A stretch of 64,000 nt of DNA, from the NCBI GenBank assembly GCA_011773785.1, contig WVWY01000026.1:40668-104667 (forward strand). The letters run 5' to 3'. Position numbers and translations under genes: made by a program. The stretch is from Candidatus Nitrosomaritimum khambatensis. GTDB taxonomy: Archaea > Thermoproteota > Nitrososphaeria > Nitrososphaerales > Nitrosopumilaceae. Shown here one piece after another: positions 1 through 64,000 of this stretch. The notes below the pieces were generated by a model. That model was not told where the DNA came from, made no database searches, and saw nothing but the letters and a program-made list of their open reading frames with translations. Positions within the stretch are counted from its first letter, which is position 1. Every line of letters starts with the position of its first letter.

Positions 1-299
1 AGTTTCTTATTCATGCAAGATCTCTAGTAGCGAGGTTGTATTTGATAGATCTAGAAATGTCCTTTACATTTGTTCAATTTTTTTTAAAATTTTTGTAATT
101 TTTAAAGTAAAAGAATTGTAATATTAAAAATATTACAATAATCAAACCTTTGAAAATTTAATTTTAAAATCTTAATTCTCTGACTTGAATTAACTCCTTT
201 GCCAACATAATCAATTCAATAACAAAAACAAGCCACAGTATTTGCAATGATAGAATACAAAAGGTAATAATGAAATACTAAAAAATTGAATGATTAATC

Positions 300-734
300 A
301 TGGTGCAAGACGGATTTGCATGGGTTTATTTGGTATTTTTCTTAATTATTCCCCTTTCAAGAATTTTACCAAGGCTAGTAAGAAGATGGAAGGAAAAGAA
401 TAACCCAAGTCAAGAACAAATCACTACTCAATCATATCAAAGAGAAAATACGGACTTTGTAGAATCACCTAGATCTGAATACAAGGGAGATGTTCCCTCA
501 CGTATGAAACCCCAGTCTTTAGAAATGCTAGTTTTAGGAGAGCTGAATCGAGGGGTTAATAATTTTAACAACATACAAAAAAACTTGGGGATTGATGCTG
601 AAAAATTAGATGAGACATTGCAAAGCCTGGAGAAACAGGGCTTGATGAAGGTACAAAATAAGCAGGGTTTGTTTGGCCAAAAAATAGAACTAATTCCCAC
701 TGAAGAGGGATTTAAGAAATTTTACTCAGAATAA
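300..734 (+). CDS. Membrane-anchored protein with C-terminal winged-helix-like domain
   Basis: ORF; N-terminal hydrophobic segment, C-terminal MLVLGELNRG...LEKQGLMKVQN wHTH-like. Confidence 0.6.
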   Translation: MVQDGFAWVYLVFFLIIPLSRILPRLVRRWKEKNNPSQEQITTQSYQRENTDFVESPRSEYKGDVPSRMKPQSLEMLVLGELNRGVNNFNNIQKNLGIDAEKLDETLQSLEKQGLMKVQNKQGLFGQKIELIPTEEGFKKFYSE

Positions 735-769
735 TATAGTATAATTATAGTGAAATCCTAACAATACTA

Positions 770-1633
770 TTGTCTAAATATCAGCAACCTGCTATGCAAG
801 TGAATTTTGGAAAGGCAAAAGCAATAGTATTTGGGGCCATTATTCTAATTATCATCGGAGTGGTGGTTTCGGCCTCTGTTCAAATTGTAGATGCAGGTTA
901 TAGGGGGGTATTGCTTCATTGGAATGCCGTAGATATTACTATTCTTCCACTTGAAGAAGGTCTTCATTTTGTTGTGCCTTTTCAAGATTCAGTTGTGAAT
1001 ATGGAGGTAAGGACACTCAAATTTGTAAAGGATACATCATCGGCATCTAGAGACTTGCAAACAGTATCAACTGAAGTAACAGTAAACTATAGACCAAATC
1101 CTAATTCAGTAAATACGTTATACAAGGAAGTAGGATTAGAGTATGAAAACAGAATAATTCAACCAGCAGTTGAAGAAGTAGTAAAGCAAGTGACTGCAAG
1201 GTATAATGCTGAAGAGCTCATCACAAAAAGACCCCAAGTAAAAGCTGACATTGAGCAAGAAATTACCCAACGACTTAATGTGTATAATATCAAAACAGAT
1301 GTAATATCAATTACCGATTTTCAATTTTCGCCATTATTTGCTCAAGCCATTGAAGCAAAAGTAGAGGCAGAGCAAAAAGCACTCAAAGCAGAAAATGACT
1401 TACGTAGAATTGAAGTTGAAGCTCGACAATTAGAAGCTCAGGCAGTTGGTCTTGCAAAAGCCAACATTGCAGAGGCAAATGGTGAGGCCGAAGCAATTAA
1501 AATTATTAATCAAGCCCTTGCAGAAAATCCAAATTACTTAGAGTGGTTAAAAACCCAAGAATGGGATGGTAAGTTGCCACTAGTGGTTGGAGAGGGAGGA
1601 ACACCATTTATCTCAATCCCTGTTGCACCATAG
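770..1633 (+). CDS. SPFH/Band 7 (prohibitin-like) membrane protein
   Basis: N-terminal TM, VDAGYRGVLLHWNAVD..., long Ala/Glu coiled coil; TTG start. Confidence 0.85.
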   Translation: MSKYQQPAMQVNFGKAKAIVFGAIILIIIGVVVSASVQIVDAGYRGVLLHWNAVDITILPLEEGLHFVVPFQDSVVNMEVRTLKFVKDTSSASRDLQTVSTEVTVNYRPNPNSVNTLYKEVGLEYENRIIQPAVEEVVKQVTARYNAEELITKRPQVKADIEQEITQRLNVYNIKTDVISITDFQFSPLFAQAIEAKVEAEQKALKAENDLRRIEVEARQLEAQAVGLAKANIAEANGEAEAIKIINQALAENPNYLEWLKTQEWDGKLPLVVGEGGTPFISIPVAP

Positions 1634-1640
1634 GAAATAA

Positions 1641-1952
1641 TTAATCTGTTCTAGAGTTTTCTCTCAAAGAATCATACATTGCAAGGAATTGCTCAGGTTC
1701 TTTCTGCCTGTATTGTTTGACAAGTTGAGATATTTCTTGATTTGAAAGAGATTCGCCCTTATTTTCAAAATATTCCTTTACTATTTCAAATTGAGATTTG
1801 TCAATTCTATATTTTTGTAAAGTGTCATTTACTGACTTGTTGCTCAAATAATCAAAGATTACAAATCTGTATATCAAATATCCAGCAATGCCCAAAATTG
1901 CAACTATAGTAATTGGTATTATTACAGCAAAGGCCATATAATTAGATGGCAT
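1641..1952 (-). CDS. Small membrane protein, unknown
   Basis: ORF with N-terminal TM. Confidence 0.5.
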   Translation of the reverse strand: MPSNYMAFAVIIPITIVAILGIAGYLIYRFVIFDYLSNKSVNDTLQKYRIDKSQFEIVKEYFENKGESLSNQEISQLVKQYRQKEPEQFLAMYDSLRENSRTD

Positions 1953-1978
1953 TCTTTGTATTTCATTGTTTTTAACAA

Positions 1979-2113
1979 TTAATGGGGTTTGTTTATTGGA
2001 TGAGGAGGAGTATTCTCATCATGGCAATCACAACTACACAAATGGGTTTCGTGATTATTTAGACAATCAATACATTCGTAGTGTTTTCGTGTTTCACAAG
2101 ATCCACAAATCAT
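1979..2113 (-). CDS. 44-aa Cys/His-rich zinc-finger microprotein (MICGSCETRKHYECIDCLNNHETHLCSCDCHDENTPPHPINKPH)
   Basis: Own translation of minus strand; CxxC/CxxC/CxC pattern; not in ORF track. Confidence 0.6.
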   Translation of the reverse strand: MICGSCETRKHYECIDCLNNHETHLCSCDCHDENTPPHPINKPH

Positions 2114-2159
2114 ACCTTCTTTCAATTAGTGATTCGATAGATTTGAATTTTTTGGAGAA

Positions 2160-2819
2160 CTAGTATTTTACCTCGCTTCTTTCCAGTAATTTTTCGGTTA
2201 GTTCAACATATCCTTGAGGATCTAAGGGCTTGGCAAATTTTTTGTCCACGTTAATTAGATAAATTGAGTGAAGGCGTGCATTTAAAATGTCATCATGATT
2301 AATTGGAGGATTTTTGTAATACCGATCACATAGATCTTGTACTTTTTTAACATCATCTTTTTTCCTTGCATTTGGAGGAATTAGGAAAATTTTTGGGATG
2401 GGTATGATGCCAGTAACAGGTGTTGCCAATGAAAATTTTGCGCAATATTTGCTGTATCGTGCAATTTTACTCATAATTCGTGCAGTTAGATAATCATTAG
2501 TGTCTAATGCATGGTCAGGGGGAGTAAACCCTGTTTCAATTTCAAGTATTGTATCACCATCGCCCTTTTTTGCAAAAAGGTCACAAACAAGAATTTCTGA
2601 GACTTGTTTTTCCACCTCTACGGAATATCCATCGGCAATTAGATTTGCCGCGCAAATTAACTCTAAAACAGAATGATTAATTTTGACTAGATTTTTTTTA
2701 TACATTTCAATTAGTTGTTGCCTCACATAATTGAGTTTAGGCAAATCTTGTTCTCTAAGTTGAGTGGAAAGACTGCCAGTTACCTCATAAACATCATTTT
2801 GAAATTTTTCTAAATCCAT
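2160..2819 (-). CDS. Conserved hypothetical protein, possibly nuclease-like
   Basis: 219-aa ORF. Confidence 0.5.
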   Translation of the reverse strand: MDLEKFQNDVYEVTGSLSTQLREQDLPKLNYVRQQLIEMYKKNLVKINHSVLELICAANLIADGYSVEVEKQVSEILVCDLFAKKGDGDTILEIETGFTPPDHALDTNDYLTARIMSKIARYSKYCAKFSLATPVTGIIPIPKIFLIPPNARKKDDVKKVQDLCDRYYKNPPINHDDILNARLHSIYLINVDKKFAKPLDPQGYVELTEKLLERSEVKY

Positions 2820-2939
2820 TTGTAGATAGTTAGCCTAGTAGTTTAAGAACTACACGGGGAAAATTAATCAAAAATAATTGAAGAAAAATTAACTTTTCTT
2901 CATATCGATTCTTAACAACTCAAACCAAAATGAGGTTCC

Positions 2940-4025
2940 ATGTTCAAGAACGTGATGCTCTTAGGATTATTTGCAGTTTTGGTGCTTATCCCCCTAGTCT
3001 CAAATTCTGAGGCAAAATTATGGGATTTACAGGTTCAAGCTAATGTAGAAAATTCGCCTATTATTTCTGGAGAAAGACCAATTGTTTCAGGTGTAGTTAC
3101 TGATCATGCATCAAATCCAGTATACAAAGCAACAGTCAATGTAAAATCCCAATCCATGTCTATTTTTACAACAACTAGTCAGTCAGGAGAATTTAGTGTT
3201 GAGCTTGGAAAACATGAAAGAATTCCAGGAAATTACATTGTTACTGTTTCTGTTTCAACCTTGGATGGGAAAACAGGTATGACAACCACCCAATTCCAAG
3301 TGAAAGGAGAACTTTCGCCAACAACTGTAACAAACGCTAAACTATCAACACCCCAAGCGCAAAAATATCTAAATTCCAATCCTGAAGATTTTGCTAAAAA
3401 TCCCATAGGCCTTATGCTATACAACTATTATCAAAAATTATACCAAGAATATCTTGAAGAGCAGCAAATCAGCAATCAAATTACTCAAGAACAACAATAT
3501 CAAAAGCAACAACAAGATATTGCAAAAGGACTAAGAATCCAGGCTATAGAAGAGTTTAAACCAAAACCGGGAATTTTTTCAGGTCCACAATATGAAAATT
3601 ATGTCAATAATCTAAACGACGAGGTAAAAGATGTGGTTGTTGAACACTTGGAGTTTACAAAAAATTTGTTTTATGAAGCCCAGCAGATAAGAAATGAAAT
3701 TATTGAAAATGGTGGTAGTCCCAAAGAAGCTCACCAAGCATACCTGGAAAAACTAAGTACAAGTAGAGATATGATAGAAAATTATCAAAAAGAACCAGAG
3801 ATTTCTGCTGAAACTGAACAAAATGTAGTAGAAAATGAGCCTACAGAAATTCAAAATCTCGCAACAGACGAGAATGTTGATGCAGAGTCATCAATACTAG
3901 TTAACGTAAACGGAGTAATGTTGGAAGTAGATTACAATGACTCCATATTTGTAGTGGAGGTAAATGGCCAAGTTTTACAATTCACAGTCCAAGATGGAAA
4001 ATTAATCCAAATTAACTCTGATTAG
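2940..4025 (+). CDS. Secreted protein with carboxypeptidase-regulatory-like/Ig-like N-domain
   Basis: Signal peptide; PIVSGVVTDHASNPVYKATVNVKS...GEFSVEL. Confidence 0.6.
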   Translation: MFKNVMLLGLFAVLVLIPLVSNSEAKLWDLQVQANVENSPIISGERPIVSGVVTDHASNPVYKATVNVKSQSMSIFTTTSQSGEFSVELGKHERIPGNYIVTVSVSTLDGKTGMTTTQFQVKGELSPTTVTNAKLSTPQAQKYLNSNPEDFAKNPIGLMLYNYYQKLYQEYLEEQQISNQITQEQQYQKQQQDIAKGLRIQAIEEFKPKPGIFSGPQYENYVNNLNDEVKDVVVEHLEFTKNLFYEAQQIRNEIIENGGSPKEAHQAYLEKLSTSRDMIENYQKEPEISAETEQNVVENEPTEIQNLATDENVDAESSILVNVNGVMLEVDYNDSIFVVEVNGQVLQFTVQDGKLIQINSD

Positions 4026-4064
4026 AAATCAAGAATCAAACAATAATTTGAAAAGAGAATTATT

Positions 4065-4643
4065 TTATTCAAAAGATTTTATCATTTCAATAATTTCTCC
4101 TAAAAGTACATCATCTGGATTTACAAAGAATGTTCCAAGAGTTGCTATTGTGATTAAGGTAATTGCGCCAATTATTCTAATCATCATATCTCGTTTGTTA
4201 TGCTTTTTTTGTTCTTTTGCCAAACCATCAAGAACAGTTTTTGCAATTTTTTTTGTTAGGTCTTGATCATCTATTGTAGTATCTCGTTTTATTGGATTTA
4301 GATTGATATCGCTTACAAACGGAAAGTTTTTCGCTTTGCATTCTTGGCAATCGATGTTTCTTTTAGTAAGTTTAAACAAAACCCCCAAAAAGAATGCAGA
4401 ATATACTGCAACTATACTTAGAAAAGGAATCAAATCACCTTGAACAAAAAGATACCCATAAACTAAAACAAAAAATCCCAAAGGAGGAACGATAAAAATA
4501 AAATTCTGCTTTGCACGATTTGATTGGAAACTTCGATTTTTGTAGCTATGAAGCTTCAATGAACCACAATTAGAACAATGTTTTAGAGGACAAACTTGTG
4601 CAGTGTCATTATATTCTGTTTGACATAATGGGCACTTTTGCAT
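4065..4643 (-). CDS. Zinc-ribbon membrane protein
   Basis: CPLCQTEY...CSNCG, two TM segments. Confidence 0.55.
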   Translation of the reverse strand: MQKCPLCQTEYNDTAQVCPLKHCSNCGSLKLHSYKNRSFQSNRAKQNFIFIVPPLGFFVLVYGYLFVQGDLIPFLSIVAVYSAFFLGVLFKLTKRNIDCQECKAKNFPFVSDINLNPIKRDTTIDDQDLTKKIAKTVLDGLAKEQKKHNKRDMMIRIIGAITLITIATLGTFFVNPDDVLLGEIIEMIKSFE

Positions 4644-4775
4644 TTTTTCCCTTAGCTTTGTCTCCTTTAAGAGACTTGTTGAGATACAATTTTTATGAAT
4701 TCAGTCATAATTTACGCACAAAATTAGGTCTAAAAAGAAAGATTCAATTTTCCACAAATAATAGGAATTATCAAA

Positions 4776-5129
4776 TTGCCCAAATCAAAATCAGGAATAG
4801 TCTATCATAAATCCTCATGCATTACTTGCAAAAGAACCCTAGATGAAATAGATAGAATGAAGATGGACATAGAAAAAAGAGATTTTTTCAAAGACCCTTT
4901 TACTGAAGAGGAATTAAAAAAAATCATCAAGATTGTTGGAAAATCCCCCTATGAAATGCTAAGAAAACGGGACAAAATGTACAAGGAACTAGGATTAGAA
5001 GACAAAAAACCATCAGACAGTCAGATAATAAAGCTCATGGTAAAATATCCAGGATTAATTCAACGACCTATCATAATTAAAAAAAATATGGCAACAGTAG
5101 GAAAAGCAGATTTGAAAAAATTAAAGTAA
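4776..5129 (+). CDS. ArsC/Spx-family thioredoxin-fold protein
   Basis: YHKSSCITCKRTLDEI...RPIIIKK...VGK pattern of ArsC family. Confidence 0.8.
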   Translation: MPKSKSGIVYHKSSCITCKRTLDEIDRMKMDIEKRDFFKDPFTEEELKKIIKIVGKSPYEMLRKRDKMYKELGLEDKKPSDSQIIKLMVKYPGLIQRPIIIKKNMATVGKADLKKLK

Positions 5130-5131
5130 TT

Positions 5132-5377
5132 TTACTCTTCTTTTTTAAAAATTCGAACAGCTTCCAAATGAGAACAATTAGCTTTTAGGCCCTTTCCGTG
5201 ATGGAATTTATAGAAATTTTTGAAACCTGGACATTCACATGAATCAGAAGTTACAAAGTAGGATTTGTCAGGATCAGAAGAAGATTTTATTTGATAAAGG
5301 TCATCATCTATTTTTTTCACCCCGCTAGTTTCAACAAGTTTTTTTGCCTTTTTTATGGTGCTTGCACTCATAATCAA
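5132..5377 (-). CDS. SWIM zinc-finger-like small protein
   Basis: CECPGFKNF...CSHLEAV (CxCx(n)CxH). Confidence 0.6.
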   Translation of the reverse strand: MIMSASTIKKAKKLVETSGVKKIDDDLYQIKSSSDPDKSYFVTSDSCECPGFKNFYKFHHGKGLKANCSHLEAVRIFKKEE

Positions 5378-5389
5378 ATTTTTGTAAAG

Positions 5390-5689
5390 TTATTTTTTAT
5401 TCTTTATTTTTTTCATTACTTCAGACCAATTATCACCAGTTGCTTTCCCTTGAGCTAAGGCATTTTCATAAAGCAGCTCCATAGTCCATGCAATAATTTC
5501 TCCCCAGATGGCCTTTAACGACTCATCGTCAGTCCACAGAACACTTGTTTTTACAGCATTCATCGCCAGTATGTTGGTTGCATTTTTTTGAGGATTTTTG
5601 TTCCATTTTTCTATGACTCTGTCGCAAAAATCCAAAATATCTTGCTTAGTTAGAGCCAATTTATCAGGCTCAAAACTGGTCTTTTTCAA
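5390..5689 (-). CDS. Hypothetical protein
   Basis: 99-aa ORF. Confidence 0.45.
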   Translation of the reverse strand: MKKTSFEPDKLALTKQDILDFCDRVIEKWNKNPQKNATNILAMNAVKTSVLWTDDESLKAIWGEIIAWTMELLYENALAQGKATGDNWSEVMKKIKNKK

Positions 5690-5842
5690 TAGAATTTCTT
5701 CTGGTTTGTACTAAATTAGATTTTTCTTTATTCTCATCATCGATGTTATATTTTGTTCCAAAAAGGTATGAAATTATTAATAAACTAATTCAGATCTTCA
5801 GTTTAATCAATTGTTATAAACTGAGATTTTTATTCCAAGTTA

Positions 5843-6895
5843 TTGGGATTAAAAAAATTCGTTGCGACAAGAATTGTCACAATGTTTGGGGTTTTAATGG
5901 TGACCTTGCTTCTTACTATTTCTCTTGTGGGATCAAATATGGATACCATCCTCAAGCAAGGAGTTGCATACCAAGTAAGAACTGAGATTACCAGTGATCC
6001 TACAATTGCAAGCAGTTTCTCATCCACAGAAGAATTTGACGCATACATACAAAATCAAATTGAACTTGCCACAGAAGTTTTAGGACTAGATGAGCCGTGG
6101 TATTCACCGCAAAGAATTGGTTTGACTATGTACAAGATACTTTTACTTGATTTTGGTAATGCCACTTTCCTTACAAGTGACGCTGGCTCACCAGACGTCA
6201 GAGAAATTATTTTTGAAAAACTTCCCCGAACCATTTTACTTTTCACAACAGCAACAATAATCATTTCAGTAATCGGAATTTTCCTAGGAGCCCTATCAGG
6301 AAGTAAAGTGGGATCTGTAGTAGATAGAATAACTTCAAGTTTTGCGATAATTAGTTCAAGTTTTCCAGTATGGTGGATTGGAATGATAATGATTTTTGTT
6401 TTTGCGTTTATGTATCAAATTTTTCCAGCAAGAGCAACGCCTCCAATTCCTGCATCGGATCCAAACTACTTTTTTTCCTTGTTATACCACATGACTCTTC
6501 CCCTCATTACAATCGTAATGATTGGTTTTGGTGCATGGGCATATTTGGTAAGAAATTTCATGGTAGGAATTATGCAAGAAGACTTTATCATGTCAAAAAA
6601 AGTCATTGGTATTAGCAAAAAGAAGATAATTTACACTCACGCCTTAAAAAACGCCGCACCACCCATAGTAACAATTCTAGCCCTTAGTCTTTCAGGCTCA
6701 CTAGGAGGAGCAATAATCACAGAGGCAGTTTTTGATTGGCCGGGCATGGGCAGATTATATTTTGAGGCAATAACAGTGATGGATTTGCCAGTAATTATTG
6801 GTGCAACCTACATTTTGACAGTATTTTTCTTGGTTAGTATTTTCATTGCAGATTTACTTTATGGATACTTTGACCCAAGAGTGAGGACAGCTTAA
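5843..6895 (+). CDS. ABC transporter permease, DppB/OppB family
   Basis: TM-rich; EAVFDWPGMGRLYFEAI motif near C-terminus. Confidence 0.85.
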   Translation: MGLKKFVATRIVTMFGVLMVTLLLTISLVGSNMDTILKQGVAYQVRTEITSDPTIASSFSSTEEFDAYIQNQIELATEVLGLDEPWYSPQRIGLTMYKILLLDFGNATFLTSDAGSPDVREIIFEKLPRTILLFTTATIIISVIGIFLGALSGSKVGSVVDRITSSFAIISSSFPVWWIGMIMIFVFAFMYQIFPARATPPIPASDPNYFFSLLYHMTLPLITIVMIGFGAWAYLVRNFMVGIMQEDFIMSKKVIGISKKKIIYTHALKNAAPPIVTILALSLSGSLGGAIITEAVFDWPGMGRLYFEAITVMDLPVIIGATYILTVFFLVSIFIADLLYGYFDPRVRTA

Positions 6896-8259
6896 TGAGT
6901 ATATCTCCTCAAGAAATAAAAAATGAGTTTGTTAGAAGTAGGGTAGGAATAGCTGGCCTTTCAATTTTAGGAATTCTTATCTTGGTTTCAATTACTGCAA
7001 TGGTTGCCATTCCAAGTGAGACATTTAGTCAGTGGAACAACCCAAGCAATTGGATTTCATATCCCAAAGTAGCAATTCCAGTATGGGTTAATCTGTTTTT
7101 AATTGAAAAAATTCCAGAACACAAAATTTTACAAAACCCTGTTGAAAAGATTGAAACTTCAGGGGACATATCTTTGGTATCTCATCAATTTGGTTTTTCT
7201 TTTGATTATGATGATTTTCCTAATGATTTCATTTACGAATTTTCTGCAAAATATTCTGGTTCTCCTCTTTTACAAATTTCAGTAATCAGACCAGATGGAA
7301 AGACATTAAATTTGGTATCAACCTCTTTGCCTTATTCCAACACAGAAACAATGCATACTGAAAGAGTATTTTCGACAGATGATTCAATAAGAAAGAATTT
7401 GTTTTTACAATCAGATGAATTTGATTTTTCATTAAATAGATTGTCAGCTGAAGACATTGTATTTGCAGAGTCAAATTCCCATAAACCACTAAAAGGAAAC
7501 TATCTATTCATTGTTAATTTGTATGGAGTTAATTCAGAAAATCAAATTTCAGATTCAACTCTAACTATCGGAGGAAAGGCATTTGGAATTATGGGAACAG
7601 ATGAGTTAAGAAGAGACTTGGCAATTGGTTTGCTCTGGGGGACTCCGTTAGCCTTATTCATAGGCATAGTAGTGGCAATAGCCTCAGTCGCAATGGGTTT
7701 GGTTTATGGAGTGTATGCGGGCTACAGAGGTAAAAAGACCGACGAGGTAATGATGAGATTCAATGACGTCATCTATGCCCTTCCTGCCCTACCATTTTTG
7801 ATCATCCTTTCTGTGACCATAAGTAACAGCATTTTTCTTATGATTGGATTTTTAACCATTTTTGGATGGGTTGGCGTAGCCAAGGTTTCTAGAAGTATGG
7901 CACTTCAGATCAAAACTCGAGGATATATTGATGCTGCAGAAATGATGGGGCAGAAAAAATCAAAAATTATTCTACGGCATATTTTACCACAGTTACTTCC
8001 ATACGCATTTGCAAGTATAGCCATATCCGTTCCAGCCGCAATCACAACTGAAGCGGGTTTGAGTTTTCTTGGACTAGGAGATCCGTCATTTCCAACATGG
8101 GGCCAAATTTTACACGACGCCAATGTTTTTGGAGCTGCCTCAAGAGGATTATGGTGGTGGATAATGCCACCAGGTGTGATGATAGCAATTACGGGACTAG
8201 CCTTTGTCTTTATAGGAAATGCACTTGATGTTATTGTAAATCCAAAACTACGAAGATAG
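6895..8259 (+). CDS. ABC transporter permease, DppC/OppC family, with long insert after first TM
   Basis: GTDELRRDLAIGLLWG ... TTEAGLSFLGLGDPSFPTWGQIL; ~170-aa insertion. Confidence 0.85.
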   Translation: MSISPQEIKNEFVRSRVGIAGLSILGILILVSITAMVAIPSETFSQWNNPSNWISYPKVAIPVWVNLFLIEKIPEHKILQNPVEKIETSGDISLVSHQFGFSFDYDDFPNDFIYEFSAKYSGSPLLQISVIRPDGKTLNLVSTSLPYSNTETMHTERVFSTDDSIRKNLFLQSDEFDFSLNRLSAEDIVFAESNSHKPLKGNYLFIVNLYGVNSENQISDSTLTIGGKAFGIMGTDELRRDLAIGLLWGTPLALFIGIVVAIASVAMGLVYGVYAGYRGKKTDEVMMRFNDVIYALPALPFLIILSVTISNSIFLMIGFLTIFGWVGVAKVSRSMALQIKTRGYIDAAEMMGQKKSKIILRHILPQLLPYAFASIAISVPAAITTEAGLSFLGLGDPSFPTWGQILHDANVFGAASRGLWWWIMPPGVMIAITGLAFVFIGNALDVIVNPKLRR

Positions 8260-8574
8260 TCAATTGTTCAATTCAAATTTTCTAATGACATCTAAAGTAG
8301 AGTCATTAAGTTTTATTGTATAAGTTGCCATGCTAGGGTCTTGAGATTCTGATAGAGTTTCAGCAAATTTCTTCTTTTCAGGATCAATTGAATCGCTTTC
8401 ACTAACACATAACGGAAATTTTTTCATTGAGATATTTTGATTTTGGAGATATTCAATGAATTTTTTGTAATTTTGAGGTTCATTCCATTGTTGGCTCTTT
8501 TCTTGGCGCGACCCAATCCAGATATCGACAGAATTTTGATAAATTACCTTTTTTCGTAGATCGTCTAATGACAT
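8260..8574 (-). CDS. Small conserved protein, unknown
   Basis: MSLDDLRKKVIYQNSVDIWIG...; likely start internal to the tracked ORF. Confidence 0.45.
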   Translation of the reverse strand: MSLDDLRKKVIYQNSVDIWIGSRQEKSQQWNEPQNYKKFIEYLQNQNISMKKFPLCVSESDSIDPEKKKFAETLSESQDPSMATYTIKLNDSTLDVIRKFELNN

Positions 8575-8581
8575 TGCAGAA

Positions 8582-8896
8582 TTAAAAATCTGCTCTTTGC
8601 ATCTTAGAACCACATCTAGGACATGAACCGCCACTATGTTTGCTATTACAAACTAGGCATACGTAACGTACTTTGGCGTTGCCCCCGCCACCTCCAAAGA
8701 AACCTCCGCCGGTACCGGTTCCACCACCATATCCGCCCATACGACTCATGGCGCGTCTGCGTAAAAGCAATGGGAATACAATGAAGATTCCTAAAGCAGC
8801 AGCTAAACCATAGGGGAATGGCAAAATCATTTGCAAACCGATGCTAATAGCTAAAGAGGCAAATAAGAAAATCAAGTAAGTTTTGAAACTAAACAA
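8582..8896 (-). CDS. Membrane protein with Gly-rich linker and C-terminal zinc ribbon
   Basis: Two TM, GGYGGGTGTGGGFFGGGGG, CLVCNSKHSGGSCPRCGSK. Confidence 0.65.
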   Translation of the reverse strand: MFSFKTYLIFLFASLAISIGLQMILPFPYGLAAALGIFIVFPLLLRRRAMSRMGGYGGGTGTGGGFFGGGGGNAKVRYVCLVCNSKHSGGSCPRCGSKMQRADF

Positions 8897-8977
8897 TTCA
8901 TTGAGAATACCTTTAAAATCCTTATAAAGTTTTGTCAGTATTTATCAAATTACCATCATAAATTAAAAAAAATCATA

Positions 8978-9376
8978 TCAAATAATTTCTAAGGGAATTG
9001 AATTTCCTTTGCTATCCCATGCAAAAATATCATCATCTCCATATGGGTGTTGCACAATTATTGAAACAAGACCAAAAAAATTATGCAAATCAGTAAGGGA
9101 TGGTTCTGCTGAGCCACTTGGGTGCGAATGAACAATTCCCACATAGCTCATATCAAAAGGCAAAAAGGAATGTGGAAATCCCGCAAAGGTAGGTCCAGTA
9201 TGACTAAATGGAGGAATAACTAGACCGTCAATTGTAATATTTCCTTTTTTGGATTTTCCTTTGAGAATAAGGATGCTTTCATTTGGATGTTTAATTTTGC
9301 AATAAGATGAGATGCTATCCACAACATCTTGTTTTAATGAAACCCGCCGTTCATAGGATTTTTTCTTAAAAATCAC
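8978..9376 (-). CDS. JAMM/MPN-domain metalloprotease-like protein
   Basis: VGIVHSHPSGSAEPSLTDLHNF = HxHPSG...S..D JAMM motif. Confidence 0.8.
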   Translation of the reverse strand: MIFKKKSYERRVSLKQDVVDSISSYCKIKHPNESILILKGKSKKGNITIDGLVIPPFSHTGPTFAGFPHSFLPFDMSYVGIVHSHPSGSAEPSLTDLHNFFGLVSIIVQHPYGDDDIFAWDSKGNSIPLEII

Positions 9377-9407
9377 AAAAAGAATTCCTTTACAATACTA
9401 ATTAATT

Positions 9408-10688
9408 TTAAGATGTTCGAACCACAGTATAGTCCGTATTGGAAAACCTCTTTAATTTTCCTTGAATTTCAGAAATCTTTCTGGGGATACTTGCTTTGTT
9501 TTCTTCAATATCTTTTTTAAAAGAAGAGATTTTGGATTCCAGGTCTTTTTGTTGATTGGCCTCTTTTTCTACCTCACTGTTTAGTTGTGATAGCTGGGTA
9601 TTATCAAAACTTGCCAATTTGTTTTGAAATTCTTTCTTTTTGTCTTCAAATTCCTTTACTTTGGTTATAAAAGAATCAAGGGATTCTTCAGTTTCTGTTA
9701 GATGACTCATGGACTTTTCAATGTCTTTCACAGAAATTGAACCTGATGAAATGCCTTTTCTTACATTTTCTAAAATTACAAGAATTGAATCCTGGTTTTT
9801 AGATTCCAACACATCTAAAGGAGAATTGATTAGTTGAGAGAGGAGTGATTTTTGCTCCTTATCCAAAGAAGATGCATACTCATAACGGCTCAGGGGCCTT
9901 GAGATTTTAGTAAATTGAGAATCAATTTGGCTTTTTATTTGATTTTTACCTTGTTTAAATTCAGAAAATTCTTGATTTAATTTTAAAAATTCTTTATAAT
10001 CTGAAGAAGATTTGATTGTTTCAATAGATTTTTGATTATTTTGAATTTTGTCTTTTAATGAATTTATTGAATCTTCAAATTCCTGTATTCTTTTGTTTTT
10101 GTTTACAATTTCTGAATCTAAATTCGATATGTCTTGTAAAAGTTGAGTGATTTCATCAGAGGATACTTTAGAGTCTTGAAAATTATTAATCAATCTTTCA
10201 ATTTCTTTACTGTTTGAATTCATTACCGACAAAATTTCTTTTAGTTTTTCAGCATACTTTTTTGCAAAAATATGAATAACTCTTGTTTGGCGTCCTAAAA
10301 CATCACCAATTTTTTTTAGTTTCTGATTAAGAGTATTGCTCATTTCAGAAATATTATCAATAGAAGAAATATCAGGTAAATCTGTTGCCTCTTTTTTTAT
10401 TACCTCGATTACTTGCTTTTTTCCCCTTACAACAATTATTCTTAGATGTTTATCAATGTCATCAACTTTTAGATCATCTTTTTCAAGTTCTCTGATGATT
10501 CCTGCAAGCTCTTTGATTAAAGGAGAAACCTGATTTCTAAGGGATTTTATTTCAGCCAAAGTTTGAGTATTTCTTAATTTTAACAAATCCTGCGTGACTT
10601 TTCCAACTTCAGATAACTGAATTTCTTTTTTACTGGGAATTTCTTTGGGAATTTCTTTTTCCTTCTTTTTTCCCCAACCAAATACCAT
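9408..10688 (-). CDS. Long coiled-coil protein
   Basis: 426 aa, extended heptad-rich regions. Confidence 0.6.
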   Translation of the reverse strand: MVFGWGKKKEKEIPKEIPSKKEIQLSEVGKVTQDLLKLRNTQTLAEIKSLRNQVSPLIKELAGIIRELEKDDLKVDDIDKHLRIIVVRGKKQVIEVIKKEATDLPDISSIDNISEMSNTLNQKLKKIGDVLGRQTRVIHIFAKKYAEKLKEILSVMNSNSKEIERLINNFQDSKVSSDEITQLLQDISNLDSEIVNKNKRIQEFEDSINSLKDKIQNNQKSIETIKSSSDYKEFLKLNQEFSEFKQGKNQIKSQIDSQFTKISRPLSRYEYASSLDKEQKSLLSQLINSPLDVLESKNQDSILVILENVRKGISSGSISVKDIEKSMSHLTETEESLDSFITKVKEFEDKKKEFQNKLASFDNTQLSQLNSEVEKEANQQKDLESKISSFKKDIEENKASIPRKISEIQGKLKRFSNTDYTVVRTS

Positions 10689-10818
10689 TTGTAAATATTG
10701 AATTTTGGGGATTAAATGTGTTCGAAAAAACGAGATCCTCAGTAAAAAGAACGGATTTCAAATAATCTAAGTATAATCCAAGATTAAATTTAAAATCAAG
10801 CCCAAAATAGCCATAATT

Positions 10819-11277
10819 ATGGTCAAATCTGGTAAAGCCTACCATACAGGAATGGTAAAAAAATCAATTACCATTAATGCCCCAAAAAACAAAGTCTGGA
10901 GAAAAATTAGCAATATTGTTGGACTTCCCTCATGGTTGGTGGATGTTAAAAAAACTGAATACCTTTCAAAGAAAAAACGAGGAGTAGGAGCAATACGAAA
11001 ACTTACTTTCAATGATGGAAACACAATAGAAGAGCATGTAGTTGCTTGGAAAGATGGAGAATACTTTACATACATTGCAACTGAAGGACTTCCTTTACGT
11101 GCTTATGTTGCAACTTTATCAATCAAGCCCAAAAGCAAAAACTCTGTAACACTAACATGGGAATCCTATGTCAACAGTCAAAAAATGACAGAAAAAGAAT
11201 TTTTGGAGTTTCTTGTTTTTATGGGTACGTTCTATGAAACTTCTCTTTGTAATCTAAAAAGCCGTCTTGAAAAATAA
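10819..11277 (+). CDS. SRPBCC (START/polyketide cyclase-like) protein
   Basis: KSITINAPKNKVWRKISNIVGLPSWLVDVKK. Confidence 0.75.
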   Translation: MVKSGKAYHTGMVKKSITINAPKNKVWRKISNIVGLPSWLVDVKKTEYLSKKKRGVGAIRKLTFNDGNTIEEHVVAWKDGEYFTYIATEGLPLRAYVATLSIKPKSKNSVTLTWESYVNSQKMTEKEFLEFLVFMGTFYETSLCNLKSRLEK

Positions 11278-11322
11278 CCTAGACAAATCAAAGTGTAAAT
11301 ACAGTAAACTCAAACTAATATC

Positions 11323-11667
11323 ATGAGCGATATTCGATTTATTATGATTGGCGGTGCTTTGGTGTTTGCCGGATTTGTGGTGTTAGGTATTTTTGGAGGA
11401 AACTTTCAAACAGCAAACATAGAATCTGAAGAATTTGGTGATTGTTACGAATATTTCGAAGATAGGGACCCAGTTCCTATACCATGTTCAGACAAAATGA
11501 TTGATCAAAGTTCCTTCTTCGCAGTAATAGTTGCGCTAATGGCTGGTGGAGCAATTGCTTTACTGAAAGGATGGAGAGGTGATTGGGATAGTCGAGTAAA
11601 ACCAGAAGATATGGTTGGTCCAAGTAGAGATAATCGAATGGATGGAGATGATTCAGATAGCAAATAG
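11323..11667 (+). CDS. Small two-TM membrane protein
   Basis: ORF with two hydrophobic segments. Confidence 0.55.
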   Translation: MSDIRFIMIGGALVFAGFVVLGIFGGNFQTANIESEEFGDCYEYFEDRDPVPIPCSDKMIDQSSFFAVIVALMAGGAIALLKGWRGDWDSRVKPEDMVGPSRDNRMDGDDSDSK

Positions 11668-11677
11668 AAAAAAGACT

Positions 11678-11815
11678 CTAAGATTTTTTTGAAAAATGTT
11701 TTTTCCTTTTATCCTCAGAGTCATCTTCTAACCTTTGGAAATATACTTCTTCGTATGGCATTTCTAGAAAATAATTACAAAATTTACATTTAAGCTTAAA
11801 GAAGGATTTGTCCAT
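11678..11815 (-). CDS. 45-aa microprotein with CxxC (MDKSFFKLKCKFCNYFLEMPYEEVYFQRLEDDSEDKRKKHFSKKS)
   Basis: Own translation; not in ORF track. Confidence 0.4.
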   Translation of the reverse strand: MDKSFFKLKCKFCNYFLEMPYEEVYFQRLEDDSEDKRKKHFSKKS

Positions 11816-11839
11816 GTATAGGCACGAGGGGAATGAGGA

Positions 11840-12217
11840 TTAGCTTTTTTCAATAAGGTCTTTGAGATTTTTGAAAACTTCGTCAATCTCCCTCATTCTT
11901 TCATCAAACTGTGCGTCTGTAAGAACATCAGGTTTTGAGATAGTAACAATTACCTCAGATTCATCTCCGCTAGGAACCACTCTCATTGGTACATCCCAAG
12001 CAGTTTCTTCATCTTCATACAAATGGTCTAGTATTCCAAAATTTTTGTTATGCTTGAATTTCAAATTTGCGTTTCCACGTGGTGTTGAAAAACTCCAAGA
12101 ACCATCACCATTTTGTTTAGCATCTGGCATCATTTTTGGAGGAGAATTCAAAATTGCATCAAAGACATCTCCTGTTTTTTTACTTACAGACAAAATGATT
12201 GTTCTAGATTTGGCCAC
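11840..12217 (-). CDS. SRPBCC-like/AHSA1-like hypothetical protein
   Basis: SRTIILSVSKKTGDVFDAILNSPPKMMPDAKQNGDGSWSFST; opposite + ORF rejected. Confidence 0.55.
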   Translation of the reverse strand: MAKSRTIILSVSKKTGDVFDAILNSPPKMMPDAKQNGDGSWSFSTPRGNANLKFKHNKNFGILDHLYEDEETAWDVPMRVVPSGDESEVIVTISKPDVLTDAQFDERMREIDEVFKNLKDLIEKS

Positions 12218-12357
12218 ATGGCAGTTTGAAGTTGATGCTTAAAAAGGATGTTGTAGAAATTATAAGTTCTATTCCTAGTATAGATCGCTTATCAGCATGA
12301 TTGACTTTGATCTAATCCATACCATAACCTGATATATTATGAACCTAACTGAGCAAT

Positions 12358-12876
12358 GTGTTAAAATTTAGAATTATTACTTTCTTTATCTTTATGGCAG
12401 TTTATTCAATATCATTTCAGATAGGAGCAACATCAGAGGTAAGTATGCAAGAGGCAAATGCCTTTGTCCAGGGTTTTTTATCTTCAACACAAGACATTGA
12501 TGGATGGGGAATTTTTGTAAATAATATTTCTGCATCATTACCAATGTTTGTTCCAGGAGTAGGTGTTGGACTAGGTGCTTATTCAGGATGGTCAACAGGA
12601 TTTGGGTTTGCTGCAATAATTACCATGGCACCAGGTTTAGCAGAGATTGAACCTTTATCAATTTTATATTCCTCTCCTTATGGCGCAATAGAGTTAGTAG
12701 CATATTCTATTGCAATGTCAAGAAGTTTTCTTGTAGTATATTCACTAGTTAAGAAAGTAAATCCAAAATCACTTATCAAAATTAGCTTAATTGAAATTGG
12801 GATTGTAGTGGCCCTACTAGGAATAGCAGGATATCTTGAGGAATACCTGATTGCTCTGGAACAAGCTTCCATGTGA
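12358..12876 (+). CDS. SpoIIM-like integral membrane protein
   Basis: IFVNNISASLPMFVPGVGVGLGAYSGWSTG. Confidence 0.7.
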   Translation: MLKFRIITFFIFMAVYSISFQIGATSEVSMQEANAFVQGFLSSTQDIDGWGIFVNNISASLPMFVPGVGVGLGAYSGWSTGFGFAAIITMAPGLAEIEPLSILYSSPYGAIELVAYSIAMSRSFLVVYSLVKKVNPKSLIKISLIEIGIVVALLGIAGYLEEYLIALEQASM

Positions 12877-12914
12877 TTAAATAAACAAACAAAAAATTTT
12901 CTCAAAAATAAGAA

Positions 12915-13061
12915 TTATTCTTTTTTACTATCGTTTTTGTGGGTAGGATTTACATAATTTTGATAAATGAAATACCAAGGGTCCATGCTGATACTATCCA
13001 AATGCTGTTGAATTACTTCACCTTCTTTTAGTGGCTCTTTCTTTTGTGAATTATTCATCAT
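12915..13061 (-). CDS. 48-aa small protein upstream of sdh membrane subunits (MMNNSQKKEPLKEGEVIQQHLDSISMDPWYFIYQNYVNPTHKNDSKKE)
   Basis: Own translation; not in ORF track. Confidence 0.4.
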   Translation of the reverse strand: MMNNSQKKEPLKEGEVIQQHLDSISMDPWYFIYQNYVNPTHKNDSKKE

Positions 13062-13224
13062 TTATTATTCTCATACCTTCTAGATAAGTAATTCCCTACC
13101 AGTGTTAAAGTGAAGAAATTCATGAGTGAGATTCACTTTACCCACAAACAAAGCACACACCAGACTCAGATATGCTAATTTTTGGGAAATGCCTGAATTA
13201 GAATCAAGAAAAATAGTTTAGAAT

Positions 13225-13647
13225 CTAAATCTTTGTTTGATTAGCCAAAATAATAACAATTGTCCCAAATGTAATTAATCCAATAGTTGATAGAAAACAT
13301 CCCCAATTGACCAGTTTTTCATATTTGATTCCACTGCGATAATCCAGCAATATTCCTCTTAATCCATTAAATCCATGAACGGAAACAAGAATCAAAATTA
13401 ATTCTAAAAGAAGAGCATAAGTCAAACTCTGATAATTTGAAATTACATTTTCATAGCTGAGAGATTCTGCAAAATTGCCAGTAGAAAATCTAACCAAAAT
13501 ATGCAAAGCAACCAACCCCACCGAGCCCATTGCCGTAGCATAATGGATCTTTCTGATTTGGCTCTCTCTTATCATCAAAATTTGAAAAACACTCCTAATG
13601 CATAATACAATACTAAAGCTGCAACTCCGATTGTTACGTAGATACAC
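13225..13647 (-). CDS. Succinate dehydrogenase membrane-anchor-like protein (start probably internal at MIRESQIRK)
   Basis: Three TM, HILVRF...GFNGLRGILLDY. Confidence 0.7.
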   Translation of the reverse strand: MYLRNNRSCSFSIVLCIRSVFQILMIRESQIRKIHYATAMGSVGLVALHILVRFSTGNFAESLSYENVISNYQSLTYALLLELILILVSVHGFNGLRGILLDYRSGIKYEKLVNWGCFLSTIGLITFGTIVIILANQTKI

Positions 13648-14000
13648 AATCTGTTTTTTTTGTTCATTGATTCTACATTGTACGGATAATCAGGGCGTCT
13701 TGGAGAACCAATTCCTATCCCACCTTGCTGAAACATCAATCTAATTCCATTAATGGTATGAAATGTACCTAAACTAATCATTACAGATAAAATTATGAAT
13801 CCAACTGGAGAGTAAGCATAAAGCAATAGCTGGCCCCAAGACAGTCTATCAAGAATTGAGGCAGAATGAATTACATGAATTACAAAAAACACCAACAAGA
13901 AAATACCTGAAATTCTCATAAAAAGCCAGGAGATTCGTCCAATTCCATATCCTTTAGGATTCAACCAACTTCGTAAAGTCCTTTTATTTTCTTTGTTCAC
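13575..14000 (-). CDS. Succinate dehydrogenase cytochrome b subunit-like protein
   Basis: SWLFMRISGIFLLVFFVIHVIHS...FHTINGIRLM. Confidence 0.8.
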   Translation of the reverse strand: MNKENKRTLRSWLNPKGYGIGRISWLFMRISGIFLLVFFVIHVIHSASILDRLSWGQLLLYAYSPVGFIILSVMISLGTFHTINGIRLMFQQGGIGIGSPRRPDYPYNVESMNKKNRLCIYVTIGVAALVLYYALGVFFKF

Positions 14001-14214
14001 TATGTTGGATGAATTTTTTATTATTTATTGTCTGTCTAAAAATAAGAATCACAAAACAGAATATATTTCGATTTTATTTGTCTTTAAAACCAACAAAACT
14101 CGTCTGTTGATGTAGAAATTTTTTAGAGAAAATCTTATGATTAAAAATTCTAAATTATTCTCATACTAATTAAAATTCACCCTAGCTTTAATGAAAAGCA
14201 AAGATAAATCCACT

Positions 14215-14559
14215 TTAGATTGCAACTTGGCCTTTTTCGACGGTCCTTATTCGAATAACATCAATTACATCAGTGACAAATATTTTCCCATCTCCAGGTT
14301 TTCCCGTCGATGCATTTGATGCAATAGAGTTTACGATTTTGTTTACCTCTTCTTCGATGCAAACAATCTCTATCTTTCTTTTTGGAACCAAATCATCGGC
14401 CTCATAATCATCAGTGCCATCCCCTGACCTAATCATCCCTATTTGGTTGCCCCTACCTCTGACTTCATAGGTAGTCATTGCTTTAACACCCAATTTCGTA
14501 AGGGTGTTTTTTACGTCTTGAAACTTTGAATCCCGAATAATAGCTTCAATTTTTTTCAT
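14215..14559 (-). CDS. glnK: Nitrogen regulatory protein P-II (GlnB/GlnK family)
   Basis: MKKIEAIIRDSKFQDVKNTL, VPKRKIEIVC, GDGKIFVTDV...IRT. Confidence 0.95.
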   Translation of the reverse strand: MKKIEAIIRDSKFQDVKNTLTKLGVKAMTTYEVRGRGNQIGMIRSGDGTDDYEADDLVPKRKIEIVCIEEEVNKIVNSIASNASTGKPGDGKIFVTDVIDVIRIRTVEKGQVAI

Positions 14560-14623
14560 AAAATATCAAATATGCCATATGATAAAAACGATCATGATTT
14601 TTGGGCTCTATAATGAATTCTAA

Positions 14624-15505
14624 CTACTTTAAAAAAGCCAATGCCTTTACAATGTCGGTTTTGCTAATAATACCGATTAGAGTTCCACTACTTGATAGTA
14701 CTCCTGCTCCATTGATGTTTTTATCTAATAGTAATTGAGCAGCCTTTGCAAGGTCTTCATCATACTTTACAGAATGAATGCCTTTAGTCATTATCTCCCC
14801 AGCCTTTGTAGTGCTTCCAAAACCAGATTCAGAAATGAAGCCCTTTCTTGGAAATATCACTGAAATGAAGGGATCTGAATTATCAACAACGTCTGTTTCT
14901 TCGCCTTGGGTCAATGATATGTTAAAGAGATCTCTAAAAGTAACAATGCCTTCTGGGTTTTCATTTTTATCACGTAGTATTATGCGAGAAATTTTTTCAT
15001 CAAGCATTTTTAGGACTATTTTTGAGAGGGTTGAATCAGAGTACTGCCATGCATAATATGGAGACATGTATTCTCCTACGGTTTTTGCACCAGAATGAGC
15101 TGATGCAAAATATCGTGTTAAATCAGATTTGGTTATTATCCCTACAACATCATCATTTGAAGTAATTACCAGAGAACCAATTTCGTTTTGAATCATTTTT
15201 TGGGCACATCTACTTAGTTCTGTATTCTCATCCAGTGATACTATTTTTTTAGAAATTTCAGTGGCTGAAATTTGATCCAGTTTTCTTTCTGAGGTATCAG
15301 ATAGCAGGAATAAACCTAAATCTTTTTCAGAAATAATATCGGTAATTTTTCCATTTGTGGTTACTAGTAATCGGCTTTTTTTCTCATCAATTATTTTTTT
15401 TAAAACCTGGGCCATATTGGAGGTGCTTTCAATAGTAATTGGGTCGTTCATGAATGATTTTGCAATTTCCATATTTTTGAGCCAATTGTAGGTTATAAAA
15501 AACAA
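14624..15505 (-). CDS. Multi-CBS-domain protein
   Basis: Four CBS-like repeats (VVGIITKSDLTR, LIGIISKTDIVKA). Confidence 0.9.
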   Translation of the reverse strand: MFFITYNWLKNMEIAKSFMNDPITIESTSNMAQVLKKIIDEKKSRLLVTTNGKITDIISEKDLGLFLLSDTSERKLDQISATEISKKIVSLDENTELSRCAQKMIQNEIGSLVITSNDDVVGIITKSDLTRYFASAHSGAKTVGEYMSPYYAWQYSDSTLSKIVLKMLDEKISRIILRDKNENPEGIVTFRDLFNISLTQGEETDVVDNSDPFISVIFPRKGFISESGFGSTTKAGEIMTKGIHSVKYDEDLAKAAQLLLDKNINGAGVLSSSGTLIGIISKTDIVKALAFLK

Positions 15506-15558
15506 AAGGAAATTACCAAGAGTGGAAATATTAGATAAATTACCTTATAGGAGTTTTC

Positions 15559-16524
15559 TCAAATACTGCCCTTTATCCCATACCCTAAGAGAACAGAATA
15601 ACAACCAAGGCCACATTCCTCACAAATAGGTTTCATAGAATCTTTTTCTGCACTTCCAATGCAGCAAGGTTGCTTTTCTCTTCCCAGATGATCCACTGAA
15701 ATTATTGCCCAGGTTGGGCAATCTACAGGAGTGGTTCCCTTTCCACCCCAGTTTCTTTTCATCACTTCGAGTTGATCTTTTGGATTAATGATATAGTCTT
15801 TTAGTCCGTTTGATTTCATATCAAGAATGTCATCAATAACCTTGTTTCTTTTTTCTCCAAATGGTAACCAAAGTGGATCTCCCTTCATGAAGGGAGTATG
15901 AAATTGAAATCCAATTTTATTGGAATATTGTTTCCAGTCATCAATTACGTTTTGGATAGTGTTGTAATTTAACGAGTTTATCGTCATTGTAATCCAGATA
16001 TCTTTCCAAGCTTTTGGTCCGTTTTTTTCCACGTAATCAATTACATTTTTTCTGGTTTTCTCCCATGAGCCTGCCCCACGGATTTTATCATGTGTCTTTT
16101 GGTCGCCATCTATTGAAATCCAGTAAAAGTAAATGTCCTTAAAGTAAGGCAACGGATAGGTGCCGTTTGTTACAAGGCAAGCTCGTTTAGGGAATTCTTT
16201 TACGAATAATTCTACAATATCAGGTCTCATTAAAGGCTCCCCACCAACAAGGGTCACAATGAAAACATGTTTTTTCTTGAATTTTTCTTCAATTATTTTT
16301 TTCCAATCTTCAACGCTTAGGTCCTCGTTTTCTTTTCTATTAAGCCACCAATAACAATGAGTGCAATGTAAATTACAGACATTGATAATATCTGCAGATG
16401 CATAAAAGGGACTTTTTTTATTGAACATCTTGTATCCTGCAATTTTTAATCCAAGATGAAAGTAGAGAGGAGATTCTCTAATAATTTGCGTAAACCCTCT
16501 TCCCATAATTTCCATTTTTGTCAA
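15559..16524 (-). CDS. Radical SAM protein
   Basis: NVCNLHCTHCYWW (CxxxCxxC), VGGEPLMRPD; Cys-rich C-terminus. Confidence 0.9.
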   Translation of the reverse strand: MTKMEIMGRGFTQIIRESPLYFHLGLKIAGYKMFNKKSPFYASADIINVCNLHCTHCYWWLNRKENEDLSVEDWKKIIEEKFKKKHVFIVTLVGGEPLMRPDIVELFVKEFPKRACLVTNGTYPLPYFKDIYFYWISIDGDQKTHDKIRGAGSWEKTRKNVIDYVEKNGPKAWKDIWITMTINSLNYNTIQNVIDDWKQYSNKIGFQFHTPFMKGDPLWLPFGEKRNKVIDDILDMKSNGLKDYIINPKDQLEVMKRNWGGKGTTPVDCPTWAIISVDHLGREKQPCCIGSAEKDSMKPICEECGLGCYSVLLGYGIKGSI

Positions 16525-16606
16525 ATAATCATAGAACTGCTTTGCATAAAGTAGTTTTGATTTGAAACCAAATCTATGTTCAAAAAATTTGATTAGGTCT
16601 CAAATC

Positions 16607-16807
16607 TTAGGTTTCTAATTTTTGTCTTTTGCCTCGAGCTTTAGTTCTTAAAACTGCCTTACAACATACGCATCGAATACTTTCTGTTGTTAAAAAGAGC
16701 CCACAAAAAGTACAACGCTTCTGTCCAAGTTCGTATCTTACCCTGTTTGGAACAGGTTCTGCTTTGTGCATTTGGCATATTCCTCTACATGTTCTTCCCA
16801 CTACCAT
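16607..16807 (-). CDS. Zinc-ribbon small protein, third gene of the TFB operon
   Basis: CTFCGLF...CVCCKA; overlaps TFB stop. Confidence 0.65.
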   Translation of the reverse strand: MVVGRTCRGICQMHKAEPVPNRVRYELGQKRCTFCGLFLTTESIRCVCCKAVLRTKARGKRQKLET

Positions 16808-17703
16808 TCACCTCCTATTTTTTTTCTAATTTCTTTTGACCTATCTCTGATGGTCACAGAACTAATTCCCGAAATCTCGGAAATTTTTAATTGAGAAATT
16901 TTTTCGTTATTCCTAACAGAAGCCAAGTTAACAACTGCAGCTGCCATGGACATAGGATTTTTACTGGTACTAATTCCAGCATCCAAAACCCTACTCATTA
17001 AACGGATGGCATCCATTCGAGTTTTCTTGCCAACTCCAACGTCATTTAGAACTCTTTCTACAAAATCTGCTGGACTGTAGGTTTCTGGAGTAATATCTAG
17101 TTCATTTACCAAAAATCGATAGTTCTTTTGGAGATTTTTACGCTTGATATTGCCTGCATCTGCTATGTCCTGTAAAGTTCTGGGAGTTCCAGTTATCCTG
17201 CAAGCAAGATATACAGTGGCACATAAAATTCCAGCAGTAGAACGTCCGCTTAGTATTTTTTTTCCAGCAGCCTTTCTAAATATGTGTGCAGATTTTTCGA
17301 CAACAGATTCTGGTAGTCCTAATTTGGCACGTATTCCGTCTAGTAAGGAAAATGCCTTGTTAAAAGACTTGTATTCTTGTTTTGATTTACTGTTTCTATC
17401 CCATAATCTTAATCGATAAAAAATTTTTGAATTTTCAGTAGAGAGACTTTTTCCAGTAGAATCCTTGTTAGATTGTTGGATAACAGTAGATAGTCCCATA
17501 TCAGACATTTTCAAGGTAAGTTTTGTTCCGACTCTGGTGTTTGATTCATACTCCTCTTTTGTGAACCCAGTTTGTTCAGGACCAATATCGATTGCTTTTT
17601 CCAAAATCACAGATCCGCAGGTTCCGCAGGCAATCTCTCCAGTATTGAAATCAGTTATTGGAGAAAGATTTTTGCAATATTGGGAATGAATCACAGACAT
17701 CAT
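16801..17703 (-). CDS. tfb: Transcription initiation factor IIB paralog 1 (TFB)
   Basis: Zinc ribbon CGTCG, two cyclin folds, SAHIFRKAAGKKILSGRSTAGILCATVYLACR. Confidence 0.9.
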   Translation of the reverse strand: MMSVIHSQYCKNLSPITDFNTGEIACGTCGSVILEKAIDIGPEQTGFTKEEYESNTRVGTKLTLKMSDMGLSTVIQQSNKDSTGKSLSTENSKIFYRLRLWDRNSKSKQEYKSFNKAFSLLDGIRAKLGLPESVVEKSAHIFRKAAGKKILSGRSTAGILCATVYLACRITGTPRTLQDIADAGNIKRKNLQKNYRFLVNELDITPETYSPADFVERVLNDVGVGKKTRMDAIRLMSRVLDAGISTSKNPMSMAAAVVNLASVRNNEKISQLKISEISGISSVTIRDRSKEIRKKIGGEW

Positions 17704-17903
17704 TTTTCAGTCCTCCAGTTTGTGTGAGCCGCCTTTTGTGGATTAAAAATTAGTAAAGTACCACAGAATTCACATGAGATTCCAAATTCATAGTTTTCAA
17801 CACTTGATTGACCGCATTCAGTACAAATTTTGAGTCTAGGATCAACTAGTAAATTTTTTTCTGTAAAATTGTAATCAACATTGGGGACGGTAAGCTTGCT
17901 CAT
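17700..17903 (-). CDS. Small zinc-ribbon protein preceding TFB
   Basis: CTECGQSSVENYEFGISCEFCG; overlaps TFB start; own regulon promoter. Confidence 0.65.
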   Translation of the reverse strand: MSKLTVPNVDYNFTEKNLLVDPRLKICTECGQSSVENYEFGISCEFCGTLLIFNPQKAAHTNWRTEK

Positions 17904-17922
17904 AACCCTTTTTAGTTGTTAA

Positions 17923-17961
17923 GATATTTAAGATGGTGGTAAATTTGGTTACTAGTGCTAA
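17923..17961 (-). promoter_or_regulatory. Regulon promoter of TFB operon (TTAGCACTAG + TATA)
   Basis: Distal box 28 bp from TTAAATATC; ATG at predicted +1. Confidence 0.7.
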
Positions 17962-18001
17962 TTCCCTATTTACAATAAAAAATTAAAAAATAATTTTAGA
18001 A

Positions 18002-18880
18002 CTAGCTAAGGTTTAAAGGAATGCTAGCACTTCCCCATGGTTCGCTGACGCGGAAAACATATTCCTTTGATGGATCGTATATGAATTCTGTTCCACCATA
18101 GCCTATGTTTGGTCCAAAGAAGATGTTGAATGTTCTTGATTCACCTGGTTTTATCACAAGTAGTCCGCTTGTAAAATCAGTTGAAGCATATTTGAAAGCC
18201 TTGTTGCCATTCCAAACGTCATAATTACATACAGAAGGACCAGAACACATCAATTGAAGATTTTCATTGCTAGTATTTTCCACAAGCATGTCAATGTTGA
18301 GATGAGCGTTTCCCGAGGCAGTGATTTCAACTTCTGCACCAGGGAAATAGAACATTGCAGGTCCTATGTTGTAAACCTCTGATTTACTTTTAATTTCTGA
18401 AACTTTTATCTCATGTTTGACTGCCCTTTCACAATCCAATCTTTCATATGCCTTTTTGATATTTTGACATTCAGCTAATTTTGCTTCTAGTTTTGACAAC
18501 TCAGTGTTATCTGAACTTGCATCGGTGGATTCTTCTGTTCCAGATGAAACAGATATCAGCCCGGTTCTAACCATGTATTGAATTCCTTGCAAAAAGGAAT
18601 CATTGTCTATATCGCCATTAGCCCACCATCCTGCATTGTTTTTGACCCATTCAGGAACACCTTGGGACTTTTCAGAAGAAACCTGTGTTGGAGGTACATC
18701 AATTATTCCTTCATTGATAAGAAATTCAATCGCTTGTAGGAATTCGGATTCAGAGATAGTTCCATCAGCCCACCATCCTGCATTGTTTTTGACCCATTCA
18801 GGTACTTGCTCTGCAAAAGCAAAGGGTGCAACTGATCCAAGAAGTAATATTGCTGCTATTGCTGTTGTTGTAGTTTTCAT
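18002..18880 (-). CDS. Secreted protein with two PEWVKNNAGWWADG repeats
   Basis: Signal peptide; start revised to MKTTTTAIAAILLLG at 18880 (leaderless behind promoter). Confidence 0.7.
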   Translation of the reverse strand: MKTTTTAIAAILLLGSVAPFAFAEQVPEWVKNNAGWWADGTISESEFLQAIEFLINEGIIDVPPTQVSSEKSQGVPEWVKNNAGWWANGDIDNDSFLQGIQYMVRTGLISVSSGTEESTDASSDNTELSKLEAKLAECQNIKKAYERLDCERAVKHEIKVSEIKSKSEVYNIGPAMFYFPGAEVEITASGNAHLNIDMLVENTSNENLQLMCSGPSVCNYDVWNGNKAFKYASTDFTSGLLVIKPGESRTFNIFFGPNIGYGGTEFIYDPSKEYVFRVSEPWGSASIPLNLS

Positions 18881-18900
18881 TGAGTTGAATTTGCGTTTGT

Positions 18901-18938
18901 CATATATAAGATAGTGCCAATTCACTAGCTAGTGCCAA
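18901..18938 (-). promoter_or_regulatory. Regulon promoter of secreted repeat protein
   Basis: TTGGCACTAG...GGCACTAT-C-TTATATATG, 27-bp spacing. Confidence 0.75.
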
Positions 18939-18957
18939 TTGTCCCTTGTTCAAAAGG

Positions 18958-18995
18958 TTAGCACTATTTTCTAATTGTGACTTTTTTTATTAATA
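18958..18995 (+). promoter_or_regulatory. Regulon promoter of putative sRNA
   Basis: TTAGCACTAT + 27 bp to TTATTAATA. Confidence 0.6.
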
Positions 18996-19014
18996 ATGAT
19001 AATGCAATTAGATT

Positions 19015-19078
19015 GAGGATGCCTTCTCCCTAGTTGTTAACAACTAGATCCCGTCTACCGAAGCATCCTCGTTTTTTT
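19015..19078 (+). ncRNA. Predicted ~60-nt structured small RNA
   Basis: 8-bp outer stem GAGGATGC(19015)/GCATCCTC(19063), inner hairpin CTAGTTG-TTAA-CAACTAG(19030-19047), T7 run (19072-19078); box+TATA place TSS at ~19017. Confidence 0.5.
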
Positions 19079-19084
19079 CTATTT

Positions 19085-19123
19085 CTAGTGGTAAGTAAGT
19101 TATATTGGCTAGGGGTTTAAAAG
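19085..19123 (+). promoter_or_regulatory. Inverted-box promoter of DUF1722 gene
   Basis: CTAGTGGTAA at -31..-22 from TTTAAAAG. Confidence 0.55.
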
Positions 19124-19144
19124 CAATCATCAATTCAATCCGTT

Positions 19145-19705
19145 ATGAATGTCGCATCTAACGCTAAGGGGCCTCAAAAATTACTTGAAATGCCCAAGCT
19201 GACCGAAGATGATGTGTTTGGTTATGTTATGGAGCGTTTCTCTGAACTCAAAAACGAACCAAGTATTGATGATTTAGTTACATTCCATTCTAATAACAAA
19301 TATCTTCTAATGGCCCATAACCAGTCCAAATTAAAAATTCTGGGCAACCTAGTGGCAAATCATAAAAAATTGACATTAAAGAAAATTTTAGAAAAATACG
19401 AAAGTGCCCTCATTGAAACCCTAAATTGCACTCCTACAACCAAAACAAACACAAATGTACTGATGCACCTGTTTGGCTTTTTTGGAAAACACCTTAATCA
19501 AAACGAAAAAAAGATTTTTCTTCAATTTATCAAAGATTATCGGGAAGATAAGATAACCCTTGGTAAAGTTTTATCAGAAATAGAACCTATAACATACAGA
19601 TTGAATAATCTCTACTTGATTAGTCAAACCTATTTCTTACTCTATGCCGAGGCCAAAATGGGAAATATTTTGGAAATGTATGACCCACAATATTTTAGAG
19701 ATTAA
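19145..19705 (+). CDS. DUF1722 (YbgA-like) protein
   Basis: FHSNNKYLLMAHNQSKLKILGNLVA...VLMHLFGFFGKHLNQNEKKIFLQFIKDYR. Confidence 0.75.
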   Translation: MNVASNAKGPQKLLEMPKLTEDDVFGYVMERFSELKNEPSIDDLVTFHSNNKYLLMAHNQSKLKILGNLVANHKKLTLKKILEKYESALIETLNCTPTTKTNTNVLMHLFGFFGKHLNQNEKKIFLQFIKDYREDKITLGKVLSEIEPITYRLNNLYLISQTYFLLYAEAKMGNILEMYDPQYFRD

Positions 19706-19742
19706 TTAAAACATTCTAAAGATACCTGTTTTTAATCGTTAG

Positions 19743-19780
19743 TAGGCACTAGGATATAATTTTACCACCTGTTAAATATC
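19743..19780 (+). promoter_or_regulatory. Regulon promoter of DUF523/DUF1722 gene
   Basis: GGCACTAG-N11-ACCACCTG-TTAAATATC. Confidence 0.75.
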
Positions 19781-19800
19781 ATTAAGGAAATAAAGTCATT

Positions 19801-20766
19801 ATGACAAAATCAGTCAAACCCATACTAGGAATCAGCAAATGTCTTGAATTTGATAACTGCCGATACGATGGAAAAATTATTGGTAATGATTTTGTTAGAA
19901 AACTAAAAAGTCATGTTGACTTTATTCCTGTTTGTCCAGAGATGGGTATAGGTTTAGGAAGTCCAAGACAACCTATTAGATTAGTTAGGATTAAAGGCAA
20001 AAAGAATTTGTACCAACCCTCAACTGATGAAAATTTGACTCAAAAAATGGAAGATTTTTCCAACAAATTTTTCGAAGACCTTGAGGAGATTGATGGCTTT
20101 ATTCTAAAACATTCATCACCAACTTGTGGTGTGCGTAATGTCCGACTGTATCACAAAATTGGAAAACAGGTTGGATTTGATCAAACCGTAGGCATGTTTA
20201 CAGAATTGCTTAGTAAGAGATTCCCATATTTAGTAATAGAAGATGAGGCAAGACTACGAAATTCTGTATTGAAAGATTCCTTTTTGACCAGGGTTTTTAC
20301 AATGGCGAGATTAAGAAATTCCCTATCTTCAAAAGATGAAACTATACAATTCTTCAAGGATAATGAAATGTTGTTTATGTGTTATGATAAAAATAGTTCC
20401 AAAAAACTAATGGATTTGCTATCTTCAAAACCCGAGGAATTAGAAGAAAAGGACAAGATAATTCAACTAGTCTATAATTTATTAAATAGAATTCCAAATT
20501 CTGATTCATTATTTGGCACCTATCAATACATTTTGTCTATGTTTTATGATAGATTAACCATTCCCGAAAAGGATTATTTCAATGCAACAATGTCAGGATT
20601 CTCTGCAGGTAATGTCATGCCTTCAGAAATTTCCACTTTATTGTATTCATGTGCCTTGAGATTTGATGTGAAATCGATATTGTCCCAGACAATCTTTGAA
20701 CCTTATCCAAAGGAATTGGTGCAAAATAATTCAGAACGAAGGGAATACTCCCTATTGAAAATATAA
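19801..20766 (+). CDS. DUF523 + divergent DUF1722 fusion protein
   Basis: ILGISKCLEFDNCRYDGK...FIPVCPEMGIGLGSPRQPIRL...FILKHSSPTCGV. Confidence 0.85.
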   Translation: MTKSVKPILGISKCLEFDNCRYDGKIIGNDFVRKLKSHVDFIPVCPEMGIGLGSPRQPIRLVRIKGKKNLYQPSTDENLTQKMEDFSNKFFEDLEEIDGFILKHSSPTCGVRNVRLYHKIGKQVGFDQTVGMFTELLSKRFPYLVIEDEARLRNSVLKDSFLTRVFTMARLRNSLSSKDETIQFFKDNEMLFMCYDKNSSKKLMDLLSSKPEELEEKDKIIQLVYNLLNRIPNSDSLFGTYQYILSMFYDRLTIPEKDYFNATMSGFSAGNVMPSEISTLLYSCALRFDVKSILSQTIFEPYPKELVQNNSERREYSLLKI

Positions 20767-20876
20767 AGTATTTTCCTAATTCCTATTACCACGATAGCAG
20801 TAAAAAATCGGTTTGTGATATTAAGTTAGAGGGTAATAAAAAGGAGATAAGAGGTAATTCAAAAAATTTTGGAAGG

Positions 20877-21455
20877 CTACCAAAATCCTTTGATTCTTTT
20901 TACCATCTTATAGTCGTCATGTAGGATAAATGATACCATCAATCCCATCACAGTTCCGAAAAGCACATGGAGCCAAAGTCCATACCACAGTACAGTGTCT
21001 GAACCTACTAACAAAGAATACAATGCCTCAAGTTCTTCAACTGAAAGTCTATCCTGGTCTGTGATACTAAATTCTGCGACGATAGCAGGTGTCATAATCA
21101 AGTGGTTGATTGGGAGGAAAAATACGGTAAACACAATTAGACCTGTCACTGCTCCCATTAGAATTCCCTTTGGAGGAGTAATGACTTGGAAAGTTCTCCA
21201 TTTTGAAGCAGCCGCAGAATAAGTTGCTCCAATCAATGCAGCTGCTGACATGTGAGCCATAAATCCAATCGCTATTGCTTCGGCACCTTCAAGTCCCATT
21301 GGTATACCAACAGTCTTGTAAAATGTTCCATTTGGAATTCCTAGTTGTTGGTCGATAGCAAAGAATGAAGAAAATAAGGCACACCCAGCTACCAGCCCTG
21401 CAACGGCTCCTACCTTTGCTTTTCCTAATGTATGGTGTTGTTGCTGTTGCATCAT
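20877..21455 (-). CDS. Integral membrane protein (unknown), Gln/His-rich N-terminus
   Basis: Several TM segments; leaderless ATG behind regulon promoter. Confidence 0.65.
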   Translation of the reverse strand: MMQQQQHHTLGKAKVGAVAGLVAGCALFSSFFAIDQQLGIPNGTFYKTVGIPMGLEGAEAIAIGFMAHMSAAALIGATYSAAASKWRTFQVITPPKGILMGAVTGLIVFTVFFLPINHLIMTPAIVAEFSITDQDRLSVEELEALYSLLVGSDTVLWYGLWLHVLFGTVMGLMVSFILHDDYKMVKRIKGFW

Positions 21456-21475
21456 GGACCATGATGGGTTGTGAT

Positions 21476-21513
21476 TATATTTAATGGGGGCTAACTTTTT
21501 CTTCTAGTGCTAA
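21476..21513 (-). promoter_or_regulatory. Regulon promoter of membrane protein gene
   Basis: TTAGCACTAG, 27 bp to TTAAATATA. Confidence 0.75.
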
Positions 21514-21565
21514 TAAAAACAAAATTTTGTTAATAATGATTTGTTTGATAAAAAATAAAAAATGA

Positions 21566-22945
21566 TTAAATTGGTTTTCCTTTGTATTGGTAATCAATCA
21601 CTTTGTGAAAGAGATTATGAGAAGCAATTATACCTATTACGGTAAGTGCTATTCCCACAAAATTTCTTATTATGATTACGGTACTAGGATCTCCAGCAAT
21701 CAGAGACATTTGGAATGCCACATAGAAATTATCAAACAGCCAAAAAGCCATTGTGACCCACGTTAAGATTCCTGCCATCAAATAACCTAATCTTGTTTTG
21801 TTATAGACAAATAGAATAGAGAATCCAATTGTAAGATACCAAATCCCAGAGGCTAAAAGCCATAGAGGTTCATAAACTTCGGGTCTATTGTCCAACCAAT
21901 AATAGGTGCTTCCGCATATACCATAAGCAAATAGACTTACCAACAAAATTTTTTGGTTGATTTTGAAACCAGTTTTTTCTTCTCTTTTGTTCATTTTTGG
22001 TGGATTGGTATTGATTTCTTTAGTGGCAATTTCTATTGCCTCTCTAACGGATTTTAGTTTAATTGGAATTATTTTTTTGATATCGTTATTTCTTACCACA
22101 GTATCATGAACAAGACTATCAATTAGAGGTCTTGCTAAGGAAGCTTTTACAGGTGTAATTAGGTCTACCCAATAAGAGGACAATCTGGTTGTCAGAAATG
22201 GAATTTGAATAACAAAAAGATTTTTGTTCAAATAGGCCGAATAGTCTCTCATTAATTCTTCATAGGTCATTTTGTCTGGGCCTCCAATATCATAGATCTT
22301 GCCAGAAGTTTCTGGATGCTCAAAACAACCAACTAAATATTCCACAACATCATCCACAGCTATGGGTTGTGCTAATGATTTTACCCATGAAGGACATACC
22401 ATTACTCTTAATCTTTCTACAAGGTATCTCAACATTGCATAAGAACCTCCTTGAGCTCCGATAATTATCGAAGCTCGTAATTCAGTCACAGGAATAGAGC
22501 CTGATGATAAAATCTCACCTACTTGTTTTCGGCTTTGCATGTGTGGAGATAATTCATCACCCTCGTTAATCAAACCTCCAAGATAGATTATTCTTTTAAC
22601 TCCAGCTTTTGTAGCTGCGGAAAGAAAGTTTTTGGCTTGAACTTTTTCTCGAGATGCAAAATCTTCCCATTCTTCCTTGCTTCCCTCCATCGAATGCAGT
22701 AAATAGTAAGCTACATCTGTTCCCTCTAATGCAGTAGTAAGATTATCTACATCAAAAACATCTGCTTTTACAAATTTAACATAAGGCTGGTCTGGTATCT
22801 CTCTTCGGGACATTCCTTTTACTTTAATGCCCATACTCGCAAATTTCTCAACAAGTCTTGATCCAATAAATCCCGTTGCGCCAGTTACAATAATAGAGTA
22901 GGGCCGATTTTCGGCGACCACATCACTATCTGCCTTTTGAGACAT
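21566..22945 (-). CDS. SDR/NAD(P)-dependent epimerase-like protein with C-terminal TM domain
   Basis: IIVTGATGFIGSRLVEKF; C-terminal 4 TM. Confidence 0.85.
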   Translation of the reverse strand: MSQKADSDVVAENRPYSIIVTGATGFIGSRLVEKFASMGIKVKGMSRREIPDQPYVKFVKADVFDVDNLTTALEGTDVAYYLLHSMEGSKEEWEDFASREKVQAKNFLSAATKAGVKRIIYLGGLINEGDELSPHMQSRKQVGEILSSGSIPVTELRASIIIGAQGGSYAMLRYLVERLRVMVCPSWVKSLAQPIAVDDVVEYLVGCFEHPETSGKIYDIGGPDKMTYEELMRDYSAYLNKNLFVIQIPFLTTRLSSYWVDLITPVKASLARPLIDSLVHDTVVRNNDIKKIIPIKLKSVREAIEIATKEINTNPPKMNKREEKTGFKINQKILLVSLFAYGICGSTYYWLDNRPEVYEPLWLLASGIWYLTIGFSILFVYNKTRLGYLMAGILTWVTMAFWLFDNFYVAFQMSLIAGDPSTVIIIRNFVGIALTVIGIIASHNLFHKVIDYQYKGKPI

Positions 22946-22948
22946 TTA

Positions 22949-23158
22949 TTAGATTACACCTACTCTGGGAAGTTTCTCTAATTTCCTCTTGCGGTTTACC
23001 CTAAGACCTACCCCAACTGTTACCAATCCAACGAGGGTCCAGAAAGCACCACCCATTCCGTATGCAGAATGTAGAGTATAATCTAATTCTCCAGCAATGG
23101 CAAAAGATACTCCTAAGGCAGTAATTATTCCACCAGATATAACAATAGTTTTATCCAA
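22949..23158 (-). CDS. Two-TM small membrane protein; start revised to TTG at 23158
   Basis: GGAGGTGA SD directly upstream of TTGGATAAAACT. Confidence 0.6.
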   Translation of the reverse strand: MDKTIVISGGIITALGVSFAIAGELDYTLHSAYGMGGAFWTLVGLVTVGVGLRVNRKRKLEKLPRVGVI

Positions 23159-23246
23159 GGATTTCACCTCCCTTACTTCCAAATATAGTTCGGCATGCCA
23201 GAACAACTCCGGGATATTTGCATCTCAGATAAAATGAATTCTTCAT
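23151..23246 (-). CDS. 31-aa leaderless upstream ORF (MKNSFYLRCKYPGVVLACRTIFGSKGGEILG)
   Basis: ATG at predicted +1 of regulon promoter; stop overlaps the downstream TTG start. Confidence 0.4.
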   Translation of the reverse strand: MKNSFYLRCKYPGVVLACRTIFGSKGGEILG

Positions 23247-23267
23247 GGTGTGTTTTTTGTCGTTATT

Positions 23268-23305
23268 TTATTTAAAATGGTGCCAATATTTTTTACTAGT
23301 GGTAA
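23268..23305 (-). promoter_or_regulatory. Regulon promoter of leader ORF/SDR operon
   Basis: TTACCACTAG, 27 bp to TTTAAATAA. Confidence 0.7.
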
Positions 23306-23353
23306 ATAGAACAGTCATGAAATGATTTAATCAATGACAAAAAGGTAATATTT

Positions 23354-23390
23354 TTGGCACTAGATGGATAATTTGGCATTAAATATATAC
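23354..23390 (+). promoter_or_regulatory. Regulon promoter of CarH-like gene
   Basis: TTGGCACTAG-N11-GGCATTAAATATATA. Confidence 0.7.
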
Positions 23391-23414
23391 CATAGCAGGA
23401 TTAAAAATTTTAAA

Positions 23415-24257
23415 ATGGTATACATCAGGGCTAAAAAAATTAAAGGCGACCAATATCTCTACCTTGTTAAAAGTGTCTGGGACAAGCAAAAAAACACCTC
23501 AAGGCAAGAGATTGTCAAGTATCTTGGGAAGGCAGCTGATGTTCTGAAAGACGATATACCTCCTGATTACAGAAATGATCCAAAGATCATTTCATTTTTG
23601 GCATCCCACAATCCTGAGAATATGGCCAAAAAAGAGGAGGCCAGGAAAAAGACAAAAGAGCAGCTTTACAAAAAATTTACTCAAGGAGATATCAAGTCAT
23701 CTTTGAAAACTTATGAAGATTATGTAAAATTATTCAATTCTGCAGATTTTTTTGATAAAATTTTACGTCCAGTCATGTACTTGATTGGAGAGAATTGGGC
23801 CAATAACAAAATCAGTATAGCCACTGAACATGTAGCCTCTAATGTTGCCCAGGGACTTGTTAAAATTATAATGGATAGAAATCAGGGAGAATCAAATAAG
23901 AAAAAGATACTTGTTTGCGTTCCACAAGGAGAAGAACATAGGTTAGGATGCGATGTTCTAGAAACTTATCTCAGTTCAAAAGGATTCAAAGTTTACAATT
24001 TAGCAAATTCGGCTCCAAATGAATCTATTATCAGTTTTATTGAAACTGCAAAGCCAGACGTTGTTTTTGTCTCAATAACATTAGAGGACAACATAAAGCC
24101 TGGTCAAAGGCTGGTACGGAAAATCACAGAGGCATACCAAATTCCAATTTTTGTGGGAGGTTTTGCCTTACAATCTGAAAAAACCCCAAAATTTGAGGCT
24201 ACTGTTCTAAAAGACACATCCTTAGAACATTTACCCAGATTAATCAGAGCAGCATAG
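23415..24257 (+). CDS. CarH/LitR-like B12-binding regulator with non-MerR N-terminal domain
   Basis: GENWANNKISIATEHVAS (W-x9-EH), GEEHRLGCDVLETYLSSKGF (ExHxxG, B12-binding Rossmann); start revised to MVYIRAKK. Confidence 0.8.
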   Translation: MVYIRAKKIKGDQYLYLVKSVWDKQKNTSRQEIVKYLGKAADVLKDDIPPDYRNDPKIISFLASHNPENMAKKEEARKKTKEQLYKKFTQGDIKSSLKTYEDYVKLFNSADFFDKILRPVMYLIGENWANNKISIATEHVASNVAQGLVKIIMDRNQGESNKKKILVCVPQGEEHRLGCDVLETYLSSKGFKVYNLANSAPNESIISFIETAKPDVVFVSITLEDNIKPGQRLVRKITEAYQIPIFVGGFALQSEKTPKFEATVLKDTSLEHLPRLIRAA

Positions 24258-24258
24258 T

Positions 24259-25611
24259 CTAGTTAATAATTGGTTTTTGTTGTCTCAGGTATTCGAGTAT
24301 TTTTGGAAGACACAGAATTGAACTATGCGCAGCCGAATCGGTTCCGATTCCATAACTTACAGTAGAGTCCCCAACGAAGAAAAGACCATCTATTCCGTTT
24401 ACCTTGTGTGGCATTTTTGATTTCCATACTTTTCCTGGTTTCTTGACAACTGATTCCACCAGACTCCATCCCATTGGCCTTTCCCAAAGTAAGGAACTTT
24501 TGAAATCCGGATAGATTGCGTTTATTTCTTCTTTCATTTTTTCTACAGTTTCACGTATTTTTTGGGGGCTTTTCACATATTGTGGAGGTACAGGTGTTCC
24601 TGTAATTATCAAATGCTCCCCTTTAGGTGAAACTTTTGGAGTCATATTAGAAATGAAAAAAATTCCCTTTGCAGTATATTTTTCTCCAACAGGAAAAACA
24701 ACATGACGAGTATCTAATTTTTTAGATAAAGCAAAATGTACTTCAATAACGGCAGTGGTATCATTTAGATTATCAATTTTTTTTAAAAATTTTTGATCAA
24801 AAACTTCCTTATCAAATAACTGCTTAAGAGCTTGGTATGCAGGATATGAAATAACAATACAATTAGTCTCTATGAAATTACCTTTATTATCAATAAATCC
24901 AGTAACCTGGTTGTTTTCAATTAGGATTTTTTTTATGCTGCTATTAAGCAAAATTGAATTTCCTTTTGATTGAATGTAATTTGAAAGGATTTGAGAAATT
25001 TTATCATAACCTCCATCAGAAGGATATGCAAATTCGCTAGTACCGCCTTTGAATGGATTAGCCCTAATTATTGTTCTTGCAAATTCACCCAAGGAAATGT
25101 TTTTGGCGCTATCAGCAAATGCCAACATGCAAACTGCTTCAAAAAAGGCATTAGTTTTCTCATCTAAATTTTTGGTAATATCAACAAGAGAGGTGTCATC
25201 CCAAGATTCCGTTTTTTCAATCGATGAAAATGCAAGAGGTAAAAGAATTCTTAACAAAGCAAGCCTGCTTTTTAATGGAACCATAGACAATTTCAGAAGA
25301 TCTAGTATGCCCTTTGGATAGATATGAAAAGAATCGTCAGAATAAAATGCAATATCATCAACTCTACCTAGTTTTAATTGAGATTCGATTCCAATTTTCT
25401 TGAGAATTTGATAAATCGCTGATTGAGTGTAAAATGGCATAATATGAAACCCGTTATCTAAAATGTGATTTTTGTAGGTGATTGATGCAGTCCTTCCACC
25501 AACTTTACCATATTTTTCATATGTTGTGGTCCTAATACCCTCTTTTGCCAAGAGAGCAGCCATAGTTAAACCTCCTACACCTGCACCAATTATTGTGACA
25601 TTTTGTGTCAT
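24259..25611 (-). CDS. CrtI-like FAD-dependent phytoene desaturase/amine oxidase
   Basis: TIIGAGVGGLTMAALLAKEGIRTTTYEK; C-term GLFFVGDSTVSYGIGTDSA. Confidence 0.85.
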   Translation of the reverse strand: MTQNVTIIGAGVGGLTMAALLAKEGIRTTTYEKYGKVGGRTASITYKNHILDNGFHIMPFYTQSAIYQILKKIGIESQLKLGRVDDIAFYSDDSFHIYPKGILDLLKLSMVPLKSRLALLRILLPLAFSSIEKTESWDDTSLVDITKNLDEKTNAFFEAVCMLAFADSAKNISLGEFARTIIRANPFKGGTSEFAYPSDGGYDKISQILSNYIQSKGNSILLNSSIKKILIENNQVTGFIDNKGNFIETNCIVISYPAYQALKQLFDKEVFDQKFLKKIDNLNDTTAVIEVHFALSKKLDTRHVVFPVGEKYTAKGIFFISNMTPKVSPKGEHLIITGTPVPPQYVKSPQKIRETVEKMKEEINAIYPDFKSSLLWERPMGWSLVESVVKKPGKVWKSKMPHKVNGIDGLFFVGDSTVSYGIGTDSAAHSSILCLPKILEYLRQQKPIIN

Positions 25612-25631
25612 TGCTTGTTGATCTTTATTTT

Positions 25632-25670
25632 GATATTTATCTTGCTGGCATCATAATAATCTAGTGCTAA
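25632..25670 (-). promoter_or_regulatory. Regulon promoter of CrtI-like gene
   Basis: TTAGCACTAG, ~27 bp to GATAAATATC; leaderless. Confidence 0.75.
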
Positions 25671-25674
25671 TTTT

Positions 25675-26121
25675 TTATTTTTCTAAAATTTTCTCATGAA
25701 GCTCACACTGATAAATGAATTCATCCATTATTTTGTTGACTTGGTTTTTGACAAATTTTTGTAGTGGATAAAAAATCACGAAAATATTATTGAAAGAAAG
25801 ATTGACTTCTATTGTTATTGCAGTTCCTTTACTTGCTTTTTCATAATATTCAACAAAGGATGAACCTTTTAGGGGCCCAGATAAAATCCAAATTTTATGA
25901 ATGTTGGGCTTTTGTATATTATGTTTAGTTTGTATTTTTCTTCTTATTCTTAAGAAAGATAATTCCTCCTCTACTAAAAGTTCAGAGTTATTTGCCTGGG
26001 TAATTTTCAACGATTTGAAATATTTGGGAAACAATTTTGAAAAGTTTTCTAAATTGGTACTCAACTCGAATATTCTATCTCTATCTAGAGATGTCGTTCT
26101 ATGAAGTACAAATTTCAACAA
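25675..26121 (-). CDS. SRPBCC/coenzyme Q-binding-like protein
   Basis: HRTTSLDRDRIFELSTNLENFSKLFPKYFKSLKI. Confidence 0.7.
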   Translation of the reverse strand: MLKFVLHRTTSLDRDRIFELSTNLENFSKLFPKYFKSLKITQANNSELLVEEELSFLRIRRKIQTKHNIQKPNIHKIWILSGPLKGSSFVEYYEKASKGTAITIEVNLSFNNIFVIFYPLQKFVKNQVNKIMDEFIYQCELHEKILEK

Positions 26122-26480
26122 TGTATTGACATTCCTAAAAGATAGTCTTTAAGATTAGTTTTGCCAACAGGAATGTCGGGGTATAACTCTTTAATCGATT
26201 TGCATATCAATACCATTGCATTTTTTACTGAATCAGTTTTTTCCGGATCAGTCAATGGGAATAATCTTATTGTTGTTTTTGAATCACCAGACAATACTTC
26301 GATAAAGAATTCTTGATTAGTCTCATCAATGACAAGAGTAGAATAAAGGGCATTGTTTTTGGCTGAATTTAGATACATTTCTTTTACACGAATTATTGAG
26401 TCTGACTTCAAAAATATTGGTTGGAAGGCATCTTGAATCTTCAGGAGGTCAACCTTTCCGTTTAATACTATATGTGGCAT
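26115..26480 (-). CDS. Conserved hypothetical protein
   Basis: Overlapping-start operon member. Confidence 0.55.
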   Translation of the reverse strand: MPHIVLNGKVDLLKIQDAFQPIFLKSDSIIRVKEMYLNSAKNNALYSTLVIDETNQEFFIEVLSGDSKTTIRLFPLTDPEKTDSVKNAMVLICKSIKELYPDIPVGKTNLKDYLLGMSIHC

Positions 26481-26511
26481 GTTTTTTCGATGTTTTTTGA
26501 TACTCTGGTGC

Positions 26512-26691
26512 TCAAACCGTGAATAAACGTTCTTTGAATTCCTCTACGAACATGTAAAATTTACACCTCGCGCATGCCAGGAAATCTTTAGAGTTGCGTC
26601 CATTTGAAGCGGTAACCAATACTAATGCAGGTGACCTACACTTTGGGCAATCTGCCACCAAATCCCTTCGATTTGAATATTGAAGATTCAT
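26512..26691 (-). CDS. 59-aa zinc-ribbon protein (MNLQYSNRRDLVADCPKCRSPALVLVTASNGRNSKDFLACARCKFYMFVEEFKERLFTV)
   Basis: Own translation; CPKC/CARC; leaderless behind regulon promoter; absent from ORF track. Confidence 0.7.
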   Translation of the reverse strand: MNLQYSNRRDLVADCPKCRSPALVLVTASNGRNSKDFLACARCKFYMFVEEFKERLFTV

Positions 26692-26710
26692 ACTGTACTT
26701 GAGTGAATAT

Positions 26711-26748
26711 GATATTTAACTAATGCCAACCAAAATTGATAGTGCCAA
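26711..26748 (-). promoter_or_regulatory. Regulon promoter of zinc-ribbon/SRPBCC operon
   Basis: TTGGCACTAT-N11-GGCATTAG-TTAAATATC. Confidence 0.75.
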
Positions 26749-26841
26749 TTTTTTACCTTTATTCCAATACGATAAAAAATCCAATTTATCATGTATAATC
26801 TCATTGAAATCCTATTTAGATAATTAGTAAAAAATAATGTT

Positions 26842-27123
26842 ATGAGAAAAATTTTTGTTATTATTGTTGTAGCAATTCCAATTCTACTAGCATTAGTATT
26901 TGTTACAAATTCTGTTGCATCTAATACATTTCCCTTGATAATTACTTCGACCACCCAACAAGAAAAAATCCAACAAAACATACAACAAACCTATAACTCA
27001 AGTCTTCAATATTGCCAAGAAAAATACCAGGAAGGAAATTTTAAGGATCAAATGAATTATGAAGAATGCCTTGAAATTGTAGAGAGTTGGTACGTAGATA
27101 GTATTAAAAATTCTCAACCCTGA
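26842..27123 (+). CDS. Small secreted/membrane-anchored protein
   Basis: Signal-like N-terminus. Confidence 0.5.
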   Translation: MRKIFVIIVVAIPILLALVFVTNSVASNTFPLIITSTTQQEKIQQNIQQTYNSSLQYCQEKYQEGNFKDQMNYEECLEIVESWYVDSIKNSQP

Positions 27124-27170
27124 AACTAATTTCAAAATATAAGCAATTGAATAATAAATTTGATAGGTCG

Positions 27171-27716
27171 CTATTGAATGCGGAATTTCTGTCCTAAAGT
27201 TTTTCCCATTAATTGCAAAGCATATCTACACACATTTGGGGTTAGGGTGAAAAATCCTCTGAAATTTCCATCCTCATATTCCTCAGCAATTAAGCCAAAT
27301 GGCCCATAAGGTCCTCGAGTAATCACACTCCAAACATTTACCAGGTTTGTGTTCTTGCAGTTAATTACTTCAATTTTATCAGGAGTTTTGATTTGTGTTT
27401 TGCCATAATTTGCAATGACCCAAACTTTAGGTATATTTTCAATCATTTTTTGATATCTTTTTTCTACAAATTTGTAACGAGCTATTTCCTCGAAGGTAGC
27501 AAGAAGTGGCTCACCATTATCTTGTGCGTATTTTTCTATTAATTTGCTCAAATTGTAAAGAGGTTTCCTTTCAGAATGAAAATTATGATACCCTTTTTCA
27601 ATAAATTTATCTAACTTCCATAGTGGTAAGATAGAATTATCAAGATCATGCCATTCGGCAAGTTGAGGAAATTGTTCCCATACAGAGGCCACAAAACCAG
27701 AATATGGAGTTACCAT
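27171..27716 (-). CDS. DICT-like sensory domain protein, paralog of 41950..42537
   Basis: RKPLYNLSKLIEKYAQDNGEPLLATFEE...FVEKRYQKMIENIPKVWVIANYG. Confidence 0.6.
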   Translation of the reverse strand: MVTPYSGFVASVWEQFPQLAEWHDLDNSILPLWKLDKFIEKGYHNFHSERKPLYNLSKLIEKYAQDNGEPLLATFEEIARYKFVEKRYQKMIENIPKVWVIANYGKTQIKTPDKIEVINCKNTNLVNVWSVITRGPYGPFGLIAEEYEDGNFRGFFTLTPNVCRYALQLMGKTLGQKFRIQ

Positions 27717-27808
27717 AAAATCCTATTTTTACTATAAGATTTAAGTGAATCTTTTAGAATGTTCTTCATGTTACCGCACTGTTTTTATTCATTAAAAAAA
27801 TACATTAG

Positions 27809-28216
27809 ATGATGTCAAGATATGAAAAAGTTCTCAACATGGTAATGGATTTTAACAATTCCGTCAGACTAGCTGTAATAAGTAATACTGATGGAGAAAT
27901 TTTATGGAATGCAAAAAGGAAAGATGTTACTCTAAAAATACCACTAGCTGAAACAAAAAAAGCTTTGAAACGTGAAGCCTCAGATTGGGTCGAGAGATGC
28001 AAATTAGAAGACCGGAGCAATATTGGAAGAGCAATGTATAACATAACATCATTTGAAAAGATTAAGAGAGTCTCAGTTCCAATTGATGCCTTTCATCTAT
28101 TATTCATCAGCGTAGATAACGAACCAATCAAAAAAAGCAAAACCAAGAACTATGGTAGAATAGTAGAGATGGGTAAAATTATGTCTATTGTAGACTTCGT
28201 AAATAATTTTGAATGA
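27809..28216 (+). CDS. Conserved hypothetical (roadblock/PAS-like small domain)
   Basis: 135-aa ORF divergent from the DICT-like gene. Confidence 0.5.
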   Translation: MMSRYEKVLNMVMDFNNSVRLAVISNTDGEILWNAKRKDVTLKIPLAETKKALKREASDWVERCKLEDRSNIGRAMYNITSFEKIKRVSVPIDAFHLLFISVDNEPIKKSKTKNYGRIVEMGKIMSIVDFVNNFE

Positions 28217-28254
28217 TCATATTTTGAAAAATTTTCTAGATTTCGAATTTATGA

Positions 28255-28626
28255 TTAGATTAAATCACTTAACTTCTTGAGCTTTTTCAAATCAGTTATC
28301 TCGATGTCACTACTAAGGGTGACTATCTTTGCTAGTTTGGGTTTGGCCTCTTTGCCTAATTTCATTACTGGTGCCCCCTTTAATTGAATTTCAAAGGTGA
28401 TATTTTTTTTGCTAAGATCTTTTGCCAAGCTTTTGGCCTCAGTTAGTTGCTTAATCAAACCTGGTTTTTTATCCAATTTAATTGGAATATCAATAATGTC
28501 AAGTATTCTTCTATTGCCAATGGATTTAAAATTCATCGAGGGTTTTTTTCCTGTAGATATACTCAAACTTCCGTTTTCTAAGTAAGTCAAAAAATTGGCG
28601 GAGAGATTTTGATGTTTCATTCTCAT
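28255..28626 (-). CDS. Conserved hypothetical protein
   Basis: Operon with 28632..28817. Confidence 0.5.
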   Translation of the reverse strand: MRMKHQNLSANFLTYLENGSLSISTGKKPSMNFKSIGNRRILDIIDIPIKLDKKPGLIKQLTEAKSLAKDLSKKNITFEIQLKGAPVMKLGKEAKPKLAKIVTLSSDIEITDLKKLKKLSDLI

Positions 28627-28631
28627 CCAAC

Positions 28632-28817
28632 CTACTTTGCGGTTATAGTCAGCTTCCCTGTTAGAGAAACTGTTCCAGTGGGAACAACTTTGCCTGCTCT
28701 TTCCACCTTGCCTTTCATTTCAAGATTCTCAAAAGCATATGTGATGGATGCGTGCTTTGCTGTAAGCTTGTCAAATATTTCAGCAAGCAAATTAGCCCAT
28801 TCTTGTTCTTCTGCCAT
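28632..28817 (-). CDS. 61-aa conserved hypothetical protein
   Basis: Leaderless ATG behind regulon promoter. Confidence 0.6.
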   Translation of the reverse strand: MAEEQEWANLLAEIFDKLTAKHASITYAFENLEMKGKVERAGKVVPTGTVSLTGKLTITAK

Positions 28818-28836
28818 AGGGGCTTTTGGTGTTTAT

Positions 28837-28875
28837 GATATTTAACCTAGTGGTAAGCAAATTCCTAGTGCCCAA
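28837..28875 (-). promoter_or_regulatory. Regulon promoter of 28817 operon
   Basis: GGCACTAG-N10-ACCACTAG-G-TTAAATATC. Confidence 0.75.
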
Positions 28876-28926
28876 TTTCAGAGAAAAATAAAAAAGATTT
28901 ACATTATTTAAAACAGATTTTAGATT

Positions 28927-29298
28927 GTGGAAATACCCCCAGAGAAAAAATACATTGCATTGAAAACTTTTAAAAAAAATGGTGATGGAGTGGTAACTCC
29001 CGTTTGGTATGTAAAAGAAGAAAATTCGTTATGGGTAACAACTAGAAAAAAAACAGCAAAAGTCAAAAGAATAAGAAATAACAATAAAGTTCAAATTGCG
29101 ATTTCTGATTTTTCTGGAAATCCCAAAGGTCAGTGGTTTTATGGAATTGCAAAAATAGTGGAAGGAGATGTAGCCAAAAGAGCAATTAGATTGCGAAATA
29201 AAAAATATGGATTCATGTCAAAGGTTGTAAGTCTTTTTAGTTCTTCAAAAGGAGACTATGTTGTTTACCACATTGAAGATGAATTTCAAGATAAATAA
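28927..29298 (+). CDS. PPOX-class flavin/F420-dependent protein; GTG start
   Basis: TPVWYVKEENSLWVTTRKKTAKVKRIRNNNKVQIAISD. Confidence 0.75.
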   Translation: MEIPPEKKYIALKTFKKNGDGVVTPVWYVKEENSLWVTTRKKTAKVKRIRNNNKVQIAISDFSGNPKGQWFYGIAKIVEGDVAKRAIRLRNKKYGFMSKVVSLFSSSKGDYVVYHIEDEFQDK

Positions 29299-29446
29299 AA
29301 TAGAATTAAAATTGTTTAATTTTGTGTTTAACACTCTTTAAGGAAATCCCTTATATTTTGAAAATTTTTATACTGAATTTTCTAAAAGGTTTTCATTCAC
29401 AAAGTAAATTGTCTTTGTATAAATTTTGTAATGTCCTAATGTAATT

Positions 29447-30340
29447 ATGGTTCAAAGTAAAAAACAAAAAATCTGTGACCATTCGCTTTTGATTACAGAT
29501 TTCATCACTGGAGAAATTTCATGTAGTAAATGTGGTATAGTTCAATCTGAAAAAGTCATATCCTTTGGACCAGAGAATTTTGGGCTACAAAATGATGATT
29601 ACCAGGGAGCTGTTAGAACGGGTCAAAAAATTTCATTAAAAATGGCAGATATGGGGTTATCTACATTGATTGAATCCAAAGATAGAGACTCTTCGGGAAA
29701 ATCCCTCTCAATTGATAACAAAAGGGCTTTTCATCGTCTTAGAATGTGGGATAGGAATAGCCGGTTTTCCCTCCAAAACCAATCATATACAAACGCATTT
29801 ACTCTTCTTGATGCAATCAGATCAAAATTGGCACTACCCGATCATGTTGTTGAAAAAACAGCATATCTTTTTCGTAAAGCCTATCAAAAGAAGCTACTAC
29901 CCGGGAGATCAAATCATGTCATATTATGTGCATCTCTTTATCTGGCATGTAGAATTACCGAGACTCCAAGAACTTTATCTGATATTGCCCAAGCAGGCGG
30001 AGTAAAAAAGAAGACAATACAAAGAGGATATAGATTTCTTTCAAGGGAACTTGACACATATGCAAAATCGTATAATCCTTGTGAATTTGTTTCTAGGATT
30101 TCAAATGAAGTAAAAATATCTGAGCGTTCCAAAATTTACGCTAGAGAAATTCTGGAGATAGGAGTAGAAAAAGGAATAACGGAGGGAAAGCATCCAATGG
30201 CCATGGCAGCGGCAGCTGTTTACTTGGCCGTTCAAAAAAATAATGAAAACATAACACAAGCAAAAATATCTCTTGCTGCAGGTATAAGTGCCGTAACGAT
30301 AAGAAATAGAGTTAAGGAATTAATGGTGTTAGAAAATTAA
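29447..30340 (+). CDS. tfb: Transcription initiation factor IIB paralog 2 (TFB)
   Basis: Zinc ribbon + two cyclin folds, colinear with 16801..17703 product. Confidence 0.9.
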   Translation: MVQSKKQKICDHSLLITDFITGEISCSKCGIVQSEKVISFGPENFGLQNDDYQGAVRTGQKISLKMADMGLSTLIESKDRDSSGKSLSIDNKRAFHRLRMWDRNSRFSLQNQSYTNAFTLLDAIRSKLALPDHVVEKTAYLFRKAYQKKLLPGRSNHVILCASLYLACRITETPRTLSDIAQAGGVKKKTIQRGYRFLSRELDTYAKSYNPCEFVSRISNEVKISERSKIYAREILEIGVEKGITEGKHPMAMAAAAVYLAVQKNNENITQAKISLAAGISAVTIRNRVKELMVLEN

Positions 30341-30345
30341 TGAAA

Positions 30346-30383
30346 TTGGCACTAGCACCCATAATTATCACTAGTTAAATATC
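30346..30383 (+). promoter_or_regulatory. Regulon promoter of 30404 gene
   Basis: TTGGCACTAG-N11-ATCACTAG-TTAAATATC. Confidence 0.8.
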
Positions 30384-30403
30384 ACAATAGCATAATTACG
30401 GTC

Positions 30404-30787
30404 ATGACAGCACTAGTTGAAAAAGTCGTGATACAGCAGCCCAAGTTAGAACCATATTTTTATCAATTCTTTCAGGATGTTGTGAATACCATGCCAAAGG
30501 TGGATCCTGATCTTCTAATTAGAGTAATGATGTTTCAGGTTAACCTAAAAAAATATCCAGGACCAGATATTCCTCACGTAAATCTCTATGTGAGATACCG
30601 AGAAGGCGTAGATCTTCACCAAAAGCAAGAAGAGGGTCGTGACACGTACCCATTTGAAGTAACCACAAGCAGGTGGGGAGATGGAGTGATCTTTTCAGGT
30701 TTGATGAGTATTGGGACTGTTGAATCTGTATGTTCAGACCCCGATATCGTAAAGGTGACAGGCGAGGCTAAGCCTACACATAACTAG
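30404..30787 (+). CDS. Conserved ~125-aa protein of unknown function, paralog of 41547..41909
   Basis: GPDIPHVNLYV.Y.EG.DLH.KQEEGRD.YP.EVT.SRWGDGVIFSGLM shared with paralog. Confidence 0.7.
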   Translation: MTALVEKVVIQQPKLEPYFYQFFQDVVNTMPKVDPDLLIRVMMFQVNLKKYPGPDIPHVNLYVRYREGVDLHQKQEEGRDTYPFEVTTSRWGDGVIFSGLMSIGTVESVCSDPDIVKVTGEAKPTHN

Positions 30788-30797
30788 AATCAAAAGT

Positions 30798-30836
30798 TTG
30801 GCACTAGGGGTAGTTTTTACCCCTCCATTATATTTT
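30798..30836 (+). promoter_or_regulatory. Regulon promoter of 30864 gene
   Basis: TTGGCACTAG, 27 bp to ATTATATTTT. Confidence 0.65.
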
Positions 30837-30863
30837 GTGAATTCCTATATACATTGAGGTAAA

Positions 30864-31184
30864 ATGCAAAAACCAGTATACACTCAATCAAAGTCCCCAA
30901 CGATTAAGATTATGGCCTTAATAGCTGGAGGACTTGCTGTGGTTCTGCTTTTTACAATAACACCATGGAATTTGGTTCCAACAGAAGTAACAGAAGACGT
31001 AACAGTCTTGGCAATTACAAAACACGGTTGTGTTGGCGAATCAAAACTAGGTGTAAGTGTGATAGTCCCAGAATGCACAGCAAAAGTAGGCGAAGTGGTT
31101 TCAGCCACATTCAAAGTTCCTGCGATGGAAGTCAATGGATTCTATGACAAAATTCAAGGGAAATTAATAATGGTTGAACCATGA
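30864..31184 (+). CDS. Small membrane-anchored protein (cupredoxin-like possible)
   Basis: N-terminal TM, 106 aa; behind regulon promoter. Confidence 0.55.
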   Translation: MQKPVYTQSKSPTIKIMALIAGGLAVVLLFTITPWNLVPTEVTEDVTVLAITKHGCVGESKLGVSVIVPECTAKVGEVVSATFKVPAMEVNGFYDKIQGKLIMVEP

Positions 31185-31190
31185 ATTTTT

Positions 31191-32555
31191 TTATTTTATT
31201 TCTTTAAAAATTTCTTTTGATTTTTGCGCCTCTATTTTGTGATCTACTATTGGTTTAGGATAGTTAAGATTTGAAGGGAAATTTTTCCATAAATTATGAA
31301 TGACAATTGGAGTTAAGGATTCCAGTTTTGGAATCCATTTTTTTATATACAAACAATCTTTGTCAAATTTCTCTTGCTGTAACCAGGGATTAAAGATTCT
31401 GAAATAGGGGACAGAGTCACAACCTGTAGATGCAGCCCATTGCCAATTTCCGGAATTCACAGCAGGATCATAATCTACTAATTTTTGGGCAAAATACTTC
31501 TCACCTAATTTCCAGTAAATATGAAGATCCTTAGTCAGAAACGATGCCACAATCATTCTGACACGGTTATGCATGAAACCTGTGTGATTTAATTCCTCCA
31601 TGCCTGCATCGACTATTGGAAAGCCAGTTTTGGCATTACACCATGCCTCAAATTTGACCTTAGAACGAGACCATGAAATTTTTTGATATTTTTTCTTAAA
31701 TGACTTTTGTGTAGCAAAAGGAAAATGAAAAGAAATATGATTGAAAAATTCTCTCCAATAAATTTCGCCCATCAGAGTATGATGGGTTCCTAATTTTGAG
31801 AGGATGTAATCGTACGCTTCCCTAATTGAAACTGTTCCAAATCTCAAATGAGAAGATAATCTTGTAGTGAGGGTTATTGGGTAATCTCTTGTTTTGTCAT
31901 AATCTTTGAAGTTATCTAGATTTTTTAGAATTTTTAATCCATTTGAGCGCCCCCCAGGAAATTCAGATTCAACGTTGGGAACTGAAATGGAAAAATCGGA
32001 GATTTTTTCTCTATTAAAATTATTTTTTAATTTCCTTTGGGATTTTCTGACAGGAAATATCCTGGCTTTTTTATAAAATTGAGAATAAATGGTGTAAGGA
32101 TTATTGAGATTTGTTTTAATCTCATTAGGGTTATGTAGTAAAAAGTCCAGGGTACTTGATAGATGTATTTTCAATTCTAAGCACAGTTTATGAATTTCCA
32201 TATCTCGTTTTTTTGAGTAAAATGAAAAATCAGTATTCATGAAAATAGAATCTATATTATGTTCTTCGACGATTTTTTGGATTATTTTTTTGGGGTTTCC
32301 TTTAAAAATTTGTAAAGAGGTTTTTTGGCTTTTTAATTGTTCATTCAAATCTAAAAGAGATTCATTAAGAAAGTTCCATCGAAATTGTGAATCTTTAAAA
32401 TGCTTCAAAAAAAAATCATCATAAATAAAAATTGGAATCACTGTCTTTGAATTTTCAAGTGCTCGGAATAATCCAGTATTGTCCTCTAGGCGTAAGTCAC
32501 GCCTAAAAACAAAAAGAGATTTTTCAAATTTACTGTTTTTTGCATTTCCTGACAA
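31191..32555 (-). CDS. phr: DNA photolyase / cryptochrome family
   Basis: LFVFRRDLRLEDNTGLFRAL; GFMHNRVRMIVASFLTKDL...DYDPAVNSGNWQWAASTG. Confidence 0.95.
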   Translation of the reverse strand: MSGNAKNSKFEKSLFVFRRDLRLEDNTGLFRALENSKTVIPIFIYDDFFLKHFKDSQFRWNFLNESLLDLNEQLKSQKTSLQIFKGNPKKIIQKIVEEHNIDSIFMNTDFSFYSKKRDMEIHKLCLELKIHLSSTLDFLLHNPNEIKTNLNNPYTIYSQFYKKARIFPVRKSQRKLKNNFNREKISDFSISVPNVESEFPGGRSNGLKILKNLDNFKDYDKTRDYPITLTTRLSSHLRFGTVSIREAYDYILSKLGTHHTLMGEIYWREFFNHISFHFPFATQKSFKKKYQKISWSRSKVKFEAWCNAKTGFPIVDAGMEELNHTGFMHNRVRMIVASFLTKDLHIYWKLGEKYFAQKLVDYDPAVNSGNWQWAASTGCDSVPYFRIFNPWLQQEKFDKDCLYIKKWIPKLESLTPIVIHNLWKNFPSNLNYPKPIVDHKIEAQKSKEIFKEIK

Positions 32556-32582
32556 AACTAATCAAATCCATTTTTAACTAAT

Positions 32583-33356
32583 CTAGGCCCAGGAAATAAT
32601 TTTTTTTTCATTATTAGAAAAACCCAAAAACATTCCTAAAGTAATCCTTGGTGTTGGTCCTTGAATCATTGTTACTTCATGATATTGAATAGGGTTGATT
32701 AAAACTAAATCTCCAGGTTCAAGATTTGAAATCTTGCAAGATTTTTCTGAAGTAACAACTTTGGAAGAATACCCAAATTCTATTTTTCGATATTTTTCGT
32801 CAGTTTTTTTCCAATTTTTATTATAGATTACCAAATCACCTCCATGTTCTGATTCTTGTAGGTGTAAAACACATGATAGTTGATAATCAATATTTGAAAT
32901 AGAATATTCTTTTCCTTCATAACCAACATGATCCTTGTGTACAGGTATTGATTTTCCTAATTCATGAATACGAATAACAAAAGGAGAGTATTTTTTACCA
33001 TATTCATTTGCCAAATTTATTTTTGATTCAGGGAAAACCATTTTTAGCATATTGAAAATTCTTTTCGTGGGGTTTTCTTTTTGAGAAAATATTTTCGAAA
33101 ATTTCTTTTGAGTCTTTTTTGCTTGAATAAAATATTCCATCTTGTTTGTTGCATAAGACATCAAAAAGGGTCCAATGTGTTTTAGATTTTTCTTTTGGTA
33201 GTCTCCAGGGGCGGTCATTATTTTATTGACTATAGAATGGCAACTCTTTTTATCATAAAATCCCTTCAAAATTATTGCAGGAACGTCACTTGAAATGAGA
33301 GATTGGCAATTTACTCTATGTAAATCAGATTTTTGAACTATGAGTGGGGCCCACAC
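32583..33356 (-). CDS. 2OG-Fe(II) oxygenase (prolyl-4-hydroxylase-like)
   Basis: PVHKDHVG (HxD), LVLINPIQYHEVTMIQGPTPRITLG (distal H and R). Confidence 0.75.
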   Translation of the reverse strand: MWAPLIVQKSDLHRVNCQSLISSDVPAIILKGFYDKKSCHSIVNKIMTAPGDYQKKNLKHIGPFLMSYATNKMEYFIQAKKTQKKFSKIFSQKENPTKRIFNMLKMVFPESKINLANEYGKKYSPFVIRIHELGKSIPVHKDHVGYEGKEYSISNIDYQLSCVLHLQESEHGGDLVIYNKNWKKTDEKYRKIEFGYSSKVVTSEKSCKISNLEPGDLVLINPIQYHEVTMIQGPTPRITLGMFLGFSNNEKKIISWA

Positions 33357-33640
33357 TAATACCCACCCACGCCGGAATGGGAAACTTTCGCCAGAAGAGT
33401 TCCTTCCTCTCTTCTATCTACTTCGCATTTTAGAAATGCATCTTTAATACATTCTTGGAGAGTTTCAGGTGCCCATTCTTGTTGATTGTGAGGAAAACCT
33501 GGTAAATCGGCAGAGGTGATTTTTATTTTTTCAGAGTCTGAGTAATTTTCCTTGTTTCCATTTTTTCTATGAGTGACGTTTAGAACAAAAGAATCTTTTG
33601 TGAGTACTTGTGACCCATTCCCCCAAATTATATCTGTCAT
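33356..33640 (-). CDS. Conserved hypothetical, first gene of the photolyase operon
   Basis: Overlaps downstream start; leaderless ATG. Confidence 0.55.
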   Translation of the reverse strand: MTDIIWGNGSQVLTKDSFVLNVTHRKNGNKENYSDSEKIKITSADLPGFPHNQQEWAPETLQECIKDAFLKCEVDRREEGTLLAKVSHSGVGGY

Positions 33641-33661
33641 AAATTGATATTATTTTTTTAA

Positions 33662-33701
33662 GATATTAATTATATCATTAAACTAAATTTTTTGGCACTA
33701 G
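33662..33701 (-). promoter_or_regulatory. Inverted-box promoter of photolyase operon
   Basis: CTAGTGCCAA at -31..-22 from ATTAATATC; leaderless. Confidence 0.55.
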
Positions 33702-33717
33702 GAATTCTAATTGATAC

Positions 33718-33849
33718 TTATTTTTGAGAATACCAAAATTTTTTACACGAGTAGCATTGTTTTTTCCACACTACGCTGTTATTCTCTTTTACCATCTCAA
33801 TATTTCCATAATTACGAGACCCGCATGTAGGGCAACCCTCATCTTTCAT
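33718..33849 (-). CDS. 43-aa zinc-ribbon protein (MKDEGCPTCGSRNYGNIEMVKENNSVVWKKQCYSCKKFWYSQK)
   Basis: Own translation; CPTC/CYSC; starts 2 bp after upstream gene. Confidence 0.6.
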   Translation of the reverse strand: MKDEGCPTCGSRNYGNIEMVKENNSVVWKKQCYSCKKFWYSQK

Positions 33850-33850
33850 T

Positions 33851-34303
33851 TCAGATATCTTTCATCCTTCTTGTATAATCATAGTTGAAAATTTTTTGAG
33901 GAGTTATTTCAATTGCTACCTCATTTTTTGAATTTTTCTTCAAGAACTTTGTTAATGTTGATTCCTTTTGTCCGAGATACTTGTTCATCAGGAGTTCAAG
34001 TATTTCATTGCCTTTTTCTTGGATGATTTGAGTAATTCCTTCACCACGGGTTCCTTTGTATGGAGGCTTGTCTCCTGCAATTTCAAAAGCGCATTTTGGG
34101 TTATTCTCCAAATATGAAACAATTTTTGCATTACCTTGTGTAGCGCAATAAATCCTTCCATCCAATTGGATATACCAAAGAGAAACCACTGTAGGCATAC
34201 CGTTTGGTTTGATGCATGCCAGCCTTATTGGGATTTTATTGTCTGAAACCATCTCATCGAATTTTGAGTTTTGCAATTCTTGCAATTTTATTGTCCCTCG
34301 CAA
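33851..34303 (-). CDS. PPOX/pyridoxamine 5'-phosphate oxidase-like protein (start possibly internal)
   Basis: IPIRLACIKPNGMPTVVSLWYIQLDGRIYCATQGNAKIVSYLENNPKCAFEI. Confidence 0.8.
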   Translation of the reverse strand: MRGTIKLQELQNSKFDEMVSDNKIPIRLACIKPNGMPTVVSLWYIQLDGRIYCATQGNAKIVSYLENNPKCAFEIAGDKPPYKGTRGEGITQIIQEKGNEILELLMNKYLGQKESTLTKFLKKNSKNEVAIEITPQKIFNYDYTRRMKDI

Positions 34304-34398
34304 ATTCTAATAACAGATTTTGAATAGCAGTAATCACATGACCAATCCTGGAAATTTTTTCTACAGTTTTTGCATTCTTGAATAGTGATTAGACTCAT
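34288..34398 (-). CDS. 36-aa Cys-rich microprotein (MSLITIQECKNCRKNFQDWSCDYCYSKSVIRICEGQ)
   Basis: Own translation; CKNC/CDYC; leaderless behind regulon promoter. Confidence 0.6.
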   Translation of the reverse strand: MSLITIQECKNCRKNFQDWSCDYCYSKSVIRICEGQ

Positions 34399-34417
34399 AG
34401 ACAATTTTGGGTGTTTT

Positions 34418-34455
34418 GATATTTGAATAGTGCTGAGATTATTTTCTAGTGCCAA
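34418..34455 (-). promoter_or_regulatory. Regulon promoter of microprotein/PPOX operon
   Basis: TTGGCACTAG-N11-AGCACTAT-TCAAATATC. Confidence 0.8.
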
Positions 34456-34485
34456 TTGAAGGACTTGGAGTTTGAGTTAAAATAG
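34446..34485 (+). promoter_or_regulatory. Inverted-box promoter of 34506 gene, shares box with divergent promoter
   Basis: CTAGTGCCAA at -31..-22 from TTAAAATAG. Confidence 0.55.
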
Positions 34486-34505
34486 TAAAAATGGCAGCAT
34501 AATGC

Positions 34506-35222
34506 ATGAAAAAAGCAATTCTATTTGTTTTTGTTTTAGGCTTTCTTGTCACAACCCCTGCATTTGGACACAAATTGATTACTCATGATGATAGTCATCG
34601 CAGTCTGGAAACTGCATTGGTAATACCTGATCATAAAATTTCATGGGCCATTTATGAGAATCTTGATACAGGAGATACAAAATTCTATACTTTTGAAGCA
34701 AAGAAAGGGGATTCTTTCTATGCAAGCATTGTAGTTCCAAAGATCCAGGGGCTAGAAGAATACTCTCCAACTTTAATTCTAATGGACCCACGAACAATAC
34801 AAAGTTCCAATGAGGCTAACGAGGGTCTATTATCTACAGAAAAATTTCTTTATGAAGGGTCATATCCTGGAAGAGAGTTTTACGAACCCTTTGGACAGGT
34901 TACTTACTGGGAAAGACAAGAAGTTAAACTAACCATTCCTTCGGACGGCCAATATTATATCATAGTAGTGGATGAAAAAAATCAATCTGGAAAATATAGC
35001 CTTGCAGTTGGAACTATAGAAGATTTTTCCGGAAGTGATTTTGTCACAATTCTACCTCAAGCATGGTTTGAGACTAAAATTTTTGTAAATGATTACTCAG
35101 CAATAGGAATATTCTTCTTTGTACTCGCTTTACTAATTTTAGTTCCTATATTTCTCATAATTAGAAGAATGAGAAATAAAAAAGGAGTGATGACGATTAA
35201 AGAAAATAATCCAAAATATTGA
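34506..35222 (+). CDS. Secreted protein with C-terminal TM anchor
   Basis: Signal peptide, C-terminal TM plus basic tail. Confidence 0.65.
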   Translation: MKKAILFVFVLGFLVTTPAFGHKLITHDDSHRSLETALVIPDHKISWAIYENLDTGDTKFYTFEAKKGDSFYASIVVPKIQGLEEYSPTLILMDPRTIQSSNEANEGLLSTEKFLYEGSYPGREFYEPFGQVTYWERQEVKLTIPSDGQYYIIVVDEKNQSGKYSLAVGTIEDFSGSDFVTILPQAWFETKIFVNDYSAIGIFFFVLALLILVPIFLIIRRMRNKKGVMTIKENNPKY

Positions 35223-35376
35223 TTATAGAAATAGAAAAACCGTTTATTACATAAAAAACAAAAAACTTTTCAGAAAAACAATTGAAAAAGAGTTTTCAAA
35301 ATTATTCAAGAAAAATTTTGAATGATAAAGGCGGGGTTTAAGATCAATAATGAAATACGATATTAGGTTTTCTAGT

Positions 35377-35469
35377 TTAATCAAATTCGTCGTGGTTGGT
35401 GCAAAGACATCCTGGGTCTCGTATTTTTGAAGAGGCACACGCGCATTCTTTACAACAACCGTATTTCAA
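35377..35469 (-). CDS. 30-aa Cys-rich microprotein (MKYGCCKECACASSKIRDPGCLCTNHDEFD), TTG start
   Basis: Own translation; six Cys; TATA-like element suitably placed for leaderless TTG. Confidence 0.35.
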   Translation of the reverse strand: MKYGCCKECACASSKIRDPGCLCTNHDEFD

Positions 35470-35568
35470 TTCCAGTTCTGAATTTAGTAATGATATAATA
35501 AAATAAATTAGTTGTTCATTATGAACCACATTTGAGTAACTTGATCGAATTGAAAAAATACAATCAAC

Positions 35569-36078
35569 TCATTTAGAGTTGATTTTTGGGCTTTGTTGGA
35601 GTAATTCCTTTTTCAACAAAATTGGAATGCTGTAAAAGGTTGCCAGCGCAATTGCATCAGATGCCCTGAAATTTCTCAAAACAAGTCCTTTTTTTCCTGT
35701 AAAGTATAGATTTGCTCTTAGTGCATGCCCGCTAACAAAGATCCTTACTTTGACAAGTAAAAGCTCAGCGTTTTCACAGATTTGCTCAACCAGATTGTAG
35801 ATTGTAGGAAGTTCATCTAGCCTACCTTGTTGAAAATCAGATATGCTTTTTGCAGTTTCAGCAGAAAATGCAGACATTGGAAACTCTTTTCCATCTTGAG
35901 TTTTGAGCAATAAGGCACCCTGGCCTAATTCTGTAATCCCTATTTTGTCGATTGTGACTACTTCACAGTCCTCATCAAGGTCTGTTATATTGACTACTGG
36001 TTGATTTGAGATCTTTGGTTTTGTTTTAGAAAAGAACCGATTCAAACCAGAATCTTTTAGAATTTTTGATATGTTCAT
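35569..36078 (-). CDS. Bifunctional nuclease family (DUF151) protein
   Basis: RNFRASDAIALATFYSIPILLKKELL. Confidence 0.75.
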   Translation of the reverse strand: MNISKILKDSGLNRFFSKTKPKISNQPVVNITDLDEDCEVVTIDKIGITELGQGALLLKTQDGKEFPMSAFSAETAKSISDFQQGRLDELPTIYNLVEQICENAELLLVKVRIFVSGHALRANLYFTGKKGLVLRNFRASDAIALATFYSIPILLKKELLQQSPKINSK

Positions 36079-36165
36079 AATTTGGATATAAATTGCAATT
36101 TTATTCTTTTATACCCTCGGTATTTTTGGAGTAAATTCTAAGAAAAGTGTATCTATGATGAGAGG

Positions 36166-37410
36166 ATGTTAAAATCGATGACAAAAGGAATTGTTGTGTT
36201 TTTTATAATACTAGTTTTTTCAATTTCCTTTAACAGTAGTTTTTCATCTCCTGAAATCGATGATGAGGTCATAGTGGCTTTTGAAAAGACAGAATCAAAT
36301 CCAATCCCAGACTGGTTAAACAATAACTTGCGATGGTATTTAGAAGGACAAATTTCTCAAACCGAACTACTTACTTCGATTAATTGGCTTTTAGATAACA
36401 ACTACATGCATCTTTCCGATAAAGCTGCAAAAGAGGTAGAAGATATGAGAAGCGAAATAAATTTTCTTAAGCAACAATTAGAGGATGCAGGAATTTCCAC
36501 TCCAAATCTTTTGGAGGCAAGAAAGGGGACAAACGAATCATCGGCAATTTCAACCCTTAGAGTCGCCACCATAGAAATTCCCTCAATGAATGGAGAAAAT
36601 TACAAAATTTTAATGACTTATGGAGAAGGGACAGACATTGAATCATTAATTCAGTATGTGTTAAGGGAGGCATATATGGAAACTAGTGAGGATTTAGAAT
36701 TTTATTCCGAAAAGGTTCAACATTTTAATGACCTAAAGTCAGCCATATCTGCAAATCCAGATATATTTAATCCAGATTTCATCAATCCCGAAATTAGTCC
36801 TTCAGAAGCAACTTCATCTCAAGTTGGCCCCTCCCAATCCAAAGTTCTGATAATGGCCAGTTCAGCAGATTTTGAATTGGCTAAAACAATTGTAAAGGAA
36901 ATAATGAGAAAGGGAGGAACAACTACGGCTTGGGAGGAGGGAATCATATCCTTTGAAAATTCACAAACCACTGACAGTGTTGTTGATGATTTACAGGGAA
37001 TAGTTGTTTTATGTAATAATGAAATTGATAAACAGACCCAGCAAATTGATGCTGAATTAAAAATAATAGAACAGTGGCTTCAAAGCATCTCTGAGGAACA
37101 TGAATCAAATTATGATGATGCAGAAAGATTGACAAGTGGAGACACTTCCGAATCGTCTTCACAATACAGAGAATCAGATCTTGAATTTATTACTCGGAAT
37201 TTGGCAAGCATTGATCAAAAAATAAATTCTCTACAAACAGGGGTTAAAGTATTAGAGGAAAAAATCTCAACTTTAGGAGACGATGCAGAGTTAGCAAACA
37301 TTGATTTACAAAATGCACTTCAAAAACAACAACAAACTCTTCAAACAATGTCAAACGTGTCAAAAGCACTTCATGACACTGCAATGTCTGTAATTCGTAA
37401 AATTGGATGA
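36166..37410 (+). CDS. Secreted coiled-coil protein with one PDWLNNNLRWYLEG repeat
   Basis: Signal peptide; repeat related to that in 18002..18880. Confidence 0.6.
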   Translation: MLKSMTKGIVVFFIILVFSISFNSSFSSPEIDDEVIVAFEKTESNPIPDWLNNNLRWYLEGQISQTELLTSINWLLDNNYMHLSDKAAKEVEDMRSEINFLKQQLEDAGISTPNLLEARKGTNESSAISTLRVATIEIPSMNGENYKILMTYGEGTDIESLIQYVLREAYMETSEDLEFYSEKVQHFNDLKSAISANPDIFNPDFINPEISPSEATSSQVGPSQSKVLIMASSADFELAKTIVKEIMRKGGTTTAWEEGIISFENSQTTDSVVDDLQGIVVLCNNEIDKQTQQIDAELKIIEQWLQSISEEHESNYDDAERLTSGDTSESSSQYRESDLEFITRNLASIDQKINSLQTGVKVLEEKISTLGDDAELANIDLQNALQKQQQTLQTMSNVSKALHDTAMSVIRKIG

Positions 37411-37478
37411 GACAACTTGGAAATTTACTCTAGGCCTTTACTCAATATGATTAGGTGTGAAATAAGTCAAAACAAAAA

Positions 37479-37778
37479 TTAATTCCAAAATCCAAAATTA
37501 CTTTTCATATCTTTAAGAGATTTTTTTGAAATTTTTAGATTCTCTGGAAAACTAAATCTTAAATGATCAACTATCAAATTTGGGTATTTTTGGCATAACA
37601 GTCTCAAATCCCAGCAGGGAAAGAAGAAATGAAAGCACAGCAGACGTGGCCCTCTATCTTTATCACGCATGATTATTAGTCTGGAGATTTCATCCCCAAT
37701 TTCACTTTGGCAAGTATCGCACACATGTCTTTGGCTTTTATTAAAAACAGGGGATGGGGAAAGAGAATTTAGAGTCAT
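37479..37778 (-). CDS. Small zinc-ribbon hypothetical protein
   Basis: CDTCQSEIGDE. Confidence 0.45.
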   Translation of the reverse strand: MTLNSLSPSPVFNKSQRHVCDTCQSEIGDEISRLIIMRDKDRGPRLLCFHFFFPCWDLRLLCQKYPNLIVDHLRFSFPENLKISKKSLKDMKSNFGFWN

Positions 37779-37970
37779 TAATTTGTCTCGATTTTATTAT
37801 TTGGTAGGTTTTTCTACTGACTTTTTTTGTATGTAATTAGTAAGTAAATCCGTATAGATTTGATCAAGATGGTTAGAAATCAGTCGGCTTTTATACATCA
37901 TAACTTATGGAAATTTTTATAGATTTAAGAACTGCGTTTACAAAGTAGTACAAATGATTTTGAAAAAAAT

Positions 37971-38516
37971 CTATTTTGCTGGTTTTACAATTTCAAAGGT
38001 CAAGGTTTGGTCTTCAAGATGAGAATTTTTACATGTACAATCAACTTCGGGAAGAAGTGTGTTTATTGCAGTGTATATGTAGTAGGAATATTTTGAACCT
38101 AAATCATGCGACAGGATATATTTTACATGGTCTTCATTTGCGATTCTCCTAAATGGAACATGAGAATGAGTTAACCACGTATCGATTATCTCAAGGAAAT
38201 TTTCAAGATTAAATTCTCCTTTCATATACACAGTTGCGTTTCTTAGCGCACCCCTACAAATGGTAGTTGCCAATATTTTGATTTCTCTTTCAGATATTTT
38301 GCTTAAGATGTCTCGAAAAATTGCCTTTGTTACAAAAATCAAGCCCATTTCTTGGGCAAACTTGTCCCATTTGAGATGGTTATCAACCATATTTGTTAAG
38401 GCATTATTTACAGAAATTTTTTTTAATTCACATTCGTCCTCAAGTGCTTTTTTTAATTTTTTATTAATTCTAAAAGAGATTACTGTACTTTCTTCTCCCA
38501 CAAAAAATAAAAGCAA
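37971..38516 (-). CDS. Ribbon-helix-helix-like regulator
   Basis: VISFRINKKLKKALEDECELKKISVNNALTNMVDNHL. Confidence 0.6.
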   Translation of the reverse strand: MLLFFVGEESTVISFRINKKLKKALEDECELKKISVNNALTNMVDNHLKWDKFAQEMGLIFVTKAIFRDILSKISEREIKILATTICRGALRNATVYMKGEFNLENFLEIIDTWLTHSHVPFRRIANEDHVKYILSHDLGSKYSYYIYTAINTLLPEVDCTCKNSHLEDQTLTFEIVKPAK

Positions 38517-38582
38517 ATCTCACATTTAAGCATGTTAATTTCATAAAAGAGATTTTTAATATCAGCGAAATCGTATTAGCAT

Positions 38583-40211
38583 ATGAATTTTGGTCCAATA
38601 CCATGGATAGCTTTAGTATTATCTTTAGGCGTTACTTTGATTTTTTGGTTGGTAATTCTAGATTTAGAAAATGAATCTCAACAAATTGAGTTTAATGGAT
38701 TTACAGAAAAAACTACTTTGCAGATTAAAGAGCAATTAGAAACACATGAGCAGGTTTTATTGGGTTTTGAGGGTCTTTTTCTAGCCTCAGAAGAAGTTAC
38801 CCCAAAAGAATTTTCGGAATTTTTCAAAGTTCAAGAAATTTCTGAAAGGTATCCAGAAATTCAAGGACTGAGTTACAATCAGTATCTGCTTGGTGAAAAA
38901 GAAAAGGATGAATTGCTTGAAAAAATGCAAGCTTATGGAATAGATTATTCAATCTATCCAGAAGGTTCAAGATCTACATATGCCCCAGTTGTTTATTTAG
39001 AACCGCAAGATGAAAGAAATAAACAAGCAATAGGTTTTGACATTTATTCAGATGACTTAAGGAGACAAGCAGCAGATTTAGCAATCCAATCAGATGCAAT
39101 TACAATGACTGAAAAACTCACATTAGTTCAAGAAATAGATGAGAAGAAACAAAATGGCGTTTTGCTCCTTATGCCCCTCTACAAAAACAACGAAGAAAAT
39201 AATTCACAATTAGATGGGTTTCTGGTTCTAGTAATAAGAATGGATGATTTTGTTGAAGGTATTTTAGGAGTTAAAATTTTTGAGAGCATTGAAATAAAAA
39301 TTTATGATAAAGTGAAAAATGAACAAAGCCGTTTATTTTCCTCCCATTATGTAAAAGCCAATCCTGAAAGACAGATATTTGAGAGTACACAAGAATTAGA
39401 ATTTGGTCAAAGAGTATGGATTATTTCCTATCTAGGAGAAATTCCTGATCAGCAAACCATTCAGGACAACAAATTAGTAATTCCATTTATAGGAATATCA
39501 ATGAGTTTTCTATTATTTTATACATTATTGTTATTGTCTAAAACTGTTAAACTAACTAAAACAATAATTATTAAGGAAAGAACTTCGGCATTAGGAGAGC
39601 TTGCAGCAAGATTCTCTCATGATATTAGAAATCCAATGTCCAATATCCAACTTGCATTAGGTATTCTTAAGAAAAAACAAACGTTTGCATCTGGAGACGC
39701 TAAGGAAAAATTACAGATTATTGAGAAAAATCTCAATAGAATTTCTCATCAAGTAGAAGATGTCTTAGATTTTGTTAGAGTCCATCCACTCCAAAAGAAA
39801 ATGTATAATCTAAAATCATTATTGAATGAGACTTTAGAATCAGTCAACATTCCTGAAAACATCAAAACAATTATTCAAGTGAATAATGTATCAGTATTTG
39901 GAGATTCTGATCAGCTTCAAATTGTGTTTAGAAATTTGCTTATAAATTCAATACAAGAATTGCAAGGAAAGGGAGAAATAAAAATAAAAGCACAACAAGA
40001 TTTGGCTAAAACAATAATTGAGTTTATAGATTCAGGACATGGATTTTCTGGCATAGATAAGGATGAAATCTTTAAACTTTTATCGACCACAAAACAAACC
40101 GGTACAGGGTTAGGATTAGTCACCTGTAAAAGTATAATAGAAAATCATGGAGGAACTATCGATGTTAAAGAGCACCCAACTACATTTACATTAAAACTTC
40201 CTAGAAGGTAA
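38583..40211 (+). CDS. CHASE-domain sensor histidine kinase
   Basis: TM-CHASE-TM, FSHDIRNPMSNIQLAL H-box, ATPase N and G boxes. Confidence 0.85.
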   Translation: MNFGPIPWIALVLSLGVTLIFWLVILDLENESQQIEFNGFTEKTTLQIKEQLETHEQVLLGFEGLFLASEEVTPKEFSEFFKVQEISERYPEIQGLSYNQYLLGEKEKDELLEKMQAYGIDYSIYPEGSRSTYAPVVYLEPQDERNKQAIGFDIYSDDLRRQAADLAIQSDAITMTEKLTLVQEIDEKKQNGVLLLMPLYKNNEENNSQLDGFLVLVIRMDDFVEGILGVKIFESIEIKIYDKVKNEQSRLFSSHYVKANPERQIFESTQELEFGQRVWIISYLGEIPDQQTIQDNKLVIPFIGISMSFLLFYTLLLLSKTVKLTKTIIIKERTSALGELAARFSHDIRNPMSNIQLALGILKKKQTFASGDAKEKLQIIEKNLNRISHQVEDVLDFVRVHPLQKKMYNLKSLLNETLESVNIPENIKTIIQVNNVSVFGDSDQLQIVFRNLLINSIQELQGKGEIKIKAQQDLAKTIIEFIDSGHGFSGIDKDEIFKLLSTTKQTGTGLGLVTCKSIIENHGGTIDVKEHPTTFTLKLPRR

Positions 40212-40419
40212 ATCAACGGGAAAAATCAGAAAAAGGCAAATTTCAGATTTTATGAAGCCTTCTCCATTGTATCTGAAACAGAGTTTAAGACCAAGACCGA
40301 GATGGGCTTTTGGTGACAACTCAACTTTTTCTGTATATTTCATAGGAAGGGAAGTTACTTAAGCATAGTTGTGTGTTCTCAAAAATTGTTACAAAATTGT
40401 GTTATGAAATATAATTGAA

Positions 40420-40533
40420 TTAATCATGGTCCACATTTAGAGGATCTCGGCATTTTATACATGTGGGAATCCCATTTTCATCAATCTCTAGATCCACATT
40501 ACTTGTATAGCATCTTTGGCACAGTCCTTTCAT
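40420..40533 (-). CDS. 37-aa zinc-ribbon microprotein (MKGLCQRCYTSNVDLEIDENGIPTCIKCRDPLNVDHD)
   Basis: Own translation; CQRC/CIKC. Confidence 0.55.
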   Translation of the reverse strand: MKGLCQRCYTSNVDLEIDENGIPTCIKCRDPLNVDHD

Positions 40534-40638
40534 GCTTAATTGAATATATTTTTGTAATAATATTATTTTCTTTTATGGTTGAAACTTTAAAAAACAAAAT
40601 ATCATAAATAATTTTTTAGTAAATATAAGAGATAAAAC

Positions 40639-41244
40639 ATGAAGTATGAAAACGCAATAAAGGAATTACAAAAGGATTCCAAATTAAAAAAAATAATAGA
40701 TGATGTGGGGCCTTGTAAAATTCGTGTTATGAGAAATCGATATGAGGCCATTATAGATGCAATAATTACGCAACAAATTTCTGATGCGGCAGGAAAGGCA
40801 ATTGGTAAAAGATTTAGAGATATTTTTCCAAAATACCCTCTTCCAAATGAAGTGCTAAGTACAGATGATTCAACCCTACTTTCCTCAGGAATCTCTAAAA
40901 TGAAAGTACAATATATCAAAAATATTTCAAGTGCAATAATCTCAAATCAAATCAATTTAAAAAAAATTTCAAAAAAAGAAGATGAAGCAATAATCAACGA
41001 CCTTACTCAAATCAAAGGGATAGGAAGGTGGACTGCAGAAATGTTCCTCATCTTTGGATTAGGAAGACTAGATATCCTTCCTCTGGGGGATTTGGGATTA
41101 AGAAACGGGATTCAGACACTTTATTCATTTAGTGAAAAACCATCTGATGAAATTATAATCAAAATTGCGCAAAAATGGAGGCCATATCGAACAGTTGCTA
41201 CATGGTATATTTGGAAAGGGGTTAGAAATTTCAAGAATGTCTAG
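40639..41244 (+). CDS. HhH-GPD DNA glycosylase (AlkA-like)
   Basis: IITQQISDAAGKAIGKRF; LTQIKGIGRWTAEMFLIFGLGRLDILPLGDLGL. Confidence 0.85.
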   Translation: MKYENAIKELQKDSKLKKIIDDVGPCKIRVMRNRYEAIIDAIITQQISDAAGKAIGKRFRDIFPKYPLPNEVLSTDDSTLLSSGISKMKVQYIKNISSAIISNQINLKKISKKEDEAIINDLTQIKGIGRWTAEMFLIFGLGRLDILPLGDLGLRNGIQTLYSFSEKPSDEIIIKIAQKWRPYRTVATWYIWKGVRNFKNV

Positions 41245-41546
41245 TTATACTGAATAGACCACTGAATTGATACTAAAGATAATTCAAAAAGGAATTAATT
41301 AAAAACCAGTGCACAATCAATGCTTCAATGGCCTAAGAAAATTTCATTATTCAGATTAACAGGGGTTAGGAAGTTTAGAGAATTCATAAATTCAATTTTT
41401 CAAATCCTGCATTTTGAAATTAAAGGTGTAGTTAATTTCGCTCTATAATTTCCAAGGATAAATAAAATTCATAGTCAATTATTAGAACTAGGGTTTTTTT
41501 GATATAATCTTAAATACAGTAAATAACGAACGGAAATTGAATAAAA

Positions 41547-41909
41547 ATGAGTTCAACAAATTCAATTATTGAGCCACTTTTTAGACAATTTTTAAATCAA
41601 GTGATGAATTCTCAGCCAAAAATCGACCCAGAGTTGATAGTGAGAATTATGCTGTTTGAATTGAATCTCAAAAGATATGTTGGACCTGATATTCCTCATG
41701 TCAACCTTTACGTCTATTACAAAGAAGGAACAGACCTTCATAAAAAACAAGAAGAAGGACGAGACAAATATCCAATTGAAGTAACACAATCAAGATGGGG
41801 AGATGGAGTCATCTTTTCGGGATTGATGGGAATAAAACATGTTGAAACTATCATTCAGGATCCTGATATTGTCCGAGCGACTGGATCAGCAAAACCAACA
41901 CACAACTAA
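41547..41909 (+). CDS. Paralog of 30404..30787, unknown function
   Basis: Extensive identity with the 30404 product. Confidence 0.7.
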   Translation: MSSTNSIIEPLFRQFLNQVMNSQPKIDPELIVRIMLFELNLKRYVGPDIPHVNLYVYYKEGTDLHKKQEEGRDKYPIEVTQSRWGDGVIFSGLMGIKHVETIIQDPDIVRATGSAKPTHN

Positions 41910-41949
41910 AATAATATTTTTCTTTTTGAAATTTTTTTGTTAATAGGGA

Positions 41950-42537
41950 TTAGTTTTGTCCTTTGTTAGATAAATCAATATTTACTCCCATAATTTGATT
42001 CATCTTTTCAATCACCTTATCGATTACTTCAGCCTTTGTTGTGAAAAATCCTCTAAACCAATCTCCTTTTTCAACACCACCCAGGTCTTCTGCAACCAAA
42101 CCAAAGGGACCATCTGGACCATTTGAGGCAACAATCCACATATCTTCAAGATTTGTACCTGCGCAAGTAAGAATTTCAGCTTTTTCTGGAGGAGTTGTTG
42201 GTGCAAAGAATGGGTTGTCAAATCCACCAATTACCCAAGTTTTTGGAATATTATTCATCAAATCAAGATAACGTTTCTCCACGTATTTGTAGAGGTGTTC
42301 AGTTTCAAATACAGCCACTAGAGGCTCATATGCCTTTGCTGCATATTTTTCTATCATAATGCTTAGTCTGTAAAGGTCACGGCGTTTTACCTTATCATAC
42401 CGGATAAATTCTGCTATCATGTGATCATTTAGGGTAGCAAATTTTTCTTTGTCGGTGATATCTACTAATTCTTCTTTTGCAAGATCAGGGAACTGGGCCC
42501 AAATTCCATCTAAAAATTTTTCATTAACGTTTTCCAT
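41950..42537 (-). CDS. DICT-like sensory domain protein, paralog of 27171..27716
   Basis: RRDLYRLSIMIEKYAAKAYEPLVAVFETEHLYKYVEKRYLDLMNNIPKTWVIGGF. Confidence 0.6.
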   Translation of the reverse strand: MENVNEKFLDGIWAQFPDLAKEELVDITDKEKFATLNDHMIAEFIRYDKVKRRDLYRLSIMIEKYAAKAYEPLVAVFETEHLYKYVEKRYLDLMNNIPKTWVIGGFDNPFFAPTTPPEKAEILTCAGTNLEDMWIVASNGPDGPFGLVAEDLGGVEKGDWFRGFFTTKAEVIDKVIEKMNQIMGVNIDLSNKGQN

Positions 42538-42543
42538 GGTTTA

Positions 42544-42879
42544 TCAAAAGTTGTCACTATATTTTACATTTGTGGGCTGTTTTTCAACTATTTTTCTTGT
42601 TAAGATAGTTGCAACATTTACTGCCACATGTTGTGACGCCATGCTGATTTTATCATTAAGGAAATCTTTTTCAATTTGATTTAGGGTTGGTTTGAAAATT
42701 CTCTCAAAAAACTCTAACTTATCAAAATTTTGAGAATACTCGTGATATGTTCTGAGGGCCGAATTTATTTCTCCCTTCGTGAAATCGTCATATAATTTAA
42801 TTTTCCATTCATCGTCCAATGCAGAACTAAATGGCGATTCAATTGATTCATTTGATTTTGTTTTTAGTTCGTATGGCAT
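42544..42879 (-). CDS. Stand-alone B12-binding-type helical-bundle domain protein
   Basis: EKDFLNDKISMASQHVAVNVA aligns with W-x9-EH bundle of 23415..24257. Confidence 0.65.
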   Translation of the reverse strand: MPYELKTKSNESIESPFSSALDDEWKIKLYDDFTKGEINSALRTYHEYSQNFDKLEFFERIFKPTLNQIEKDFLNDKISMASQHVAVNVATILTRKIVEKQPTNVKYSDNF

Positions 42880-42880
42880 T

Positions 42881-43744
42881 TTATTTCACCCAAATTCTAG
42901 GAATTTTTTCTGTTCTAGTTAATTTCGATATTTTTTCAAGAGAGAGGTCTTGTACCACATCAACCTCCCATGAGAGAGTTTTTGTCTTTGTTGCTTGACC
43001 CCCAACAAAGATTGGTTTTTTGTAATTTTCCCGGATATTTTCTACAAGTCGTTTAGCAGATGAGATGTTCTCCTCCAGAGATACGGATATGAAAACAAGG
43101 TCTGGGCTTTTTTCTCTAATTTCTTCTAATATAGATACAGTTGATGTATAGGCAGGTAGATTCCAAATCGTGTTTCCTTTGGATAAAAGAAAGGACTCTA
43201 TAACTTTAGAACCTAATGCATGCTGTTCACCATAGGGCAAACAAATGAGGATTTTTTTCTTTTTTGTGTCTTGATCATTTTTTTGATTGATTTTATCTAT
43301 GAGACTTTGTGCGGTGTTGTAAGAGATTATTTGTTGCCCTAGTTTGTTTTGTAATTTGTAATTAGATTGTTCAATTTGATCTATTGTGGGTCGAAAAACC
43401 TTTTCTAAAAATTCTTTAGAACCATACACTTTTTCAAATGAGTCATACAAAGAAAATGCCCCAATATCATCGCCTTCTCTGAAGGACAAAAGTAAATCAT
43501 TTTTGCATTTGTTTATAGCATCATCATGTTTGTTTGGATCAAAATATTTTAGATTTGAAAAGAAATCAGTAATTTTTTTGGAATTTCTGTAGTCTTTAGG
43601 AATGTCTTCTATTGTTACTGATGACTTTTTTCCAAGATACTTCACAATTTTTTGTTTCGAAGTTTTTCTTTCTGAATCCCAGTCACTTTTTACTAAATAG
43701 AGATATTGCTCACCTTTTACTGCTTTAATTCTTAGGTATGCCAT
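42881..43744 (-). CDS. CarH-like paralog: same N-domain + degenerate bundle + B12-binding Rossmann domain
   Basis: MAYLRIKAVKGEQYLYLVKSDW...; LPYGEQHALGSKVIESFLLSKG. Confidence 0.75.
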   Translation of the reverse strand: MAYLRIKAVKGEQYLYLVKSDWDSERKTSKQKIVKYLGKKSSVTIEDIPKDYRNSKKITDFFSNLKYFDPNKHDDAINKCKNDLLLSFREGDDIGAFSLYDSFEKVYGSKEFLEKVFRPTIDQIEQSNYKLQNKLGQQIISYNTAQSLIDKINQKNDQDTKKKKILICLPYGEQHALGSKVIESFLLSKGNTIWNLPAYTSTVSILEEIREKSPDLVFISVSLEENISSAKRLVENIRENYKKPIFVGGQATKTKTLSWEVDVVQDLSLEKISKLTRTEKIPRIWVK

Positions 43745-43939
43745 CAAAAGATATAGGCACTGAGTATTTAATGGACTTCCTCACCTAGGTGAGTTTTTTA
43801 ATTTCTTTCAGACATCATATTTTAATTCATAAAATAAGATTTGGGCATTCCATAGATTTCGTATCCTTCATTGAGAGTTAAGGGACTAGAATTTCAGTCG
43901 CTTTTATTACTGTCTAGAAAAATTGAATTAAGTTAGTAT

Positions 43940-44215
43940 ATGAAAGATAAGCGATCGAAATTGCAAATTTATTACGAAATTATGATGGCAATTAACCAAG
44001 ATAAACTTGAAAATGAAAAGATATCCAAAACCAGGATTCAGCAAAAATGTAATACTTCCTATGACAAGCTACTCAAATACTTGGAGGAAATGGAACAAAA
44101 AGGGCTAATTCAGATGAATCATGATATAGAAATCACTCAAAGAGGGCAGAAATTTTTCAATGACTATGCAAGAGTGAACAATTTGATAGAAGAAATTACC
44201 AGTAGACTAGTCTAA
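43940..44215 (+). CDS. Archaeal winged-helix regulator
   Basis: KTRIQQKCNTSYDKLLKYLEEMEQKGLIQM. Confidence 0.75.
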   Translation: MKDKRSKLQIYYEIMMAINQDKLENEKISKTRIQQKCNTSYDKLLKYLEEMEQKGLIQMNHDIEITQRGQKFFNDYARVNNLIEEITSRLV

Positions 44216-44772
44216 GGAAAATCGAATTTTTCCACTTTATCGTCCTTTGTAAGAACTAAAACAGAGTGGTGAGAATCCAATAGATTTTTCATGAAATTTC
44301 CAGCCAAATCTTTGCTTACAGATGGAACATGAAATGAGCAAATAAAGTTACCAGGAATTTTTTCAAAGTTATCATCAACCCATTGTTCTATTTTTTCCAT
44401 GGACTCAGTTTTCTTGTCTGAATTAAAATCAAAGTAATGTGTTGAGACGACCCTTATTGGTTCATTTTTGGGCAAAGATGCCACCTTTTCCTCTATCATT
44501 TTGGAATATTCGTCAAACGTTTTTGGAATTGGTATGATGTTTAGCAAGTTATTTTCAATTTTATTATCTACTGGAATCCCAAATTCTTCCAATCTTTCCT
44601 TTAATGATTCAGGTTCATTGGTAGTGTAAAAACATCTTTGATTTTTGTCTAATCCAGATTTAATAAAATTAAACTCTATCTTTTCGGCATTTTTTTGATC
44701 CTCATGAAAAAGCAGGATATGAGTATGATTAAGAGATTCTAGATATTCATGACTTATTTCAGAAAAACTCAT
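44212..44772 (-). CDS. MEDS-domain (DcmR-like sensory) protein
   Basis: HILLFHEDQKNAEKIEFNFIKSGLDKNQRCFYTTNEPESLKERLEEFGI. Confidence 0.7.
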   Translation of the reverse strand: MSFSEISHEYLESLNHTHILLFHEDQKNAEKIEFNFIKSGLDKNQRCFYTTNEPESLKERLEEFGIPVDNKIENNLLNIIPIPKTFDEYSKMIEEKVASLPKNEPIRVVSTHYFDFNSDKKTESMEKIEQWVDDNFEKIPGNFICSFHVPSVSKDLAGNFMKNLLDSHHSVLVLTKDDKVEKFDFP

Positions 44773-44821
44773 GCTATTCTTTTTTTTGGGAAAAACAACC
44801 GTAATAAGCTTTAACTTAACT

Positions 44822-44860
44822 TTGGCACTAGTGGCAAAGGTTTCCCTTGTTTTTATTTTA
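44822..44860 (+). promoter_or_regulatory. Regulon promoter of WrbA-like gene
   Basis: TTGGCACTAGTGGCAA, 27 bp to TTTTATTTTA; ATG at +1. Confidence 0.6.
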
Positions 44861-44878
44861 AAAAAATCAAAAAAAAAT

Positions 44879-45499
44879 ATGAAAAGTGAACCTGCAGTAT
44901 TAATTATATTTTACACTAGGCGCGGAAACACCGCAAAGATGGCCGAAGCAGTAGCTCAAGGAGCAAAACAAGAAGGAGCAACCATCAAGTTAATGAGAAT
45001 TGCAGATGATGTTCCAATAGATATTGTAAAAAAAGATCAAATCTGGTTTGAAAAACATCAAGAATTAGAAAAACAATATCCAACATCAGATGAGTTTACA
45101 ATCATTGAAGAGATGTCAAAGGCAGATGCAATAATTTTTGGTTCACCAACAAGATTTGGTAATATGGCACATGAAATGAAAAAGATGTGGGATCTTAGCA
45201 CGGATCTTTGGTTTACAGGAAAACTAATTGGTAAGGTAGGAGGAGTTTTTACTGGGGCATCAAGTGTTCATGGGGGTCAAGAAACAACTGCTCTTTCAAT
45301 GATGTTCCCAATGCTTCATCAAGGAATGATAATTGTTGGACCATCATATGATACCAAAGAACTTCATGAAAGCGGAAGTCCATATGGTCCAAGTACTATA
45401 GTTGGTGCAAATAGTGACCAAATAAAAGAGGTGGACCTAGTTGTGGCAAGAGCACTTGGTTCAAAAATTGCAAAAATAACTAGTAAATTATCTGATTAA
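44879..45499 (+). CDS. WrbA/flavodoxin-like NAD(P)H:quinone oxidoreductase
   Basis: IIFYTRRGNTAKMAEAVAQGA; GSPTRFGNMAHEMKKMWD; start revised to ATG 44879. Confidence 0.9.
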   Translation: MKSEPAVLIIFYTRRGNTAKMAEAVAQGAKQEGATIKLMRIADDVPIDIVKKDQIWFEKHQELEKQYPTSDEFTIIEEMSKADAIIFGSPTRFGNMAHEMKKMWDLSTDLWFTGKLIGKVGGVFTGASSVHGGQETTALSMMFPMLHQGMIIVGPSYDTKELHESGSPYGPSTIVGANSDQIKEVDLVVARALGSKIAKITSKLSD

Positions 45500-45500
45500 A

Positions 45501-46388
45501 ATGAAAATTGGCTATGCGTGTCAGAACCTTGAACTACGTGCAAATACCAACAATACGTTTCGGTTAGCCTCATATTCGGATCCTAAAATTATTCAAACGA
45601 TTGAAAAAAACTTTGAAGAGTTTAATAAAATTCTAGATTTTAATATCAAAAACAAATTACTTTTTTTTCGTCTTGGTTCAAGTTTCATACCATTTGCCTC
45701 ACATCCTATTTGTAAATTTGATTGGGAAGAATATTTTCAAGATTATTTTGTCAATCTAAGTAATACAATAAAAAAAAATAAAATTCGTATTTCTATGCAT
45801 CCAGGACAATTTGTTGTTTTAAATTCCAAAAAAGAAAACGTTGTTTCATCAAGCATTAGAGAGTTAGAATATCACTCAAGGTTACTTGATTTGTTAAAAT
45901 TAGACGAGTCTGCAAAAATCCAAATCCATGTGGGGTTTCCTCAAGGAGATAAAGAAAAGGCAAAAACAGATTTTATAAAAAATTTTGATAAATTATCAAA
46001 ATCTGTCAAAAAAAGATTAGTTATTGAAAATGATGAGCATTATTTTGGAGTAAATGATTGTCTTGAGATTCACAATTCAATAAAAATCCCGATATTATTT
46101 GATACATTTCATTACTCCATCCTCAATGAAGGCAAACCCATTCAAGATATTTTTGACATAATATCAAAAACATGGCAAAATAAAGATGGGTTACCTATGG
46201 TAGACTATAGCTCCCAGGACAAAAATGGAAGAAAAGGTAAACATTGTCCTACAATCGATTTAGGAGATTTTCAAAATATCATCACTAAATTATTTCACTA
46301 TAATTTTGATTTGATGTTAGAGATTAAAGATAAGGAAAACAGCGCTCTTCAGGCAAACAAACTGATAGCAAATACTATTACAATTTGA
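45501..46388 (+). CDS. uvsE: UV-damage endonuclease (UvsE/UvdE family)
   Basis: MKIGYACQNLEL, FRLGSSFIPFASH, ISMHPGQFVVLNS, LVIENDEHYF. Confidence 0.9.
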   Translation: MKIGYACQNLELRANTNNTFRLASYSDPKIIQTIEKNFEEFNKILDFNIKNKLLFFRLGSSFIPFASHPICKFDWEEYFQDYFVNLSNTIKKNKIRISMHPGQFVVLNSKKENVVSSSIRELEYHSRLLDLLKLDESAKIQIHVGFPQGDKEKAKTDFIKNFDKLSKSVKKRLVIENDEHYFGVNDCLEIHNSIKIPILFDTFHYSILNEGKPIQDIFDIISKTWQNKDGLPMVDYSSQDKNGRKGKHCPTIDLGDFQNIITKLFHYNFDLMLEIKDKENSALQANKLIANTITI

Positions 46389-46420
46389 TAAAGGAATAAA
46401 ATTTTGAACTAAATTTGATA

Positions 46421-46502
46421 CGCCGGGTAAGGGATTCGAACCCCTGCACGCTTGCGCGTAGCCGTTTTCGAGACGGCCGCCTTACCACTTGGCTAACCCG
46501 GC
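46421..46502 (-). tRNA. tRNA-Ser(CGA), class II
   Basis: GCCGGGTTAGCCAAGTGGTAAGGC...CTCGAAA anticodon loop, long variable arm, GGTTCGAATCC T-arm, CCCGGC acceptor. Confidence 0.95.
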
Positions 46503-46569
46503 ATTTTTCCTAAAATTTTCACCATAATAAAGAAAACATTTCGTTGGATAAACATCCAAGAATTCTAGC

Positions 46570-46833
46570 TTAGTCGATGTTTACTAGTTCATCTTGAAAC
46601 TTTTTTTTGATTTGTTCTTTGGTTTTTCCCCATTCTTCATCTGAAACAATATCGGTAAAAATTGATTTGAAAATTACTTCATTTTCAGAGTAGGTTGATG
46701 AATTTGAAATATCTTGTTTTTCTTTATCAGTTAAGGGAAAGTAAGTTGTAATAATCAATTGCAATTTGGACCTGTCAAATTTTGAATCATAAATCTTCTC
46801 TTCCAATCTAGGTGAAATGTCAAATTTTTTCAT
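46570..46833 (-). CDS. Hypothetical protein
   Basis: 87-aa ORF. Confidence 0.5.
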   Translation of the reverse strand: MKKFDISPRLEEKIYDSKFDRSKLQLIITTYFPLTDKEKQDISNSSTYSENEVIFKSIFTDIVSDEEWGKTKEQIKKKFQDELVNID

Positions 46834-47096
46834 TGGGTTTTCTCCTTTTTCTTCTTAAAAAGACTAAACAACACAAATACTATTCCTATTGCAATCCAGG
46901 CAACTGAATAGCCTGTAAGATCTTCCATCGGGGACAGAGGAGCATCTACACCAAAATTTATGGCCAAACTAGTTGAACCCCCAACAATAAAGCTAATACC
47001 AACCCAAAATAACCAAGGCTTCACAATTATCACAGTTTTCCCAAGCATATTGAGTTTGCTCAGATTTGTTTTGAATAGATAAATACAAAACAGCAA
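46830..47096 (-). CDS. Two-TM small membrane protein
   Basis: Hydrophobic ORF, KKKKEK tail. Confidence 0.5.
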
Positions 47097-47113
47097 AAAA
47101 AATACAAATCACA

Positions 47114-48136
47114 ATGGGATTAAACCTAAAACCTCTGGTCATCAGGGAAAAAACAAAGCTAGAGTATTTTGCAAATAAGGTAATTGCAGTTGATGCATAC
47201 AATGCAATCTACCAGTTTTTAGCAAGCATAAGAGGTCCTGATGGGTTACAATTAACAGACTCTGAAGGTAGAATTACAAGCCACCTTAGCGGTCTGCTTT
47301 ATAGAAATATCAACTTCTTATCTTTAGGAATAAAGCCAGTGTATGTATTTGATGGCAAGCCTCCTTCTCTTAAAACTGCTGAAATTGAAAGAAGAAGACA
47401 AATCAAAAAAGATGCCACAGTAAAGTACGAAAAAGCATTAGCTGCAGGAGATATGGCAGAAGCTAGGAAATACGCTCAACAAACAACTGCCATGAAAGAT
47501 GGGATGGTTGAAGAATCAAAACAACTCCTAGAATATTTTGGCATTCCATATATTGACGCCCCATCTGAAGGAGAAGCTACTGCAGCTCACTTGACAAACA
47601 CCGGTCAAGCATATGCTTCGGCAAGTCAGGATTTTGATTCAATTTTGCTAGGAGCAAAAAGATTGATTAGAAATTTTACAAACAGTGGAAGAAGAAAAAT
47701 TCCAAATAGAAACACCTACATCGAAATTGAACCGGAAATTATCGAAACAAGTAAAACTCTAGAATCACTTGGCGTTACAAGAGAACAATTAGTTGACATT
47801 GGAATTTTGATTGGCACTGATTTTAATCCAGATGGTTTTGAGAGAGTAGGCCCAAAAACCGCACTAAAAATGATAAAACAGCATTCCAGATTAGAAGACA
47901 TTCCACAAATTCAAGAACAGCTTCAAGAAATAGACTATGAGCAAATAAGAGAAATCTTCCTAAAACCAGAAGTTGCAGACGTTAAGGAAATTGTTTTTGA
48001 CAAAGTAAACTATGAAGCAATGACACAGTTTCTTGTAAAGGAGAGAAGTTTTTCAGAAGATAGGATTCAGTCATCTTTGAATCGTCTAAAAAAAGCAATT
48101 GAGAAAAAGAGCCAGAATTTAGACCAGTGGTTTTAG
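47114..48136 (+). CDS. fen: Flap endonuclease FEN-1
   Basis: [47 protein letters not shown]. Confidence 0.97.
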
Positions 48137-49044
48137 TCATCGTTTCCTTTGACTGGCTTGCCTTTATCCTCTGGTTTGGCGTCGTTTCCTTTGACTGGCT
48201 TGCCTTTATCCTCTGGTTTGGCGTCGTTTCCTTTGTCATTGCCAGGGCCTGAATTCTTATCATTTTGTGAATCTTTGTTATTTTGATTGGAATTGTTTTG
48301 TTCTGTTTCTTCCTTATCTGAGTCAATGGTAATAGATGCATCGTTTGGATCAGTATTAGAGAAGGGGACGCCACGTTTGATATTAGAATTGTTTGCGGTG
48401 GACTCGTTTTGACTGTTAGTGAATAACTCAAAAATAGATTCAAAGATGGAAAATAAGAAAAACTTTTTTTCAGGAGTTTCTAAATTTTTAAAATTATCTA
48501 CATTCCGTTCCCCCGAATCTGATTTTCCTAAAGCAACTCCTTTTGAATTATTTTCTAAAGACTCTTTTTCAGATAGATTTTGATTTGTTGTTTGTGATTC
48601 CTGATTAGCAGAACCAGGTTCTCCAATTGCAATTACAGGACTAATAAAGTGACTGCTTCCTTCCAGGTAAACTTTACAATTTGCAAATTCAGAAAATAAT
48701 CCAGAGTTTACTTTACTCAAATTAATTATTTGGTTTTTAGAATCAGCATCACCATTCTCATCAGCTGTATATGGAACATCATCTTCTCCTGCCCAGTGTC
48801 CTAGATCAAAATGCCCTTGTGTTTGTGGGACAAGACCACTAACTTTGATTCTCCACTCTACATTTCCTTCATTTTGTTGCAGATAACAAAATCCAGTAAC
48901 CTCTTGCCCCTCAAATTGCTCGTGTTTTTGGACGAGCGGAATCTTTTCTGAGGAAGCAGCAAAAGCTAAATTAGATTGGCTGATTGTTACCGTTCCGAAA
49001 AGGAATACCAGTACAACCATAACCGCGGTTGTGTTTGGTTTCAA
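48133..49044 (-). CDS. Secreted protein with C-terminal [14 protein letters not shown] tandem repeats
   Basis: Signal peptide; low-complexity charged tail. Confidence 0.65.
48141..48224. repeat. Two perfect 42-bp tandem copies, partial third copy after
   Basis: cgtttcctttgactggcttgcctttatcctctggtttggcgt at 48141-48182 and 48183-48224. Confidence 0.9.
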
Positions 49045-49169
49045 ACAAGAAAATTACTCCGAATTGATTGTTAAACAGGTGTATGTCTTTTGTGTTGCTG
49101 ACACATATGACACAAATAAGTGGTCTAGGCATATTTCAATTTAATAAGTAGGCATGGATATTTGAAAAA

Positions 49170-49703
49170 GTGCATCAAACTGAGGCTAGAAAAATCCTAA
49201 AAGACGCCCCAATTATGTGGAGAAGAATTAATTCCATAGGAATAATCTTAGATTGCAACTCAACTTATGCTGCCAAGCTAGGCTATGCAAAATCAGAGAT
49301 TCTAGGCAGGCCAATTTTTGAGCATGTTCCAAAAGAATCATGGGGCGAGATGAATGACTCTTTACAAAAATGGTTTGAGACAGGAGAGGTATCTAACAGA
49401 AAAATTACTTTTCAAAAACAAGATGGAAATACATTTCCCGGTTTACTGCATGCAGTCAGTCTATATGATGAAAAAAATAATTTGATTGGAAGTAACACTG
49501 TAATTTTCGATTTAACTGAAATGACAGATGAAAAAATAAAAATTCTTGAGGAGTTTTTCAAAAACGCTGAAAACAGATTGTTAGAAATCAGCAAGGATTA
49601 CTCAAAACTTGATGAAAATGCAAAATCCGAATATGACGGATTAAAGAAAATGTTTAATTTGTTATTATCAACCGATCTTAACGAATTAAAAAATACTCTA
49701 TGA
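49170..49703 (+). CDS. PAS-domain protein
   Basis: RRINSIGIILDCNSTYAAKLGYAKSEILGRPIFEHV. Confidence 0.85.
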   Translation: MHQTEARKILKDAPIMWRRINSIGIILDCNSTYAAKLGYAKSEILGRPIFEHVPKESWGEMNDSLQKWFETGEVSNRKITFQKQDGNTFPGLLHAVSLYDEKNNLIGSNTVIFDLTEMTDEKIKILEEFFKNAENRLLEISKDYSKLDENAKSEYDGLKKMFNLLLSTDLNELKNTL

Positions 49704-49711
49704 ATTTGTAA

Positions 49712-51631
49712 TTAGTTATTTTTTTCTTTGATAGATTTTTGTAATTCCTGAAAGGCTCTTTGAACTTCTGTTACTGCAGCTCCGTCTTCAAGAGTGCTTA
49801 CATCACCTATAGTATCGTTGTTAGCTATTGCCTTTAGTAATCTTCTCATTATTTTACCACTTCGAGTTTTTGGCAATTTTGAAACAAAGTAGATTTGCTG
49901 TGGAGTAGCTATGGGACCTATATCGTTTCTTATTTTTTCAAAAATTTCTTTTTCTAAAAGTGTGGAATCTTTTTCAACATTTTCTTTGAGCACTGCAAAT
50001 GCAATTATTACTTCTCCTTTTACCTCATCAGGAATTCCACAAACGGCAGATTCTGCAACATCTTCGTGAGACACAATGCAACTTTCTAGCTCTGCTGTCC
50101 CAATTCTATGTCCGGCAACTTTGAGGACATCATCGGCTCTTCCAAGTAACCAGAAATATCCATCTTCATCTTTTCTTGCATAATCTCCTGAATAGTAGGA
50201 ATTTTCAAATTTTGACCAATAGGCATTTTTGTATTTTTCATCATCACCCCATAGTGTCAAAAGCATGCCAGGCCATGGGTTTTTGATAATCAGGTATCCT
50301 TTTGTGTTTACAGAAACTTCTTTGCCTTCCTCATCTACCACCGATATACTTACGCCTGGAACGTGCCTAGTTCCTGAACCTGGTTTTAGAGGAATAGTCT
50401 CAATTCCAGGAAGGGCAGAAATCATCATTCCTCCTGTTTCTGTTTGCCACCAGGTATCAATAATGGGGCATTTTTCTTTTCCAATTACTCTATAGTACCA
50501 TTTCCAAACTTCTGGATTAATTGGCTCTCCGACGGTTCCAAGTAATCGGATTGTAGAAAGATCAAAAGAGTTTGGAATATCATCTCCAAATTTCATAAAC
50601 ATCCGGAGAGCAGTTGGGGTTGTGTAAAATATTGTAGCTTTGTGTTTTTGAATAATATCCCACATTCGAGATGCGTCTGGATAATCAGGTGCACCTTCAT
50701 AGATTATTTCGGTGGCCCCATGCAATAGTGGTCCATACACCACATAGCTGTGGCCTGTAACCCACCCAATATCTGCAGTACAAAAAAACACGTCAGAATC
50801 TTTAATGTCAAAAGCCCAACCATATGTTGAATGTAGATGTGTAAGATAACCTCCAGTACCATGCAAAACTCCTTTTGGTTTTCCTGTAGTTCCTGAAGTG
50901 TACAAAATAAACAAAGGATGCAGGCTATCTAAAATTTCAGCTTCACATTCAGGAGAGGCGACATCAATCAAATCCTTCCAGAGTTTATCTTTAGGATTTA
51001 GTGGGATTGGTTCTTTTGTTCTTTCTAAAACTATAACATTTTTTACAAAATCAAATCCCTCGATTGCCTCATCAACTACTTCCTTTAGCTTTACAATTTT
51101 GCCTCTCCTGTATCCTCCGTCAGATGTAATTACAAGTTTAGATTTAGAGTCTTCAATTCTTCCCCTCAATGAAGAGGAGCTAAATCCAGAAAATACTACA
51201 GTGTGAGTTGCCCCAATTCTTGCGCAAGCCAACATCGAAATTGGAAGTTCAGGAACCATAGGAAGGTAAATTGTAACACGGTCTCCTTTTTCAACTCCTA
51301 ATGATTTTAGAGCATTTGCAGTTTTTTGTACTTCTATCCATAAATCTTTGTAGGTTAATACACGGGTTTCACCAGATTCGGCCTCCCAGATAATTGCAGG
51401 TTTTTCGGGTTTAGTATTTTGATGAATATCCAGCGCATTGTAAGAGGCATTAATTTTACCACCTTCAAACCATTTTGCAAAAGGAGGATTCCAGTCGAGA
51501 GTTTTTTGCCAGGGCTCAAACCATGTAAGTTTTTTTGCTTGATCCTCCCAAAAAGAAACGTAATCTTCTTCCGATCGCTTTCTTACTTCAGGATTGTCAT
51601 TACCAAGCCCTATAGAAAAGGTCTCAGACAT
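49712..51631 (-). CDS. acs: Acetyl-CoA synthetase
   Basis: [45 protein letters not shown]. Confidence 0.95.
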
Positions 51632-51724
51632 TAGTTAGTGAATAACGCTTGATGTTTCTAAATGTTATTCAATTTTTACAAATATTTGGAATATCACATA
51701 AATTTACCCAAAACAAGTAGCCTT

Positions 51725-51901
51725 ATGGCAAAAAGTATTAGCTGTGCAGATGCAGGATCAGAATGTACTTGGTCCACTACTGCAAACTCTGAAGAGGAAT
51801 TAATGGATAAAGTGGCTCAACATGTAAAAGCTGAACATCCAGATTTGGAGATAACTCCTGAACAAATTGAGAAAATAAAATCAATCATAAAGGAAGTCTA
51901 A
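51725..51901 (+). CDS. DUF1059 small protein
   Basis: ISCADAGSECTWSTTANSEEELMDKVAQHVKAEHP; likely internal ATG start. Confidence 0.8.
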   Translation: MAKSISCADAGSECTWSTTANSEEELMDKVAQHVKAEHPDLEITPEQIEKIKSIIKEV

Positions 51902-51935
51902 TTTTTTAAAAAATTTCTTTTTTTCCAGGATTGCC

Positions 51936-52031
51936 CCCTCAAAAGCGGAGGCAACCAAAACACGTTAACTAGTTTATGTGAGCTTGTGGACTCCAGCTAA
52001 CGCCGTGAGATGTCTCTGACTCAATGCCTCC
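51936..52031 (+). ncRNA. Candidate structured RNA
   Basis: GGAGGCA(51947)/TGCCTCC(52025) closing stem; ORF-free and locally GC-rich; TATA-like TTTTTAAAAAATT ~25 bp upstream. Confidence 0.35.
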
Positions 52032-52211
52032 AAAAGGTCAAAACAATATTAAAAAAATCAGGGCAAAGAAGGATCACCAAACACTAAACTCTTTTTGTTT
52101 TTAAGACCAATCATGCGATCCGTTAATAATTTACACAAAAACCAGATTTTGTTCTGATCGCCAAAAAATTTGACTAGTGTCACTTATTCCTATGGCCAAA
52201 ATAGTAGAATC

Positions 52212-52349
52212 ATGACTTCTGAAGAAAGAGAAGCACTGATTGCAGAGAATTTTTTGAAAACCTTTGAAGAAAAAAGTCCTTTAGATTATGATATTTTAGA
52301 TTCAATGTTTCAGGATATGAAACAAGTCCCTCAACCAATTAGGGATTAA
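52212..52349 (+). CDS. 45-aa acidic small protein (MTSEEREALIAENFLKTFEEKSPLDYDILDSMFQDMKQVPQPIRD)
   Basis: Own translation; not in ORF track. Confidence 0.45.
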   Translation: MTSEEREALIAENFLKTFEEKSPLDYDILDSMFQDMKQVPQPIRD

Positions 52350-52371
52350 GAATTCTGACAAATAAAACTAA

Positions 52372-53226
52372 CTAAAGAGGAATTGCTTTTGATTTGGACC
52401 ATAGCAAATCAAACAGTAATTTTTTAGAGTATATCATTGCCTCTGAATTTGTCCACATTGCAGTAATGTTGTCTTTTCCAGTTTCAGGATTTTTCATGAA
52501 GAAAAGAACTTCCTCATTATCCTTAATTACAAAGCAAATATTTCCTTTTGCCGAAGATGGAACTTTCTTAACATTATTTCTGTCAATCTCATCAAAAACA
52601 TACAGTGTTCTATCTGATGAATTTGTTAAAATCTTAAGATCTATTTCGGATTTGTCCAATGGTTCTAAAAAGTTTGCATGATAAAACTTTAGAAAGTCCT
52701 TCTCACTTCCAATAATTTGAAAGTCATTTTTTGAGTTGATTATCATGTCGTTGATTTTACCATAAATCTGATTTTCCCCTTGTAACATTTGGAATTTATC
52801 CTCTTTTGCTGTGGTAGGTTCATTGTGGAATGTTGGAATAGAATCCCAAATTTTTGTTAATTCTTGTTCTTGATTTTCAAGCTTTTTGACCCGTTCTTTT
52901 TCAGTATCAATCATTGATTTCAGAGCATTAGTCAAAGGTAATGCTGAGAATTTGATTGGGTGTTGGAAAGTTGCAGAAACTACTCCTTTGTTTTGTAGAG
53001 TTGTTAACAAATGATATGTTTCTGTTCGCGGTAGTTTTAATGCGCGGCATACTTCAGGAGCAGTTTTGGAGCCATACTTTCCTAAGAAGATGTATACCTT
53101 ACATTGGTTAGTTGTTAAACCAAATTTTGAAAATTGAGTTTGTAATTGGTCAATGGATTGTTTATGTTCATACGAACTTGAATCCGGGTCGTTTTCAAAT
53201 ATTGTTACTTGTGTTGTTTCAGCCAT
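52372..53226 (-). CDS. TrmB-family transcriptional regulator
   Basis: FGLTTNQCKVYIFLGKYGSKTAPEVCRALKLPRTETYHLLTTLQNKGVV. Confidence 0.9.
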   Translation of the reverse strand: MAETTQVTIFENDPDSSSYEHKQSIDQLQTQFSKFGLTTNQCKVYIFLGKYGSKTAPEVCRALKLPRTETYHLLTTLQNKGVVSATFQHPIKFSALPLTNALKSMIDTEKERVKKLENQEQELTKIWDSIPTFHNEPTTAKEDKFQMLQGENQIYGKINDMIINSKNDFQIIGSEKDFLKFYHANFLEPLDKSEIDLKILTNSSDRTLYVFDEIDRNNVKKVPSSAKGNICFVIKDNEEVLFFMKNPETGKDNITAMWTNSEAMIYSKKLLFDLLWSKSKAIPL

Positions 53227-53573
53227 TTTTTCTCTGAGGATTGTACGATCGAGCGCTGTGATTTATCATGATCAAGTCAAATTGATCTGATCGATCTGAT
53301 CGTTATATTGATCGATTTGTTCCTAATATTGAAAAATTAAGTAAAAAAGTACTTTTTCCACGCCTAGAAAAAGTGAAAAAAATTGAGTTTTTTCACCCAA
53401 TTTGGTTTTTTGACTTTAAGCCTGGCAATAAAATCGATCCAAAAAAGGCTAAAATTTCTACATTTTTTGATGGTTTTTTACCTAAAACCAAAATCAAGTA
53501 AATTATTGCGGCCAAAAAACCAACAACATAGATTTCTCTAGTGGAGTGAATAAATAAAAAATATCAAAAAAAA

Positions 53574-54464
53574 TTATTGTGCTTCCATTCGGGCAAGCCA
53601 ATCGTTGTCGTCAGTAGTGTCTTTAGAAGTTTCTGGTGTCACCTGTTGGGGTGGTTCTGGAAAGTTTGTTGCAGCTTCAGCTTGAACTGGAGCTTCTGGA
53701 ACTGGTGGTAATGCCTCACTTTCACTTGGTTGGTCAAAAGTCGAGGTGATTGGCTCGTTTATAGGTGCCTCAGGAAGTCTGGTCTGAACATTTGGTGTAA
53801 GTTCAGGATTGTCCAGATATGTAACGGCTGAGTCCTGCAAATCTTGTTGTGAAGGGACAGATGCAGTAACTGCTTCAGCATTAAGGTCTGAAATTCTCTT
53901 TTGAACGTTTGAGATTTCTGCCGTCTCGTGAGTGATATGCTCAATTAGCTCATTGGCGCATGTCTTCACGGTCTCAAATGTTGCAACAGATATTTCATCA
54001 CTTTTATGTTGAAGTTTTGCATCAAATATCAACATCTTTGCGGATTTAAGTTGCTCATTTAACTCTGCTAATCTTTCCTCAAGTTTTTCATTGATTTGTT
54101 TTTCTGTTTCTTCTAATGAAACAAGTTTTGATTTGTATTTTTCGTGAATTATTTCTGCATCCTCTTTCATGTCATCATTGTCAGAAACAATATCAATCAA
54201 AGCCTTGAGTCGTCTTAGAGTTAATTGTTTTTCACGGATTAGTCTTTGAGAATCTAATCTCCATTTTGGAATAAATATAACAACATCGCCTTGAACTACT
54301 AATTGCTCATATTGGATTTGCTGTAATCCTTGAGAACCGCAGTCAACACCAACAGTCTGGATGGTTCCGTCGATATCTGTCATTGTTCCAATGACTTTAC
54401 CCATGAATGTACCGTACATGTCTTTGACGTTTTTACCGATTATCTCGATATCGTCTTGGGGCAT
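53574..54464 (-). CDS. cdvA: Cell division protein CdvA
   Basis: PRC-barrel-like N-term (GKNVKDMYGTFMGKVIGTMTDIDG) + coiled coil + Pro-rich tail. Confidence 0.85.
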   Translation of the reverse strand: MPQDDIEIIGKNVKDMYGTFMGKVIGTMTDIDGTIQTVGVDCGSQGLQQIQYEQLVVQGDVVIFIPKWRLDSQRLIREKQLTLRRLKALIDIVSDNDDMKEDAEIIHEKYKSKLVSLEETEKQINEKLEERLAELNEQLKSAKMLIFDAKLQHKSDEISVATFETVKTCANELIEHITHETAEISNVQKRISDLNAEAVTASVPSQQDLQDSAVTYLDNPELTPNVQTRLPEAPINEPITSTFDQPSESEALPPVPEAPVQAEAATNFPEPPQQVTPETSKDTTDDNDWLARMEAQ

Positions 54465-54598
54465 GTTTAGAATGGAGGGTTACATATAACCTACAAAGTG
54501 TTAGAAAGGTTTTCCGAATTGGTAAGATTTTTTTTACTAACTAAAAATCTCAGGCATTTTCTAAGAAATTATAAATTAAGAACAACCCCAGCATCGTC

Positions 54599-54883
54599 AT
54601 GATCCAAAAGGATGAGATGATTCAGATTCTTGATTTTGTTTCAAAAAGATGGACAGAGATTTCTAAAGATCCTGACAACAAAGCAATGCAAACTTTGCCA
54701 AGCAACTTTTGGATGAACTCAGTTGGTGGAACCGCAGGAAAAGGAAGATGGGTAACAATGTTAATGTATACTGAAAATGAAGCTGACGCCCAAATGTTCA
54801 AAGAAGTTTTGTTAAAGTGGCAAGCAAAAGGAATGCAAGGAAATCAATCACCCGATCTGATTCAAATTGGAAAAAAGAAATAG
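54599..54883 (+). CDS. Conserved hypothetical protein
   Basis: 94-aa ORF. Confidence 0.55.
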   Translation: MIQKDEMIQILDFVSKRWTEISKDPDNKAMQTLPSNFWMNSVGGTAGKGRWVTMLMYTENEADAQMFKEVLLKWQAKGMQGNQSPDLIQIGKKK

Positions 54884-54894
54884 AGTATTAATAA

Positions 54895-56529
54895 TTGGTA
54901 TACTTCACCACTTTGTTGTCTGAGTTTTCTGCCAAAGAAAAAAAAATTTTAGAAAAACATTTTTCAAATTCTGACAAAGGAACTTTTGCTATCATTACGC
55001 CACGTCAAGTAGATCGCGGTGCTCTAATGTCAAGATATAGTAGAACAGACAAAAGTATGAGGAGAATTTTCCTTGATGAGTTTCTAAAAAATGAAAATCG
55101 AGGAGAGGAATTTTACAATCGAGTTTTACTAGAGTACGGGGATGATTCTGTAGCAGAACTTGGTGAAGCTCAAATTGCAATTGAAGGTCTTTCAAATATT
55201 GCAGTAAAAAAAATTGAAGACAGGAGAATCGGATTATCTTACTTGGAAAAATCATCAAGGTATGTTGCATGGAATAAAAAAACAAATGGAAATTATCGGT
55301 TTTATCGTGATCCTGTTTTACTTAAATCCAAATTTGGAGATTTGTATTTGGAAACTTGTAATTTCTCATTTGATGTTTATTCAAAAAATATTGATGCCAT
55401 GATAAATTATGTTCGAGAAAAATATCCGATTGAGAAATATTCCTTTAAAGATTCTAATGATGGAAAAGAAAAATCATTCTCCAAACTCAAAAACGAGGGA
55501 GACATCAAATCTGCCAACATGATTTACCGAGGCTCAACCAAGGCCAAAGCATTGGACATTCTAAGAGGATTGTTGCCTGCTTCCACGCTTACAAATGTTG
55601 GAATCACTGGAAATGGGCGTGCCTTTGAGTATCTTCTTACAATTCTTGGAGCATCCGACCTTGATGAGGAAAAGCAACTAGCCTCAAAAATCAAAAAAGA
55701 ACTCGATACAACAATCAAATCATTTGTCAGAAGGTCCGATGATAAATACGGAAAGGCATTTCAAAATTATTTACGACAAGTCAAAAAAACCTCAAAATCT
55801 TTTGCAGAGGAAATAAAACCAAAAAAAAGGTCTGGTGTGCTAACTAAATTAGTAGATTGGGAATCAGAACAAAAGGCAATTGACAATATAGTTACAAGTG
55901 TTATTTACGAACATTCCCCAAGTACGTCTTACCAAAATATTTTACAACAAGTAAAAAAATTATCAAAAGATAAAAAATTAAAGATTATCAAATCCCTTGC
56001 AAAATTAAGACAAAACAGAAGACATAGACCAAATCGAGCCTTTGAAAGTGTTTACTATACTTTTGATTTACAAAATAATTTTGGAATGTTCAGAGATTTT
56101 CATCGCCATAGAGCTTTAACACTTGAACGACAGCTCTTAACTACGGATCATGGATACAACACCCCAGATGAAATAAAAATTCTAGGGATACAAAAAGAAT
56201 ACAATGAATGTATGAATAATACTAGAGAAACGTTTGAGCAAATTCGAAAGAAATTTCCTGAACAAGCTCAATATGTTGTCAATTTTGCATACAACTATCC
56301 ATACATTATGAAATTTAACCTAAGAGAAGCCTGTCATTTGATTGAGCTTAGAACCGTTCCACAAGGACATATTGATTATCGACGGGTGGCGCAACAGATG
56401 TATAATCAAATAAACAAGGTACATCCAAACTTGAGTAAAATTATGAAATTTGTAGATCTTAAAGAATATGATTTAGAAAGATTTGAGTCAGAAAAAAGAA
56501 CCGAAGAAAAAAGAAAGAAGCTAAAATAG
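54895..56529 (+). CDS. Tandem-domain ThyX-like protein
   Basis: [15 protein letters not shown]..., [48 protein letters not shown]. Confidence 0.75.
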
Positions 56530-56564
56530 AAAATATACTAATAGTATCAAAATCAAATTATTTT

Positions 56565-56963
56565 GTGAGTGAAAAAATTAGAAAATCTTCTAACGAATGG
56601 AAAGAACAGCTAACTCCAGAACAATATGAGATTTGCATCAACAAGGGAACTGAACCGCCATTTTCAGGAAAATATTGCGATAGTAAAGAAAAAGGTGTGT
56701 ACAAGTGTGTTTGTTGTGGAGAACCATTGTTTGATTCACAGACTAAATTTGATTCTGGCTCAGGATGGCCAAGCTTTTGGGACCCAATATCAGAAGAAAA
56801 AATAGAGTATGTTAATGATACTTCTTTTGGGATGGTTCGTACAGAAGTCAATTGCAACAAATGCGGTGCTCATCTTGGTCATGTATTTGATGATGGGCCA
56901 AAGCCCACCAACCTCAGATATTGCATCAATTCGATTTCTCTAAACTTAGACAAAAAAGAGTAA
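56565..56963 (+). CDS. msrB: Peptide methionine-R-sulfoxide reductase
   Basis: [51 protein letters not shown]. Confidence 0.95.
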
Positions 56964-57058
56964 TTCAAAAATTATTAATAAAACGCAAATTATGATAAGA
57001 AAATCAAAGATATGAATAAAACATACAAAACAATCTCATTTGAAAGGAAAGTGAAATT

Positions 57059-58069
57059 TTGAGAATAATTCTATGCGGTTTTGGTGTAGTTGGTCAGAGC
57101 TTGGTTAAGCTTTTTGAATCGCGTTCTGAGGATTTGTACGCAAAATATGGATTAAAACCACGAGTTGTTGGAGTTTTTGACAGCAAAGGAAGTGCAGTTG
57201 ATTCTTCTGGCCTCGATCTTGAGAAACTAGTAGAGACCAAAAAAAAGTATGGAACTGTAAAAAATTATTCAAAAACTAAAAACAAAATGTCGGGAAACGA
57301 CATGATAAAAAATGTTGAAGCAGATGTGTTAATTGAAACTACTGCAAGTAATTACAAAGATGCCGAGCCTGGAATGACTCACATTACTTCTGCAATGAAA
57401 AAAGGAATGCATGTAATTTCAGTTAACAAAGGCCCATTGGCTCTTGCATTTCCTTCTTTGTTGGAATTAGCTCAGTACAATCAGGTTATTCTCAAATTTA
57501 GTGGAACTGTCGGTGGAGGAACACCAATTCTTGATTACGCCAAAGATAGTCTTAGAGGAGAGAGAATTACCTCATTTGCAGGAATTCTTAATGGAACAAC
57601 TAACTACATCCTGACCAACATGGCAAATGGCTTGTCTTTCAAATCTGCCTTAAAAGATGCTCAGGATAGAGGATATGTAGAAGCAGATGAGTCTCTTGAT
57701 TTGGATGGGCTTGATGCAGCTGCCAAATTAGTCATTTTAGCCAATTGGATTATGGGAATGAAGGTAACAATGCCAGATATCAAATGCACCGGAATAAGAA
57801 ATGTTACTACCAATGATATCAAAAAGGCTGCCAAGAAAAAATGTGCAATAAAGCTAATTGCATCTTGTGATAAAGAGCTGGAGGTCTCGCCAAAGGAAAT
57901 CTCAGTTGACGACCCACTTTGTGTGAATGGTACTCTAAATGCAATTTCCTTTACATCAGAACATTCTGGAACACAAACAATTATTGGTAAAGGAGCTGGT
58001 GGAATGGAAACTGCAAGCTCTATTTTGCGTGATTTGTTAGACATTAGACAAGAGACAGCGAGAAATTGA
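57059..58069 (+). CDS. hom: Homoserine dehydrogenase
   Basis: ILCGFGVVGQSLVKL; GILNGTTNYIL; GYVEADESLDLDGLDAAAKLVILAN. Confidence 0.95.
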   Translation: MRIILCGFGVVGQSLVKLFESRSEDLYAKYGLKPRVVGVFDSKGSAVDSSGLDLEKLVETKKKYGTVKNYSKTKNKMSGNDMIKNVEADVLIETTASNYKDAEPGMTHITSAMKKGMHVISVNKGPLALAFPSLLELAQYNQVILKFSGTVGGGTPILDYAKDSLRGERITSFAGILNGTTNYILTNMANGLSFKSALKDAQDRGYVEADESLDLDGLDAAAKLVILANWIMGMKVTMPDIKCTGIRNVTTNDIKKAAKKKCAIKLIASCDKELEVSPKEISVDDPLCVNGTLNAISFTSEHSGTQTIIGKGAGGMETASSILRDLLDIRQETARN

Positions 58070-58539
58070 AATCAAATTTAATTTCTAAAAGCGAAACTGC
58101 TTCGGTGTTAAAAACAATTTCAGAAAAGTGGAGGATGGAATTTCCAAAAATAAAAAATCTCAAGGTACATCAAATAACTAGTGATGCACAAATCATTGTT
58201 GGAAATGGAATCAAAGTTTTAAAAATTAATGATGAATATCTTCCTTTTTTATCAGAAACTCATACTTTGGAAAAATTCCCATACGTCATGGTGGATATGG
58301 GTGCTGTAAAATTTATGTGCAAAGGTGCAAATGTAATGAGACCAGGAATCAAAAAATTTTCTGAGTTTGAAAAAGATAGCTTAGTTTGTGTAATAGAAGA
58401 GTCACATCACAAGTTTTTAGCAGTTGGAAAAACTCTAGTCTCAAGTCAGGAGATGGAAAATATGGAAAAGGGCGAAGTAATAAAAAATTTACATTATATT
58501 TCTGACAAGTTCTGGGAAATAGGAAAAACTCTTAGTTAG
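58066..58539 (+). CDS. PUA-domain protein
   Basis: VKFMCKGANVMRPGIKKFSEFEKDSLVCVIEESHHKFLAVGKTL. Confidence 0.85.
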   Translation: MKSNLISKSETASVLKTISEKWRMEFPKIKNLKVHQITSDAQIIVGNGIKVLKINDEYLPFLSETHTLEKFPYVMVDMGAVKFMCKGANVMRPGIKKFSEFEKDSLVCVIEESHHKFLAVGKTLVSSQEMENMEKGEVIKNLHYISDKFWEIGKTLS

Positions 58540-59131
58540 AAATTTTTTCAGATGTTTCTTTAATTCCCTCAGCAGTAATAACCATAATGTCAACACCATC
58601 ACCACTTGCCGAGTCTCTCAATGAAGCTGAACGTACTGCTTTTTTTGCCAAATCAACGGCTTCATCTTCAGTCAAGTTTTGTTTGAATTGAGGGTCTAAA
58701 ACACCTAGGGCCATTTCAGCTCCGGTTCCGACTGCTGCATACTCATCAGGTAAAACTGAACCCAGAGGATCAAGAGTATAAAGAATTGGTTTGTCAACTA
58801 CGCCACCAACTATAACCTGTGTCAACAGTGGGAAGTAACGTCTTTCATACATCATATTTGACATCATTTTTGCAACAGAATTAGGTGGAACATCTCTTTT
58901 TAGCTCCATTTTTCTGATTTTTGCCAACGCTGCAATCTGTAAGGATAAGATCTGCATGTCCGCTACAAGGCCAGCACAAGTTGCTCCAACTTTTGGAGTG
59001 ATCTCAAAAGTTTTTTTGGTTGATTTGCTTACAAGAAAATTACCAAATGCTATTCTTTTTTCGCTGGCAAAAACTACTCCGCCATCAAATGTAACTCCAA
59101 CTGCGGTTGCACCAGGCATATACATTGACAT
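58532..59131 (-). CDS. psmB: Proteasome beta subunit paralog
   Basis: GATAVGVTFDGGVVFASEKR; ILYTLDPLGSVLPDEYAAVGTGAE. Confidence 0.95.
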   Translation of the reverse strand: MSMYMPGATAVGVTFDGGVVFASEKRIAFGNFLVSKSTKKTFEITPKVGATCAGLVADMQILSLQIAALAKIRKMELKRDVPPNSVAKMMSNMMYERRYFPLLTQVIVGGVVDKPILYTLDPLGSVLPDEYAAVGTGAEMALGVLDPQFKQNLTEDEAVDLAKKAVRSASLRDSASGDGVDIMVITAEGIKETSEKISN

Positions 59132-59188
59132 ATCACGAGTAGTTTCCTCGCATAATAAAGGGCTTTCTCCTTTTTTTGTGGTTAGAGG

Positions 59189-60550
59189 CTAGGTTTTTCC
59201 AAATTTATCAATTATAAGACAAATACATTTTGTTGTCTTTTTTAGTAGATCAACTCTTGCAAATTCATTTGGAGAGTGAATGCGAGAAAACATGTAGGTG
59301 CTTCCAATTGATATGCAGGGAGCTTTTAGATTCTCTACAAATGAATACATTGGTCCTGTTCCAGCATTTGAAACATTAAGAATTGATGTACCGTATGATT
59401 CATCAGCTGCCTCTTTAACTTGGGAAACAAATGGATCTGATGGATTTGTGCGGGCAGCAGCCTCGCCATGGTAAACCTTTATTCCAATATCGGAGAATCC
59501 CTTGGATTTCAGATGTTTTTTTAATCTTTCAACTTGTTTTTTAGGATCCATTTTTGGAACTAGTCGAAAATCAATTTTTACAAGAGCATTTCCAGGTAGA
59601 ACTGTTTTTGCACCTTCTCCGGTGTATCCTGATACAAAACCTGCAATGTTACATGTTGCACCTCCAACAAGTGCCTTTTTTGCTTCAAGCCCTTTTTTGT
59701 TTGCTACAAAGGATTTAATTCCAAATTCTTTTTTGAATGAATTTTCATCAAAGGGTTCTCTTGAAATAATTTCTAAATCTTTTTTTGAAAATGGCTGAAC
59801 ATCAGCATACCAATCTTTTATGAGAATTTTACCGTTTGAGTCCCTAAGGGTTTTTACTGCCTCAATTAATCTCCAAGCGGGATTTTTTATTAAAACAGCT
59901 AAGCTAGAGTGGGCATCACGAATTGATTCCTTTACAAACAATTCGACAAAAAGTAGTCCTTTCATTCCCAACCCAACAATAGGTCTGTTCTTAGAATCGA
60001 CATATCCAAATTCCCAGATTACACCATCGCATGCAAATTTCTTTTTGTATTTTTTTAGATACTGGTCAATGTGAGCACTTCCAGTTTCTTCTTCACCTTC
60101 AATTACAAATTTAATGTTGCATGGAACATCTCCTGTGGTTTTTAGGAATGCTTCTACTGCCTTTATTCTGGTAATTAGTTCCCCTTTGTCATCTGCAGAA
60201 CCTCTTCCAAAGATTTTGTTGCCCTTTAATTTCCCACTAAATGGAGGATCATCCCACAATTCAAAGGGTTCAGCTGGTTGAACATCATAGTGATTGTAAA
60301 ATAGTAAAGTTTGAGAATTGTTCTTCTTTGATTTTAGTTCACCATAAACAATTGGTGCAACACCTTTTTTTAGCCTCAAAATTTCTGATTTTATACCTGC
60401 TTTTGTAAGCATTTTTTGAACAAGTTTCGCACACTCTTCAATCCCCTCGTTTTTTGCTGAAACACTAGGTTGGCGAATTAAAGTTTGCAAATCAGAAATT
60501 AGATTATTCATGTTGGAGTCTACATGTTTGAGTGGTTTCATATCATTCAC
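59189..60550 (-). CDS. M20-family metallopeptidase
   Basis: LLFYNHYDVQPAEP, FGRGSADDKGELITRI, IEGEEETGS. Confidence 0.93.
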   Translation of the reverse strand: MNDMKPLKHVDSNMNNLISDLQTLIRQPSVSAKNEGIEECAKLVQKMLTKAGIKSEILRLKKGVAPIVYGELKSKKNNSQTLLFYNHYDVQPAEPFELWDDPPFSGKLKGNKIFGRGSADDKGELITRIKAVEAFLKTTGDVPCNIKFVIEGEEETGSAHIDQYLKKYKKKFACDGVIWEFGYVDSKNRPIVGLGMKGLLFVELFVKESIRDAHSSLAVLIKNPAWRLIEAVKTLRDSNGKILIKDWYADVQPFSKKDLEIISREPFDENSFKKEFGIKSFVANKKGLEAKKALVGGATCNIAGFVSGYTGEGAKTVLPGNALVKIDFRLVPKMDPKKQVERLKKHLKSKGFSDIGIKVYHGEAAARTNPSDPFVSQVKEAADESYGTSILNVSNAGTGPMYSFVENLKAPCISIGSTYMFSRIHSPNEFARVDLLKKTTKCICLIIDKFGKT

Positions 60551-61410
60551 ACAATTTTATCAAATGGTTTCATAACATTTGGAATTTCATCAAGCAAATC
60601 GATTGAAGTCATGTGTAATCCTAATTTCTTTTGAACGGCTTTTCCTGCAAGTCCATTGATGAATGTAGCTGCTGCAGCTGATTCTAGGGGGTTTCTATTT
60701 TTTGCAAGCATTCCAGCTGTAAGACCAGATAAAACATCACCAGTTCCTCCAACAGTCATTGCAGGAATTTTTTTTGTATACAAGAATGTTTTTTTGCCGT
60801 TTGAAATTACATCTGTTGCTCCCTTCAAAAGAATAGTTATTCCGTTTTCTTTTGCGTGTTTTTCAACAAGTGTCACTCTTTCTTTTTTAGAGGTTGGGGG
60901 AGCAATTCCAAATAGTCTCTTAAACTCTCCAGCATGAGGAGTTACAACTACATTTTTGTCTGCAAGTAATGGCAATATTTCTGGAATCAATGCACTTGCA
61001 TCAAGGGACAGTCTAACGTCTCTATCTAAAAGAGATTTTATCAATAATAGCAAGGAATTTTTTTCTTGAATTGCCAATCCCATCCCAATTGTTGCCGAAT
61101 CCAGGTTTCGAGGAATAGCACCAAGTAATTTTCTTACAGCACCTTTAGTGAGTTTTTGATCAACAAGAGGAAGAACAATCAGATTTGGGGATATGGCTCT
61201 TGTTGCAGACACATTGATTTTTGGAACAGACGTGTAAACCAAGTCAGTTCCACATCTCAAAGCAGATATTGATGACAAAATAGGGGCACCATGATAGATG
61301 TAGCTGCCTCCTACGACTAGAACGGTCCCGTTATCCCCTTTGCGAGAAGATGATTTGCGAGCAGGAATGAATTTTTTAACAATGGAGGCTGAAAGTTGAG
61401 TTGAGGCCAA
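60547..61410 (-). CDS. nnrD: NAD(P)H-hydrate dehydratase (YjeF C-terminal/NnrD)
   Basis: VTPHAGEFKRLF, MTVGGTGDVLSGLTAGMLA. Confidence 0.92.
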   Translation of the reverse strand: MASTQLSASIVKKFIPARKSSSRKGDNGTVLVVGGSYIYHGAPILSSISALRCGTDLVYTSVPKINVSATRAISPNLIVLPLVDQKLTKGAVRKLLGAIPRNLDSATIGMGLAIQEKNSLLLLIKSLLDRDVRLSLDASALIPEILPLLADKNVVVTPHAGEFKRLFGIAPPTSKKERVTLVEKHAKENGITILLKGATDVISNGKKTFLYTKKIPAMTVGGTGDVLSGLTAGMLAKNRNPLESAAAATFINGLAGKAVQKKLGLHMTSIDLLDEIPNVMKPFDKIV

Positions 61411-61448
61411 TATTAGAGGGTGGAATTTTAGAGGAATAAATCTTGTTT

Positions 61449-62327
61449 TTACTTTGATTTAGAGGCTTTTTTGGTTTTTTTGTCAGTGGTGGTTTTGGGT
61501 TTAGTTTTGGACGATTTTTTTTCAGATTTTGATTCTCGGTCAAAAAAGGCCTTTCTTGCAAAACACAAGTAGGTGGTGTGTCCAATTCCTTGAAATGAGT
61601 GGCGTGTTTTTCCTTCTCTTGCATCAATTGTTCGCAATATGTGTTCGGTTGATTCAATGTCGGTAAATTCATTTTCAATTAATGCCATTGTCAGTTTTTC
61701 AAGTTGATTCATGGTAGGGCAAATTGCAAAAATTGCACCACTTCCTTTCAGCATTTTTCGGACCTGGGGGATTACCGTCCAAGGATCACCAAGATCAATT
61801 AATACAACATCTGCATCAGTAACAGGAATTTTTTTTGTAGCTTTAATATCTAATTTTTGTTGAGTTACATATTTTTCCACACCGGCCTTTTTTAGATTCT
61901 TTGCAGCTATTTTCATAAAATTTTCATCAACATCAAAAGTGTAGACATGACCTCTAGGTTTTACAATGCTTGCAATAAAAGATGTTAATGATGCACTGCC
62001 GGTTCCAATTTCAACAATTTTTTGTCCGTTTTGGATTCCGGCTCTTGCAACAATATACCCTAAATCTTTTGGATAAACAATCTGTGTACCATGTTGGATC
62101 TTCATGATGTAATCGTACATTGTGGGTTTTAGAAGATAGACATACTTGTCTTTGTTAGTTACTAATTTGGAACCGTATTCTTTTCCAATTGCATCCGCAT
62201 GTTTTAAAACTCCGATATGAGTATGAAGTTGTTCTTTTTTAGAAATTTTCACTAACCATTTTTTTGAGGGATTAAAGTAAAACAAAACAGGAGAATTGTT
62301 CTTTATTTTTTCCATATTGATAGCCAA
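61449..62327 (-). CDS. trmI: tRNA (adenine-57/58-N1)-methyltransferase, TrmI family
   Basis: QIVYPKDLGYIVARAGIQNGQKIVEIGTGSASLTSFIAS. Confidence 0.9.
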   Translation of the reverse strand: MAINMEKIKNNSPVLFYFNPSKKWLVKISKKEQLHTHIGVLKHADAIGKEYGSKLVTNKDKYVYLLKPTMYDYIMKIQHGTQIVYPKDLGYIVARAGIQNGQKIVEIGTGSASLTSFIASIVKPRGHVYTFDVDENFMKIAAKNLKKAGVEKYVTQQKLDIKATKKIPVTDADVVLIDLGDPWTVIPQVRKMLKGSGAIFAICPTMNQLEKLTMALIENEFTDIESTEHILRTIDAREGKTRHSFQGIGHTTYLCFARKAFFDRESKSEKKSSKTKPKTTTDKKTKKASKSK

Positions 62328-62467
62328 AAAATTTTAGATAATAACCTACTGGAAAGATAATCAGATTTTGGATGCCTGTTAGATAATTACCACTGATTTT
62401 GTAAAATTCTTTCAAGCCTTGTTATTAACCATAATTATTGAGATGCCAGTGATAGGTCGACCTAGTA

Positions 62468-63052
62468 ATGATGAGTCAGTTTGAGCCAGAAACCAATGGA
62501 GTTGAGCGTGAAAGGGTGATTTTAGAAGAAATTAGAAAATACCCCGATCTGCATCATAATGCTTTGATAAAGAAAATAGTTCCTAAATTTATGGCAAAAA
62601 CCACCTTTGAGAAAACTCGAGATAGTTTGATTGAAAAAAATGTAATTTCTTGTTCCATGAGGGGAAATAGGAAATTTTACACACTTACCGAAAATTATCA
62701 AAAAAGATCGCTACTGTTGATTGAGAGAATTACCATTGCTAATTTTCATTTTTTGCAACATGAGCTTAAAAGATTACAAGATGATTTTCACCATAAAGAT
62801 GTAAATGAAAAAATTTCAAAAGGTATTCAATTGTTAAGAGAATTACTTCAAACAGATAATGGATTTACAATTTTAGATTCTATTAAAAATTCAAAAAAAA
62901 CTTTGTACAAGGATGAACATTTAGAGATACAAGAGATGATTTCTTTTGTTTTACAAGTTATTTCAAATGATAAAGACGTTGATTTTATTTTTCCTTCAAT
63001 TATGAGTTGTATTGGGTTTGATTTTACAAAAAACTTTGAAGAAATAAAATAA
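62468..63052 (+). CDS. Winged-helix transcriptional regulator
   Basis: ILEEIRKYPDLHHNALIKKIVPKFMAKTTFEKTRDSLIEKNVI. Confidence 0.65.
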   Translation: MMSQFEPETNGVERERVILEEIRKYPDLHHNALIKKIVPKFMAKTTFEKTRDSLIEKNVISCSMRGNRKFYTLTENYQKRSLLLIERITIANFHFLQHELKRLQDDFHHKDVNEKISKGIQLLRELLQTDNGFTILDSIKNSKKTLYKDEHLEIQEMISFVLQVISNDKDVDFIFPSIMSCIGFDFTKNFEEIK

Positions 63053-63184
63053 ATTTTATTTTTTTATTTAATTTTGAAAATTTTGATCGTAAACTTTTTT
63101 AGAAAATTTTGTAGTATACAATGTAATACATTTGATCTAAATTGTATTTTGGTACTGATAACTTTGTAGTGTTCCTTAAGTAAT

Positions 63185-63937
63185 GTGAGCAATGGTTTTT
63201 CAAATAACAACATGCAAAAAAATCTAAAACTTTTAGGTGTTATGGCAATCTTGGGTGCATCTCTTGCAATAGGAGGCGTAGTTTTTCAAGATGCCATTGC
63301 AGCTAATAGTGCAAACAAATCATCATTCACATCTGCCGAAATGAATCTCATTATGGCAAATAATTTAGGAAGTGATGTTGGATCAGGTGACGGAATGCTT
63401 GCTTTTGCAAGTATGAAAGCATCCAATCCTCAGGATGTACTTGTGATTTATGACGAAGAGTGTTCTTTGTATACTGAAGTACAACTTAAGGGTGGAAAAA
63501 ATTCTGAACTTAACGTAGCAACTGAGACAGATGAAGTTCAAGCATCTCACAAAATCCAACTAAGTGTTGATGGAGTTCCATATGGGGACCCAGTCACTAT
63601 GTGTGATAGAACATACGGAGTGAGCACAAACATACTTTCTGAACTTGAAGAGTTATGTGAAGTTGTTGAAAATGATCCAGATACCACAGCAGACGACGGT
63701 CTAACATGTGATCCAATATTCTATAATTCTTGGATTGAGACCAAAGCTGCACATGGATGGCACTGGGTTGTTGTTAATTTAGGCAGTAATCATGACGCCG
63801 ACAATGATGGAGTTATTGACTTTGTCATAAATGGAACTGTTTCTACAGTAGATGATCATGATACTAGCACCACAGGTGTCGGAGTAGGCCTAAGATCACT
63901 CACAGTGATTCCAATTCAACTCGATGTAGACGCATAG
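63185..63937 (+). CDS. Secreted protein, unknown
   Basis: Signal peptide LLGVMAILGASLAIGGVVFQDAIAANS. Confidence 0.65.
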   Translation: MSNGFSNNNMQKNLKLLGVMAILGASLAIGGVVFQDAIAANSANKSSFTSAEMNLIMANNLGSDVGSGDGMLAFASMKASNPQDVLVIYDEECSLYTEVQLKGGKNSELNVATETDEVQASHKIQLSVDGVPYGDPVTMCDRTYGVSTNILSELEELCEVVENDPDTTADDGLTCDPIFYNSWIETKAAHGWHWVVVNLGSNHDADNDGVIDFVINGTVSTVDDHDTSTTGVGVGLRSLTVIPIQLDVDA

Positions 63938-64000
63938 TCTCATCTCATTTTTTATTTTAAATAAAAGAACATGCTGGTTTGATAAACAAATTAACACCTA

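Follow-up and report, generated by a model that had tools for sequence, protein, structure and literature searches.

The window, that is, the whole stretch of DNA analysed here, comprises 64 kb of a 1.37-Mb genome of the family Nitrosopumilaceae, which is assembled in 42 contigs and is 89% complete. Between 41.5 and 44.8 kb it carries a block that opens with the genes of a 120-aa protein (41547..41909, forward strand) and of a DICT-like protein of clade B, DICT-B (41950..42537, reverse strand), which together are referred to as module M1. Module M2 is composed of B12* (42881..43744, reverse strand), a paralog of the B12 photoreceptor-like protein encoded elsewhere in the window, with or without a protein consisting of the B12 four-helix bundle only (42544..42879, reverse strand), together with a winged-helix protein (HTH_45; 43940..44215, forward strand; PF14947, E 8.7e-13), which stands beside MEDS in M2 loci, and a MEDS-domain protein (44212..44772, reverse strand; PF14417, 39.7 bits, above the gathering cut-off of 29.8). 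B12*, the bundle protein and DICT-B follow one another in this operon order and in one direction, with gaps of 1 bp and 6 bp, the latter between 42544 and 41950, and the conserved neighbourhood runs beyond 43744, the winged helix and MEDS being companions of the B12 paralog.

The open reading frames named in a preliminary description of this DNA were all found at their coordinates. Its claim that the block holds paralogs of three families also present in a first cluster was borne out, the identities being far beyond chance. In fact, the 120-aa protein shares 68% identity over 113 aa (E 6e-64) with the first-cluster copy (30404..30787, forward strand), DICT-B 39% over 177 aa (E 3e-38) with its counterpart of clade A (DICT-A, 27171..27716, reverse strand), and B12* 41% over 279 aa (E 2e-74) with the B12 protein of open reading frame 23364, whose start is probably at 23415 (23415..24257, forward strand). 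The bundle protein is related to the bundle of the same B12 protein (41% over 73 aa, E 1e-19) and represents only this half of the B12 domain, for which Pfam B12-binding_2 gives a sub-threshold E of 0.15. In B12* the architecture is full and its own bundle degenerate, Pfam detecting B12-binding alone. Thus, the announced paralogy of the two B12-domain proteins of the block stood, with the refinement that a single one of them is a full B12 paralog and the other consists of the bundle alone.

As for the DICT-like label, PF10069 matches 9 of 29 members of the family (best E 2.7e-5) and any other Pfam family at most two; both window proteins stay below its cut-off of 23.8 bits, 27171 with 13.2 bits (E 0.089) and 41950 without a match. 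The same profile run over the window's whole genome returned no match, the E of 0.089 having been obtained when 27171 was scanned singly. A third DICT copy of this genome is found on another contig (C39:39096-39641), and the DICT tree contains two old clades, A (support 100/100) and B (100/99), besides a loose group C. Divergent from DICT-A and usually paired with it, the window encodes a DUF6659-like protein (27809..28216, forward strand; PF20364, sub-threshold E 1.3e-4), which is likely to be another partner of DICT; usually, two such copies are divergent from DICT-A, and 12 of 29 have the R1 half-site described below.

The 120-aa protein belongs to no Pfam or NCBIfam family. Its model (pLDDT 90.7) consists of two helices and a ferredoxin-like babbab fold, and this predicted fold is frequent among small domains that bind ligands or dimerise. 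A fold search with the model gave no significant relative (best E 6e-3, none below 1e-3), so that the Lrp/AsnC RAM and subtilisin-propeptide (protease-propeptide, I9) folds, which were below significance and shared the ferredoxin-like topology only, were discarded. Among solved structures, no relative was found for either the 120-aa or the DICT-like protein.

The B12 and DICT genes are surrounded by those of a DNA photolyase (31191..32555, reverse strand; PF03441, E 3.1e-76), a UV-damage endonuclease, UvdE (45501..46388, forward strand; PF03851, E 3.8e-58), placed downstream of an FMN reductase (44879-45499), an HhH-GPD glycosylase, an FAD oxidoreductase related to phytoene desaturase/HpnE (24259..25611, reverse strand; PF01593, E 1.7e-27), an NAD-dependent epimerase/SDR-type protein (21566..22945, reverse strand; PF01370, E 1.2e-13), two paralogs of the basal transcription factor TFB (29447..30340, forward strand, PF00382, E 7.8e-35; and 16801..17700, reverse strand, PF00382, E 3.6e-30) and a WelO5-type oxygenase. 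Many of these neighbours recur near B12 or DICT genes in other genomes, and photolyase, SDR and FAD oxidoreductase also belong to the light-induced region that LitR controls in Pseudomonas (PMC9758184). The WelO5-type gene (32583-33356; carrier-independent halogenase/2OG oxygenase, PF22814, E 1.6e-32) is followed by that of a conserved 94-aa protein (33356), and it recurs beside DICT elsewhere.

The protein encoded at 23415..24257, with Pfam B12-binding and B12-binding_2 (PF02310, PF02607) above cut-off, is a CarH-like candidate for a cobalamin-binding light sensor with a non-MerR N-terminal beta domain. CarH homologs are defined by the motif pair Wx9EH and ExHx2G-x41-SxT/V-x22-27-GG, the former being the adenosyl cap, which is not found in MetH and was lost in CarA (PMC8156234). 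Wx9EH was present in 25 of 25 proteins of the 23364 type, reading WANNKISIATEH in the window, and ExHx2G-x41-SxT-x25-27-GG in 24 of 25 (EEHRLG-x41-SxT-x25-GG in the window). In a PDB profile search with the B12 family, photocobilins, a MerR-type light sensor and CarH/LitR ranked above all methyltransferases. Moreover, the model of the protein (pLDDT 87.8) has the four-helix bundle and Rossmann fold of CarH type, and its 50 best Foldseek matches in the PDB were all CarH, photocobilins or MerR-type light-sensing domains (best E 5.7e-12). In its sequence, the protein bears the hallmarks of an adenosylcobalamin light sensor. The NCBIfam CarH model NF052513 gave 61.9 bits, far below its cut-off of 400. 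The Pfam scan of 23415-24257 found no MerR domain, and the N-terminus is modelled as three strands; as this domain has no relative among solved structures or in Pfam, DNA binding by it is a guess, made from the position of the domain. In addition, the His which follows the Trp and acts as light-state ligand in TtCarH is absent, W being followed by A, V, K, S or E, so that the light-state chemistry would differ from that of TtCarH.

In our judgement, a function of the B12 proteins in the sensing of cobalamin or of redox/UV stress, or as corrinoid methyl carriers, with MEDS pointing to the sensing of small C1 compounds, is quite unlikely. The weak matches to NCBIfam methyltransferase corrinoid models and the naming of MEDS after methylotroph regulators would fit such a function; against it stand the invariance of Wx9EH, a motif absent from MetH (PMC8156234), the precedence of light-sensing domains over methyltransferases in both sequence and fold, and the photolyase and UvdE genes nearby.

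B12* belongs to a clade of 8 members (support 100/100) on a long separate branch, and the motif Wx9EH was found in 0 of 8 of them, the lower-ligand motif being retained (EQHALG in the window). By its motifs, B12* (42881-43744) is CarA-like and not a CarH. In the bundle-only protein F-x9-QH replaces W-x9-EH, likewise in its counterpart beside B12* in G192, the only other genome where such a protein was found; it is possible that 42544 supplies the cobalamin cap in trans to B12*.

Of the 26 B12 orthologs examined, 22 have a promoter element, R1 (TTDGCACTA-N10-TTDGCAYTA), immediately before the TATA box and 56-61 bp upstream of the start. At the B12 promoter of the window (23354..23390, forward strand) it reads TTGGCACTA-N10-TTGGCATTA and is followed by the TATA box; another R1 element precedes the 120-aa gene 30404 (30346..30373, forward strand), and an R1 palindrome, TTGGCACTAGTGGCAA, is located between the MEDS and FMN-reductase genes (44822..44837), 57 bp before the ATG at 44879. 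The half-site TTDGCACTAG has 10 exact copies in the window versus 0.30 expected (0 of 100 shuffles), all of them at 17.9-44.9 kb, and begins 58-59 bp upstream of the annotated starts of 17700, 20877, 24259 and 30404, the site of the FAD oxidoreductase 24259 occupying 25661-25670, 50 bp upstream of the gene. Over 40 loci, the half-site was present at B12 in 12/12 cases, at the FAD oxidoreductase in 9/9, at DICT in 21/40, at TFB genes of related clusters in 8/16 and at the 120-aa gene in 6/17, compared with 9/439 for unrelated genes; it also marks some other cluster genes, and a photolyase lies directly downstream of R1 in 2/14 only. Several of the TFB half-sites are placed 57 bp upstream, and with them a basal transcription factor could itself be under the control of light. 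In the window's genome R1 has six sites, namely B12, the 26115 region, the 120-aa gene 30404, the 33851 region, the third DICT gene and G000:C1:5166-5197, the sixth showing 2 mismatches.

The occurrence of R1 across genomes follows that of the B12 gene. Among 150 genomes, the full element was found in 58 of 67 with B12 versus 5 of 83 without (p 9e-26, a significance inflated by kinship), and in a control with the reversed pattern in 5 genomes. R1 tracks B12 even where DICT and photolyase are absent, and no gene has it more constantly than that of B12. Its constancy there and its co-occurrence with B12 lead us to consider the B12 protein as the regulator, and its presence before B12, DICT and 120-aa genes establishes a direct link between the three families. 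The regulator might instead be the TFB paralog of the cluster or a winged-helix protein, B12 acting by protein contact or being a mere target. The second R1 repeat, directly before the TATA box, occupies the place of BRE and TFB, the cluster contains TFB genes, and one genome has R1 without a B12 match; nevertheless, the tracking of B12 where DICT and photolyase are missing and the constancy at the B12 gene speak against this reading, and direct repeats with a 19-bp period suit an oligomeric repressor, so that we hold it to be unlikely. The genome in question, G177 (99% complete), has R1 elements and a photolyase, and the missing B12 match may reflect a gap, a loss or another factor reading R1.

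A different element, R2, serves M2. The palindrome CTCACCTAGGTGAG is found exactly in the B12* promoter of the window (43780..43793), before the TATA box, while in genus g10 the element is placed at MEDS; copies with at most 2 mismatches were present in all ten other M2-type loci examined, and none in the examined stretches without M2. At the M1 promoters of several Nitrosopumilus genomes, single or degenerate R1 half-sites are seen at most; this and the rarity of R1 before photolyase count against the regulon proposed below. Given the difference between R1 and R2, M1 and M2 respond to distinct signals or factors, a further point against a single duplicated module.

The search for the families covered first 150 genomes of the order, next 220 of the family Nitrosopumilaceae, and gene neighbourhoods were mapped on 40 stretches. 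In the 220 genomes, B12 was found in 103, DICT in 53, the close 120-aa family in 20 and B12* in 9, each set being nested in the larger one: 120-aa in DICT (20/20 genomes, p 1.7e-14), DICT in B12 (52/53, p 2.6e-20) and B12* in 120-aa (9/9, all nine with DICT too). The Fisher p-values treat genomes as independent and, given their shared descent, overstate that independence. The sole genome with DICT and without B12, G218, is incomplete. The preliminary description had held that independent occurrence in most genomes would refute its claim, and this was borne out by half: the larger sets do occur alone (B12 without DICT in 51/103 genomes, DICT without 120-aa in 33/53), but the smaller ones do not, G218 excepted.

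The 120-aa and DICT genes are also neighbours. A DICT gene is found no more than 500 bp away from 20 of 23 120-aa copies and no more than 2.8 kb away from two others; the remaining copy stands at a contig end, as does the DICT-B gene of that genome. In a named collection searched with the 120-aa alignment, 22 loci were found, with DICT beside the 120-aa gene in 20; in L203 the two are 2.3 kb apart, and L215 is cut at a contig end. All the loci are from Nitrosopumilaceae except one record, F1_bin.41, which is labelled Nitrososphaeraceae and whose contig of 6198 bp matches one of G218, of the window's genus. In genus g10, divergent 120-aa homologs adjoin DICT in G172 and G223. Hence the claim that the families work together is supported by nested occurrence, by this adjacency and by the common promoter element, and not by co-duplication. 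A role of the 120-aa protein as a CarS-like antirepressor, an idea prompted by its being small, probably light-induced and present in all B12* genomes, was dropped as speculation, its fold being unlike CarS and B12* missing in 11 of the 20 genomes that have it.

Co-duplication of a three-component module, from which joint function had initially been deduced, found no support. In G192, of the window's genus, the two modules occupy separate contigs, the first holding the 120-aa gene with DICT-B and the second B12* with the bundle, winged-helix and MEDS genes, and both are contig-internal and flanked by other genes; M1 and M2 are 542 kb apart in G138, on one 1.36-Mb contig, and 198 kb apart in G306. 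The 120-aa gene lies less than 1 kb from B12* in only 1 of 9 genomes having both, the window genome. For MEDS, the distance from B12* does not exceed 470 bp in any of the 8 genomes in which the two could be placed. Also, the depths of the paralogs differ, the split of the 120-aa copies being shallow and more recent than that of DICT A and B; the B12 gene trees date the paralog split unreliably because of their long branches. Block duplication of a single module is rejected on the grounds of this synteny and of the trees: the block is formed by two older gene groups which have become neighbours in the window genome. That 120-aa, DICT and B12 make up one three-component sensor, duplicated as a unit, is accordingly very improbable: the three paralog sets do adjoin in the window and all nine B12* genomes also have 120-aa and DICT, but the separation of M1 and M2 in three genomes, their differing promoter elements and paralog depths, and the 51 genomes with B12 and without DICT tell against it. 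We consider it most improbable of all that the block is an assembly artefact of misjoined MAG contigs. The 42 contigs and 89% completeness of the assembly, and the fact that M1 and M2 are joined in no other genome examined, would allow for it, but a misjoin would hardly leave gaps of 1-6 bp between DICT-B, bundle and B12* genes that all point the same way, and the composition is even.

The block is probably part of a CarH-type, B12-based light-response regulon of the Nitrosopumilaceae in which R1 is operated by the B12 protein, the dependence on light and cobalamin being inferred. In the dark, the AdoCbl-bound B12 protein would sit on R1 beside TATA/BRE through its N-terminal beta domain and would block TBP/TFB, its own gene being among those affected. 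Once light breaks the Co-C bond, the protein would be released from R1 and the cell would produce photolyase, UvdE, oxidoreductases, a dedicated TFB, DICT and 120-aa, the last two presumably acting as a pair (a complex or a sensor and its partner) within the light response. B12*, with the lower-ligand motif kept and the adenosyl cap lost, would belong to a separate module with winged helix and MEDS under R2 and would probably integrate light or the cobalamin state indirectly; in the window genome, DICT-B would now be under R2 control through its place in the B12* operon. A bolder version, which we put forward only tentatively, is a two-tier B12 network unlike the bacterial ones. In one tier, the CarH-like sensor would use a DNA-binding domain of an archaeal beta type to act on a direct-repeat operator linked to the TATA box; the other would be a CarA-like MEDS/winged-helix branch on R2, in some species with a separate bundle possibly capping cobalamin in trans, and the 120-aa/DICT pair would link the two branches.

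Several features recall known bacterial systems. The B12 protein shares with Thermus CarH, Myxococcus CarH and LitR the bundle and Rossmann B12 domain, Wx9EH, ExHx2G-x41-SxT-x22-27-GG, a putative operator at its own promoter, and photolyase, SDR and FAD oxidoreductase as neighbours; it differs in being archaeal, in the three-strand beta N-terminal domain in place of MerR, in lacking His after Trp and in its TATA/TFB promoter. As in the CarH/CarA pair of Myxococcus xanthus, one paralog has Wx9EH and the other lacks it but keeps the lower-ligand motif; unlike that pair, B12* shares a module with MEDS and winged helix under a separate palindrome and not on the same promoters, and has a bundle-only companion in two genomes. 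The best PDB sequence matches were to photocobilins and light-responsive B12 domains of the SignatureFinder set, in which fusions of B12 domains with MEDS and HTH occur and DICT stands in the domain key (PMC11796333). Here the corresponding domains are encoded by separate adjacent genes, there is no biliverdin domain, and archaea are unmentioned in the main text of that work (PMC11796333). For the DICT domain (PF10069), a predicted light role in bacteria is quoted in a passage of PMC8612252; in contrast, the protein found here is small, stand-alone and sub-threshold, and it is paired with the 120-aa family.

Ammonia-oxidizing archaea, which are numerous in the ocean, are considered sensitive to light. 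A search of open-access papers, which is no proof of absence, yielded none on archaeal B12 photoreceptors, nor any photoreceptor or light regulon for ammonia-oxidizing archaea, photolyase being the sole light-related marker. With a candidate B12 light sensor, a defined putative operator, a nearby TFB and repair genes, the question of light sensing becomes directly testable. If the proposed regulon is real, archaea would be brought into B12-based photoreception, with a possible green-light switch built on an archaeal DNA-binding part, and the 120-aa family, which is without annotation, would receive its first functional context. This family, in a wider sense, has other uses as well, since distant homologs (about 30% identity) are found in genomes without DICT, namely at L192 8678-9043, L193 10185-10538 and L194 9568-9906, in all three with a 37971-like protein nearby.

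What the first reader, a model, noticed from the sequence alone, without database searches (positions are those of the whole stretch)
42544..43744. Possible split B12 sensor with complementary degeneration
The 42881 product keeps the N-domain and Rossmann domain (GEQHALG) but its helical bundle has lost W-x9-EH (region reads SNYKLQNKLGQQII). The adjacent 42544 gene encodes only a bundle, retaining F-LNDKISMAS-QH, i.e. F-x9-QH. The pair may form a heteromer in which the small protein supplies the cofactor cap.
Basis: inference. Interest (0 to 1): 0.7.

Follow-up and report, generated by a model that had tools for sequence, protein, structure and literature searches.

The report
Archaeal B12 sensor paralogue plus cap
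In an ammonia-oxidising archaeon, a vitamin-B12 light-sensor-like protein that has lost its usual cofactor lid sits directly beside a tiny gene encoding only such a lid; the pair is real and kept in a related species, but the two do not rebuild the classic lid and most relatives of the big protein do without the small one.

Summary
The large protein (42881-43744, -) keeps the lower cobalamin motif (GEQHALG, SxS, GG) but lacks Wx9EH. The small gene (42544-42879, -), 1 nt downstream, encodes only a CarH-type four-helix cap with F-x9-QH.

Comparison changes the reading. A canonical paralogue (FL) with the CarH signature lies in the same window (23415-24257, +). The large protein belongs to a separate clade ("LG", 16 of 250 Nitrosopumilaceae genomes) that lost Wx9EH, like CarA beside CarH. 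Fourteen LG genomes (Nitrosopumilus) have no stand-alone cap anywhere and carry a fixed Gly/Gln/Thr replacement pocket, so LG works without the small protein. LG's constant neighbour is instead a winged-helix + MEDS cassette.

Stand-alone caps form one clade derived from FL-type caps, not from a split LG gene. They occur next to LG only in the window and one congener, and without LG in two other genomes. Trp, the GxxW Gly and Glu are lost from both partners, so they do not restore Wx9EH. LG's own bundle is predicted in the cap position.

Best reading: a CarA-like archaeal regulator with a recently recruited, selected cap-like accessory. A trans-capping heteromer is possible but not favoured.

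The parts
42881..43744 (-). Large protein (LG clade): N-terminal beta domain, degenerate four-helix bundle, B12-binding Rossmann domain
43277..43528 (-). Four-helix bundle of the large protein (residues 73-156), predicted in the CarH cap position
43328..43363 (-). Site of the lost Wx9EH in the large protein (N128, Q138, I139)
43211..43231 (-). GEQHALG, lower axial His (ExHxxG) motif
42544..42879 (-). Small protein: stand-alone CarH-type four-helix cap, 111 aa
42628..42663 (-). F73-x9-Q83H84 in the small protein, at the Wx9EH position
41950..42537 (-). DICT-like protein, third gene of the apparent operon (6 nt after the small gene); paralogue of 27171-27716 (BLAST E 1e-35), whose Pfam DICT match is below cut-off
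43940..44215 (+). HTH_45 winged-helix protein, divergent from the large gene; constant LG neighbour
44212..44772 (-). MEDS-domain sensory protein; constant LG neighbour
23415..24257 (+). Canonical paralogue (FL) with GxxW / EH / ExHxxG (Wx9EH at 23796-23831)
24259..25611 (-). FAD amine-oxidase / phytoene-desaturase-like protein beside FL (39 of 66 FL loci)
31191..32555 (-). DNA photolyase; homologues also lie near FL (12 of 66) and LG (4 of 14) in other genomes

Best explanation
The large protein is a CarA-like paralogue of an archaeal CarH-type cobalamin sensor. Duplication and long divergence removed the adenosyl-capping residues (Wx9EH) but kept the lower His-on site, so it probably binds cobalamin, if at all, in a form other than AdoCbl. 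It probably signals through its divergently encoded winged-helix (HTH_45) and MEDS partners in a light/UV-stress response. The small protein is a cap module copied once from a canonical sensor and recruited beside the large gene in this genus. It is co-translated with the large protein and kept by selection, most likely as an accessory subunit that binds the large protein (or the intact paralogue) through the bundle surfaces CarH uses to oligomerise, modulating it rather than restoring a photoactive AdoCbl pocket. Shown here: homology, motif states, clades, gene order, selection, predicted folds. Inferred: co-translation, cobalamin binding, light role, protein contacts.
For: LG is one clade (100/99) and stand-alone caps another (95/89) nested in FL caps. 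FL has W, E, H, lower H and P in 48 of 48; Nitrosopumilus LG has fixed G, Q, T in 14 of 14 with the lower H kept: a replaced pocket, not decay. The HTH_45/MEDS cassette flanks LG in every locus with enough upstream sequence (MEDS 12 of 12, HTH 11 of 11, plus the window); 14 of 16 LG genomes have MEDS, and in the other two LG lies at a contig end. In 10 g19 genomes (Nitrosopelagicus, judging by names) MEDS also sits about 0.5 kb from the canonical protein (coordinates). FL and LG loci carry photolyase and DICT-like genes, and FL's SDR / FAD oxidoreductase / photolyase set resembles the Pseudomonas LitR light regulon (PMC9758184). The pair is conserved in a second species with overlapping genes and dN below dS. 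CarA beside CarH is the direct precedent for losing an intact Wx9EH while keeping ExHxxG (PMC9304148, PMC8156234).
Against: No binding, light or interaction data. The small protein's partner is inferred from gene order alone. HTH_45 and MEDS roles are inferred from adjacency. The stand-alone cap clade rests on 73 columns with long branches. Only two genomes carry the pair, and the window genome is an incomplete assembly (89%).
Confidence: 0.5

Rival explanations
1. Split sensor: the small protein docks on the large protein's Rossmann domain as a trans-acting cap, its Phe and His closing the upper face, giving a heteromeric cobalamin sensor.
For: Adjacent and selected in both genomes of the genus that have LG; small protein has a CarH-type cap fold; F-x9-QH kept in both species; the two LG proteins with a partner have also lost the Pro of GxxxP that all 14 partnerless LG keep.
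Against: W, the GxxW Gly and E are lost in both proteins of the window pair; 14 of 16 LG genomes lack any stand-alone cap; LG's own bundle is modelled in the cap position; stand-alone caps also occur without LG, with motif L-x9-EY or F-x9-YH.
Confidence: 0.2
2. The small protein acts on the intact paralogue FL: as a copy of FL's own cap it competes for or joins FL's head-to-tail oligomer, working as a modulator or anti-repressor.
For: Stand-alone caps derive from FL caps; all four genomes with a stand-alone cap also have FL, only two have LG.
Against: In both genomes with LG the cap gene is in an apparent operon with LG, not FL; co-occurrence with FL is expected from its origin.
Confidence: 0.2
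3. The small gene is a partial duplicate of no function that happens to lie beside LG.
For: Rare (4 of 250 genomes), fast evolving (about 41-43% identity where FL is 78%); G146 holds what looks like a truncated second copy.
Against: Open frame and adjacency kept in two species; dN/dS about 0.24; predicted fold intact.
Confidence: 0.1

Closest known systems
CarA of Myxococcus xanthus (B12-independent paralogue of CarH)
   Same: Paralogue of a cobalamin photosensor that lost an intact Wx9EH but keeps the ExHxxG B12 motif, coexisting with the intact form (PMC9304148, PMC8156234).
   Different: CarA keeps the EH and has a MerR DNA-binding domain; LG has lost W, E and H, has a different N-terminal domain with no Pfam match, and lies by a separate winged-helix gene.
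CarH / LitR class I AdoCbl photoreceptors
   Same: FL paralogue has W, EH and lower His at the CarH positions; LG and the small protein match CarH folds.
   Different: No MerR domain; LG and the small protein each lack the defining Wx9EH.
Class II LitR (Pseudomonas PplR / PmlR)
   Same: Light regulators with only a B12-binding_2 four-helix bundle left, in light regulons with photolyase, SDR and FAD oxidoreductase genes, working with a neighbouring photosensor (PMC9758184).
   Different: Their bundle is fused to a MerR DNA-binding domain; the small protein here is the bundle alone.
Photocobilins (8j2w, 8j2y)
   Same: Closest structures of the large model (Z 21-23, about 207 residues).
   Different: They carry a bilin domain and an intact AdoCbl signature.
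AerR / AppA SCHIC
   Same: Cobalamin-fold regulators acting by protein contacts rather than own DNA binding; structural matches Z 15-16.
   Different: Bacterial, act on CrtJ/PpsR; no stand-alone cap partner.

Membership tests
CarH-type AdoCbl photoreceptor (large protein) | Wx9EH cap motif (presence with the B12 motif defines CarH, PMC8156234) | tested here: not met
   N128, Q138, I139
CarH-type AdoCbl photoreceptor (large protein) | ExHxxG ... SxT/V ... GG lower-face B12 motif | tested here: met
   GEQHALG, SVS, GG; PF02310 40.4 bits over cut-off 32.1
CarH-type AdoCbl photoreceptor (large protein) | Light-response signature GxxW / EH / GxxH / GxxxP (PMC11796333) | tested here: not met
   only GxxH kept
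CarA-like paralogue (large protein) | B12 motif kept, Wx9EH not intact, intact paralogue in the same genome | tested here: met
CarA-like paralogue (large protein) | MerR DNA-binding domain | tested here: not met
   N-terminal domain is beta-stranded with no Pfam match; so it is CarA-like in its cobalamin domain only, not a CarA
CarH-type AdoCbl photoreceptor (FL, 23415-24257) | Wx9EH plus ExHxxG | tested here: met
   48 of 48 aligned members have W, E, H and lower His; alignment to CarH structures
CarH-type AdoCbl photoreceptor (FL) | AdoCbl binding and photolysis | not testable with these tools
   needs purified protein
B12-binding_2 cap domain (small protein) | Pfam PF02607 score over curated cut-off | tested here: not met
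   12.7 bits versus 23
B12-binding_2 cap domain (small protein) | Four-helix CarH-type cap fold and homology to a bona fide cap | tested here: met
   FL cap E=3e-16 (FL itself scores 35.9 bits); VIA Z 11-14 to CarH-type caps
Split cobalamin sensor (two-chain cap + Rossmann) | Capping residues supplied by the second chain | tested here: inconclusive
   His and Phe present, Trp, Gly and Glu absent
Split cobalamin sensor (two-chain cap + Rossmann) | The two genes occur together across relatives | tested here: not met
   2 of 16 LG genomes; 2 of 4 stand-alone caps lack LG
Split cobalamin sensor (two-chain cap + Rossmann) | Physical complex | not testable with these tools
   no complex prediction offered

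The most novel reading that the evidence does not exclude
A two-chain cobalamin sensor in an archaeon: the small protein caps the large protein's cobalamin in trans with Phe/Gln/His (a non-CarH pocket), possibly displacing the large protein's own bundle, so that cap release, with light or another upper-ligand change, becomes dissociation of a heteromer.
Probability: 0.18. Interest if true: 0.75.

Novelty: new variant of a known kind. Interest (0 to 1): 0.48.

Why it matters
Nitrosopumilaceae include the dominant ammonia oxidisers of the sea, and photoinhibition of ammonia oxidation is well documented (PMC9239080), but I know of no described light sensor in them. This locus points to a CarH-type family there, with a canonical form set among photolyase and other LitR-regulon-like genes, and a CarA-like paralogue tied to a winged-helix/MEDS cassette. 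The stand-alone cap is a natural case of a cofactor lid becoming a separate gene, useful for learning what the cap does for oligomerisation as against cofactor chemistry.

Tried and rejected
1. LG split into two genes in the window: rejected; LG keeps a full-length bundle and the cap derives from FL.
2. LG bundle simply decaying: rejected for Nitrosopumilus, where G/Q/T at the three positions are fixed in 14 of 14 and the surrounding GTQTTCYN is conserved.
3. Relaxed constraint on the bundle where a small partner exists: domain identities of the window/G007 pair (N 75, bundle 53, Rossmann 65%) are not clearly outside those of other pairs.
4. Chance co-occurrence of LG and the cap: hypergeometric P about 0.02, not corrected for relatedness, so weak; adjacency is the better evidence.
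5. Conserved palindromic operator between LG and its divergent neighbour: only short, mostly A+T-rich inverted repeats that differ between genomes.
6. N-terminal domain: no Pfam match and not covered in the fold searches; identity left open.
8. The FL row used a wrong reading frame and is void; FL identity (78%) is.

Full report
Setting. The window lies in a Nitrosopumilaceae genome (42 contigs, 89% complete). The large gene (42881-43744, -) is followed after 1 nt by the small gene (42544-42879, -) and after 6 nt more by a DICT-like gene (41950-42537, -), an apparent three-gene operon. Divergent from it lie a winged-helix HTH_45 gene (43940-44215, +) and, convergent with that, a MEDS-domain gene (44212-44772, -).

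Observation. The large protein has a Pfam B12-binding Rossmann domain above cut-off and no recognisable cap domain; the small protein is a sub-threshold B12-binding_2 match but clearly homologous to the cap of a canonical relative (E=3e-16). It passes both Pfam cut-offs and aligns to CarH, CtMerR and photocobilin structures with W and EH in register. The motif reading given in the finding is correct.

Family comparison. In 250 genomes of the family, FL-type proteins are widespread and the large protein's clade (LG) occurs in 16 genomes (alignments). At the upper-pocket sites FL reads G, W, E, H in 48 of 48. Nitrosopumilus LG reads G (for W), Q, T in 14 of 14; the two LG of the window's genus read N/Q, Q, I/T. 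The lower His is kept in all, and the Pro of GxxxP in all but the two LG with a small partner. So LG is a conserved alternative pocket rather than wreckage, and it parallels CarA, which keeps the B12 motif without an intact Wx9EH (PMC9304148, PMC8156234).

The small protein. A profile search finds stand-alone caps only in the window, in G007 (same genus; isolate S2bin1), and in two other genomes without LG, G146 and G162; G146 also has what looks like a truncated second copy. In the cap tree they form one clade (95/89) inside FL caps, apart from LG (100/99); the tree has only 73 columns and long branches. Hence the small gene most likely arose from a canonical cap, not from splitting LG. All four have lost Trp (F, F, F, L) and the GxxW Gly, and His is kept in three. 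In the window pair, of 29 FL-conserved cap columns the small keeps 19, LG keeps 10 and all of those are shared; Trp, Gly and Glu are missing from both. The pair is therefore not complementary in the sense proposed. The small gene is nevertheless real: adjacent or overlapping in two species, with dN 0.46 and dS 1.93 (dS near saturation).

Structures. The small protein is predicted as four helices (mean pLDDT 79); its best matches are CarH-type caps at Z 11-14, above MetH-type caps at 8-10 and unrelated folds at about 7. The large protein (pLDDT 85) superposes bundle plus Rossmann on photocobilin (207 residues, 2.0 A, Z 22.8) and CarH (Z 17-18): its own bundle sits where a cap sits. The model used FL sequences in its alignment, which could favour the closed form.

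Genomic context. MEDS neighbours LG in 12 of 12 loci with enough upstream sequence and HTH_45 in 11 of 11, with the cassette inverted in the window's genus. Genome-wide, 14 of 16 LG genomes have MEDS; in the other two LG lies at a contig end. In ten g19 genomes MEDS lies about 0.5 kb from the canonical protein (coordinates). FL neighbours recur: an SDR (52 of 66), 2-thiouracil desulfurase/DUF1722 (49), TFB (40), FAD amine oxidase (39), an SRPBCC-like protein (38), DICT-like (13), photolyase (12). Four LG loci also carry photolyase, and five DICT-like genes. The photolyase, SDR and FAD oxidoreductase set resembles the Pseudomonas LitR light regulon (PMC9758184), and MEDS and DICT appear among domains linked with light-responsive cobalamin domains (PMC11796333). 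A light/UV role is thus likely but inferred.

Conclusion. I favour a CarA-like archaeal regulator working with HTH_45/MEDS, with the cap gene a recent accessory in one genus. A trans-capping heteromer remains possible at about one in five, and action on the intact paralogue is about as likely.

Noticed in passing
window 23415-24257 and neighbours 19801-32555: A canonical archaeal CarH-like protein sits in an island with an SDR, 2-thiouracil desulfurase/DUF1722, FAD amine oxidase, SRPBCC-like, DICT-like, TFB and photolyase genes, resembling bacterial LitR light regulons; conserved across many Nitrosopumilaceae.
   Followed up: partly
window 43940-44772; L113 versus L114-L126: The HTH_45/MEDS convergent cassette beside LG is inverted between the window's genus and Nitrosopumilus while staying adjacent.
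   Followed up: partly
window 43571-43744 and 23415-23588: N-terminal beta domain (YLYLVKS..W...YLG) of FL and LG, highly conserved, without Pfam match; possible output or nucleic-acid-binding domain.
   Followed up: partly
L082 5185-5713; L083 732-1149: In G146 two contigs each carry a stand-alone cap (one apparently truncated) next to a DUF1059-like small protein.
   Followed up: no
L081 1188-4744: In G162 the stand-alone cap gene overlaps the end of a DUF523/DUF1722-type gene, near an FMN reductase-like gene and a photolyase-related gene (identified by eye).
   Followed up: no
window 44771-46388: FMN reductase and UvdE UV-endonuclease genes follow the MEDS gene, adding UV-repair context to the locus.
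   Followed up: partly
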